Shown in pieces: positions 1 to 40,069 of a stretch of DNA of 40,069 bases; position 1 is the first letter of the stretch; each line of letters begins with the position of its first letter. Location: the NCBI GenBank assembly GCA_937944405.1, contig CALDYR010000010.1:1-40069 (forward strand), in the 5' to 3' direction. This DNA comes from an uncultured Pirellulaceae bacterium. Its GTDB lineage: Bacteria > Planctomycetota > Planctomycetia > Pirellulales > Pirellulaceae. The position numbers were made by a program, and so were the translations under genes. The notes under the pieces are model-generated. The model did no database searches, was not told the DNA's origin, and saw nothing but the letters and a program-made list of their open reading frames with translations.

Positions 1-69
1 ATCCGTTTTCGCAGCCCTAATTTTCATTTTTTGAAGTCGCGAGCACAAGGCTCCCTTACCCTCAAGGCG

Positions 70-1161
70 GGGCGATTGCACTGTGTTTTACCGAGCGAAA
101 ACCACTTTCCCCATGTAGTCGTCGTCCCATCCAGCATTTAGTCGCTTGTGCCTGACTCCACCCTTCGCCGTCTTCTCTTGTTTCAGCAAGCTCAACGCAG
201 TCCGTCGTAGGGCACTGAAATTCTCGTCGCCGTGTCCCTTGCGGATACGACATTGATCCTCGCCGAACGTCACGTCGAGTTGCCAATGCAAACTGTTTTC
301 AATGCCCCAATGACCACCCACAGCGCCCGCAAACTGCTCGCCACCGAGCTGTTTGTTCAGGATGAAGTAGCGCACCGCAATTTCGTCTCCCTTGCTCCTT
401 TTGGTGTTGTTGATCGCCATACCGATGGCCGCAAAATCTTCCCAACTGAGCAAGAAAAAAGTTCCTGATGCCTTGGTGTAAAGTGGGTTGATTGCCTTTG
501 ACTGACAGACAGTAGTCAGCTCCCTCGGCGACAATCTTCGCAGCGCTCTTGGTTTCGCATCCCATCGCGTCGATCGTTCACCCCCCCGGAAACGTCGATG
601 ATTTCCGGCAATTTTGGGATCGCCGTGATTTCGTTGCTCTTCTTGTGGCCGCCCGTCTGACCAAGGCTAATATGGTTAGCCGTGGCCCACGCGCTGACCC
701 TATGAATCGCCGCCTTGCCGCTTGCCCGATCGTAGCTTCGCCGAAGTACCTTTCCGTCAATCGCGATGACTTGGCCGACGGTTGTCTTGTGCAAGTCTGT
801 GAGCCACGCCAGCAAGATCGGTTCAAACTCCTCCGGCTTGATCGCATTGAGAACTGCATTAAAGCGATCGTGCGAAGGAACTCCTTGGGACATGTCCAAA
901 AACTTCGCAATCGCCACATAATCATCCGCGCCAGCAACCACAGCGCAAATCGTCATGAACAAAATATTGACCAGCGAATAAACCGGTTCGCCACAACTCG
1001 GATCGGCGAAGTGGCCAAGTTGACCGACCAGCGAAGCGGAGCGTTCCATTATCTTCATCCCAAGGCAGAGCGTGCGCCCGACGGTCGGAAATCAGCAGCC
1101 AAAAAACGAACCCCTTTCAGATCGCCAAACCGCCCAGCACACCGCAACCGAACCAATCGCC
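70..1161 (-). mobile_element. ISAs1-family insertion sequence remnant, copy 1
   Basis: The extent is set by the transposase remnant (88-1058) plus possible ends. The 3' flank starts with GGGCGATT at 70-77, and that same octamer begins the homology with the second copy at 3101. A partial inverted match (CAATCGCC, 1154-1161) lies about 100 bp upstream of the transposase start and could be the other terminal repeat, but only 8 bases match, so the right boundary is weak. The element is no longer autonomous because the transposase is broken in at least two places. Confidence 0.55.
88..1058 (-). pseudogene. ISAs1-family DDE transposase, frameshifted and internally deleted
   Basis: Read on the minus strand, three consecutive reading frames together match an ISAs1-type transposase. 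The N-terminal part (1058 to about 590) carries the family motifs VIAIDGKVLRRS, VSAWA and KSNEITAIP. It then shifts frame at a run of seven C at 581-587, where GGVNDRRDG replaces the expected hydrophobic strand leading to TIDAMGC. The middle frame (565 to about 455) has AMGCETKSAAKIV and VKGNQPTLH. It then jumps to a third frame (534 to 88) with [18 protein letters not shown] and DVTFGEDQ. About 50 codons normally present between KGNQPTLH and AIGMAINN are missing, and roughly 15 residues seem to be lost near the start (VAIAKFLDMS). Family identity is confident; the exact indel sites are my reading. Confidence 0.85.
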
Positions 1162-1293
1162 ACAACCACCCCGGGGAACCCAGACCTCCCATAATCTCAG
1201 CTTGTTTAAATTGACGAGGGCGTTTTTGCCAGCAATTGTAAAGTTAATTGTTCGCTTCCATCCAGTCCCTCTACTTCACATTGAGCACTTCAT
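1059..1293. other. Intergenic region between IS remnant and beta-helix gene
   Basis: No gene is seen. Bases 1059-1160 are probably the 5' non-coding end of the IS remnant; the rest is the leader of the following plus-strand gene. No convincing ribosome-binding site precedes the ATG at 1294 (upstream bases TTGAGCACTTCAT). Confidence 0.4.
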
Positions 1294-2691
1294 ATGAGTT
1301 CTAAAACAATACGCTGCCGATTCATTGCGACGCTGGTCATCCTGAATTTTTATCTCGTTACTTCTTCAGTGGATTCTGTCGTCGCCCAAAATTTTTACGA
1401 CCCCTCCTTAGAAACACGCGATGTGATCGTTGATGTCCAGGCTGACTATGGTGCAAATGGGCTTGGTAATCGGGATGACTCGAATCGCTTTCAATCTGCG
1501 ATTAACTTTGTTTCCAGCCAAGGCGGGGGCGTCGTAACCGTTCCTCAAGGTTCGTACCAAATTCGCAATGTCGATCTGAAATCAAATGTTCACGTTGAGA
1601 TTGACGCAAATGCTGTTTTAAGTCCATTGCTGCCCCCCACCAACCGAATCAATGTTCTTTTTAGGTTAGGCAATAGTGCTCTGGCGGAGAATGTTAGCAT
1701 CCGAGGAATCGGTGGAAGCTTCAACGTTGAAATCCCCCCGGCTGCATCCCGCACCATGGTGTTTTCTTTGTTGAATGTGAGAAATTTTTACATCGCCAAC
1801 GTCGACATTCAAGATAGCCTATCGGTGTTCTCCAGCTTTTCGATGCATCCAGGATTAAGAACCGCCAATGACACCGGCATTCCAACGCGTGGGACGATAG
1901 AAAACGCCCGCACTTTTGGGGCTCACTTCGGCTACGGGTTGATTCAGGTGCAAGCGGCAGATTCAGTCAATTTCAGAAACTTGTACGGCGAAGGCGGTGT
2001 TACGCTTAGACTTGAATCGGGATGGGCCAGACTCAATGACTGGCAGCCAAACGGTGTTGGCATTTTCGATATTGTCGGTGACAACATCGTTAGCGAAGAT
2101 GGAAACGCGGCGGTCATGCTCTCGCCTCATGCCATGTTCAATGGCGAAGTTCACATCAACAACATCCTGTCATTGGGCAGCGGATTTGCAGCGCGACTTG
2201 GGGGAGGGTTTGTCTCACGAAGGTACACTAATCCGAACTTAGTTCCCGGCGAATTCGCGGCTAGTTCATTAACCAACATTCGTGCGGTGTATGGTACAAA
2301 CGCTCAGATCAGACGCGATCACATTCGCTTCGTCCCCGATGAATTAGTAGGACTGGTCCAAGACCTTGCTGACTCTGAGGACGGGGGCGAGAGTGTCCGT
2401 GGCCCTTCCGCCGCTCCAGTGCTGTTCCAGCCTAATTACGATGTTTCGCTGGTTAATTTGTCGCAAGAGGGATTCGAGTTCAGTCCAAGGGTAGTTCCCG
2501 AAGAAGCTTTTCAGTTCAATCCGCTGTTGGGAGATTGCAACCTCGATGGTGTAGTAAACTTCGCGGATATTGCTCCGTTTACCCGACTCCTGTCCAGGGG
2601 AACCTTTCTTGAGGAAGCCGACTGTAACCGAGATGGCGTTGTCGACTCTTTGGATGTCCGCCCGTTTATAGAAATTTTGTCACGAAGTTAG
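1294..2691 (+). CDS. Secreted right-handed beta-helix (pectate-lyase-3-like) protein with dockerin-like tail
   Basis: The protein has 465 residues. Residues 1-31 form a signal peptide ending near VDSVVAQN, so it is probably exported. Residues about 45-105 resemble the N-terminal motif of the pectate-lyase-3 / glycosyl-hydrolase-28-like beta-helix family: VQADYGANG, then DDSNRFQSAINF and GGGVVTVPQGSY. The middle is beta-rich and Asn-rich, as expected for helix coils. The C-terminus (about 412-465) holds two Ca-binding-loop-like motifs, GDCNLDGVVNFADI and ADCNRDGVVDSLDV, the dockerin-type tail common on exported proteins of Pirellulaceae. The likely role is binding or cleavage of an extracellular polysaccharide, but no catalytic residues are assigned. 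It is bracketed by two same-strand ISAs1 remnants, suggesting past mobilisation. Confidence 0.85.
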   Translation: MSSKTIRCRFIATLVILNFYLVTSSVDSVVAQNFYDPSLETRDVIVDVQADYGANGLGNRDDSNRFQSAINFVSSQGGGVVTVPQGSYQIRNVDLKSNVHVEIDANAVLSPLLPPTNRINVLFRLGNSALAENVSIRGIGGSFNVEIPPAASRTMVFSLLNVRNFYIANVDIQDSLSVFSSFSMHPGLRTANDTGIPTRGTIENARTFGAHFGYGLIQVQAADSVNFRNLYGEGGVTLRLESGWARLNDWQPNGVGIFDIVGDNIVSEDGNAAVMLSPHAMFNGEVHINNILSLGSGFAARLGGGFVSRRYTNPNLVPGEFAASSLTNIRAVYGTNAQIRRDHIRFVPDELVGLVQDLADSEDGGESVRGPSAAPVLFQPNYDVSLVNLSQEGFEFSPRVVPEEAFQFNPLLGDCNLDGVVNFADIAPFTRLLSRGTFLEEADCNRDGVVDSLDVRPFIEILSRS

Positions 2692-3100
2692 GTGCTGCCA
2701 ACGGTGTGTAAACAGAGTTTTGGGCGGTGTCTTGTTTCATAACTGGTCACCGTATGTAGGCCAATGAGCTCGGTGCTTCTGAATCTTGCCGCATTGCGTT
2801 GATTGATTTTAGCGGGAAACCGAAGAAGCTCGTTGGAAAAGGTTCGCCGGCGCTGGTAGATTAAATCGGACAAAAAGCTACCGCCGCTGGAGCGAGCCAA
2901 CCAGCACCACTGGCTGCCCTCAAGGACTGCCCGAGGGGGCGCCGTTAGCGTCGTGCGACTTCGGAACTGCATCGAGCAACTGGTTGTCACGCTCGAGCCA
3001 CTTCGGCAAACTGGTCTGGTGAATGCACTGTTGCAAATCGCTGGCCGCAGCTGCGAAAATCGAAAGCCCATCCTTGCGCGATCGAATCACACTGCGGTCA
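2692..3100. other. Non-coding or decayed stretch between beta-helix gene and second IS copy
   Basis: About 410 bases without a recognisable gene. Open frames exist on both strands (minus 2688-3071, plus 2953-3186) but their translations are Arg/Ser/Cys-rich, have no family motif and run into the neighbouring gene or IS. I see no clear terminator after 2691. Confidence 0.4.
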
Positions 3101-3651
3101 GGGCGATTTCACGGTGCTGTACCGAGCGAAAACCACTTTTTCCATGTAGTCGTCGTCTCATCCAGCATTTAGTCGCTTGTGCTTGACGCCACACTTCGCC
3201 GTCTTCTCTTGTTTCAGCAAGCTCAACGCAGCCCGTCGTAGGGTACTGAAATTCTCGTCGCCGTATCCCTTGCGGATACGACATTGATCCTCGCCGAACG
3301 TCACGTCGAGTTGCCAATGCAAACTGTTTTCAATGCCACAATGATCACGCACAGCGCCCCAAACTGCTCGCCACCGAGCTGTTTGTTCAGGATGAAGTAG
3401 CGCACCGCAATTTCGTCTCCCTTGCTTCTTTGGGTGTTGTTGATCGCCATACCGATGGCCGCAAAATCTTTCCAACGCAATGCGTCGGGAAGCTCATCGG
3501 GGAGCGGACAAATGTAGCAGCTTCGTTGCTCATCTCGTGGACGCCCGTCTGGCCAAGGCTAATATGGTTAGCCGTGGCCCACGCGCTGACCCTATGAATC
3601 GCCGCCTTGCCGCTTGCCCGATCGTAGCTTCGCCGAAGTGCCTTTCCGTTA
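3101..3651 (-). mobile_element. ISAs1-family remnant, copy 2 (shorter)
   Basis: Nearly identical to bases 70-750 of copy 1: both share GGGCGATT and then TACCGAGCGAAAACCACTT. Homology ends at about 3651, where CCTTTCCGTTACAGG replaces CCTTTCCGTCAATCG of copy 1. Compared with copy 1, about 190 bases (roughly 440-630 of copy 1) are missing near 3475-3530, replaced by a short unrelated segment. Everything upstream of the IDGK motif region is lost. Confidence 0.7.
3101..3651 (-). pseudogene. ISAs1-family transposase fragment (middle and C-terminus)
   Basis: The C-terminal piece (3475-3158) reads [19 protein letters not shown] and [20 protein letters not shown], matching copy 1. It ends early because the Trp codon after RLNAG is now TGA. 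The upstream piece, about 3650-3540, encodes the LRRSYDRASGKAAIHRVSA segment in another frame; its overlapping frame shows only an Arg-rich shadow. No complete DDE triad remains, so this is an inactive relic. It lies on the same strand as copy 1, about 3 kb away. Confidence 0.75.
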
Positions 3652-3974
3652 CAGGAGCAACAAGCCCATGGAATATCCGGGCTAAGTTGAAGCCCGTCCT
3701 GATTAACTGCTGGTAAGGTTGTTGCCTCACACGACGCTGCCCAAGCGCAGGTGGTTCGAACCGAGCCTTGATTGTATTATAATCGTAAAAGGTTCAAACG
3801 GCATTGAAGTTGCCCCGCCGTGCTTGGCGCGGAAGAATCATGTTGAATGCTCCGTCAGCCCGGGGCGGTTATGTCCATGACGTCGGACCAAAGATCGCCG
3901 GAAACCACGACATCCGTTCACCCCGGGGTTAAGCCACCAGCACGGGGTTAAGCCACCAGCAAGTAGACGACTCT
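3652..3974. other. Intergenic stretch after IS copy 2
   Basis: No gene is recognisable. It contains a 19-bp tandem duplication at 3924-3961 (separate entry). The segment 3740-3890 is low in coding character and looks like an old insertion scar, but I cannot name it. Confidence 0.35.
3924..3961. repeat. 19-bp tandem duplication (2 copies)
   Basis: The unit CGGGGTTAAGCCACCAGCA occurs at 3924-3942 and again at 3943-3961 with no mismatch, 13 bases upstream of a small membrane-protein ORF. Confidence 0.9.
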
Positions 3975-4226
3975 ATGGTTTTCAAGAAATCTATCAGCAA
4001 GGTTAAGAATCCAAGGTTAGGATGTGGATTTACCGCAGTGGTCGGGCTGACGTCAATCTTTCTGTTGATCTTCAATGGAATGGTGCTGGATTCACTGCTG
4101 GGCGACAACATCAGCCCTGAAGACATGCGTATCGTAGGACCAATTCAATTCGTCGGATCGGTGGTGATGATCTTTTTCGAATACTGGATCTTCGATCGTA
4201 TTGCGGCGCGATTCGGGAAACGATAA
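3975..4226 (+). CDS. Small two-helix membrane protein, hypothetical
   Basis: 83 residues, not recognised. A basic N-terminus (KKSISKVKNPR) is followed by two hydrophobic segments, residues about 19-40 (TAVVGLTSIFLLIFNGMVL) and about 57-72 (IQFVGSVVMIFFEYWIF), and then a basic end (ARFGKR). This fits a small inner-membrane protein with both ends in the cytoplasm. The start at 3975 follows directly after the 19-bp tandem duplication, and there is no clear Shine-Dalgarno. Either flank is mobile-element debris, so it could be a passenger gene; the regular hydrophobic pattern argues against a chance ORF. Confidence 0.5.
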   Translation: MVFKKSISKVKNPRLGCGFTAVVGLTSIFLLIFNGMVLDSLLGDNISPEDMRIVGPIQFVGSVVMIFFEYWIFDRIAARFGKR

Positions 4227-4390
4227 TTGGAAAACGAACAATAAAACGTGATTCAATGGGCCGCGCGATTAGGGTTTAACCCCAGCCTTTTATAGGTAGC
4301 AAATTTCGGCCAGCACTCTGTTTGCTTGTATTGCTTGTGTTTCACATAAAGAATAGTCGCTTTGTGTCCCTTGGTTTATCAGGCTGAGCG

Positions 4391-4783
4391 ATGAGATTCG
4401 TTGAAACCGCCTTTGAGAAGTTTTCGAAACAGAAACCAGTAAGCGTGATGGCGGGGGCGCTGATCGCCAACACGCTTTCGTGCGCGCGTCTGGACAAGAT
4501 TTTCGATCAGCATGCCGACCAGCAATACAACGGCGATCTTCTGTTTTCTACAGTCGCCGATCTGATGGGTGAAGTGGTACTGCGGATTCAACCGTCAGTC
4601 AACGCAGCGTGGCTTGATAGGAAAGATGAAAACGGTTTGCCGGAAACATTTAGCCCAGTGAATTCAAAAAGAACAATTGGAAAAAGAAGCCAAGGCCACC
4701 TGCAAAAGACGAACGAAACGAAAACGAAAACACGAATCAACTTTCAAAGTCCTCGAAAAGGCTGGAAACTCGTGAGAAAATGA
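4391..4783 (+). pseudogene. IS4-like transposase remnant (N-terminus with deleted core)
   Basis: The first 75 residues (MRFVETAFEKFSKQKP, ARLDKIFDQHADQQY, LLFSTVADLMGEVVLRIQPSVNAAW) match the N-terminus of a transposase family common in Pirellulaceae, whose members are several hundred residues long. After residue 76 the similarity stops, and the remaining 55 residues are Lys/Arg/Thr-rich. In a shifted frame (4659-4775) the same DNA gives a basic segment ending in HESTFKVLEKAGNS, which could be the original C-terminus joined after loss of the whole catalytic core. The N-terminal call is fairly sure; the C-terminal idea is inference. Confidence 0.6.
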
Positions 4784-4803
4784 CAGCTATAAAAAGGCTG
4801 CCC

Positions 4804-6525
4804 TCAGGGCTTAAAACTCTCTGTTTGTCGGGCGGTTCTGACCGGGGCACTGTCAGTAGTTTTAACGATTTTCACCGACCGACTTCCTAAGGCAAATCTG
4901 GGCCGCTGGTTCGATTTTTCAATCACCATCGCGCGAAGATCGCAATCACCTTTGACTCCAACTGGGATCTCGATCGACGTTTCAAACGGGCCCGCCGCAA
5001 TGAATAGCCCCTTGGTGACGCAGACTTGGTCATGGGCTTGTAAGTAGGTGCGTTGATAGTCCGCCATTTTTTCATCGTCGGAATCAAAACGCCGACGTCG
5101 CTTGGGACGCTTGCGAAATCGGTCGCGCTGATAGACCAGTTCGATCGTCAGTTCTCCGGCGAATGCACTGGTGCCGGAGACGACCATCCGATGGCCGGGG
5201 TGTGATTGGGCATCACAGAGGAGCGCCAGTTGCTCAGGCCGTTGTACACGCAGCAAGGGGTCGCCCAATAAATTCACCAGATGCAAGTGCTCACGTTTTT
5301 CGGCATCTAATCGTTTGGGCAACGGGCTCAACGAGCGTCCCATGCTTTCGATCAACCGCCGATACTTATCGTCGGCGCCCGGTTGCCGGAGCGCCATCGC
5401 CATTTTCGATTTACGCAATAACTGGCCGATGGTGATGCAGCGGCCTTCAAAAAATTCGTCCGCCATTTCAATAGACAATAGGCTCATCGCGTAGGGCATG
5501 GTCACCCGTGATCCGCAAATAACAGCCACCGGTCCACCGGCCTGTTTGAGCATTTGTTCGGCCAAACAATCTCGACTGCTGTCCAGCGCCCCGGCATAGC
5601 AGGACAAAAAAATGGCGATCGGGCTACCGAACTGGCAATTCAGCGCGACCGCGCTTTGATGGTCTAAAATATCAAAACGTTGTTCCGGGACACGCACTTT
5701 GTCTAACCGCCGCCGGTCGCCGTGGCCGACATAGATCCAGAACAAGCAACCTTCGTTGAAACGTTGGATCGACGTCTGCGAAAACAAACGCGGGTCAGGG
5801 CAGTAGGGGCTTTGCCAACTCGCGTACGTGACCGACGTGTCATAACTGGCAGGGATTTTATCGGTAATGATTTGTTTGGCCGTGCTTTCGATCAACCCAT
5901 CGGTGACGGTCCCAAATCCGCCCAATCCCGCCACGAGGTTGACTCGCCGACGCCAGCTGGGGTCGGCGCTGCTGGTTTCATATTCGATAACGCGGTCAAC
6001 GTATGCTTTCAGCTCCTGGGCGTCGGTGGCGATAATGCGGCCGACATTCAATTCCGGCAGCGCGTCGCCATTGAGATCGGCGTAGGTATTGTCAGTCGCA
6101 ATTTCAGGTTCCGAACCAAACATAAAATTGACTTCGGCCATCACATGAGTTGTCGGCAACAACGATTCCTGCGGCAGCGTCCAATCCGCCGCGTCGCCCA
6201 CCAAGACGAGATTTTCAATCTGTTGATGCCGCGCGACGATGCGCTGAATGAAGATTCGATTTTCAGCGGCAAACCGACGACTGTGGACGACTAAAAGACG
6301 GTGCCCTTGGCCGGTTCGGTAGTCGACCCAATCTTGAAGCGCCGGCGTCAATTGAGGTGCCGCGACGACCAAAGTGTCGTAAGGTTGAACCGTTTGAGCA
6401 TCGGCCGTTTGAGCATCGGCCGACATCACCAGCAGTAGCAGTAGCAGCGCGAAACAACCATGAATTAAACAACGGGTGAGGGTCTGAGCATTCACGGCGA
6501 GTTTTCCCAAGAGTAGACGGCACAT
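4804..6525 (-). CDS. Secreted C25 (gingipain-type) cysteine peptidase
   Basis: 573 residues. Residues 1-38 form a signal peptide (CFALLLLLLVMSADAQ), so the protein is exported. The body fits the gingipain catalytic fold: YDTLVVAAPQLTPALQDWVDY, the VGDA segment (NLVLVGDAADW), DNTYADLNGD and PELNVGRI, which is the family's usual substrate-domain start. The catalytic dyad is visible: His268 in YVGHGD and Cys309 in FLSCYAGA, each after a hydrophobic strand as in clan CD. Cleavage specificity cannot be read. The C-terminal 130 residues look like an Ig-like beta domain. A 15-bp tandem duplication (6391-6420) doubles ADAQT just after the signal peptide. It is 88 bases downstream of the CHAT gene on the same strand, so the two are probably co-transcribed. 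Confidence 0.85.
   Translation of the reverse strand: MCRLLLGKLAVNAQTLTRCLIHGCFALLLLLLVMSADAQTADAQTVQPYDTLVVAAPQLTPALQDWVDYRTGQGHRLLVVHSRRFAAENRIFIQRIVARHQQIENLVLVGDAADWTLPQESLLPTTHVMAEVNFMFGSEPEIATDNTYADLNGDALPELNVGRIIATDAQELKAYVDRVIEYETSSADPSWRRRVNLVAGLGGFGTVTDGLIESTAKQIITDKIPASYDTSVTYASWQSPYCPDPRLFSQTSIQRFNEGCLFWIYVGHGDRRRLDKVRVPEQRFDILDHQSAVALNCQFGSPIAIFLSCYAGALDSSRDCLAEQMLKQAGGPVAVICGSRVTMPYAMSLLSIEMADEFFEGRCITIGQLLRKSKMAMALRQPGADDKYRRLIESMGRSLSPLPKRLDAEKREHLHLVNLLGDPLLRVQRPEQLALLCDAQSHPGHRMVVSGTSAFAGELTIELVYQRDRFRKRPKRRRRFDSDDEKMADYQRTYLQAHDQVCVTKGLFIAAGPFETSIEIPVGVKGDCDLRAMVIEKSNQRPRFALGSRSVKIVKTTDSAPVRTARQTESFKP
6391..6420. repeat. 15-bp in-frame tandem duplication in the C25 peptidase gene
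   Basis: The unit CGTTTGAGCATCGGC occurs at 6391-6405 and 6406-6420 without mismatch. On the coding strand it repeats five residues (ADAQT) at the predicted signal-peptide cleavage region. Confidence 0.9.
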
Positions 6526-6613
6526 CAGCGATCAGGAGATGACTATTACGAAAATCGCCATTTCAAGCAACAGCGCTGCGGCTATCGTTTGCCCGCTGCG
6601 GCCAACCCCACTG

Positions 6614-9600
6614 CTACTTGTTCTTGCCGCCGATCTTCCACACGGCCCCCTGTTGATCGTCGCCATCTTCACCTTCAAGATTTTCGTGATCAACGTCTTT
6701 TTTGGTACTGCCTTGATCAACGTTGATTTTCTCTTTTTCACCTTCTGGGGGCTGCGTTTTTTCGATTCCTACCGGCTGCATTTTCACGTTTTTCATTTCC
6801 CCCTTTGGCATCGCGGGGTCGGCCGCGTTGGCCGCAGCGTGGTCTTCGCCCATTGCGGGATTGTCTAACGACGCCAGCACTGCGGGATCGGTGCCCCGTT
6901 GGTCATCGTACGAAACCAGCATTGGCCCGGCCCAGAAGAAGGGATGGTCGGCGCTGATTTCGTGCGGGTTGGCATCGGCTTTGACACGCGGTTCTTTGAC
7001 GCGATCAATTTTCACGGATTGCACGTGTTTGATCGCGTTTTGCAACGCTAAAGTGACCGGCATCGCGGCGGCGTATCGTCCATATCGCGCCCCGAGTTCG
7101 GCTTGCGTCTGCCCACCAGCATTCCAGCGCGACAGCAGCACCGACCGACCGCCTGCGGCCATGATGCTGGTCGCGGTGAAGAACATTTCGCTGCCATCAG
7201 GGCGCGCAATACCGCCTGCGCCACCGATCGAATTCAACCCCGTCATCACGACATGGTCGGGCGCCGCAAAGGGTATCTCCATCCAATCCAATAGAGTCCC
7301 CTGGGCCTGTGATTTTTTTCGACCGCTATCGGTTTGCAGCGGCTGCAAATTGAAAGCGCCATTTTTGGCCGACGCCGATTGCAGGACCACCAATTGATCC
7401 AATCGCCCGGCCAACTGATCGCCGGGCAAATGCCGACTACCGACGAGGTCTTTGGCATCGATTTCCTTCTCAAGCACTTCGGTGAACACGGCCTCAGCTA
7501 TTGACGAATCAGTTTGGGGGTACATCGCGCCGGTGACGACACCGGTAGTTTTGATTTCGCCGTCAGACGACGGTCGCGCGAAGGCTAAAAACAGGGTAGG
7601 GCAGTAACGTACTTTGGTGGTTTGAATTAAGGGCCGTTGGTCATCACCGTCACCGATTAAAAACGCTTCGATTGGCACGTACCACAGTAAACCATCGGGA
7701 ATCACGATCAGCTCTTTCGCCGCGGCTAATTGGTCGGCAGGAATATCCTCAAACAGATTCTCTTGAAACGCGCTGACCGCTTCCTTCCACGCGTCGGTGG
7801 CCAGCAACTGCGGGTCGGCGTAGTTGGCCGCCACCCCCATCGCACCCAGCAATTTCCCAACCCCCTTTTTCAGTGCGCCGGCGTCAACCAACCCAAGATA
7901 TCGCGCCCGTTGGTCGTCGAAAAAAAAGATGTGATACCCCGCAGCGGTTTGCAAAACACTGAACACGATCTGGTTGGGCTGTACAAATCCTTGGAGGTCC
8001 GAAGCGTTTCCGATCGGCGGGAAGGCCATCTCTGCCGGTTCGCGGCGCAACGCCATACTCGCAATTAACGACTCCTGGCGGGTGTAGATATCGGCTAGTT
8101 TGCGCATGGTTTGCCGTTGGGCCCGATCGTCATTCGATTCGGCAACCGGTTGTAACACGATCGCGGACAACCGATCCTTTAATAACGTGGCCTGGTTCAG
8201 CAAATCGCGATAGCCCGAATGACGCGTTAGTAACTCCTGTCGTTGTTTCAGCGCATCGGGTTTCAGAAATCGCACATCCCCTTGGAGCACCCACCGCAGG
8301 GACAGCAACCGTCCGCCCAGGGGCAGATCTGCGTAAAAGCGGTGGCGGCGAATTTGATCGGCCACTTCGACCGCGCGATCGATCTGTTTGCGGTTAATCA
8401 AAATTTCAAACCAACGTTCCAAAGCGCTCACATGCGGTGTCAATAAAAACGAAATCGCGTCCATCGGTTCGGTTCGCCACAATTGCTGGCTGGGGTCTTG
8501 CAACAGTTTGGTATACAACCGGTCGGCTTGTTTTTCCGTCAAAGACTGATTGGCAGCCATGTTATCAGCCAACTGAAGACGAAACAAAGCCGGCGATTTT
8601 GCGGTCAGTTCCTTCATTGCGGCCCGTAACGCGGTCAGTCCACCGCGCGTGTCGCCGGTTAAAAACTTATTGACCGCCGTCAAATAACGTAGTTTCCCCA
8701 CCAACGGGGTTTGCGCAATCTGGTTGCGATTGGTCATCAGATTGCCGGCCTGACTGAGGGCTTGATTGGACAACACAGCGTCCCCTGATTCCGACAGGCA
8801 CTCTGCTAAATTCACCTTCAAGGACGTTTCGAGCATTTGTGTACGCTCGCGACTGGCCCACTGGATCGCAGGCTCCAATGCCGGCAGCGGTGAACGTTGG
8901 GTCATCAGATGCGCTCTGGTGGCGATCGTAAAACCTTCTTCGACGACGTCGGGCTGCTGAAAATAGGCCCCCGCGTAGGTGGCTTCGAGCGCAAAATCCA
9001 ACGCCAAGTCAGGCTGTTCTTTTAGCACCCCGATGTGCGCCAGTTCGGATAGCGCCAGCGGCGTTAAGCGGTGATCTAACCCGCCCTGTAATTGCAGCGA
9101 TCCGGAGAGCGCGATGGCGGCTTTGTCGTGTTCCCCAATCGCCGACATCGCCATCCCATAAACGACACCATTGTAGGCGCCCAATAACGTCCCGTTGCCG
9201 ATGCCAGATTTCTTCACGCTGCCGGCTAATCGCAACGCATTGGGATCGTAACGGCCAGTTGGACCTGAAATTTGCCGGCGGCGCTGAATTGCCAACGCGG
9301 CACAGCGGAAAACTTCGGTAACGTCGACCTGACGAATTTCCGCTGGATCAAAAGTGCCGCCCTGTTCAAAGGCGCGCGATGCATCCAACCGACCACGCAA
9401 TACAGAAATACCATCGGAAACGTTAGCGATTTGCCCGTTGCGTTTTGACCTACCCCAGGTTATCCCGGCGCGCTGAAGGGCGCTGGTGTCGGACTGAATA
9501 ATGTCAGGCACGCGAATGTTCGATTGCCACCCCTGACGATTCAAACCAACATAAAGCTCTAAGGCTTCGTTGTAACGCTGCAACGCGGTCTGATAGTCGC

Positions 9601-9877
9601 CCACACGATAGTGACATTCCCCGATCATCGCCAGAATGCAAACCGAATCCACATAACGAGACTCACCAAACCGAAACGCGGTGCGGTATTCGGAATTGAA
9701 CCGACGCAAGGCCGACCTAAAATCGCCTTCGTAAAGATCGGCAAACCCGAAATAGTAACTGCGATGAGGAAGTTGCTGAGCCTGCCCGTGAGCGTCAGCG
9801 GGACAAAGACAACTTTGAAACAACACGGCCACAAAGCTCAACAACAACAACGGCGGACTAAATCTCATATCTGTCAC
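6614..9877 (-). CDS. Exported TPR and CHAT-domain protein with degenerate catalytic dyad
   Basis: 1087 residues. It starts with a signal peptide (PPLLLLSFVAVLFQSCLCPADA). TPR-like helices follow, for example AMIGECHYRVGDYQTALQRYNEALEL at about 85-110, with further helical repeats to about 600. The CHAT domain spans about 700-1000: LIVIPDGLLWYVPIEAF at about 723-739, VRYCPTLFLAFA, the sheet strand HVVMTGLN, and AAGGRSVLLSRWNAGG. CHAT peptidases have His in an LHFATHG-like motif and Cys in a VLSAC motif. Here those positions appear as VLQSASAK (Ala837 for the His) and VVMTGLN (Leu881 for the Cys). It is therefore probably a non-catalytic CHAT protein or scaffold. A charged C-terminal tail of about 65 residues follows. 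It precedes the C25 peptidase gene on the same strand. Confidence 0.85.
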   Translation of the reverse strand: MTDMRFSPPLLLLSFVAVLFQSCLCPADAHGQAQQLPHRSYYFGFADLYEGDFRSALRRFNSEYRTAFRFGESRYVDSVCILAMIGECHYRVGDYQTALQRYNEALELYVGLNRQGWQSNIRVPDIIQSDTSALQRAGITWGRSKRNGQIANVSDGISVLRGRLDASRAFEQGGTFDPAEIRQVDVTEVFRCAALAIQRRRQISGPTGRYDPNALRLAGSVKKSGIGNGTLLGAYNGVVYGMAMSAIGEHDKAAIALSGSLQLQGGLDHRLTPLALSELAHIGVLKEQPDLALDFALEATYAGAYFQQPDVVEEGFTIATRAHLMTQRSPLPALEPAIQWASRERTQMLETSLKVNLAECLSESGDAVLSNQALSQAGNLMTNRNQIAQTPLVGKLRYLTAVNKFLTGDTRGGLTALRAAMKELTAKSPALFRLQLADNMAANQSLTEKQADRLYTKLLQDPSQQLWRTEPMDAISFLLTPHVSALERWFEILINRKQIDRAVEVADQIRRHRFYADLPLGGRLLSLRWVLQGDVRFLKPDALKQRQELLTRHSGYRDLLNQATLLKDRLSAIVLQPVAESNDDRAQRQTMRKLADIYTRQESLIASMALRREPAEMAFPPIGNASDLQGFVQPNQIVFSVLQTAAGYHIFFFDDQRARYLGLVDAGALKKGVGKLLGAMGVAANYADPQLLATDAWKEAVSAFQENLFEDIPADQLAAAKELIVIPDGLLWYVPIEAFLIGDGDDQRPLIQTTKVRYCPTLFLAFARPSSDGEIKTTGVVTGAMYPQTDSSIAEAVFTEVLEKEIDAKDLVGSRHLPGDQLAGRLDQLVVLQSASAKNGAFNLQPLQTDSGRKKSQAQGTLLDWMEIPFAAPDHVVMTGLNSIGGAGGIARPDGSEMFFTATSIMAAGGRSVLLSRWNAGGQTQAELGARYGRYAAAMPVTLALQNAIKHVQSVKIDRVKEPRVKADANPHEISADHPFFWAGPMLVSYDDQRGTDPAVLASLDNPAMGEDHAAANAADPAMPKGEMKNVKMQPVGIEKTQPPEGEKEKINVDQGSTKKDVDHENLEGEDGDDQQGAVWKIGGKNK

Positions 9878-10274
9878 CTACAAAAAAAGCTCGGTCCCTC
9901 TGATGATAGCTATTAAACGCGCCTTGAATAACGTCTTCGGCCGGTTATCCCAGAATACCTTCAGGAAAAGTACGGGTTCCAACATTGGCTGGTAAAATAC
10001 GCATCCGCGGTGCCGATCACCGGCGTCAGAGATGGGGCGGTCGGCGACGATTGGCGGCCCCGCCGACCTGCATTCCGCTAGCGGAATGCCAGCCGCCAAA
10101 CCACCCAAACCCCCAAGGGTAACAACTGGGCAATCTATACCGATTTCTCGATGGAAATGTCAAAGTTAGGCGGTTGTACCGACGATAAGACGTTTGTCGG
10201 TTATCTGAAGATCTCGATGCAGGGTGCATTGTGTCGACGGAACAACATCTTTCAACGTTCAACGAAAACGTTCC
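9878..10274. other. Divergent intergenic region with palindrome
   Basis: No gene is seen between the CHAT gene (leftward) and the small lipoprotein (rightward), so it should hold both promoters. Its main feature is the palindrome at 10070-10089. No confident -35/-10 pairs can be named. Confidence 0.5.
10051..10099. repeat. 20-bp perfect palindrome within a larger inverted repeat
   Basis: GCATTCCGCTAGCGGAATGC at 10070-10089 reads identically on both strands. It is framed by a further inverted pair, TTGGCGG (10051-10057) and CCGCCAA (10093-10099). No T-run follows, so it is not a standard intrinsic terminator. A REP-like element or a dimeric regulator site are both possible. Confidence 0.8.
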
Positions 10275-10493
10275 ATGAAAACTAACTATTTAAACATCGC
10301 GTTACTAATTTCTGCCTGTGCCGCGGGCTCCGTTTTCACTGGATGCCAGGTCAGCGTTGCCGGTCAAAACTTACCGAGCGCTTATTTTCTGGAAGATGAT
10401 TTGCAGTACTTCCCGAAAGGCCCAGAATTCAAACTATCGCGTGAAGCGGCCGCTCAGAAAGAGGCTCGTGCCGAAGCCGAAGCCGGACGTTAA
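10275..10493 (+). CDS. Small lipoprotein, planctomycete-type, unknown function
   Basis: 72 residues from the ATG at 10275. A frame opening further upstream (10224) would add 17 residues ahead of the signal peptide, so I reject it. The N-terminus (MKTNYLNIALLISACAAGS) leads to a lipobox-like VFTGC with the lipidated Cys at residue 24, predicting a membrane-anchored mature protein of about 49 residues. The mature part contains SAYFLEDDLQYFPKGPEF and an Ala/Glu-rich helical end (EAAAQKEARAEAEA). I believe this short lipoprotein type recurs in Pirellulaceae genomes, but its role is unknown. Confidence 0.7.
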   Translation: MKTNYLNIALLISACAAGSVFTGCQVSVAGQNLPSAYFLEDDLQYFPKGPEFKLSREAAAQKEARAEAEAGR

Positions 10494-10580
10494 AACAGAA
10501 TCGTAACCGGGGCGGAGATCGAAATTCGAACTGCGGTAGTCGTCTTTTCACCGGGTGACTGATGCTACCGAGTTGACGCC

Positions 10581-12710
10581 TTATGAGTAGAACTTTCGAT
10601 CCTCCAGTCGCATCGAGGCTAATAAATCCGTAGGCTTCATGCGCGGGTCATTGTCGGACAGACGCAGCAGGGTTCTGACAATTTTTTCAATGCCGACGGT
10701 GTCTGCCCAGAACAGCAATCCGCCGCGGTGCATCGGGAACGACAGCCCATGAATAAAGGCTAGTTCGATATCGCGAAAATCATCCACGCCTTCTTCCTCT
10801 ATAATACGGGTCGCCTCCAACACCACCGGAGCGAGAACCTGCAACGCGATGTCTTCTTTGGACAGCCCAGCGATCGTCGGGGACACTTCAGAATCTTGGT
10901 ACCTTGAAACAATTTCGTCCAACCCCGGATCCACGATCGGGTCGGCATGATAATCGGAATAAAGATAAAACCCGATCAAGGTCTTGCGTCCTAAACGATT
11001 GTGTTTGACCAATTTGGGCAGAATCGGCAGCAAACTGACACAGTTTAAACCATGCTCCCACATCACCCGACCGGCGTACATGCAGGTATCGGTACCAATG
11101 ATGTCGATAATCTGAAAAGGGCCCGCGCGGAATCCGAAACTGACCAGAGCTTCGTCGATTTTTGAAATCGTAAGCCCGCCGACCAGCAACCGCAGCGCCT
11201 GATTCAGCATCGCGGCCAACAAACGATTGACAACAAACCCGGCCCCATCGTTGATTGCGATGGGCATCTTCCCCAATTGCCTCACGAACCCGACCGCATC
11301 GGCAACCGATTGTTCCGAACTTTCCGGGCCTGCGATGATTTCTACCAGTGACATGACTTCGGGGTGGCAGAAGTGAATTCCACAAAATCGCCCCGGTGAT
11401 GAAAAACGCTTCGCCATCACTTCGATTGGGATCGAAGACGTATTGGACGCCACCAGCGCCTCTGATTTGGTCGCGTATTGAATGTTTTGGTGGACAATCG
11501 CTTTTACCGACACGGTTTCAACAACGGCTTCGATTACAAGATCCGCATCCGCCAGTTCCGTATATTCGTCTGAGATACTCAGCCGACGATTGCCCGAGGC
11601 ATCGGCATCGGAAAGCTCATCCCGTGCGATCGCGATCGAGTTCTGCGACGCGTCGACGATCACGACATCGATACCGGATTGAAGCGCGACCTGAGCGATC
11701 GACCTTCCCATCACTCCGGCGCCGATGATCCCTAACTTTTTTACCGGTGTGGGTTTCAAATTCAAATCCACTAACCCGGGTTGGACTCCGTTTCGTTCAA
11801 CCAGAAAATGATGATTGAGCAAACCGACATTCGCCGGTGAACCGTAGACTTGGACGACCGCTGCGGTTTCAGAATCCAACGCAGCCTCCAAACTTTCACC
11901 TGCGGTCCGCAACAGGTGTTCCATCGCCACCGTCGGCGCAAAAGGGTAGACGTCTACTGATTCGCCAATCGTGGCGGCGATTGCGTTGATGCGTCCCCGA
12001 AGTTGGTCATCTTTTTCAAGATCAAATTCAATCGGCTGAGTCTTCAACTTTCTTCTTTGAGCGACAAGCTGCCGATCACCAGCGTGTCGTTGAATCATTT
12101 CGAGGGCGGCAGAAAGCAAATTTTCTGGGGCAACCAGGGCATCCACTAAATGGTCGTTTAAGGCTTGTTCCGCCGACTGTACTTCTCCGGTGGCGATCAT
12201 CCGCAGCGCAGTGTCGATGGCGCAAAGACGCGGCAAAAGCGCTGACCCACCCCATCCCGGCAAAAGCCCCACCTCGACGTCCGCGAAGCAAAACTGGGTG
12301 TCCCTAGAATCAGTCGCGATACGAAAATCACACCACAGCGCCATTTCCAAACCACCGCTTTGGGCGACACCATCGATTGCCGCCACCGTAATAGCGCTAC
12401 ACCGATGCAGCGGCTCAAAAATTGTGCGGCCCATTCGGCAAAAGGCTTCAATATCCCGATCGGCGTAATCCGCAGTGGCGTGAATCGCAGCCAAATCGGC
12501 CCCGGCCAAAAACTGTTGGGGCGCTGTCGATTGAATAATAATCCCCACGACATCCCTTGCCGCCGTCAATCGATCGATCGCAGCGCCCAACTGATGCAGG
12601 GTGCGGCTATCAAGCCAATTCTTATCTTTGCCGGAAGGAGCAATAGAAATCGAGTGAATACCGGGTTCGATTTCAGCGGTAGTTACGATACGATTCTGAG
12701 AGGATGTCAT
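10581..12710 (-). CDS. FadB/FadJ-type bifunctional enoyl-CoA hydratase / 3-hydroxyacyl-CoA dehydrogenase
   Basis: 709 residues, the usual length for the alpha subunit of the fatty-acid oxidation complex. The N-terminal crotonase domain (about 15-200) has the oxyanion segment FLAGADLAAI and both catalytic glutamates, Glu122 in GGLEMALW and Glu146 in FADVEVGLLPG. The dehydrogenase domain begins at about 310 with the NAD motif GIIGAGVMG. It includes SNTSSIPI, the catalytic His in GIHFCHPE, and the C-terminal helical domains (DGAGFVVNRLL, EALVSFGFRAGPFQI). It would hydrate trans-2-enoyl-CoA and oxidise the 3-hydroxyacyl-CoA with NAD in beta-oxidation. No thiolase gene is adjacent, so it is a single-gene unit here. 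FadB-like versus FadJ-like cannot be decided, so no symbol is given. Confidence 0.9.
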   Translation of the reverse strand: MTSSQNRIVTTAEIEPGIHSISIAPSGKDKNWLDSRTLHQLGAAIDRLTAARDVVGIIIQSTAPQQFLAGADLAAIHATADYADRDIEAFCRMGRTIFEPLHRCSAITVAAIDGVAQSGGLEMALWCDFRIATDSRDTQFCFADVEVGLLPGWGGSALLPRLCAIDTALRMIATGEVQSAEQALNDHLVDALVAPENLLSAALEMIQRHAGDRQLVAQRRKLKTQPIEFDLEKDDQLRGRINAIAATIGESVDVYPFAPTVAMEHLLRTAGESLEAALDSETAAVVQVYGSPANVGLLNHHFLVERNGVQPGLVDLNLKPTPVKKLGIIGAGVMGRSIAQVALQSGIDVVIVDASQNSIAIARDELSDADASGNRRLSISDEYTELADADLVIEAVVETVSVKAIVHQNIQYATKSEALVASNTSSIPIEVMAKRFSSPGRFCGIHFCHPEVMSLVEIIAGPESSEQSVADAVGFVRQLGKMPIAINDGAGFVVNRLLAAMLNQALRLLVGGLTISKIDEALVSFGFRAGPFQIIDIIGTDTCMYAGRVMWEHGLNCVSLLPILPKLVKHNRLGRKTLIGFYLYSDYHADPIVDPGLDEIVSRYQDSEVSPTIAGLSKEDIALQVLAPVVLEATRIIEEEGVDDFRDIELAFIHGLSFPMHRGGLLFWADTVGIEKIVRTLLRLSDNDPRMKPTDLLASMRLEDRKFYS

Positions 12711-12823
12711 GGCGCCGATTTTAGTCCGGCTGAATCAAAATTTGAACCTGACCCCAACCCGCAAACTCCCCCTGATTCATATTGCTGATATCGCAAGACA
12801 GGCTGATCAACGGTCCTGCGGCG

Positions 12824-13285
12824 ATGGGTTACACTCTTTTAAGGATACACATTTTGCAATCAATATTTTTTCTGCGCCTGAGCTTTTCTTTAGGGCTGGT
12901 GGCGATCCTGTGTTGCGGATGCGGGCAGACCTCCTCCCAACCGCGCTTTGCACGGCATATCGGTACGGTCGATTTATCAGTTGACTTCGGCGGCGTGGCG
13001 CCGAATATCGACGTCCAAATACCCTGCTCGGAAGATTCGACGGTATTCGACGTTCTTACTCAAGCCGGCCTCAACGGTGATTTAAAACTACGGTCTTCCG
13101 GCCGTGGAGAAACGGCGTTCGTCGGATCGATCGATGGCGTGGGCGATCAGTCCGGAGGAGATAAGTACTGGACTTATTTACTCAATGGTCAACTCGCGAA
13201 AACCGGCAGCGGCGTCACCGAGGTCGCTCCGGGCGACCAAGTCCGGTGGCAATACGGACCGACTCCTAAGGAACTCATGCAATGA
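12824..13285 (+). CDS. DUF4430 (transcobalamin-like beta domain) lipoprotein
   Basis: From the ATG at 12824 this is a protein of 153 residues; an upstream TTG (12782) would add 14 residues before the signal. The hydrophobic stretch SIFFLRLSFSLGLVAILCCGC ends in a lipobox-like LCCGC, so the protein is probably membrane-anchored. The rest matches the DUF4430 fold, seen as the C-terminal beta domain of intrinsic factor and transcobalamin: STVFDVLTQAG, then GGDKYWTYLLNGQLAKTG and the ending APGDQVRWQYG. The YWTYLLNG motif is the most diagnostic part. The stop codon overlaps a possible ATG in an ATGA arrangement (13282-13285), as in operons. Cobalamin binding is possible but not shown. Confidence 0.75.
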   Translation: MGYTLLRIHILQSIFFLRLSFSLGLVAILCCGCGQTSSQPRFARHIGTVDLSVDFGGVAPNIDVQIPCSEDSTVFDVLTQAGLNGDLKLRSSGRGETAFVGSIDGVGDQSGGDKYWTYLLNGQLAKTGSGVTEVAPGDQVRWQYGPTPKELMQ

Positions 13286-13912
13286 CTCCTGAGGAAAATT
13301 TGCAGCGCTCTGTCTCCGAAACTGAACCGTCCACGACCGCGCGTTGGCAGGTTCCGATACCGGATTAGGCATTGCGGGACTGTTTGTTGAATTCCAAAAT
13401 GACGCGGCAAACGGTTCATCCCTCACCGGACCGACCAGAAGGACGTGTGCAGCGCGATTTACGATGCTCGTCACTGACCTGACCGTGGCACACGTTCCAA
13501 CAGGGAATCGCCATCGCGCCACGCTGCTTCGGATGGCGAACGGCCCCAACTGGAAGAAGCGGCAATGGGCGTTGGCGTCGCCGTTATTTCATTCCGCCTA
13601 GTAAACTAGCACACGGTTTTTGTAGTGGTTTTATGTTGCCCCGGGCGCCAATTGGCCGCTGTTGCGTGAGATCGTGAAATCACAGGCTCACAATACTGGC
13701 GGGATTGGGAGGGCAGATTTTACGCGTTTGGAAGATCGAGTGGCGGCATGATCGCGCCGGTTCGGCGGAGCTCCCGAATCCAATACCGCAGGAACTTATC
13801 GATCGCTGGATGCGGAAAACCCGAGAAATTGGCTTCCTTAGACTTCCTACGCGAGATAAGATACCCGTTTTACCTATGCAACTATCCTTTGCGTCCGAAG
13901 AAATAAACGACC
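13282..13912 (+). pseudogene. Probable decayed gene between DUF4430 and DUF6580 genes
   Basis: An ORF starts at 13282 in ATGA overlap with the preceding stop (MTPEENLQRSVSE) and stops after 28 codons at TAG 13366-13368. The following 540 bases have only short open pieces, on plus 13344-13601 and plus 13705-13959, neither with a known motif. The overlap and the position between two probably linked genes suggest that a longer gene once filled the gap. In transcobalamin-type proteins a DUF4430-like domain is paired with an alpha/alpha barrel related to prenyltransferases, so such a barrel gene is one candidate. That is inference only; no barrel motif is visible. Confidence 0.3.
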
Positions 13913-14530
13913 ATGCCAGCGACCAAAAGCAAGCCATCATTGAATTCACTGGGCCGTAGCGACTTTTTGCCGTGGATCATTTTGGCGGGGTTAGTCGTGA
14001 TTGGCTTCAGCAGTCGACTGTTGATAGCGGACCTCCCGAACTTTAAACCGATTGCCGCGATCGCATTGTTCAGTGGGTTTTATTTCCGCCGGACTTGGAT
14101 GGCATTACTGGCGACCGCGCTGGCGTTGCTGATCAGCGACTGGCAAATTGGATCTTACCACTGGCCGATCGCGCTGAGCGTTTACGGTTGTTTGCTGACA
14201 GGGGCTTTTATCGGTCGGTATTTTATCCGGCAGCCCGGTTCAATCAAATTTTCAAAGTTTTCAGCGGTCAAAACCGGCGCAGCGGCATTGATGATGTCGT
14301 GCTTGTTTTTCGCCGTGACCAACTTCGCGGTCTGGGCCAGCGGTGCTTGGTACTCCACCGATTTCCAAGGCCTGACCAACTGTTACACCAATGCAGTGCC
14401 ATTTTTTAAGTACACCCTTGCAGGCGATTGCTTCTTTTCAACAGCGATCTTTGGCTCCTACGCACTGGCCGCAGCGACGCTGCAACGAGCAACCCGTGAG
14501 AACCGCCAATCCGTTGTGTCCGCAACTTAA
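13913..14530 (+). CDS. DUF6580-family membrane protein (ECF S-component-like)
   Basis: 205 residues with about five or six hydrophobic segments: FLPWIILAGLVVIGFSSRL, a PNFKPIAAIALFSGFYF segment typical of the family, WMALLATALALLISDW, VYGCLLTGAFIGRY, AALMMSCLFFAVTNFAVW and FFSTAIFGSYALAAAT. The fold resembles substrate-binding S components of ECF vitamin transporters. Members are often near cobalamin-related genes, which fits the DUF4430 lipoprotein just upstream. It is probably an inner-membrane transport component, but its substrate is unproven. No ATPase or T-component gene lies in this window. Confidence 0.75.
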   Translation: MPATKSKPSLNSLGRSDFLPWIILAGLVVIGFSSRLLIADLPNFKPIAAIALFSGFYFRRTWMALLATALALLISDWQIGSYHWPIALSVYGCLLTGAFIGRYFIRQPGSIKFSKFSAVKTGAAALMMSCLFFAVTNFAVWASGAWYSTDFQGLTNCYTNAVPFFKYTLAGDCFFSTAIFGSYALAAATLQRATRENRQSVVSAT

Positions 14531-14928
14531 ACGGAAGCTAGCTATCGAATTGGTCTGTGTGCCCTGCGGCCGAGACGACTTTGGCTGAATGCGGTGGCGG
14601 TTGAATGCGGTGGAGGCTGAAAAAAACGGCTACCGCTCGGGAGATGACGAACGTTGCCCGATTCATCGCAAGAAGTTTCCAAACATGGTTCCGGTCAAAA
14701 TGGGATCTGCGACACACCCATCAGTACCATAGGCATCAAACACGTTCCTCCAAAACAGTCGCTTAAGGAATGGTGCCGGTTTTAAAGAATGTTTGGCGGA
14801 TTAGCAGACTTGGCGTGACGGTTCGTGTGAAGACCATTCTCACTTGGGGCCACCATCGAGATCGAAAACATTTTGTAACGCTGGAATGAAATGGTTAACT
14901 TAAAATGTTAAATGTCGATCTGTGTGCG
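14531..14928. other. Convergent intergenic region, no gene seen
   Basis: About 400 bases between two genes that converge. It contains a 16-bp imperfect tandem repeat at 14584-14620 and no recognisable ORF or RNA. I see no strong intrinsic terminator. Confidence 0.4.
14584..14620. repeat. 16-bp imperfect tandem repeat (about 2.3 copies)
   Basis: GCTGAATGCGGTGGCG (14584-14599) is followed by GTTGAATGCGGTGGAG (14600-14615) and GCTGA. There are two mismatches between the full copies. Confidence 0.75.
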
Positions 14929-15576
14929 CTATTGCTGTTCGTACAGTTCAGGGAGCACGTCGGCGTTTAGGCCTTGGCGTTTGATTAAAGCACGCACCCG
15001 ATTAAGAAAATCGAATTTGAAGCTCGCGACCTGTTGTTCAGTAATCTCCAACGACGTCGCGACATCTTTGTTGGCTTTGCCTCTGACGATCAACAGTTCG
15101 ACACACTTGAGTTTTGTCCAATCGTTTTTTTGCTGCCAATGCTGGACTTGCTGGTCCAGCGCTTCGGCGAGGGCATTGTGTTCGATGGTTTGCCGTTCAC
15201 CAGACCTAGCGATGCTGCTGGCAGGTCGGGCTTCGCCTTGGAGTTGCCAATGACCGCCGCTGGACCCTTCGCCCGCCGACAGCGGGATCGCAGGCCGCCG
15301 GCCTTCGCGACGCAGATGATCAGTCATCTTGTAGGCACAGATCGAAAACAGATAGCTTTCCAACGAACGGCGACCGTCAAAGTTGGGCAGGCTGTTGAGA
15401 AATCCGATGAAGGCTTCTTGAACGATGTCTTCGCTGGCCGATCGGTTCGAGATTCTGCTGTTTACAAACGCCAATAACCGGCCTTCGTAGCGCTGAATGA
15501 GATCGCCCCAAGCGTCAGCATCACCTGAACGGATTCGTTTGACTAGGACTTGATCAATCGCACTGTTTTTTTTCAT
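14929..15576 (-). CDS. ECF-type RNA polymerase sigma factor
   Basis: 215 residues. Region 2 spans about 8-85: LVKRIRSGDADAWGDLIQRY, then ASEDIVQEAFIGFLNSLPNF and the -10-recognition helix SYLFSICAYKMTDHLRRE. A linker of about 50 residues follows. Region 4 lies at about 150-205, with the helix-turn-helix GKANKDVATSLEITEQQVASFKF. It should recruit RNA polymerase to specific promoters. The gene lies directly after the FHA gene on the same strand, with one base between that gene's stop and this start, so the two are almost surely co-transcribed. No anti-sigma gene is adjacent, and control could pass through the FHA partner. Confidence 0.9.
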   Translation of the reverse strand: MKKNSAIDQVLVKRIRSGDADAWGDLIQRYEGRLLAFVNSRISNRSASEDIVQEAFIGFLNSLPNFDGRRSLESYLFSICAYKMTDHLRREGRRPAIPLSAGEGSSGGHWQLQGEARPASSIARSGERQTIEHNALAEALDQQVQHWQQKNDWTKLKCVELLIVRGKANKDVATSLEITEQQVASFKFDFLNRVRALIKRQGLNADVLPELYEQQ

Positions 15577-15577
15577 G

Positions 15578-16426
15578 TTAACGCGGTAGTTTTTTCAAGA
15601 ACGAACCTAGGGCGACATCGCTTTGGCCAACCTTGTTTGGTCTCGGTTGTCCGTCGATGTCCAGGTCAACCGCTTCGATCGATGAATGCGGCTGTTTGCC
15701 ACCAAAATCTAGGCCGCTACCGGTCACGCTAACAGAGGGGTTCAAAGGCGGCAACGATTCCAAAGCGCTGATTGAAATAGACTTCTCAGGCGTCAAAAAC
15801 TCTTCGTCACCGGAGAAAATGTCACTGGGGGTTTCGATCTTCGGGCAACTGGCATCCGCATGGCTATCAGAATCTTTAGCCTGTTCTTCGGAGTCATCCG
15901 CGCTTGGGGGGGCTTCACTAGCCTCAGATTCAAACGACACCTTGTCCGGCGTAGTGGCAACGCGTTTTACATGCTGGCGAGATATCGCCGGTTTGAATTC
16001 GGATTTTTCGTGTGCATCGTCAAAGCGATCCAAATGTACCGTTTCGTCTTTTTCGATTGGGGACTCGAGGGTCTCGCTATCGGATTGGCAAACCTTGGGG
16101 CCGCGCACAACGTCGACCATCGAGTCTCCGACCACGTCGTATAACGCCCGAAAAGTAACGTTACCTAGGGTCAACAATTGGTTAGGAGCCAATCGGTGTT
16201 CAGCTTCGATCTTTCGATTGTTGACATAGGTTCCGTTGAGCGATCCCAAATCTTTGACATATAAATAGCCGTCTTTCTCAAACAGTTCGGTATGCCGCCG
16301 GCTGACCAACGGGTGCGGCAGCGTCAACGTTACGTCGCGACCGCGACCAATGACCGTCGGCAACCTCAAGTCAACTTCCTTTGGTTTCGCGTCGCCACCA
16401 ACGACGACTAACTTTGCTTTGAGCAT
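15578..16426 (-). CDS. FHA-domain protein
   Basis: 282 residues. A single forkhead-associated domain fills residues about 5-97 and keeps the core phosphothreonine-binding signature: GRGRDVTLTLPHPLVSRRH (Gly, Arg, Ser and His) and LGSLNGTYVNNRKI (the NGT turn). The rest (about 100-282) is acidic, Ser/Thr/Asp-rich and probably disordered, with possible phosphorylation sites such as the threonines in KDETVHLD. FHA domains bind phosphothreonine peptides made by Ser/Thr kinases. Because it sits immediately upstream of a sigma factor, a phospho-dependent link between kinase signalling and transcription is a reasonable inference. No kinase gene is in the window. Confidence 0.9.
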   Translation of the reverse strand: MLKAKLVVVGGDAKPKEVDLRLPTVIGRGRDVTLTLPHPLVSRRHTELFEKDGYLYVKDLGSLNGTYVNNRKIEAEHRLAPNQLLTLGNVTFRALYDVVGDSMVDVVRGPKVCQSDSETLESPIEKDETVHLDRFDDAHEKSEFKPAISRQHVKRVATTPDKVSFESEASEAPPSADDSEEQAKDSDSHADASCPKIETPSDIFSGDEEFLTPEKSISISALESLPPLNPSVSVTGSGLDFGGKQPHSSIEAVDLDIDGQPRPNKVGQSDVALGSFLKKLPR

Positions 16427-16895
16427 AGCGGAGTTTCTTTCTGTAGTTTGACGAAGGATCGAAAACGAAATATCGGCCCTGTAGGCCGACCGTCAAGGGT
16501 CGCATCTTAGCAATAAAATGACATTTGTGGACCAACAAAGTTCATTAAGTTTACACTAGGGCTTAGTTGGTAGCCCAGAACACAATTTTCATACGGAAAT
16601 CTTTTCCCGCCACCGACAAAAATTCGGGTTTTTAGTCGTACCGGCGTCTTTGACCGCATTTCTACTGCTGTTTTGTCGAATTAAACCAAAACTCCAGTAC
16701 GTTGCTAAAAGAATTCTGTTCGATCTTGGGGCACTTTTTAGCGAAATCACGGACAGTCCAAATATTCGTAAGGCTTTACCGTGATATGTCTTGCAACGTG
16801 CGGCGTCTTCCCTATAATCTCCAACCACATGAGGCGTCATTTTGTAGAGAAGACCGTTCGCCTCAAGTTTTTTGGGAAGTTTGATCATCCCTGAT
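16427..16895. other. Intergenic region upstream of tRNA-Gly, no gene seen
   Basis: About 470 bases between the leftward FHA gene and the rightward tRNA gene, so it should hold both promoters. A 99-codon minus frame at 16589-16888 exists but its start lies 8 bases from the tRNA, it shows no motif and its composition is ordinary; I do not call it. Confidence 0.45.
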
Positions 16896-16968
16896 GCGGG
16901 TGTAGCTCAGTGGCTAGAGCGTCACGTTGCCAACGTGAATGTCGACGGTTCGAATCCGTTCACCCGCT
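16896..16968 (+). tRNA. tRNA-Gly (anticodon GCC)
   Basis: 73 nt cloverleaf. The acceptor stem is GCGGGTG with CACCCGC. The D arm is GCTC-AGTGGCTA-GAGC. The anticodon arm TCACG-TTGCCAA-CGTGA gives anticodon GCC. The T arm is GACGG-TTCGAAT-CCGTT, with one G-T wobble. The discriminator base is T, as usual for bacterial tRNA-Gly. The 3' CCA is not encoded. Confidence 0.95.
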
Positions 16969-17048
16969 TTCTTTGCAGGCAGGGCGCAATGAAGCATTTG
17001 CTTGCTTTTTCAAGAGAACGTTTGAGTAATAAAGAGATTTACTGATAG

Positions 17049-17083
17049 AATCATGCCGCGACTCGCAGCATGATTTTTTTTAT
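17049..17083 (+). terminator. Intrinsic terminator between tRNA-Gly and tig
   Basis: Inverted arms AATCATGC (17049-17056) and GCATGATT (17068-17075) are followed directly by a T-run (TTTTTTTATT). It probably ends the tRNA transcript and separates it from tig. Confidence 0.75.
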
Positions 17084-17140
17084 TAAGTCACCATCTGGAA
17101 ACTCAACACCTCCGCAAACACGGCGATCAGGAATACTGGC

Positions 17141-18604
17141 ATGAACACAGAGACAACTGAAGCTCCCGAAGAAAACAAATCACTCGACCTCAAAATCGAT
17201 ATCAAAGAACAGAGCGCTTGCGAGCGTCACGTCACCGTAACTATTGCTCGTAGCGACATTGAGCACTATTTCTCGAAACAGTTCGACACCCTTGTTCCCC
17301 GCGCCGAAGTTCCAGGTTTCCGTGTAGGCAAAGCCCCACGTATGATCGTCGAAAAGAAGTTCCGCAAACAAGTGGCCGATCAGGTCAAGGGGTCATTGTT
17401 GATGGACAGCCTGACTCAGATCAGCGACCAAGAGACTTTTTCGGCGATCAGCGAACCGGACCTCGACTTCCAGAAAGTTGAAATTCCCGAAGAAGGCGAT
17501 CTGACGTACGAATTCAACATCGAAGTTCGTCCCGAATTCGAACTGCCGCAGTGGAAGGGATTGAAGCTTGAACGCCCAGAGAAGGAATTCACCGACGCCG
17601 ACATCGACGCTGAAATCGTTGGATTAGGGAGACGTGTGAGCGATCTTGTGCCAGTCGAAGATCCCGTCGCCGAAAATGATTTCATCGTCTGTAACATCAA
17701 ATCAACACTCGACGGCGAAGTGATTGCGACTCAGGAGGAAACTCTAATCGAAGTCAAAGGCAAACTAAGCTTCGCCGACGCGACGATCGAGGACTTTAAA
17801 AAACTGGTTCTCGGAAAAAAATCCGAAGACAAAATTACGATCAAAGTCGAACTTAGTGAATTCGCCGACAACGAAAAATTGGCGGGTAAAGAGGTCGATG
17901 TCGAAATCGAAATTCTCGACGTCAAACGTGCCGAAGCCTCCACCGCCGAAGCCGTCGCCGAAAGTATCGGCATGGATGTCGAAAAACTTCGTGAGACCCT
18001 AAAGGGGTCTATTGAACACCGCTTGGCTTACGCACAACGCCAGAAGGTCCGCGACCAGATCAGTAAAATGTTGACCGATTCGGCCGACTGGGAACTGCCG
18101 CCGACGTTATTGCGTCGTCAATCACGGCGCGAACTTGAGCGAGCGGTGCTTGAAATGCGGTCCAGTGGTTTCTCTGAACAAGAGATTTTGGGGCGCGAGA
18201 ATTTGCTGCGGAAGAACATTCTGGAAAAAACCGCGACGCTGCTCAAGGAGCACTTCATTCTCGAACGGATCGCCGAAGAAGAATCGGTAGAAGAGGCACA
18301 AGAGGATTTTGAAAAAGAAATCTTGCGTATTGCTGCCCAGCAAAATGATTCGCCACGCCGCGTACGGGCGAAACTTGAACGCAATGGCCAAATGGATTCA
18401 TTGAGAAATATGATCGTTGAAGGCAAGGTCATTGACCTGATCACCGAACACGCCACCTTCACAGCGACTGAATTCAAAGACGGCGAACAGAACGATCAAG
18501 CCGCGATTGACTTTTTCGCTGGGGGTGAAACGGTTGACATCCCTGTCGCGAAATACGCTGGTGGTGAAGAACCAGCGGTCCCCGGTTTGACCGACAACAA
18601 GTAG
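17141..18604 (+). CDS. tig: Trigger factor, ribosome-associated chaperone and prolyl isomerase
   Basis: 487 residues, about 50 longer than the E. coli protein. The N-terminal ribosome-binding domain carries the signature VPGFRVGKAP (residues 57-66; the FRxGK loop contacts the large subunit). The middle region (about 165-260) corresponds to the FKBP-type domain but is divergent: VAENDFIVCNIKSTLDGEV, then KKLVLGKKSEDK and FADNEKLAGKEVDVEIEIL. The C-terminal arm is long and helical (about 265-430). A Gly/Asp-rich tail follows. It binds nascent chains at the ribosome exit. The gene lies 5' of two clpP genes, as in the common bacterial tig-clpP order, but it is separated from them by a terminator and about 700 bases. 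Confidence 0.93.
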   Translation: MNTETTEAPEENKSLDLKIDIKEQSACERHVTVTIARSDIEHYFSKQFDTLVPRAEVPGFRVGKAPRMIVEKKFRKQVADQVKGSLLMDSLTQISDQETFSAISEPDLDFQKVEIPEEGDLTYEFNIEVRPEFELPQWKGLKLERPEKEFTDADIDAEIVGLGRRVSDLVPVEDPVAENDFIVCNIKSTLDGEVIATQEETLIEVKGKLSFADATIEDFKKLVLGKKSEDKITIKVELSEFADNEKLAGKEVDVEIEILDVKRAEASTAEAVAESIGMDVEKLRETLKGSIEHRLAYAQRQKVRDQISKMLTDSADWELPPTLLRRQSRRELERAVLEMRSSGFSEQEILGRENLLRKNILEKTATLLKEHFILERIAEEESVEEAQEDFEKEILRIAAQQNDSPRRVRAKLERNGQMDSLRNMIVEGKVIDLITEHATFTATEFKDGEQNDQAAIDFFAGGETVDIPVAKYAGGEEPAVPGLTDNK

Positions 18605-18630
18605 TGTTTGTTTAAAATTTTGAGATTGAT

Positions 18631-18664
18631 AAAGGCCGGTTTCTGACCGGCCTTTATTTTTGCC
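18631..18664 (+). terminator. Intrinsic terminator after tig
   Basis: A 10-bp perfect stem, AAAGGCCGGT (18631-18640) and ACCGGCCTTT (18646-18655), with a 5-base loop and followed by ATTTTTG. It is a textbook rho-independent terminator, 27 bases after the tig stop. Confidence 0.92.
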
Positions 18665-19357
18665 TACCGGTTGGCCAAGATTCAAAACTGGGGTGCAGGA
18701 AGGGCAGACAGGAAGTTCGAGGAAGCCGCCAGACTTTGGATTTCCTGCGACAGGCCTGAATTCCAGGCGATTTGGCTACCTTGAAGTTAAAACTTGAACC
18801 GACACGACGCTATTGAGCTGATTGCCTGCTTTTGTTTTCTGGATTGCTGATTGCGCGGCTATCTCACCGTCGGGGCATTCACCCCGGATATTTCGCCGAC
18901 CTGCTGGTGCGGCTGAAATTTTCGCGAGCGTCGAAACCGAAGCCCAAATCTCCATTTTGCTTGCAGCTTGATCGCAAGGCCCCATTCCCCCAAGCCGAGT
19001 CACTTGCATTTCAGGTTGTCAGAATGTCAACCTGAATCCGGCGCGAGCCGAGAAGAGAGCGTTTGGAATAACCCTTAGTGAGGATAGTTGCTCGAGAGAT
19101 GAAACCACACGCGTCGCACTGAGACCTTAACGCGCGCTGCGATCTTGAACAGATTCAATCGAAACGACCGGCTTTGGCCCGTGTTGGGGTCGATGAAAAA
19201 CGGACGGGCATCGGCGGTCCGATCAAACCGTCGATCAAAGGTTCCAATCCATCCCGTCTTGCCCGAAGTTTGCTAAGGCGGTACTGTTGAAGGAAATCGA
19301 AGTGTAAATACGGGGGCCAGTCGTCCTCATTGCATTGACCCCAACAAGGAAATTGTC
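18665..19357. other. Intergenic region between tig and clpP1, no gene seen
   Basis: About 690 bases. Small open frames on either strand (for example minus 18776-19009 and plus 18832-19035) have no family motif. The region should contain the clpP1 promoter, and it may hold a decayed gene, but I cannot identify one. Confidence 0.4.
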
Positions 19358-20098
19358 TTGAACGACAAATCGCAATCACCGAATCCATCCTATCCCGGAC
19401 CTATCACCAATCCCGGCCTAGACGTTAATCAGCCTGCCAGTTCGATCTCTTCGGGGCTCAATCCGCTTGGCCAAATGTCGCCTCTGGAGCGACACGCGAT
19501 CGAAGCTTCGTATGCCTCCCAGAGCATGCAACGTCAGCGCACGATGACCCTTGGCGATCTTCTATTGGAGAACCGGATTGTCTTTTTGCAGGGCGAAATT
19601 CACACCGGCAACGCCAACGATCTGGTGATGAAGTTGCTATATCTTCAAAGCGAAAACAAAAAGAAGGGCATCAACTTCTACATCAATTCGCCCGGCGGCG
19701 ACGTGATCGCGACGATGGCAATTTACGACGTGATGCAGATTTTGACGTGTCCGGTATCGACATTCTGTGTCGGACAGGCCGCCAGCGGCGCGGCGGTGCT
19801 CCTTGCTGGTGGTACCAAAGGCTTTCGTTATTGCTTGCCGCATTCGCGCGTGATGATCCACCAACCCTATGGGGGTGTCAGCGGTCAGGTCAGCGACATT
19901 GAGATCCAAGCCGATGAAATCCTCCGTAACCGAAGTGTTTTAGACGAAATTCTTGCCAAACACACCGGACAAACCGTTGAAAAGATAGCCCAAGACACGC
20001 AACGCGACTTCTTTTTAACGGCTGAACAGGCCAAGGATTATGGCTTGGTCGATCAACTGACGGTTCGTCAAGACGCCGACGATGATGATGACGATTAA
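19358..20098 (+). CDS. clpP: ClpP-family serine protease subunit, divergent paralogue
   Basis: 246 residues from a TTG start with AAGGA seven bases upstream; the next in-frame ATG is at codon 40. The first 60 residues are Pro/Ser/Asn-rich and absent from typical ClpP, and the C-terminus ends in a run of Asp. The core is a complete protease. The triad is Ser143 in GQAASGAA, His168 in RVMIHQP and Asp217 in TQRDFFLTA. The Met that normally follows the serine is Gly. The subunit would form ring-shaped degradation chambers with an AAA+ unfoldase such as ClpX. It lies about 100 bases before a canonical clpP, so mixed rings are possible. The TTG start is not certain. Confidence 0.9.
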   Translation: MNDKSQSPNPSYPGPITNPGLDVNQPASSISSGLNPLGQMSPLERHAIEASYASQSMQRQRTMTLGDLLLENRIVFLQGEIHTGNANDLVMKLLYLQSENKKKGINFYINSPGGDVIATMAIYDVMQILTCPVSTFCVGQAASGAAVLLAGGTKGFRYCLPHSRVMIHQPYGGVSGQVSDIEIQADEILRNRSVLDEILAKHTGQTVEKIAQDTQRDFFLTAEQAKDYGLVDQLTVRQDADDDDDD

Positions 20099-20188
20099 AC
20101 CGATTTCATTTCACCCACAGCAATAATTAACAAATTATCAGGCCCAAAAGTCGAACGGTAGCACCCACCGACAGACTTATTCATATAC

Positions 20189-20192
20189 GGAG
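20189..20192 (+). promoter_or_regulatory. Ribosome-binding site of clpP2
   Basis: GGAG at 20189-20192, six bases before the ATG at 20199. It is one of the few clear Shine-Dalgarno sites in this window and supports the chosen start. Confidence 0.7.
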
Positions 20193-20198
20193 TTTACC

Positions 20199-20801
20199 AT
20201 GGCATACGTTCCTTACGTAGTCGACAACACGGGACGCGACGAGCGCGTCTATGACATTTACAGCCGGTTGCTGAAAGACCGCATTATTTTTCTGGGCACA
20301 CAGGTAACGGCCGATTTGGCGAATTCTTTGGTCGCGCAAATGTTGTTCCTTCAATCAGAAGACCCTAAAAAAGACATTCATCTTTACATCAACAGCCCCG
20401 GCGGCAGTGTGACTGCGGGCCTGGCGATTTACGATACTATGCAATTCCTTAGCTGCGACGTGGCCACCTACTGCATGGGCCAAGCCGCGTCGATGGGCGC
20501 GATGCTGCTGACCGCCGGAGCCAGCGGAAAACGTTACGCGCTGCCCAACGCCAGCGTCATGATTCACCAACCTTTGGCCGGCATGCAGGGAACGGCCGAA
20601 GAGATCATGATTCATCGTTCCGAACTGCGGCGCGTCAAAACGCGGTTAAACACTCTCCTGATGCATCACACCGGCAAAACCTTGCAGGAGATCGAAGATG
20701 GAACCGATCGGGACAACTTTATGACCGCTCAGGAAGCCTTGGAGTATAACTTGATCGACCAAGTCGTTTCCAAGGTTGGAGAGACAAACGCCGGTGCGTA
20801 G
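20199..20801 (+). CDS. clpP: ATP-dependent Clp protease proteolytic subunit (canonical)
   Basis: 200 residues, normal family length. The triad is Ser98 in GQAASMGA, His123 in VMIHQPLAG and Asp172 in [10 protein letters not shown]. The Gly-rich [16 protein letters not shown] strand-turn and the loop [14 protein letters not shown] are also standard. No N-terminal extension is present, unlike the neighbour 100 bases upstream. It should form the 14-mer protease core with an AAA+ unfoldase, which is not encoded in the window. It is probably co-transcribed with the first clpP because no terminator is visible between them. Confidence 0.95.
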
Positions 20802-20884
20802 ACCGATTGGTTTTCGCTTGCCCAACGACAATAAATGCTGTCACTTTCACGATTGACATTGCAACGCCGCTGGAGATTCCGCTA

Positions 20885-20911
20885 AAGAAAGACCGTCTAT
20901 CGGTCTTTCTT
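20885..20911 (+). terminator. Hairpin after clpP2, overlapping the next gene's leader
   Basis: An 11-bp perfect stem, AAGAAAGACCG (20885-20895) and CGGTCTTTCTT (20901-20911), with loop TCTAT. The 3' arm is T-rich but no long T-run follows. It ends 10 bases before the ATG of the downstream lipoprotein gene, so it could terminate clpP transcription or occlude that gene's start. Confidence 0.6.
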
Positions 20912-20921
20912 GAGCAATCCC

Positions 20922-22127
20922 ATGCGGCTTTTTCTATTGATACTTGCGATTTGCCTGACGTTGACTTCGATCGGTTGCAATTCCAACCTGAAGTGCCGTC
21001 GCGAAACGGCGTTGTTGCGCGCTGAATATCTCGATCTTGAGGACAAATACTACGCCCTGTTGTCGCAATCGGGTGCAGGTTCAACGGAAATCACCACCAC
21101 ACAGCCCTCATCTGCGCCGGTGATCACCACAGAATCTCAACCGGTCATTTACGGTTCAGGCGTCGAGCACTCACTGCCAGAAACGCAAAACGCACCCGAT
21201 ATCATCTACTACGATCAAACGACAGGCTATCCTGTGGACGGCCAAATTTACTATCAATCCCAGGAGATTCAAACGCCAACGCTCGCGCCGCCGAACGAAC
21301 AGAATTCAGTCGGCGTTCTCCGCAACAGCCAATCCAACGAAGATACACTGGACCGTTATTTCCCTTCCCCAGTCGAATCCCAACAGGCTGTGCCGCCAAC
21401 ATTTGAGCCTTCTATAAACCACGAACTTCCGGAACCGGAATCGAATCTTGACGGTGACCAAACACGTTTCGGGTTAGAAATTGAAAACGCGCACGAAGCA
21501 GGACACCAAGTCAAAATCCGGACCGATTCTTTGATTACAGAAGTCGTCATCAACAAATCGCTGAGTAAGGGCAAGAACACCGACAACCGCCCCGGCGACG
21601 ATGGAATTGAAATTCTTCTTCAACCGAAATCAGTCGACGGGTCAGTGGTGGACGAAGCAGGTAATCTAACGATTAGCTTGGTCGACCCTTCTGCCGAACA
21701 GGGCGAACGGCAAATCGGCCAATGGAGCTTTCTACGAAAAGAGGCCGAGCTTTTCTTCGCCGAAGACGAATTTGGCAATCGTGGTATCCTGTTAAATCTA
21801 TCCTGGGACAAGGCCGTCCCCTCCAACAAACGGTTGACCGTTTATGTTCGTTTCGAAACCCCCGATGGCCGTGTGATGGAAACGACGTCCAACATTTTTA
21901 TCGATCCGCCCCGTGGTTTGGCGATCAACAAAGTTCAAGAACGGTCAGACTCCGAATTCGTAGAATTGAAAAACGATCAGGACCAGGGTTGGTACAAATC
22001 ACAAACCACCCGTGGACGGCGTGACCGCGATTTAGATTGGGGCCAATCCAGCGATCGATCTGATGTCGATTCGGTCTCCCGAAGCCGAAGCTCATCGGGC
22101 CAACCTCAATGGCGCCCCGCCAGATAA
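20922..22127 (+). CDS. Lipoprotein, planctomycete hypothetical
   Basis: 401 residues from the ATG at 20922; a TTG at 20910 would lengthen the signal by four residues. The signal peptide MRLFLLILAICLTLTSIGC ends in a lipobox (SIGC), giving a lipidated Cys19. A short coiled stretch (CRRETALLRAEYLDLEDKYYALL) follows. Then comes a long low-complexity Gln/Pro/Ser/Thr region to about residue 180. A compact beta-rich domain (about 195-335) contains VVINKSLSKGKNTDN, PGDDGIEILLQPKS and KRLTVYVRFETPDGRV. The tail is Arg/Ser/Asp-rich (RGRRDRDLDWGQ). No enzymatic motif is visible. A cell-envelope role is likely. Confidence 0.75.
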   Translation: MRLFLLILAICLTLTSIGCNSNLKCRRETALLRAEYLDLEDKYYALLSQSGAGSTEITTTQPSSAPVITTESQPVIYGSGVEHSLPETQNAPDIIYYDQTTGYPVDGQIYYQSQEIQTPTLAPPNEQNSVGVLRNSQSNEDTLDRYFPSPVESQQAVPPTFEPSINHELPEPESNLDGDQTRFGLEIENAHEAGHQVKIRTDSLITEVVINKSLSKGKNTDNRPGDDGIEILLQPKSVDGSVVDEAGNLTISLVDPSAEQGERQIGQWSFLRKEAELFFAEDEFGNRGILLNLSWDKAVPSNKRLTVYVRFETPDGRVMETTSNIFIDPPRGLAINKVQERSDSEFVELKNDQDQGWYKSQTTRGRRDRDLDWGQSSDRSDVDSVSRSRSSSGQPQWRPAR

Positions 22128-22162
22128 AAGCGTTAGGCAAACGTGTTTCCGGCCATCGCATT

Positions 22163-22192
22163 GCCTGCTGGTGCATCGCCTGCTGGTGCATC
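22163..22192. repeat. 15-bp tandem duplication (2 copies)
   Basis: GCCTGCTGGTGCATC at 22163-22177 and again at 22178-22192 without mismatch, in the non-coding gap before the adenylating-enzyme gene. No gene is seen in 22128-22391. Confidence 0.9.
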
Positions 22193-22391
22193 GCCCAAGG
22201 AGAGCGGCTTTTCTGGCAATCAAGTCTTCCGCCGGAGTGAAAGCCCCCTTGTTGGCTGTTACAATATCGACCGGCCTCACGGTCAGCGCTGAGGAACGCC
22301 GAATGATTTCGTCACCGGAACGTTCGGACCATCTCTGAGTTAACTCCAAAACAGCGCTAATATCTCAACCACTCATTCGATCTAAAACAAA

Positions 22392-23513
22392 ATGTCGACG
22401 ACACACGTAGATTTGGAATCCGCAGTTTCCGCCGCCAAAGACCGTTTGGACCAACATGCCTACAAAATTGTACAGCGGCATTTTCATGACTCAACCGGTT
22501 GCCCATTTTGGTTGGAAAAGAAATCGACTTTCAACTTCGATCCACTGACTGAGGTCAAATGCTTCGATGATCTCAAGAAGTTTCCTTTGTTCGAAGACGA
22601 TTGGCTACGGGGTGGGCCGGTGGAACGATGGAAAATGAAAGACATGCAGCACCAACCGACTTACGTGTTTGAAACCGGTGGTACCACCGGCGTTCCCAAA
22701 AGCCGAGTCGTAGTCAATGACTTTCGTGACGACTACGAGAATTTCTCGCAGACGCTGCCGGACCAGTATTTCCCGCGCGGCGGAAACTGGTTGATGCTCG
22801 GACCGTCAGGCCCGCGCAGACTACGTTTGGCGGTGGAACATCTGGCTCAGTTCCGCGGCGGCATCTGTTTCTGTATCGACCTCGATCCACGTTGGGTCGT
22901 GAAACTGATCAAAAAAGGTTGGATGGAACATTTGAATGAATACAAAAAACACTGCATCGACCAAGCCATCACAATCCTCACCGCCAACCACAACATCAAA
23001 TGCATGTTCGCCACGCCGAAGCTGATTGAAGCGCTGTGTGAAGGATTGGAGGAACGGGGGATGACGCTGGCCGAAACGGGTATCACCGGAATCTTTTCCG
23101 GCGGCACCGAATTCACCCCTCAGTGGACTCGGTTTTGCGTCGAGGAACTTTTTGGGGGGGAGGCCGAAGAAAGCGGTATTTTCATGACACCCACTTACGG
23201 CAACACGCTGATGGGTTTAGCGTGTAGCAAACCGGTCACCGCCGCTGATAAATACAAGATCGCGTATTACGCGCCACAGCCCCGTGCCGTTACTGAGGTC
23301 GTCAGTTTTGAAGACAGCAACTCCGTGGTCGGAATCGGCGAAACAGGGCGCGTCAAACTAACGACCCTGACACCTGAATTCTTCGTCCCGGGATTCTTAG
23401 AACGCGACGAAGGCGAACGGGAACCGCCTTTTGAGACCTACCCTTGGTACGGTGTCAGCGGCGTGAGGCCCTTTCACGAGATTGCTTCATCCACCACCGT
23501 CGGCGTTTATTAA
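22392..23513 (+). CDS. AMP-binding (LuxE / phenylacetate-CoA ligase-like) acyl-activating enzyme
   Basis: 373 residues, shorter than full acyl-CoA synthetases and close to LuxE acyl-protein synthetases. The adenylation signature is ETGGTTGVPKS (residues 94-104). Downstream are ITGIFSGGTEF, an adenine-pocket-like motif; FMTPTYGNTLMG, corresponding to the usual YG(x)TE position; and TGRVKLTTLTPEFF near the end. The long C-terminal domain that completes thioester formation is reduced. It probably activates a carboxylic acid to an acyl-adenylate and passes it to a thiol; substrate and acceptor are unknown. It is the first of a plus-strand set with an aldehyde dehydrogenase and an alcohol dehydrogenase, which suggests the activated acid is reduced, or that the path runs backwards. 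Confidence 0.75.
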   Translation: MSTTHVDLESAVSAAKDRLDQHAYKIVQRHFHDSTGCPFWLEKKSTFNFDPLTEVKCFDDLKKFPLFEDDWLRGGPVERWKMKDMQHQPTYVFETGGTTGVPKSRVVVNDFRDDYENFSQTLPDQYFPRGGNWLMLGPSGPRRLRLAVEHLAQFRGGICFCIDLDPRWVVKLIKKGWMEHLNEYKKHCIDQAITILTANHNIKCMFATPKLIEALCEGLEERGMTLAETGITGIFSGGTEFTPQWTRFCVEELFGGEAEESGIFMTPTYGNTLMGLACSKPVTAADKYKIAYYAPQPRAVTEVVSFEDSNSVVGIGETGRVKLTTLTPEFFVPGFLERDEGEREPPFETYPWYGVSGVRPFHEIASSTTVGVY

Positions 23514-23659
23514 AACTGTTGCCCGAATGGAAACGGTCGTAAATCCATTGCTTTCGCATCGCGCGCAGGCACTGTCCAAAACCACCGTCGAAAGTGATCG
23601 GTGCCGGCACCAGACCGAGGCCGCGCCAAACTACTGCCCATTCCTTTTGGAGATATCGC

Positions 23660-25099
23660 GTGTTAGAGATTCCCGTTATTCGCTGGGGCAAACCCTATGA
23701 GTCGCTCGAGACAACCGAAGTCGTCCATTTCAATACGGGTGAAACGATCGCTAACGTCCACGCTGCCAACGGTGGATTGGTAACCCGCGACATGCGGTCG
23801 GCTCAAAAAGCGCGTGACGCGCTGCGGCAATTCTCTTGCGCTCAATTGATCGAAAAAATTGGCGTCGCAGCGGACTTGTTTGAAAACGAAGCGCTGCCCC
23901 TTGGTGATGGAACGCAGACCGCCGAAGAATTTGTCGACCATCAATCGGCTTCCACCGGACTTCCGATGCACATGTGTCGCAGCAACATGAAGAAAAACAG
24001 TTTCGTGATGCGGAACATGGAGGAGATTCTACAATGCCTCACGCGCGGGTTGGATTTAGACATTCTCACGCGCGGTTACGGGGTGGAATCACGCGGCGTG
24101 ATGGTCAGCTACCAAGCCCAGACGCCGGTGCTGGGAGCCGTTTTGCCGTCGAACTCGCCCGGAGTACACACGTTGTGGTTGCCCGCAATTCCACTGCAGA
24201 TGGGGCTGGTGCTGAAACCCGGATCACAAGAACCTTGGACCGCCTACCGTGTCGCTTCGGCCTATCAACAGGCCGGCATTCCAATCGAAGCGATTTCACT
24301 TTATCCTGGTGGCCACGACGTGGGATCTGCGCTGATGGATTCCTGCCCACGCAGCATGATTTTTGGTTCACAGAAAACGGTCGATCAATTTTCAGGAAAC
24401 CCACGCGTTCAAGTTCACGGCCCCGGTTTCTCGAAAATCTTCTTAGGCGACGACTCCGTCGACGACTGGGAACGGTACATCGACGTTATGGTCGAAAGCG
24501 TTTATATCAACGGTGGTCGTAGCTGTATCAATTGTTCGGCGATCTACGCATCGCGGCACACCCTAGAAATCGCTCAAGCGATCGCAGAAAAAATCGGCCC
24601 GGTCGAAGCATTGGGGCCGGAGGATGAGAACGCGGGTTTAGCCGCCTTCACCGCAGCGGGCATGGGAGAAGCGGTTTGGAACATGGTCAAAGCCGACCTC
24701 AAAGAAGACGGCGTGACCGATTGCACTGAGAAATTCGGTGACCGCTTAGTGGAAAAGGAGCGCTGTTCGTACCTGCGTCCGGTGGTGGCACATGCGGAAA
24801 GCCCCCAGTGCGCAATCGCCAGCAAGGAATTTATGTTTCCATTCGCAACGGTCGTAAAATGCCGACAAGACAAAATGCTCAAAGCGGCTGGACCGACGCT
24901 CGTTGGAACCGCGATCACGCAGGATCAAGCTTGGATTGACCAACTGACTGATGCGATTACGATTGACCGCCTAAACATCGGCCCAATTCCAACGAACCGT
25001 TTGAATTGGCTTCAACCGCATGAAGGCAACATCATCGACTTCCTTTATCGTTCGCGTGCCTATCAGGTTACCGAAGAAAAAATGGCGGAAATGGTGTAG
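23660..25099 (+). CDS. Aldehyde dehydrogenase family (acyl-reductase-like) protein
   Basis: 479 residues from the GTG at 23660, preceded by TTGGAGA (23647-23653). A longer frame opens at 23594 but its extra 22 residues are Arg-rich and lack family character. It has the ALDH Rossmann motifs: PVLGAVLPSNSPGVHTLWLPA (the NSP strand), LVLKPGSQEPWTAYRV, and IFGSQKTVDQFSGNP. The catalytic segment is NGGRSCINCSAIYAS, with nucleophile Cys289 or Cys292. The C-terminus has KEFMFPFATVVKC. It may act on an acyl thioester or adenylate from the upstream enzyme, or oxidise an aldehyde. The doubled Cys in the active-site loop is not typical of simple aldehyde dehydrogenases. Confidence 0.8.
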   Translation: MLEIPVIRWGKPYESLETTEVVHFNTGETIANVHAANGGLVTRDMRSAQKARDALRQFSCAQLIEKIGVAADLFENEALPLGDGTQTAEEFVDHQSASTGLPMHMCRSNMKKNSFVMRNMEEILQCLTRGLDLDILTRGYGVESRGVMVSYQAQTPVLGAVLPSNSPGVHTLWLPAIPLQMGLVLKPGSQEPWTAYRVASAYQQAGIPIEAISLYPGGHDVGSALMDSCPRSMIFGSQKTVDQFSGNPRVQVHGPGFSKIFLGDDSVDDWERYIDVMVESVYINGGRSCINCSAIYASRHTLEIAQAIAEKIGPVEALGPEDENAGLAAFTAAGMGEAVWNMVKADLKEDGVTDCTEKFGDRLVEKERCSYLRPVVAHAESPQCAIASKEFMFPFATVVKCRQDKMLKAAGPTLVGTAITQDQAWIDQLTDAITIDRLNIGPIPTNRLNWLQPHEGNIIDFLYRSRAYQVTEEKMAEMV

Positions 25100-25162
25100 T
25101 GCGCTGCGCGTAACGATTACCGATTTGTCCAATACCTTTCTATTGTTGCTTAGGAAATTCTC

Positions 25163-26293
25163 ATGCCGCCGACTTCAACAAGTCAACGTACCGAAGTCGT
25201 TCGTGGTGAAGGTGCGATCGCTCAACTGGGGAAGCTGACCCGTGGTTTGAGCGGTAGGAAAGCGCTCTTGGTCACCGATCCTGGTATCGTCGCCGCCGGT
25301 CACGTTCAAGCGGCTTTGGAGTCGCTGAAAAAATTCAACATCGACGTTCGTGTATTTGATGGGGCACGGGAAAATCCTACCACCGCCAACGTCGAAAGCG
25401 GTTTGGCGGTGGCCAAAGACTACCAACCCGACCTGTTCATCGGTTTAGGCGGTGGCAGTTCCATGGATTGCGCCAAAGGAATCAACTTCGTGTTCTCCTG
25501 CGGTGGAAAAATGCAGGACTACTGGGGCGTGGGGAAGGCCACGGGCGAACTGCTGCCGATGATCGCGATTCCCACCACCGCCGGCACCGGCAGCGAAATG
25601 CAATCCTTCGCGCTGATCTCCGACAAAGACACGCATATTAAAATGGCCTGCGGTGACAAACGTGCCGCTGCGAAGATTGCGATACTCGACCCACTTTTGA
25701 CGCTCACACAACCGCACTCAGTCACCGTACTGACGGGCATCGACGCCATTTCTCATGCCGTGGAAACCTGTGTGACGACCAAACGGAGTGAAGTCTCCGT
25801 TGATTTTTCCTGCAAGGCTTGGAAAGCGCTGGCGATGAACTTCAGCAAGGTTTTGCAGGACGCGACCGACGTGAAGGCCCGCACAAAGATGCAACTGGGG
25901 GCCGCCCATGCCGGGGTCGCGATCGAAAACTCGATGCTCGGTGCGGCTCACGCGTTGGCCAATCCATTGACTGCAGAATACGATATCGCGCACGGACAGG
26001 CCGTTGGTTTGATGTTGCCGCATGTGGTGAAATACAACGCCACCAAGTGCGAAAGCGATTACCAGATGCTGATGAAAGAGATTGGCCAAACCGGCGGCGG
26101 ATACGAACTGGCAGAATTGCTTACCCGCTTCTGCATGGAGGGCGGTCTAAAAGTTCGCTTGCGTGATTTGAACGTCGAAGAAGAAAAATTGTCGACGCTG
26201 GCCGACGCGGCGGCCGTACAATGGACCGGCACCTTTAACCCCGTCAGCGTGGACGCCCCCGCGCTGTTGGCGATCTACGAAGACGCTTTTTAA
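25163..26293 (+). CDS. Iron-containing (group III) alcohol dehydrogenase
   Basis: 376 residues. The NAD(P) motif is GLGGGSSMDCAKG at about 93-105, and PTTAGTGSE follows at about 139-147. Metal ligands match the FucO pattern: Asp194 and His198 in GIDAISHAVE, His263 in GAAHALANPL and His277 in DIAHGQ. The residue ten before His277 is Asn267, where FucO-type enzymes have a second histidine. It would interconvert an aldehyde and an alcohol in the cytoplasm. The gene lies 63 bases after the aldehyde dehydrogenase on the same strand, and together with the adenylating enzyme it completes a carboxylate-aldehyde-alcohol set. Confidence 0.9.
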   Translation: MPPTSTSQRTEVVRGEGAIAQLGKLTRGLSGRKALLVTDPGIVAAGHVQAALESLKKFNIDVRVFDGARENPTTANVESGLAVAKDYQPDLFIGLGGGSSMDCAKGINFVFSCGGKMQDYWGVGKATGELLPMIAIPTTAGTGSEMQSFALISDKDTHIKMACGDKRAAAKIAILDPLLTLTQPHSVTVLTGIDAISHAVETCVTTKRSEVSVDFSCKAWKALAMNFSKVLQDATDVKARTKMQLGAAHAGVAIENSMLGAAHALANPLTAEYDIAHGQAVGLMLPHVVKYNATKCESDYQMLMKEIGQTGGGYELAELLTRFCMEGGLKVRLRDLNVEEEKLSTLADAAAVQWTGTFNPVSVDAPALLAIYEDAF

Positions 26294-26480
26294 AAAAAAG
26301 GCTGACTGAATTGCAATGACACGCACAGAAATCGTCGTGAGATTCGCAAGAATTGATGATGGTGGGATTTACTTTGGGTGTGTATACGTGGTGTTGGCCA
26401 ATTTCACCATATTCAGCCGAAGTGTTGGGCTCCAAACAAGCCTAACGCGATCACGTGCCAGGAATCACTTTTTCAACCCC

Positions 26481-26508
26481 GCTTCATTAAATCCGCTTCA
26501 TTAAATCC
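26481..26508. repeat. 14-bp tandem duplication (2 copies)
   Basis: GCTTCATTAAATCC at 26481-26494 and again at 26495-26508, exact, 28 bases upstream of the beta-propeller gene start. The surrounding gap 26294-26535 (242 bases) shows no gene. Confidence 0.9.
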
Positions 26509-26535
26509 GCTCCAAAAAATTACGGAAACCAAGCG

Positions 26536-27654
26536 ATGCGCACCTTTGTAATCCTGTTGTTGGCTTTGGGGGGCAACACAGCCATCGCGCAGCAGAATCA
26601 ACCATGGACTTCGTTTCGTGGGAATGCTCAATCCACGGGTTTCGCGCCAGCAGGCGATTTCAATGCGCTCAAAACGCAATGGGATTTTAAGCTCGACGAT
26701 GGTGGTTTTGAATCGAGCGCCGCGATTGCCGAACAAACCGTTTTTATCGCCGGCGTCACCAATGACGTCAAAGGGAAAATGTTCGCACTGCGGCTAAGCG
26801 ACGGAGAGAAGCAATGGGAATTCGATTCCCCTGACGGATTCATCACCACCCCCGCCTACGACAGCGGTCAGTTATATCTGGGCGACATGCAGGGCGTATT
26901 CCGCTGCGTCGACGGCGGTGGTAAAGAGATCTGGAAATATCAAACCGACGTCGAAATTAACTCGTCGGCGAATGTTTTCAAGGACACCGTTATTTTTGGT
27001 TCGCAGAATGCAAAACTTTACGCGCTGTCCAAAACCACGGGCGAATTGGTTTGGCAAACTGAAGTCAACGATCAAATTCAAAGTTCGATCACGTTGGCCG
27101 GAGACCGCGTTTTTCTGGCCGGGTGTGACAGCCTCCTGCACGTCATCGGTGCCGCGGACGGCAACGCGTTAGGCACCGTGGAGATTGAATCGCCGACCAT
27201 TGCGACTCCTGCAGTGTTGGCCGGTGAGGTCTTCTTCGGTACCGAAAAAGCCGACTTCTTCGCCGTCGATTGGGAGAAAATCGAAGTCAAGTGGAAGCGG
27301 CCTGATCCCCAAGGCGGGAGTTCGATCCGGAGTTCCGCCGCCGTTGCCGATGGGCATATCGTGTTCGGTGGGCGCAATCGGAAACTTTATTCGCTCAACC
27401 CGGTTAATGGAGAAGAAAATTGGACGATAGCGCTGAAAAACAAAGTCGACCCGTCGCCGATTATCCTTGGAAGTCGCGTCGTCGCGGCCTCCAGCGACGG
27501 CCGGTTGTACGTGATCGACTTGGAAACCGGTGAAAAGCTGTGGGAAAAAGAATTCAATGGTAACTTCGTTGGATCACCGGCTTATGCGGACGGTCGAATC
27601 ATCATTGCGACCGACCAGGGCGTGGTCTATTGTTTAAGTCTGGACACGGAGTAG
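26536..27654 (+). CDS. Exported PQQ-like (BamB-type) beta-propeller protein
   Basis: 372 residues. The signal peptide is MRTFVILLLALGGNTAIAQQ. Repeated blades follow: WTSFRGNAQSTGFAP, GKMFALRLSDGEKQWEFDSPDG, QLYLGDMQGVFRCVDGGGKEIWKY, KLYALSKTTGELVWQTEV, KLYSLNPVNGEENWTIAL and RLYVIDLETGEKLWEKEF. This matches the PQQ-enzyme-repeat / BamB-like seven-bladed family. There are no quinoprotein dehydrogenase catalytic residues, so PQQ binding is not implied. It is exported, whereas its plus-strand neighbours appear to be cytosolic. It may be a binding or scaffolding protein, or an unrelated gene in the cluster. Confidence 0.85.
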   Translation: MRTFVILLLALGGNTAIAQQNQPWTSFRGNAQSTGFAPAGDFNALKTQWDFKLDDGGFESSAAIAEQTVFIAGVTNDVKGKMFALRLSDGEKQWEFDSPDGFITTPAYDSGQLYLGDMQGVFRCVDGGGKEIWKYQTDVEINSSANVFKDTVIFGSQNAKLYALSKTTGELVWQTEVNDQIQSSITLAGDRVFLAGCDSLLHVIGAADGNALGTVEIESPTIATPAVLAGEVFFGTEKADFFAVDWEKIEVKWKRPDPQGGSSIRSSAAVADGHIVFGGRNRKLYSLNPVNGEENWTIALKNKVDPSPIILGSRVVAASSDGRLYVIDLETGEKLWEKEFNGNFVGSPAYADGRIIIATDQGVVYCLSLDTE

Positions 27655-27694
27655 GCGATCGATAGGCTTCCGGCAGGCTCGAAGGCCGCACGTC

Positions 27695-27720
27695 GCAACT
27701 TTTGCAACTTTTGCAACTTT
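27695..27720. repeat. 9-bp tandem repeat (about 2.9 copies)
   Basis: GCAACTTTT at 27695-27703 and 27704-27712, then GCAACTTT at 27713-27720, between the beta-propeller and radical SAM genes. Confidence 0.9.
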
Positions 27721-27729
27721 AAAGCACCC

Positions 27730-27763
27730 TACGGCTGAAACCAAACTATGGCTGAAACCAAAA
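27730..27763 (+). repeat. 17-bp tandem duplication over a start codon
   Basis: TACGGCTGAAACCAAAC (27730-27746) is followed by TATGGCTGAAACCAAAA (27747-27763). The second copy contains the ATG of the radical SAM gene (27748); the first has ACG at the same place, so the start region was duplicated. Confidence 0.85.
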
Positions 27764-29055
27764 AAACCGAAGTCGGCAGTTACTTCATTTCCAACTACCC
27801 GCCGTTCTCCCAGTGGAAATCTGAGCAACTGGATGCCGTCACATCGGTATTGGCTCAACCACCGGTCGCCGAAACGCCGCTGGGACTGTATCTGCATATT
27901 CCCTTTTGCCGGAAACGGTGCAAGTTCTGCTACTTCAAAGTCTTCACCGACCAAAACGCGAAAGAGATCGAATCGTATGTCGCGGCGTTGTGCAAGGAAA
28001 TCGAATTGGTCAGCCAGCAACCTGTCATGGGCGATCGCCCTTTTCGGTTCGTTTATTTTGGTGGCGGCACCCCTTCATTTTTAAGCGCTCGGCAACTGAC
28101 ATCGTTGGTCGACCGCTTGCGCCAAAACATCAATTGGGACCGCGCCGAAGAGGTGACTTTCGAATGCGAACCGGGAACGCTTCAAGAGAATAAAATTAAG
28201 ACGCTGAAGGAACTTGGCGTGACGCGGTTAAGCCTGGGCGTAGAAAACTTCACCGATTCAGTGCTTGAGGAAAACGGCCGGGCGCACCTTTCCAAGGAAG
28301 TTTATAAAGCGTGGGACTGGATCAAAGCGGCTGATTTTGACAACGTCAACATTGATTTAATCTCAGGCATGGTCGGCGAAACATGGGACAATTGGAAATA
28401 CAACATCGCCCAAGCGATCCAACTTTCTCCCGAAAGCGTAACGATCTATCAAATGGAATTGCCGTTCAATACAGTTTATTCCAAGGATATCTTGGGCGAA
28501 AAAATTGAAACGCCGGTCGCGGACTGGGACACCAAGCGTGCATGGTTGGACTACGCATACGACGAATTTTTGGCCGCTGGATATAAGATCAGCAGCGCCT
28601 ACACGGTCGTCAAAGACAGCCGCAAAGTCAACTTCAGCTACCGTGATAATCTGTGGCAGGGCTCCGATCTGTTGGCAACCGGAATCGCCAGTTTCGGTCA
28701 CGTGTCCGGCATCCATTACCAGAACAAAGCCGACATGGCGCAATACAAAGAAGAACTGATCCAACACGGCCGTTTGCCTTTGGGCCGCGCTTTTGCACCG
28801 ACGAAACACCAGTTGTTGATTCGCGAAATGATTTTGCAATTGAAACGTGGGTATTTGGAGGTCGATTACTTCCGGCGAAAATACGATGTCGACATTACCC
28901 AACAATGGGCCAATGAATTTAAGGACCACGCCGCCCAAGGGATGCTGACCTTCGATGACGCCGGTGTCGAATTGACTCGTAAAGGATTCCTACACGCCGA
29001 CGCGCTGTTGCCGCCGTTCTTTGAAGCCGAAAGCCGAGGCGTCAGATATACGTAG
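27748..29055 (+). CDS. HemN/HemW-like radical SAM protein
   Basis: 435 residues. The radical SAM cluster motif is HIPFCRKRCKFCYF, with Cys54, Cys58 and Cys61 in CxxxCxxC spacing. The HemN/HemW family fold continues with FVYFGGGTPSFL, VTFECEPGTL, TRLSLGVENF and NIDLISGMVGET. The fourth Cys near the motif found in HemN (CxxxCxxCxC) is absent; Tyr-Phe follows instead. The C-terminal HemN-type domain is present (LIREMILQLKRGYLEVDYFRRKY). These proteins range from coproporphyrinogen oxidases to heme chaperones and methyltransferases, so the name does not define a reaction. Its neighbours carry a lipoyl domain and Fe-S clusters, which argues for a specialised role rather than heme synthesis. Confidence 0.85.
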   Translation: MAETKKTEVGSYFISNYPPFSQWKSEQLDAVTSVLAQPPVAETPLGLYLHIPFCRKRCKFCYFKVFTDQNAKEIESYVAALCKEIELVSQQPVMGDRPFRFVYFGGGTPSFLSARQLTSLVDRLRQNINWDRAEEVTFECEPGTLQENKIKTLKELGVTRLSLGVENFTDSVLEENGRAHLSKEVYKAWDWIKAADFDNVNIDLISGMVGETWDNWKYNIAQAIQLSPESVTIYQMELPFNTVYSKDILGEKIETPVADWDTKRAWLDYAYDEFLAAGYKISSAYTVVKDSRKVNFSYRDNLWQGSDLLATGIASFGHVSGIHYQNKADMAQYKEELIQHGRLPLGRAFAPTKHQLLIREMILQLKRGYLEVDYFRRKYDVDITQQWANEFKDHAAQGMLTFDDAGVELTRKGFLHADALLPPFFEAESRGVRYT

Positions 29056-29193
29056 TGGTTTGGCGCCGTTAAAAATTAGGGTTCTTCAGTTTAATCGTTT
29101 CGGTGAAAGCCCGGTTTATTTAGTGTGACGGGCCCGAATTTTGGCGAATTGAGTTACCCCGAAATCACGACTTGCCGAATCACGAGGCCCGCC

Positions 29194-29661
29194 ATGCAGC
29201 ATCACATTTTTATGATGGGGGAATTCGAAGCTGTTTTCCCTGACGATCGACAATATCACCGCAATCACATGTGGTCTCAACGACGATCCACCGGCGAAGA
29301 ACGTTTCGGATTCACCGCGTATGCCGTGCGTTTGCTACAGGACGTTTATTTTTTGGATTGGTCCATCGACGCCCCGGTCGCGATTACTGCGGGACAGGAA
29401 ATTGGCGCAATCGAAAGCAAGAAAGCCGAAAGTAGCCTTTACGCAGCGGTCTCTGGGAACTTAACTCAATTTAACGAATCCCTCATGGATGATCCTTCGG
29501 CGATCAACGTCGACAAATACGAAACCGGATGGTTGTTTGAGATGGACGTTTCGTTACCGACTGACAGCACGCGCCCCTTAGATGTCGAAGGCTATCTAGA
29601 ACTGTTGATCGGAGTTTGGGAAAAGACGCAACGAACCATCAAAGGGCAAGCCAACGAGTAA
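29194..29661 (+). CDS. GcvH-like lipoyl-domain carrier protein
   Basis: 155 residues from the ATG at 29194, with GAGG eight bases upstream; an in-frame GTG at 29125 would add 23 unconserved residues. The H-protein fold is seen as FGFTAYAVRLLQDVYFLD, then the lipoyl-lysine motif IESKKAESSLYAAVSG (Lys77 at the usual position) and the closing DKYETGWLFEM. Standard GcvH has ExVKAxSxxxxPVSG; here the preceding Val is Lys and the Pro is Ala. No gcvP or gcvT gene is nearby. Some GcvH-like proteins act as dedicated lipoyl carriers outside glycine cleavage, for example in sulfur metabolism, so a similar carrier role for this cluster is possible. It lies between a radical SAM gene and a ferredoxin gene on the same strand. 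Confidence 0.8.
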   Translation: MQHHIFMMGEFEAVFPDDRQYHRNHMWSQRRSTGEERFGFTAYAVRLLQDVYFLDWSIDAPVAITAGQEIGAIESKKAESSLYAAVSGNLTQFNESLMDDPSAINVDKYETGWLFEMDVSLPTDSTRPLDVEGYLELLIGVWEKTQRTIKGQANE

Positions 29662-29800
29662 AACGATGTGCTGGAAGCTTCGGCCGATTCGCCGACCGGC
29701 CAATCATAGGTCACTTCGACGATAGGACTGTTGGCGACTTTATGGATGGGGTGTGTTAAACTAAGTTCAAGAAACCGAATTCAGCAAAAAACCAAATCCT

Positions 29801-30892
29801 ATGGCGAAACGCATTTCCGTGGTGGTCTCACAAGGCCCGAGCAAAAATCCCGTCAAACGCAAGCTTGAGGAGGACATTGTCGCTGCCTTACTGTTTGAAA
29901 ATGGCATCGACGTAACAGTTGTACCCAATCTCTATGATATCAAACCCGACAGTACCGGGATGTTGGCACTCAAATCGATCAGCGGCAACATGATCGTTTG
30001 TTCATGGTTGTTCGAACGTGCGGCACATTGGGTGTTGGACCGCAATGACATTTCGGGACAGGTCGGCAAAATCCTTCTCCAGGACGCCTATGAGGAAGAA
30101 GAGGGGAATGAATTCGCCGAAGAAGACCTCGAAAACGCACCGCCCGAATTAAAATCAACCGTCGTCAGCCAACGGGAGATTACGAATCGAAAGATTTACT
30201 GTTTAGACCTTAAAGCTTCCACCAGAGCCGATGATTTTATCGCAGAAGCAAAACGCATCCAACGCGCGAACTTGGTCCAGGTGGTTTCACTCAATGATGT
30301 GATTTCCGGCGGCGCGATGCAGCGTCTTGATACGCCGACCAAAGATACCGCGATCACCAAAGATGGATCGGGAATCGAAGGTTTAGCCACCAGTGGTTTG
30401 GATATCGGCCCTGCGACGGTAAAACGAATCGAAAATTCTCAGGGCCGGCGTTGGTACCCTGTGATCGACTACAGCCGCTGCACCAATTGTATGGAGTGCA
30501 TCGATTTTTGTTTGTTCGGTGTCTATGGAGTCGACCGAATCGACACGATTCTGGTGGAACAGCCCGACAATTGCCGTAAGGGCTGTCCGGCATGCAGTCG
30601 CGTTTGCCCGGAGAACGCGATCATGTTCCCCCAACACAAAACCCCAGCGATTGCCGGGTCTGCCGAAGGCAATGCAAGCATGAAGATTGACTTGTCACAG
30701 TTATTCGGCGGTCCTGCCGATGGCAAATCTGCCGAAGAGATTGCCGCGATTGAGCGCGATGAACAGTTGCTGATCGCCGGTCGCGATGCCGTTGGCATGC
30801 AAGGGCTGGAACGCCGACACTCAGTCACAACCGCTGCAGCCCCCAAAGACGATTTGGACAAACTGTTGGATCAGTTAGACGACTTTGAATGA
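29801..30892 (+). CDS. Two-[4Fe-4S] ferredoxin-domain protein
   Basis: 363 residues. The N-terminal 220 residues are not recognised; they are mixed alpha/beta with an acidic stretch (EEEEGNEFAEEDLE). Two Fe-S motifs follow: Cys227-x2-Cys230-x2-Cys233-x3-Cys237 (RCTNCMECIDFC) and Cys258-x3-Cys262-x2-Cys265-x3-Cys269 (NCRKGCPACSRVCP). The order and spacing fit a bacterial dicluster ferredoxin fold with an altered second motif. A C-terminal tail (about 275-363) includes IDLSQLFGGPADG and an acidic end. It could pass electrons to the radical SAM protein or to the lipoyl carrier. The long N-terminus suggests a partner-binding or enzymatic role beyond simple electron transfer. Confidence 0.75.
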   Translation: MAKRISVVVSQGPSKNPVKRKLEEDIVAALLFENGIDVTVVPNLYDIKPDSTGMLALKSISGNMIVCSWLFERAAHWVLDRNDISGQVGKILLQDAYEEEEGNEFAEEDLENAPPELKSTVVSQREITNRKIYCLDLKASTRADDFIAEAKRIQRANLVQVVSLNDVISGGAMQRLDTPTKDTAITKDGSGIEGLATSGLDIGPATVKRIENSQGRRWYPVIDYSRCTNCMECIDFCLFGVYGVDRIDTILVEQPDNCRKGCPACSRVCPENAIMFPQHKTPAIAGSAEGNASMKIDLSQLFGGPADGKSAEEIAAIERDEQLLIAGRDAVGMQGLERRHSVTTAAAPKDDLDKLLDQLDDFE

Positions 30893-31007
30893 TCATCATC
30901 GATGATATGGCCGACCTTGGTTTTAAAAAAAAGGTGAACAAAGCCGAGGCGAAGCATCCTCTACTGCCAGAGTTTCGAATCAACGTTTGACGAGGGTTCC
31001 ATTCTCC

Positions 31008-31703
31008 CTATTTGCACAATAACGCGCAATCGCAAGCCCATCGGTATGGGTGTGCCGAGTTTTGATTGTAGTAGTCGATAAACTTGAGGATTCGTTGATT
31101 GAGGTCGTTTACGGATTTGAAGGCGCCGTGTCGAATTAGCTTTCTTCGAAGCACTCCCAACGCAGGACGTTGAAATGGAATCGACAATGTTACGTTGACA
31201 GCTTCGTCGGCGATTTCAGCCGCTGTCCATGTGGCGCTGGGCCGATCCGATTCTGAGTCAGGAGCCTCGCAGGCGATCGCCACGATAGCTGCTTGTTGTT
31301 CCGTGGAAAATGTGGAGCCGCGACCTTTACGGGGTTGGTCACTGGGAACTTTTGCCACGGCGCGCTCAAGGGCGGCACGCGTTTGGTTGCACTCAACCTC
31401 AACGAGTTCATCAAAGCGCGCTTTCCAGCGTCGTCGCCAAAGGCCAACCTGTTGCGGGTTGAGCCCAACGATTTCACTAATGAACTCGTTGTTCTTCTTG
31501 TCGAAGCCCAGCAAAACGATCTGAGCACGCTGCGCCAATCGAACAGCAACGGTGCGACTGGTAACCATTGATTCGAGAATTTTCATTTGAACTGCGCCAA
31601 GAAGTATTTTCGCCGCCGTTCCCGGCATACCTCCGCTCCTGTCAAAAACGGGAACGCCGCAAAAGTCTCCCCTCCAACAAATGCCGATTTGAAGTTCAAC
31701 CAC
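31008..31703 (-). pseudogene. IS630-family transposase remnant with deleted catalytic core
   Basis: On the minus strand the N-terminal part has the helix-turn-helix region VAVRLAQRAQIVLLGFD, then IVGLNPQQVGLWRRRW and GRGSTFSTEQQAAIVAIACE with RPSATWTAAEIADEAV. These are typical of IS630 transposases. After about residue 185 it jumps to the family's C-terminus, SVNDLNQRILKFIDYYNQN and AHPYRWACD, still in frame. The DDE core in between (over 100 residues) is lost. The first 40 residues are not family-like, so the original start is probably near 31580. It lies between the ferredoxin gene and the SPASM-type radical SAM gene and may have separated a once-continuous cluster. Confidence 0.75.
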
Positions 31704-31938
31704 TAGTGGCCTTTTTATCAGAGGCTTGGGGGAGAAGCATTTTCAAGAATTTCGGATCCTGCTGAAATTCGATGTCGTGACCGCCGGAAGCAATGCGCTC
31801 GCCCCGACAAGCAGAAACATCACGATGCCTTCGCCGCTTTGTTGGATTTCAAAAAAGCAAAGCGGACTTTTCCTATGGACATCTGCGCTGCGCGAGTGCG
31901 TTAAGTCATTCACTCCAGATTTATTTCGGCGCAACCGA
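31704..31938. other. Short intergenic stretch, no gene seen
   Basis: 235 bases between the IS630 remnant and the radical SAM stop. Open frames here are chance; no repeat or RNA is recognised. Confidence 0.4.
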
Positions 31939-33210
31939 TTATTTCAGCTTCACTAAATCCTGTGGGGGCGGGGGGGCCGACATCGGATCGATCCACTTAG
32001 AAGCCTCAAAGTGTTTTTCATAAACACCATAGTCATGGTAAGCGATTTTCTTGGCGATACGATATGCCCAGCTTTTCTCTGCGATGGGCTTCATTGTGGG
32101 AGAGTACTGGGAAGGGTGAGGTTGGGAGGCGCGAAGTTCGGCCAGTGCTGTTTTGCGGGCGGTCGAATCTTCGGCACCGTGACGTTCGGCTAAAGATTCG
32201 ATTAAGTCGGGACGCTCTAACACGATACAACCGCGCGTATGCTGGGCGGCCGTTTTACGAAAATCCTTTAAGTACTCCGATTCGTTAAACACTTCGTCCA
32301 ACGGCCGATCATCGTGAATCGACTCTTTGGCGAACTGGATAATGGGACAGGGTTCAATATCGCCCCAAGGATTGACGTGATGTGTAAATCCGGTCGCCGC
32401 CGGACAGAGCGCGTTTCCATCGGCGTCATAATAGGCATCGATCACAATGATGGGTTTCTTACACCGAATATCGACGACGAACTGTCGCGCCCGACGTTGT
32501 TGTTCGGGAGTCAGCGCTAAATCGGGAGATGCGTCGGGCCCGACCGGACGAAAGACATGAAACCAGGTATACAACACCCCCATTTCAATCAACCGGTCCA
32601 CCCATTTTTCAGTCAACAGATCGTCGATGTTCGTTTGACAAAGACTTGTACAAACACCCGTCATTACCTTATTGTTCAGGCAGTTTTGCAACCCTTCCAT
32701 CGTTGCCGAATAGACCCCCATTTTCCCGCGCCGTTGGTCACTGATGATTTCAGAACCTTCAATACTAATCAGGGCCGTGACGTTTCCACACTTCCTTAAC
32801 CGTTTGGCGACTTCATCAGTGATGAAGTGTCCATTGGTGAAGACTTGAAAGTAGGCGTCGGGATGGGCCTCCAATACGTCGAAGAGTTCCTTGTGCATGA
32901 AGGGTTCACCCCCAAGAATTCCGAAGAACGAATTCCCCATCTTCTTCGCCGTGGTGATCATGCGGTTGAGCGCGTCGACTTCGATTTTGTGCTGTTTTGA
33001 AGCCACGTCAACCCAGCATCCCTGGCAACGCAGGTTACAACTGTTGATGATCGAGATATAAAGATAGGGTGGAAAAAAATCCCCCCGTTTCAGACGCCGT
33101 TTGTGCGTCTGAACGCTGTAAAGCCCTTTCATCCCCATGTTCCACGCCAACTTCCAAAGCAACCGTTTATCAGTTTCCAGCAACATTCGTTTGGCAAGTC
33201 GAAGATACAT
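31939..33210 (-). CDS. Radical SAM protein with SPASM-like C-terminus
   Basis: 423 residues from the ATG at 33210; an upstream GTG (33261) would add 17 residues. The cluster motif is NSCNLRCQGCWVD, with Cys58, Cys62 and Cys65. The fold continues with GNSFFGILGGEPFMHKEL, FQVFTNGHFI and ALISIEGSE. The C-terminal part holds further cysteines (LCPAATG, DIEPCPI, TRGCIV) in SPASM-like spacing, suggesting auxiliary Fe-S binding. The substrate is unknown. It is divergent from the DUF2927 gene, with only 86 bases between their start codons. It lies 1 kb from the lipoyl/ferredoxin genes, separated by an IS630 remnant, and may belong to the same pathway. Confidence 0.8.
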   Translation of the reverse strand: MYLRLAKRMLLETDKRLLWKLAWNMGMKGLYSVQTHKRRLKRGDFFPPYLYISIINSCNLRCQGCWVDVASKQHKIEVDALNRMITTAKKMGNSFFGILGGEPFMHKELFDVLEAHPDAYFQVFTNGHFITDEVAKRLRKCGNVTALISIEGSEIISDQRRGKMGVYSATMEGLQNCLNNKVMTGVCTSLCQTNIDDLLTEKWVDRLIEMGVLYTWFHVFRPVGPDASPDLALTPEQQRRARQFVVDIRCKKPIIVIDAYYDADGNALCPAATGFTHHVNPWGDIEPCPIIQFAKESIHDDRPLDEVFNESEYLKDFRKTAAQHTRGCIVLERPDLIESLAERHGAEDSTARKTALAELRASQPHPSQYSPTMKPIAEKSWAYRIAKKIAYHDYGVYEKHFEASKWIDPMSAPPPPQDLVKLK

Positions 33211-33296
33211 TGGCGTTGAGCGGTTAGAGTACGATGTTAGTAAAAGACGGTATTCTAACACCCAGCGGTAACAAATCTAATACGAAGACAAATCTA

Positions 33297-34007
33297 ATGA
33301 GAACTTACGCGATTGGACGGTGTGCCATTTTGTGTCAAATGCTGTTCAGCGGTGCACTGAATTCAACAACATCGGCGCAAGAAACCAAAGATAAAAATAC
33401 GCTGCTGTTTGTGGGTGACGTTTTGACGAAAACGGAGTACGAAATCACCGGTGGTGGGCGTGTCATCCGTTGGGAGAAACCGCCGACGCTTTCTGTTTTT
33501 GGCGATCAAGACCGACATCCGCCAGTGGTGGCTCAGACTTTACGCGACATCAACCGAGCGATGCCTGGTCACCTTCAGATAAACCAACTGCCGGACGAAG
33601 ACGAATCAGCGCTGATCAAGCTTTACTTCATCAAGCTGGAGTCTTTTGCCGAAATTGCCAAGGAGCACAACTTCGAAGTGATCGCCAACAATCGTGGTTT
33701 TTTCTTCGTCCAGTGGAATGGGAAATTCGAAATCATTTCAGCCATCGTTTTGATCGCTGAAGATAAACTTTCGGGGCGCGCGTTGAGCCATTTTGTGTTG
33801 GAAGAAGTAGTTCAAACGATGGGCTTGGTCGGCGATTCTAAACGATTTTCCAAAAGCATTTTTTACGAAAGTGCGCCACTGTCGCGTTTTGGTACCTCCA
33901 CACGCCTGTCACCGCTTGACCGAAAGTTGATTGGTTTTCTGTACCAGCACGTCCCGGCGGGTTCGGTTGCGATCGAAGTGGGACAATTGTTTGAAAAACA
34001 CTGGTGA
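33297..34007 (+). CDS. Exported DUF2927-family protein
   Basis: 236 residues from the ATG at 33297; an earlier start at 33234 would add 21 residues that disrupt the signal peptide. The signal peptide is IGRCAILCQMLFSGALNSTTSAQE. DUF2927-like features are GGGRVIRWEKPPTLSVFG and the SHFVLEEVVQTMGLVGDS segment, where many members have a zinc-protease-like helix; here the His-Glu pattern is not complete, so peptidase activity is not implied. The last part includes SIFYESAPLSRFG and LSPLDRKLIGFLYQHVPAG. Probable location is the periplasm or cell surface. Function unknown. Confidence 0.75.
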   Translation: MRTYAIGRCAILCQMLFSGALNSTTSAQETKDKNTLLFVGDVLTKTEYEITGGGRVIRWEKPPTLSVFGDQDRHPPVVAQTLRDINRAMPGHLQINQLPDEDESALIKLYFIKLESFAEIAKEHNFEVIANNRGFFFVQWNGKFEIISAIVLIAEDKLSGRALSHFVLEEVVQTMGLVGDSKRFSKSIFYESAPLSRFGTSTRLSPLDRKLIGFLYQHVPAGSVAIEVGQLFEKHW

Positions 34008-34022
34008 TCCTGTGCATCGGCG

Positions 34023-34496
34023 TTACTGTTTTTCGGCGCGTTTTACAATCGCATCAAAATGCTTTTTCTCGACCGGTTGAACTGATAACCGCGACCCTTT
34101 CCGCAGAAGCTCCATTCCCTCCAGCGTCTTCATTTCGCGCAATTCGTTAAGCGCGATGATCTCTTTAAACTTGCTGACGAACTTTACATCTACCATGTAC
34201 CAGGTCGGCGATTCATGTTTCGATTTTGGATCGTAGTGTTTGTCTTGGGGGTCAAAGGCCGTAAAATCGGGATAGGATTCCTTGTGAATTTCAGCGACAC
34301 CGACAATGCCCGGCGGTTTGGCGTTGGAGTGGTAAAAAAGTACGCCATCGCCTATCTTCATATCGTCGCGCATAAAATTACGAGCCTGATAATTGCGGAC
34401 GCCGTCCCAATGCGTAGTTTTATCTTCCTTGAGTTGGTCGATGGGATATTTTTCCGGTTCCGATTTCATTAACCAGTATCTTTTTTTCACAGCCAT
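34023..34496 (-). CDS. EVE-domain protein
   Basis: 157 residues, the full length of a single EVE domain. The characteristic start KRYWLMKSEPEKYPIDQL and WDGVRNYQARNFMRDDMKIGDGVLFYHSN match the family, as does WYMVDVKFVSKFKEII in the middle. EVE domains have a PUA-like fold, and several bind modified bases in DNA or RNA. It converges on the DUF2927 gene and is divergent from the thioesterase gene. Its ligand cannot be read from the sequence. Confidence 0.9.
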   Translation of the reverse strand: MAVKKRYWLMKSEPEKYPIDQLKEDKTTHWDGVRNYQARNFMRDDMKIGDGVLFYHSNAKPPGIVGVAEIHKESYPDFTAFDPQDKHYDPKSKHESPTWYMVDVKFVSKFKEIIALNELREMKTLEGMELLRKGSRLSVQPVEKKHFDAIVKRAEKQ

Positions 34497-34584
34497 CAGT
34501 TTACAGCTTTAATGTTTAAGTTAAGTATTGAAGCGCGGCGTGGTCAACTTATTTCACGCGACACCATTTGTCAAAGCATTCCCC

Positions 34585-35025
34585 ATGAGCAACTCACAAT
34601 CTAACCAACCACTCCACGGTTTTCCGGCGGTCGCAACCATCGGAGTTCAATGGGGCGATCAAGACTTATTTCAGCACGTCAACAACGCCATTTACTTTCG
34701 CTGGTTCGAAAGTTCGCGCGTCGAATACTGGCACAAGTCGGGGCTATTTGATGCACTTCAGGACAGTGGCCTGGGCCCCATTTTAGCATCGGTGACCTGT
34801 AACTATAAACGGCAGATTAAGTTTCCTGACACCGTCATGATCGGGTCAAAAGTTGAAAAACTGGGCATCTCAAGCGTCACATTAAGCCACGATGTATTCA
34901 GCCATTCCAATAACGCCGTTTCGGCAACCGGAAAATCGGTGATCGTACTTTTCGACTACCAGGCCCAGCATCCGGTGCCAATCACTGACGAGTTTCGCGC
35001 AATCTTCGAACAGTTCGCCGGGTAG
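34585..35025 (+). CDS. Hot-dog fold acyl-CoA thioesterase (4HBT type)
   Basis: 146 residues from the ATG at 34585; a TTG at 34528 would add 19 residues ahead of a normal hot-dog start. The active-site segment is GDQDLFQHVNNAIYFRWFESSRVEY, where the Asp and HVNN turn match the 4-hydroxybenzoyl-CoA thioesterase group. A second strand, ASVTCNYKRQIKFPDTVMIGSKVE, is also typical. It would hydrolyse an acyl-CoA in the cytoplasm; the substrate is unknown. Confidence 0.85.
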   Translation: MSNSQSNQPLHGFPAVATIGVQWGDQDLFQHVNNAIYFRWFESSRVEYWHKSGLFDALQDSGLGPILASVTCNYKRQIKFPDTVMIGSKVEKLGISSVTLSHDVFSHSNNAVSATGKSVIVLFDYQAQHPVPITDEFRAIFEQFAG

Positions 35026-35168
35026 CTTTTGTTACGATTTCCCGCAGGCACCACTCAGACGCTAACTTTGAAAACGCTAACTTTTCCACCGCAAAACCAA
35101 TCCCAACACGATGTCAAAACCAAGCAGTGTCACACCCAGGCGGTGTGCGGTTGATAGAGTACCGAATC

Positions 35169-36185
35169 CTATTGCGCGTTGAAGTTCCCCGCGCGGAACG
35201 CTTCGGCCATCGCTTTGGGCACCGCTGATTCAGCCAGCAACAGCCCAGCGCGTTGTTTGGCTACGTCCGCTTTCATTTCTTGTTCATGCGCGATCGCGTC
35301 AGCCCGCCGCTTTTCAGCGTTGGCGCGAGCGACACGGGTGTCCGCTTCGGCTTGATCGACCTGCAATCGTGCTCCGATGTTTTCGCCCACGTCAATGTCC
35401 GCGATATCGATCGAGACGATTTCAAATGCCGTATGAGCGTCCAATCCGCGATCAAGAACTGCGCGTGAAATGCGATCGGGATTTTCCAGCACATGCTGAT
35501 GATTATCCGAAGATCCGATTGACGAAATAATACTTTCACCAACCCGCGCGATGATGGTTTCTTCGGTCGCTCCGCCGATCAACTGTTCAAGGTTCGTCCG
35601 CACAGTAACCCGTGCTCGAATTTTAAGTTCGACACCTTCTTTGGAAATCGCACTCAAGAAATTTTTACCGCTGCGCTGCGGATCGGGGCAGTCAATGACT
35701 TTAGGGTAGACCGAAGTCTTAACCGCGTCCATCACGTCGCGACCGGCCAGATCAATCGCCGCAGCGCGGTCGAAATCCAAATCAATGTTGGCTCTTTGTG
35801 CGGCAATGATCGCATTGATGACGCGCATCACATTACCTCCAGCCAAGTAGTGGGCTTCTAAACGGGCTGTACTGCAGCCGGTTGTTTTGCCGGTATCCAA
35901 ACCGGCTTGCTTGGCCATGATTTTGGCCGTGACGATGACTTCGGGACGCACTTTGCGGAACCCCATCCCGACCAAATCCAATAAACTGACGTTGGCGTTG
36001 GACATAAACGCCTGCACCCAAAGTTTTCCGTACTTCAGAAACGCCGCCGCGATGAACAGCGCGAACATGACGGCCAAACCGATCAGTCCAATCACCACCC
36101 AACGCACGATGTCCTCTTGTTGTGCGATCAGTAACGCATTGAAATTTGCTAACACAATCCACCTCAGATACGGGAGAGAAAACAT
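35169..36185 (-). CDS. floA: Flotillin-like membrane-microdomain protein
   Basis: 338 residues from the ATG at 36185. The frame opens further upstream at 36341, but those extra 52 residues are unlike the family, so I use the later start. An N-terminal membrane segment ([24 protein letters not shown]) is followed by the SPFH-like core: [44 protein letters not shown] and [20 protein letters not shown]-terminal coiled region is rich in Ala/Glu/Arg ([31 protein letters not shown]). FloA organises functional membrane microdomains. It is 67 bases downstream of mnmA on the same strand, so co-transcription is possible, though the functions differ. Confidence 0.88.
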
Positions 36186-36252
36186 CTTCGACGTTGCATT
36201 ATGATACCCTATCCCCGGGGATGCAATCAGTCGATCGAGCCGTTTTTTTCGC

Positions 36253-37374
36253 TTACTCGATCCAACCACCGCCAAGAACTTGGTCTCCGTGGTAGCAAAC
36301 AACGGCCTGGCCTGGCGCGACGCCCCGCTGGGGAGCGTCAAAAGTCACCGTTAATCGCTTACTGATAGGGTCAATGTTGGCGGTCGCCGGTGCCGCGGCG
36401 CTGTTGTAGCGAATTTGGGCCAAACATGGAAACGTCTGCCGGGGAGGTTGGACCAACCAATTTGTATCGATAGCCGTAAGTTCGGTGCGTCCCAGTTCTT
36501 CAACCGGTCCGATCACCACTTCGTTGGCCGCTGCGTTGATGCGGGTGACAAAATAGGGCTGCCCCATGGCCACACCGATGCCGCGCCGTTGGCCGATGGT
36601 GAAACCTTCGATGCCTGGATGGCTGCCAACGACGGTTCCATCTGCGGTGACAATATCGCCGGCGGTAGAAACCGAATCGGCCTGCCGCTGGCGCACAAAC
36701 GCATCATGCTTTCCCGACGTTACAAAGCAGATTTCCTGGCTGTCTTTTTTTGCCGCGACGTTCAACCCCAGTTCTCCGGCGATTTTGCGGATGGTGGGTT
36801 TATCGTACCCTCCCACCGGCAATAACATTCGCTGTAGGTACTTCTGTTTGATACCGAACAACACGTACGACTGGTCTTTACCGACGTCGATGCCGCGTGT
36901 CAATTTTAGATCTTCGCCCTCCCCGTGCAGTTGTGCGTAATGACCGGTGGCCAGAAACTCCGCTCCGACGCTATCGGCGTAATCGAACAACTTACCGAAT
37001 TTAATTCGGTTGTTACACATGACGCAGGGGTTGGGTGTTCGGCCGACCGAATACTCTTGGACGAAGTAGTCAATGATGCCGCGAAACTCCTCCTCTAAGT
37101 TCAGCGCGTAAAATGGGATATCCAAACGCTCCGCAACGCGCCGACCGTCTTCGGCGTCCGATGCGCTACAGCATCCCTGTTTGTGATCGGCGCGGTTATT
37201 GAGCACCGGCAACAAAGGGGATGATGCTTGATCGCCGTCGATCGCACAGGCGGTAACGGCTTTTTCGCCATGCCGCATGAACACCCCAATCACCTCATGG
37301 CCTTGTTGAATTAACAGGTGAGCAGCGACCGAAGAATCAACGCCTCCGGACATCGCTAATACGACTCTCGCCAC
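36253..37374 (-). CDS. mnmA: tRNA-specific 2-thiouridylase
   Basis: 373 residues. The ATP-pyrophosphatase loop is SGGVDSS (residues 9-15). The catalytic cysteines are Cys117 in NPCVMCN and Cys216 in QEICFV. Further family motifs are [27 protein letters not shown] and GFTIGQRRG. It converts uridine 34 of certain tRNAs to 2-thiouridine with sulfur from a relay system. An insert of about 30 residues (about 35-70, Cys-containing) follows the first strand compared with the E. coli protein; similar inserts occur in other bacterial MnmA proteins. Confidence 0.95.
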
Positions 37375-37487
37375 GATTTACTTTCTCGAACTGAAGATGG
37401 TGGAAACACGCAAGAGAATTCATTCCCTGGCGCCGCGGTGATTTAGGGAACCGACCGTGTTGGTGAAACTTTAGCCGCTTGATTTTT

Positions 37488-38186
37488 TCAGCGCTGGATA
37501 AACTGGGGAAAATCAAAGCTAAAAATTTTCTTGGTGAGGCTTTGCTTGGTGTCGGCGACAGTCTTGAGTAACTGGTAATGGCCTTGTTCACCGTAACCGC
37601 GCATCAAAAACATTTTCCCCAACACGCTGCCATTTCGGCGCTGGTAGATATGCACATCGAATTCGCTTAATTGTTTGTCTTGGGTCCAGATTAAAAAATC
37701 GATGCCACGGTCGCCAGTCACGTCGTCTTGGGTGACTTTGAACATCGTTTCGGGGTGGTCTGCTTGCAGCGTTTCTGTGACATTGCCGACGGCGTCGCTG
37801 GGGTTAGTCATCCCGGGAAATCGTCTCAACGCAAACATTGAAGTCCAATTATCTAAAGTCTGCCCAAAAGGGATGTACTGATTGACTATCTCACTGCGGT
37901 TGACCAAAACGTAATCAATGTTGCCAAATCGGAAACTGGGGGTGCCGGCCGGGATGTTTGGATTACGACCAACGGGTTGGGTAGACCGGGAATCCCGCGC
38001 GTTCTGAGACGCGGTGGTTGGAGTCGCGTCCGAAGCAGCGCCCCAATTACAACTTGCAAAAAGGGTCACCGAACCGGCGACACATAGCGTAACGACCACC
38101 AAAGCCGCAATAGAAGACGTTGAATTATTGGTAATGGGGCTGATCCTAAATAACTGTCTAATTTGCAAAGTGCCCAAAGCAAACAA
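37488..38186 (-). CDS. Exported hypothetical protein, possible lipoprotein
   Basis: 232 residues from a TTG at 38186; another TTG at 38168 is possible and neither has a good ribosome-binding site. A hydrophobic segment (SSIAALVVVTLCVAGSVTLFASC) ends in FASC, which could be a weak lipobox. A Thr/Ser/Asn/Arg-rich linker follows (about 50-80). The folded part (about 85-232) has FRFGNIDYVLVNRSEIVNQYIPFGQTL and a strand-rich end (GIDFLIWTQDKQLSEFDVHIYQRR). I do not recognise the family. It is upstream of mnmA on the same strand with about 110 bases between, so linkage to mnmA is doubtful. Confidence 0.65.
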   Translation of the reverse strand: MFALGTLQIRQLFRISPITNNSTSSIAALVVVTLCVAGSVTLFASCNWGAASDATPTTASQNARDSRSTQPVGRNPNIPAGTPSFRFGNIDYVLVNRSEIVNQYIPFGQTLDNWTSMFALRRFPGMTNPSDAVGNVTETLQADHPETMFKVTQDDVTGDRGIDFLIWTQDKQLSEFDVHIYQRRNGSVLGKMFLMRGYGEQGHYQLLKTVADTKQSLTKKIFSFDFPQFIQR

Positions 38187-38348
38187 TTTCTTGCGGTGCT
38201 TTCAACCTTTCGAATTATACCGCGACCGATTATGATTTGGCCATTTTATTAGCGAAATCATCGCGGCAAAAGCTCGCTTTGAAACTTCCTTCGAATTTTT
38301 CGCAGCGCAATCGTTGCTTCGATCACACCCTCTTTTGGCCCAAGTCCA

Positions 38349-40069
38349 ATGACCGCTCGCAAAGACATCCGCAACATCGTCATCATCGCCCACGTCGATC
38401 ATGGCAAAACTACCTTGGTGGACTGCTTGCTGCGGCAAAGCGGTCAGTTCCGCGATGCCCAGCTCCAAGGCGAACGGATCCTCGATTCGGGCGATCTAGA
38501 AAAAGAGCGCGGCATCACGATTTTAGCCAAAAACATCTCCCTGCCGTTCAAGGGCGTGAAGATCAACATCATCGACACCCCGGGCCACGCTGATTTTGGC
38601 GGCGAAGTCGAACGTGTTCTACAAATGGCCGACGGAGCGCTGCTACTGGTCGACGCGGCCGAAGGACCGATGCCACAAACGCGATTCGTATTAGGAAAAG
38701 CGCTAGAAGCGGGGCTTCAACCGATCGTTGTGGTCAATAAAGTCGACCGCCCCGACGCACGCACCGCGGAAGTGGTCGATGAAGCGATGGAATTGATCGT
38801 CGAAATGGGCGGTGAGCACTATTTGGATAATTTTCACTTTATCTACGCATCGGCCAAAGAGGGATTCGCGACTGATGCCCCTGAAGTGTTCAAAGGAAAC
38901 ATGGACCCATTATTGGATTTAGTCCTGGAACATGTACCGCCCCCAGAAATTGCGACCGGCGATTTCAAAATGCTGACCACGACGATGGACTGGTCTGAAT
39001 TTGTCGGGCGCATTGCGGTAGGCCGCATTTTAAGCGGCGTCATCAAAAAAGGCCAAACGGTCAACGTGATCAAAGCCGGCGGCGTCGTCACCAAATCGAA
39101 AATCGCCGCGGTGAACGTGTTTGATAAACTTGGCCGGGTCGAAGTCGATCGCGCTGAAGCCGGAGAAGTCGTCGCGCTTACCGGCATCGAGAAGATCGAA
39201 ATTGGCGACACCATCTGCCACGTCAATGACAACGAAGCGCTGCCTCGGATTTCAGTCGATGAACCAACCTTGGAAATGGTATTCACAATCAACAGCAGCC
39301 CCCTGGCCGGCCGCGAAGGGAAATTCGTGACCAGCCGCCAATTGCGCGAAAGGTTGATGAAAGAACTTGATCGCAACGTTGCCCTGCGCGTCACGCCTAT
39401 GGAAAGTGGCGACTCGTTCGCGGTCGCCGGTCGTGGCATTTTGCACTTGGCAGTGTTGATCGAAACCATGCGGCGAGAAGGATTCGAACTTTCGGTAGGC
39501 AAACCGCGCGTCGTGATGCACAAAGAAGACGACATCATCAAAGAACCTTTCGAAACGCTGGTGGTCGAAGTGCCAACCGATAAATTCGGTAGCGTGATGG
39601 AATTGGTCGGCAACCGACGAGGCGAATTGGCTGAGATGAGCAGTCGTGGCGATTTCACGCTGGCCCGATTTATCGTCCCATCGCGCGGGTTGATTGGGCT
39701 GCGGACTCGGCTGTTGAATGCGACCGCCGGCACCGCCATCATCAACCACCGCTTCCTTGAATTCCGTCCCGCCGAAGGTGACATCCCAAGTCGCCCCAAC
39801 GGGATGATGGTTTCGATGGTCGGCGGCCGCGCCAACGGTTTTGCCCTTGTGACGTTGCAACAGCGCGCCGACATGTTTGTTTCTCCCGGCGACGAAGTCT
39901 ATGAGGGTATGATCGTGGGCGAAAACGCCCGTTCCAACGATCTGCCGGTCAACCCGACCAAAGAAAAGCAATTGACCAACATGCGGGCTTCGGGAAGCGA
40001 CGAAAACATCATCCTCAAACCGGCTCGGTTGTTCAGTTTAGAAGCCGCGTTGGAATACATCGAAGACGA
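38349..40069 (+). CDS. typA: TypA/BipA ribosome-associated GTPase (cut by the window end)
   Basis: 573 codons are present and the 3' end lies beyond the window. The GTPase domain has G1 AHVDHGKTT, G2 RGITI, G3 DTPGHADF and G4 NKVDRPDA, followed by an ASAKEG G5-like motif. The EF-G-like domains continue with VGRIAVGRILSGVIKKGQTV and RGILHLAVLIETMRREGFE. The TypA-specific C-terminal domain includes FIVPSRGLIGLRTRLLNATAG and NENARSNDL-like GENARSNDLPVNPTKEKQLTN. It is a translational GTPase acting in ribosome assembly and stress adaptation. About 30 residues are probably missing at the end. Confidence 0.95.
   Translation, partial: MTARKDIRNIVIIAHVDHGKTTLVDCLLRQSGQFRDAQLQGERILDSGDLEKERGITILAKNISLPFKGVKINIIDTPGHADFGGEVERVLQMADGALLLVDAAEGPMPQTRFVLGKALEAGLQPIVVVNKVDRPDARTAEVVDEAMELIVEMGGEHYLDNFHFIYASAKEGFATDAPEVFKGNMDPLLDLVLEHVPPPEIATGDFKMLTTTMDWSEFVGRIAVGRILSGVIKKGQTVNVIKAGGVVTKSKIAAVNVFDKLGRVEVDRAEAGEVVALTGIEKIEIGDTICHVNDNEALPRISVDEPTLEMVFTINSSPLAGREGKFVTSRQLRERLMKELDRNVALRVTPMESGDSFAVAGRGILHLAVLIETMRREGFELSVGKPRVVMHKEDDIIKEPFETLVVEVPTDKFGSVMELVGNRRGELAEMSSRGDFTLARFIVPSRGLIGLRTRLLNATAGTAIINHRFLEFRPAEGDIPSRPNGMMVSMVGGRANGFALVTLQQRADMFVSPGDEVYEGMIVGENARSNDLPVNPTKEKQLTNMRASGSDENIILKPARLFSLEAALEYIED

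Follow-up and report, generated by a model that had tools for sequence, protein, structure and literature searches.

A conserved seven-gene locus that joins a probable aromatic acid-reducing enzyme pair to a larger terpenoid-type gene cluster

Results

Gene content and order of the locus

The window, a stretch of 40,069 nucleotides from an uncultured Pirellulaceae bacterium (contig CALDYR010000010.1), harbours seven open reading frames which a first-pass annotation had placed on the plus strand, and all seven were found at their positions. They comprise module A (22392-29055) and part of module B, and the locus is split in two by a transposase fragment that is no part of the system:

22392..23513, plus strand: P0001, EhpF-like adenylating enzyme (EhpF match), module A
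23594..25099, plus strand: P0002, EhpG-like aldehyde dehydrogenase (Aldedh), module A
25163..26293, plus strand: P0003, iron-containing alcohol dehydrogenase (PF00465 and PF25137), module A
26536..27654, plus strand: P0004, PQQ/BamB-type beta-propeller (PF13360, PQQ_2), module A
27748..29055, plus strand: P0005, HemN-like radical SAM protein of an unnamed subfamily (PF04055), module A
29125..29661, plus strand: P0006, GcvH-like lipoyl carrier (PF01597, GCV_H), module B
29801..30892, plus strand: P0007, N-terminal domain fused to a dicluster ferredoxin (two 4Fe-4S motifs), module B
31008..31703, minus strand: IS630-like transposase fragment (NF033545, 37.6 bits vs a cut-off of 100)
31939..33261, minus strand: P0010, radical SAM protein with extra C-terminal cysteines, module B

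Judging from relatives, P0002 probably starts some 22 codons further in, near 23660, and P0006 some 23 codons, near 29194. The families originally named for the aldehyde and alcohol dehydrogenases, the propeller, the radical SAM protein, the GCV_H carrier and the ferredoxin all stood; only P0001, read as LuxE/PaaK-like, had to be reassigned.

Among 24 ferredoxin loci of relatives, many of which are cut by contig ends, the full seven-gene order on a single strand was present in eight, and HemN-GcvH-ferredoxin followed each other in 18, intervening genes being allowed in both counts. Six of the eight full-order loci belong to the same genus and two (L120 and L124) to other families of the order. 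One such intervening gene, in five same-genus loci, is a small ORF that by eye looks FHA-like, and at L107, L110, L111 and L112, also of this genus, the ferredoxin stands by itself. Homologues were thus not mostly found apart with no neighbours kept, and the clustering of the seven genes is a real conserved set, beyond chance. The idea of one system held as far as this conserved set is concerned, but the defining partners sit outside the seven genes: a class II cyclase, a polyprenyl synthase, a chorismate-lyase-like protein and P0010. In L120, the seven-gene run goes on into genes for a class II cyclase resembling squalene-hopene cyclases and for a DUF116-polyprenyl synthase, a pair that lies on another contig in the window's genome.

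P0001 and P0002 resemble a two-protein aryl carboxylic acid reductase

P0001 (373 aa) matched EhpF (PDB 3l2k/3hgu) at E 7e-33 over residues 9-360 (352 residues), and on this match the LuxE/PaaK identity was given up. Its AMP-binding match remained below the Pfam cut-off (21.2 vs 29.9 bits) and the Pfam search reported no C-terminal AMP-binding domain; the TGGTTG.PK stretch is present in 12/12 aligned sequences. Neither LuxE nor LuxC families were reported for P0001 and P0002 at E 0.001. P0002 scored 111 bits to the Pantoea aldehyde dehydrogenase in the EhpG position, compared to 41 bits to E. coli GabD, and, as in EhpG, the catalytic Cys is retained while the ELGG glutamate is replaced.

The Pantoea homologues are adjacent and in the same order, with identities of 27% to P0001 and 24% to P0002, and adjacent homologues were also found in a haloarchaeon. 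When searching 72,556 plasmid records, 16 matched P0002 at E 1e-15. Of the 15 listed, 12 were also listed for P0001, 11 of them with both matches at most 450 bases apart in one direction; the remaining three, all from Pantoea, are counted for P0001 but fall outside its listed matches. A P0001 relative was present in 28 plasmid records, 12 of which had no P0002 match at E 1e-15, and in one Streptomyces an 'arylcarboxylate reductase' gene adjoins a polyketide synthase with no aldehyde dehydrogenase beside it.

The function of EhpF and EhpG concerns griseoluteic acid. P0001 and P0002 probably form an aryl carboxylic acid reductase rather than a LuxE-like system, the predicted reductase step being well supported, and since P0001 is of the EhpF type its substrate is probably aromatic rather than fatty acyl. 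The family assignments of the first three genes agree with the carboxylate, aldehyde and alcohol chemistry foreseen by the annotation. A further two-protein aryl carboxylic acid reductase is GriC/GriD of grixazone, described as adenylating and reducing 3-amino-4-hydroxybenzoate (PMC10179220); our alignments were to the Pantoea proteins. P0001 and P0002 share the gene order and the missing glutamate with the Pantoea pair. They differ from the known systems in their company, which is an alcohol dehydrogenase, a HemN-like radical SAM protein and a terpenoid module instead of phenazine or phenoxazinone genes.

The remaining genes of module A

P0003 is an iron-containing alcohol dehydrogenase with a C-terminal domain, in which D194, H198, H263 and H277 are conserved in 14/14 aligned sequences. 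P0004 has a signal-peptide-like N terminus (by eye only). The nearest NCBIfam families of P0005 are HutW, STM4012, HemN and HemW, none above its cut-off (hemN 185 vs 325, HemW 178 vs 205 and HutW 202 vs 400 bits), and its C54-x3-C58-x2-C61 motif is kept in at least 93% of 21 aligned sequences. In other families, module A often forms a separate locus together with a symporter, a halogenase/geranylgeranyl-reductase-like flavoprotein, a GT4 glycosyltransferase and a thioesterase.

The chorismate-lyase-like protein

The chorismate-lyase-like gene of the window's genome lies on another contig. The chorismate-lyase-like protein matched PDB 2nwi at a profile E of 4.6e-6 and E. coli UbiC in hhalign (probability 77, E 2e-5), and R81, P120/G122, G162-R163 and E179 are invariant in 21 sequences, a likeness to chorismate pyruvate-lyases (PF01947 Rv2949c-like; UbiC). 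It differs from these in its Pfam score, below cut-off in L120 (17.2 vs 22 bits) with no match in five other copies, and forms a distinct family of putative lyases. The gene was found in 24 genomes, 24/24 of which have P0001, and not in 8/32 P0001 genomes. Its neighbours at 22 loci were the polyprenyl synthase (12), HemN (9) and the cyclase (1).

Module B is a separate core

Module B consists of the lipoyl carrier, the ferredoxin, P0010, a CobW-like GTPase, the DUF116-polyprenyl synthase and the cyclase, and is also present in Verrucomicrobiota and Acidobacteriota. P0007, in which about 200 residues without a family match precede the 4Fe-4S motifs, has a strong homologue in 37/149 genomes of the phylum. 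We scored module B by a best ferredoxin match of E <1e-16 (37 genomes; the next match was at 3.7e-7, and 64 genomes matched at E 0.001), P0010 by E <1e-90 (29 of 45 genomes matching at 1e-30) and P0001 by E <1e-100 (32 of 42 matching at 1e-10). P0010 occurred in 29/37 module-B genomes vs 0/112 others, and in other families its gene is located within the cluster. The lipoyl-lysine position K100 of P0006 is kept in at least 93% of 41 aligned sequences; its gcvH score (NCBIfam) was 73 vs a cut-off of 115.85 bits, and a canonical GcvH is present elsewhere in the window's genome. LipA (lipoyl synthase) exceeded its cut-off in 7/7 genomes.

One small four-cysteine protein of the cluster has a motif reminiscent of HdrA. 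Neither a PDB profile search nor Foldseek backed this identity, and we dropped it, although the lack of a match counts for little. Only three chains came up in the profile search and their names do not include Hdr: 8cws and 8cwy scored near 2e-5 on short matches that recur, and 6xv2 reached 0.03. For the AlphaFold model (pLDDT 89.7) the best Foldseek value was 9.5e-3, with none at E 0.001.

P0001 was found in 25/37 module-B genomes vs 7/112 others, several genomes being incomplete and the co-occurrence Fisher tests taking no account of shared ancestry; genomes with both belong to 16 families. Module B thus occurs without P0001 in 12/37 genomes and P0001 without this core in 7/112, so that carrier and ferredoxin may, but need not, serve the same substrate as the first enzymes. 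The neighbourhoods covered all 36 other module-B genomes, many with contig-end cuts. Named genomes yielded at least 536 relatives, from which the best 80 were taken (L181 and L182 appear to be a single contig). P0001 lies at most 10 kb from the ferredoxin in two of these 80, one of which (L167) is the contig of L046. It adjoins module B in L046 (with the aldehyde dehydrogenase), L053 (at a contig end) and L207 (an Opitutae MAG, with the aldehyde dehydrogenase).

Synthase, cyclase and squalene

The cyclase has the N- and C-terminal domains of squalene-hopene cyclases (SHC) and a DXDD motif kept in at least 93% of 34 sequences. Two cyclases tested missed the NCBIfam cut-offs, the better one with 160 vs 323 and 137 vs 431 bits. 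The first DDxxD of the synthase and the DxxD of its second motif are kept in at least 93% of 38 sequences; the model of its DUF116 domain (pLDDT 72) had no Foldseek match at E 0.001. Squalene/phytoene synthase homologues (PF00494) were found in 24/37 module-B genomes, the window's included, vs 67/112 others, and hence showed no association (Fisher p 0.70, shared ancestry ignored). As squalene synthase was not found in 13/37 module-B genomes, including G057 (99% completeness), the substrate of the cyclase is probably a polyprenyl diphosphate. The ferredoxin occurs with neither synthase nor cyclase in G162 (91% complete), and the synthase without the ferredoxin in G150, G161, G169 and G173. UbiA prenyltransferase was rejected as a cluster neighbour: in 7/7 genomes the flanks of the clusters were free of UbiA-type genes out to 60 kb, which leaves no known enzyme for joining ring and chain.

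Discussion

Based on the observed gene order, co-occurrence, family resemblance and conserved catalytic-type residues, we consider there to be about an even chance that this locus encodes part of a biosynthetic system composed of two modules, in which a hydroxybenzoate-derived aldehyde or alcohol serves, or is formed alongside, a cyclised polyprenyl product. The chorismate-lyase-like enzyme would supply the hydroxybenzoate, the putative substrate which P0001 would adenylate; P0002 would convert the activated acid to the aldehyde, which P0003 could turn into the benzyl alcohol, if the reactions run in this direction. P0005 and P0004 may have a role in modification or export, the least certain step. 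The DUF116-fused polyprenyl diphosphate synthase, with its cysteine-rich domain, would make the chain, the class II (DXDD) cyclase would fold it and P0010 would modify the cyclised product, with P0006 and P0007 providing electrons, sulfur or a tethered intermediate for this step. Ring and chain may end up in one joint product. As the modules are merged in the window's taxonomic order, the likeliest product would be a phenol-derived cyclised polyprenyl compound, such as a meroterpenoid or quinone-like lipid.

It is possible, though less likely, that the two modules are independent systems which are neighbours by chance in the window's order, A making a phenolic glycoside or similar small aromatic and B a terpenoid. 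Module A often has its own locus in other families, each module occurs without the other (P0001 alone in seven genomes, module B alone in 12), and P0001 was seen at only two of the best 80 named module-B loci. However, the two co-occur (25/37 vs 7/112, both in genomes of 16 families), P0001 adjoins module B in L046, L053 and L207, and the chorismate-lyase-like gene alternates between HemN of module A and the polyprenyl synthase of module B as its neighbour.

We consider a hopanoid-type route unlikely, in which squalene would be the substrate of the cyclase and its product would be decorated by the remaining genes in the manner of HpnH. It would fit the SHC domains and DXDD motif, which the cluster shares with hopanoid clusters, the squalene/phytoene synthase homologue in 24/37 module-B genomes, among them the window's, and a Verrucomicrobial squalene-hopene-cyclase cluster, possibly a different one, that is termed hopanoid in PMC8692599. 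The present cluster differs in having its own DUF116-polyprenyl synthase, with a radical SAM protein and a lipoyl carrier alongside; squalene/phytoene synthase is unassociated with module B and was not found in G057, both tested cyclases fell under the NCBIfam cut-offs, and HpnH was absent among the 25 of 54 families listed for P0010. Very unlikely is a shuttle like that of sHdr/LbpA, in which carrier, small four-cysteine protein and ferredoxin move sulfur or electrons for a non-terpenoid metabolism. Like LbpA, whose GcvH-like lipoate carrier type is described as essential in Hdr-like sulfur oxidation (PMC6067878), P0006 is clustered with iron-sulfur proteins while the canonical GcvH is elsewhere, and a cysteine-desulfurase-like gene lies at 7/36 and 21/80 loci. 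Against this, neither the PDB profile search nor Foldseek bore out the HdrA resemblance, a weak argument given that matches can be missed, no hdr genes were recognised among the conserved neighbours (judged without family search), and the carrier keeps company with the synthase and cyclase across phyla. The least likely reading, in the direction of the first-pass annotation, is a LuxCDE-style route from fatty acids to fatty alcohols destined for ether lipids or waxes, in which the lipoyl protein would carry the acyl groups. The ligase-ALDH-ADH gene order would suit it and ether lipids do occur in Planctomycetota, but P0001 matches EhpF, LuxE and LuxC families were not reported at E 0.001, and the lipoyl carrier is present where P0001 was not found, for example in G079.

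Returning to the two-module system, the seven-gene set joins an enzyme pair, probably aromatic acid-reducing, to a larger undescribed terpenoid-making cluster of several soil and water bacterial phyla. We found no description of this cluster in the literature searched, the coverage of which excludes most subscription journals and all preprints. More speculatively, and with some doubt, the product may be a bacterial lipid or redox cofactor of a class not described before and common to Planctomycetota, Verrucomicrobiota and Acidobacteriota. Radical chemistry would here link a ring derived from chorismate to a cyclised polyprenyl chain, the work of the DUF116-fused prenyl synthase and the class II cyclase, while a dedicated lipoyl carrier holds the intermediate.

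That a gene set with a terpene cyclase, prenyl synthase, radical SAM enzymes and lipoyl carrier of its own stays together across several phyla points to a product common among soil and water bacteria and, as far as our searches show, undescribed. DUF116 and a GcvH-like carrier outside glycine cleavage thereby gain a testable role, with chorismate, hydroxybenzoates and polyprenyl diphosphates as candidate substrates. If the squalene-independent reading is true, metagenomic counts of hopanoid genes may wrongly include some cyclases.

The seven-gene locus and its surroundings

The window, 40,069 bases long, takes up its entire contig. The first-pass annotation had proposed a seven-gene system, and all seven open reading frames were confirmed in position and on the plus strand. 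Family searches bore out its family assignments except that of the first gene, which had been called LuxE/PaaK-like and is better termed EhpF-like. The features of the locus are:

22392-30892, plus strand: P0001 to P0007, encoding an EhpF-like adenylating enzyme, an aldehyde dehydrogenase (ALDH), an iron-type alcohol dehydrogenase (Fe-ADH), a PQQ propeller, a HemN-like radical SAM protein, a GcvH-like lipoyl carrier and a ferredoxin
31008-31703, minus strand: IS630-like transposase fragment (37.6 bits against a cut-off of 100), between the ferredoxin gene and P0010
31939-33261, minus strand: P0010, a radical SAM gene downstream of the ferredoxin gene and on the opposite strand

We refer to P0001-P0005 (22392-29055), which include a putative aryl carboxylic acid reductase pair, as module A, and to P0006, P0007 and P0010 together with a CobW-like GTPase, a DUF116-polyprenyl synthase fusion (the synthase) and a squalene-hopene-cyclase-like protein (the cyclase) as module B. 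The IS630-like insertion may have split an older continuous cluster. Judging from the alignments, P0007 appears to carry at its N terminus the counterpart of a small four-cysteine protein, here with most of the cysteines lost; fused forms of this protein and the ferredoxin in which the cysteines are kept were found in L061, L063 and L065.

By eye, a trigger factor gene and two ClpP-like genes were recognised upstream of the seven-gene run. A gingipain-like (C25-type) protease adjoining a TPR protein whose C terminus is CHAT-like (4804-6525 and 6614-9877, both minus strand) and, near the contig start, a truncated ISAs1-type-like transposase (516-1058, minus strand) were also identified by eye. 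Protease/CHAT-type pairs can be part of protease-based defence or signalling systems.

Conservation among close relatives

P0007 was found in 25 of 30 close genomes, the window's own included. In the 24 loci fetched from the relatives, counting genes as in order even where additional ORFs may intervene, the HemN-GcvH-ferredoxin order was kept in 18 and all seven genes were in order in eight, while an opposite-strand P0010 homologue was present in 11. Six of the eight complete loci belong to the window's own genus and two (L120 and L124) to other families; the L120 run continues into the cyclase and synthase genes. In the window's genome, contig C107 holds the cyclase, the synthase and a chorismate-lyase-like gene (at about 6365-6913) together. 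Some cases count against a fixed unit: the ferredoxin stands alone in L107, L110, L111 and L112, is present without synthase or cyclase in G162, and is missing both from G167 (L129), which has module A genes and a cyclase, and from four genomes with the synthase (G150, G161, G169 and G173).

Module B within and beyond the phylum

Across 149 genomes of the phylum, a search with P0007 gave a strong homologue (E <1e-16) in 37, the window's own included; the next genome scored 3.7e-7. In the neighbourhoods of the other 36, which cover the fetched stretches only and in many cases end at contig ends, we found the synthase in 27, the cyclase in 24, the GcvH-like carrier and a single-barrel prenyltransferase-repeat protein in 21 each, a P0010 homologue in 20 and the CobW-like GTPase in 18. 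Examples of these families were compared with Pfam and NCBIfam. In six loci (L046, L047, L048, L051, L054 and L126) the order is carrier, CobW-like GTPase, small four-cysteine protein, ferredoxin, P0010-type radical SAM protein, synthase, prenyltransferase-like protein and cyclase; the remaining loci are interrupted by contig ends or variable in order. The synthase is represented by:

L035:5641-7491 and relatives: DUF116, with conserved cysteines, fused to a polyprenyl synthase

In the synthase the first DDxxD is conserved, as is DxxD within the second motif; the cyclase conserves the DXDD motif. P0010 carries CxxxCxxC plus extra C-terminal cysteines and occurs in 29 of the 37 module-B genomes but in none of the 112 others. 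Five of the eight module-B genomes without it (G010, G041, G098, G107 and G114) have a B12-type-like radical SAM protein at the locus (two copies scanned). No P0010 homologue was found in L044, L058-L060, L065 and L147, where a different radical SAM protein is encoded, nearest to TIGR04013 (B12-binding) in the two copies scanned; in L044 it lies between the ferredoxin and the synthase. This TIGR04013-like protein is possibly a non-homologous replacement of P0010.

The lipoyl lysine (K100) is kept in P0006, and both LipA and an additional, canonical GcvH were found in all seven genomes checked, which makes P0006 a specialised paralogue.

Scanning named genomes with a ferredoxin profile yielded at least 536 relatives, of which the best 80 were kept. 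Of these 80, 76 are titled as Verrucomicrobiota, Acidobacteriota or Planctomycetota groups, and the 80 loci contained the four-cysteine protein (71), the P0010 type (56), the CobW-like GTPase (47), the carrier (43), the synthase (41), the prenyltransferase-like protein (33) and the cyclase (26).

Module A and a putative reductase pair

Other families often carry the AMP-ligase, ALDH, Fe-ADH, propeller and HemN-like genes as a separate locus. In the examples examined, a sodium:solute symporter gene lies before it, and the genes after it encode the small chorismate-lyase-like protein, a halogenase/geranylgeranyl-reductase-like flavoprotein, a GT4 glycosyltransferase and a thioesterase. As seen at L245, L247, L252 and L268, a symporter gene directly upstream of the EhpF-like gene is shared by several members of the phylum and the haloarchaeon Halalkalicoccus, which suggests uptake of an aromatic acid.

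P0001 matched EhpF (PDB 3l2k, 3hgu) with an E value of 7e-33 over 352 residues. P0002 scored 111 bits against the ALDH encoded beside an EhpF homologue in a phenazine cluster of Pantoea and 131 bits against the ALDH of a haloarchaeal pair, compared to 41 bits against E. coli GabD. The LELGG of GabD is replaced by (H/Q/Y)GPG in P0002 and these relatives, which removes the usual general-base glutamate while the catalytic cysteine is retained. P0002 matches were found in 16 of 72,556 plasmid records (E 1e-15). Among the 15 listed, 12 were also listed for P0001, and the remaining three, from Pantoea, are included in the P0001 count but absent from its listing. In 11 of the 12 shared records the two matches lie at most 450 bases apart and share an orientation; the exception is NZ_CP108721, where 2 kb separates matches on opposite strands. 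Two observations count against the pair: of the 28 plasmid records with a P0001 relative, 12 gave no match to P0002 at E 1e-15, and in one Streptomyces a gene annotated as 'arylcarboxylate reductase' adjoins a polyketide synthase. PMC10179220 describes GriC/GriD, by which 3-amino-4-hydroxybenzoate is adenylated and then reduced to the aldehyde. By this described activity, GriC/GriD are the characterised precedent for P0001/P0002.

The substrate of P0001 is suggested by the chorismate-lyase-like protein, whose gene adjoins the synthase (12), HemN (9) or the cyclase (1) in 22 loci. A profile of 21 sequences, in which R81, P120, G122, G162-R163 and E179 are invariant, matched PDB 2nwi (E 4.6e-6), which we take to be a PF01947-type protein, and aligned with E. 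coli UbiC (probability 77, E 2e-5). Pfam reported PF01947 for one copy, below the cut-off, and gave no match for five others. The protein is present in 24 of the 149 genomes, all 24 with P0001 (Fisher 3e-21), and was not found among the 117 genomes that lack P0001. Although it was not found in eight of the 32 P0001 genomes, this nested distribution is the strongest argument for hydroxybenzoate as the substrate.

One pathway or two

P0001 occurs in 25 of the 37 module-B genomes versus seven of the 112 others (p 2e-13), and the genomes with both span 16 families; all the co-occurrence tests here count genomes as independent though they are related, and several are incomplete. The modules are neighbours within the window's order and also in L034 (with P0001 on a separate contig, not beside module B), in L046, in L053 and, outside the phylum, in the Opitutae MAG locus L207. 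Against a single pathway, 12 genomes have module B without P0001 and seven have P0001 without module B, and P0001 and P0002 lie within the fetched 10 kb at only two of the best 80 module-B loci from named genomes, one being the contig of L046. The union of ring and chain in a single product would be the most parsimonious interpretation, but no candidate joining enzyme was seen: UbiA homologues were present in all seven genomes checked, yet the 60 kb around the clusters held none. Squalene/phytoene synthase is not associated with module B (24 of 37 versus 67 of 112 genomes, p 0.70); a homologue scoring 71 bits is present in the window's genome, but none was found in 13 module-B genomes, including the 99% complete G057.

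From protein families and co-occurrence, module A would convert chorismate to hydroxybenzoate and hydroxybenzaldehyde, which P0003 would reduce to the alcohol. In module B, the DUF116 fusion would make a polyprenyl diphosphate, to be cyclised through the DXDD motif of the cyclase and then modified by P0010. Most protein families of the set are known, whereas DUF116 and the small four-cysteine protein are, to our knowledge, without an assigned function. Our literature searches found no published description of this gene combination. In PMC8692599 a verrucomicrobial cyclase cluster, possibly corresponding to module B, was called hopanoid. The set would encode a terpenoid or meroterpenoid pathway, and the class of its product may well be new.
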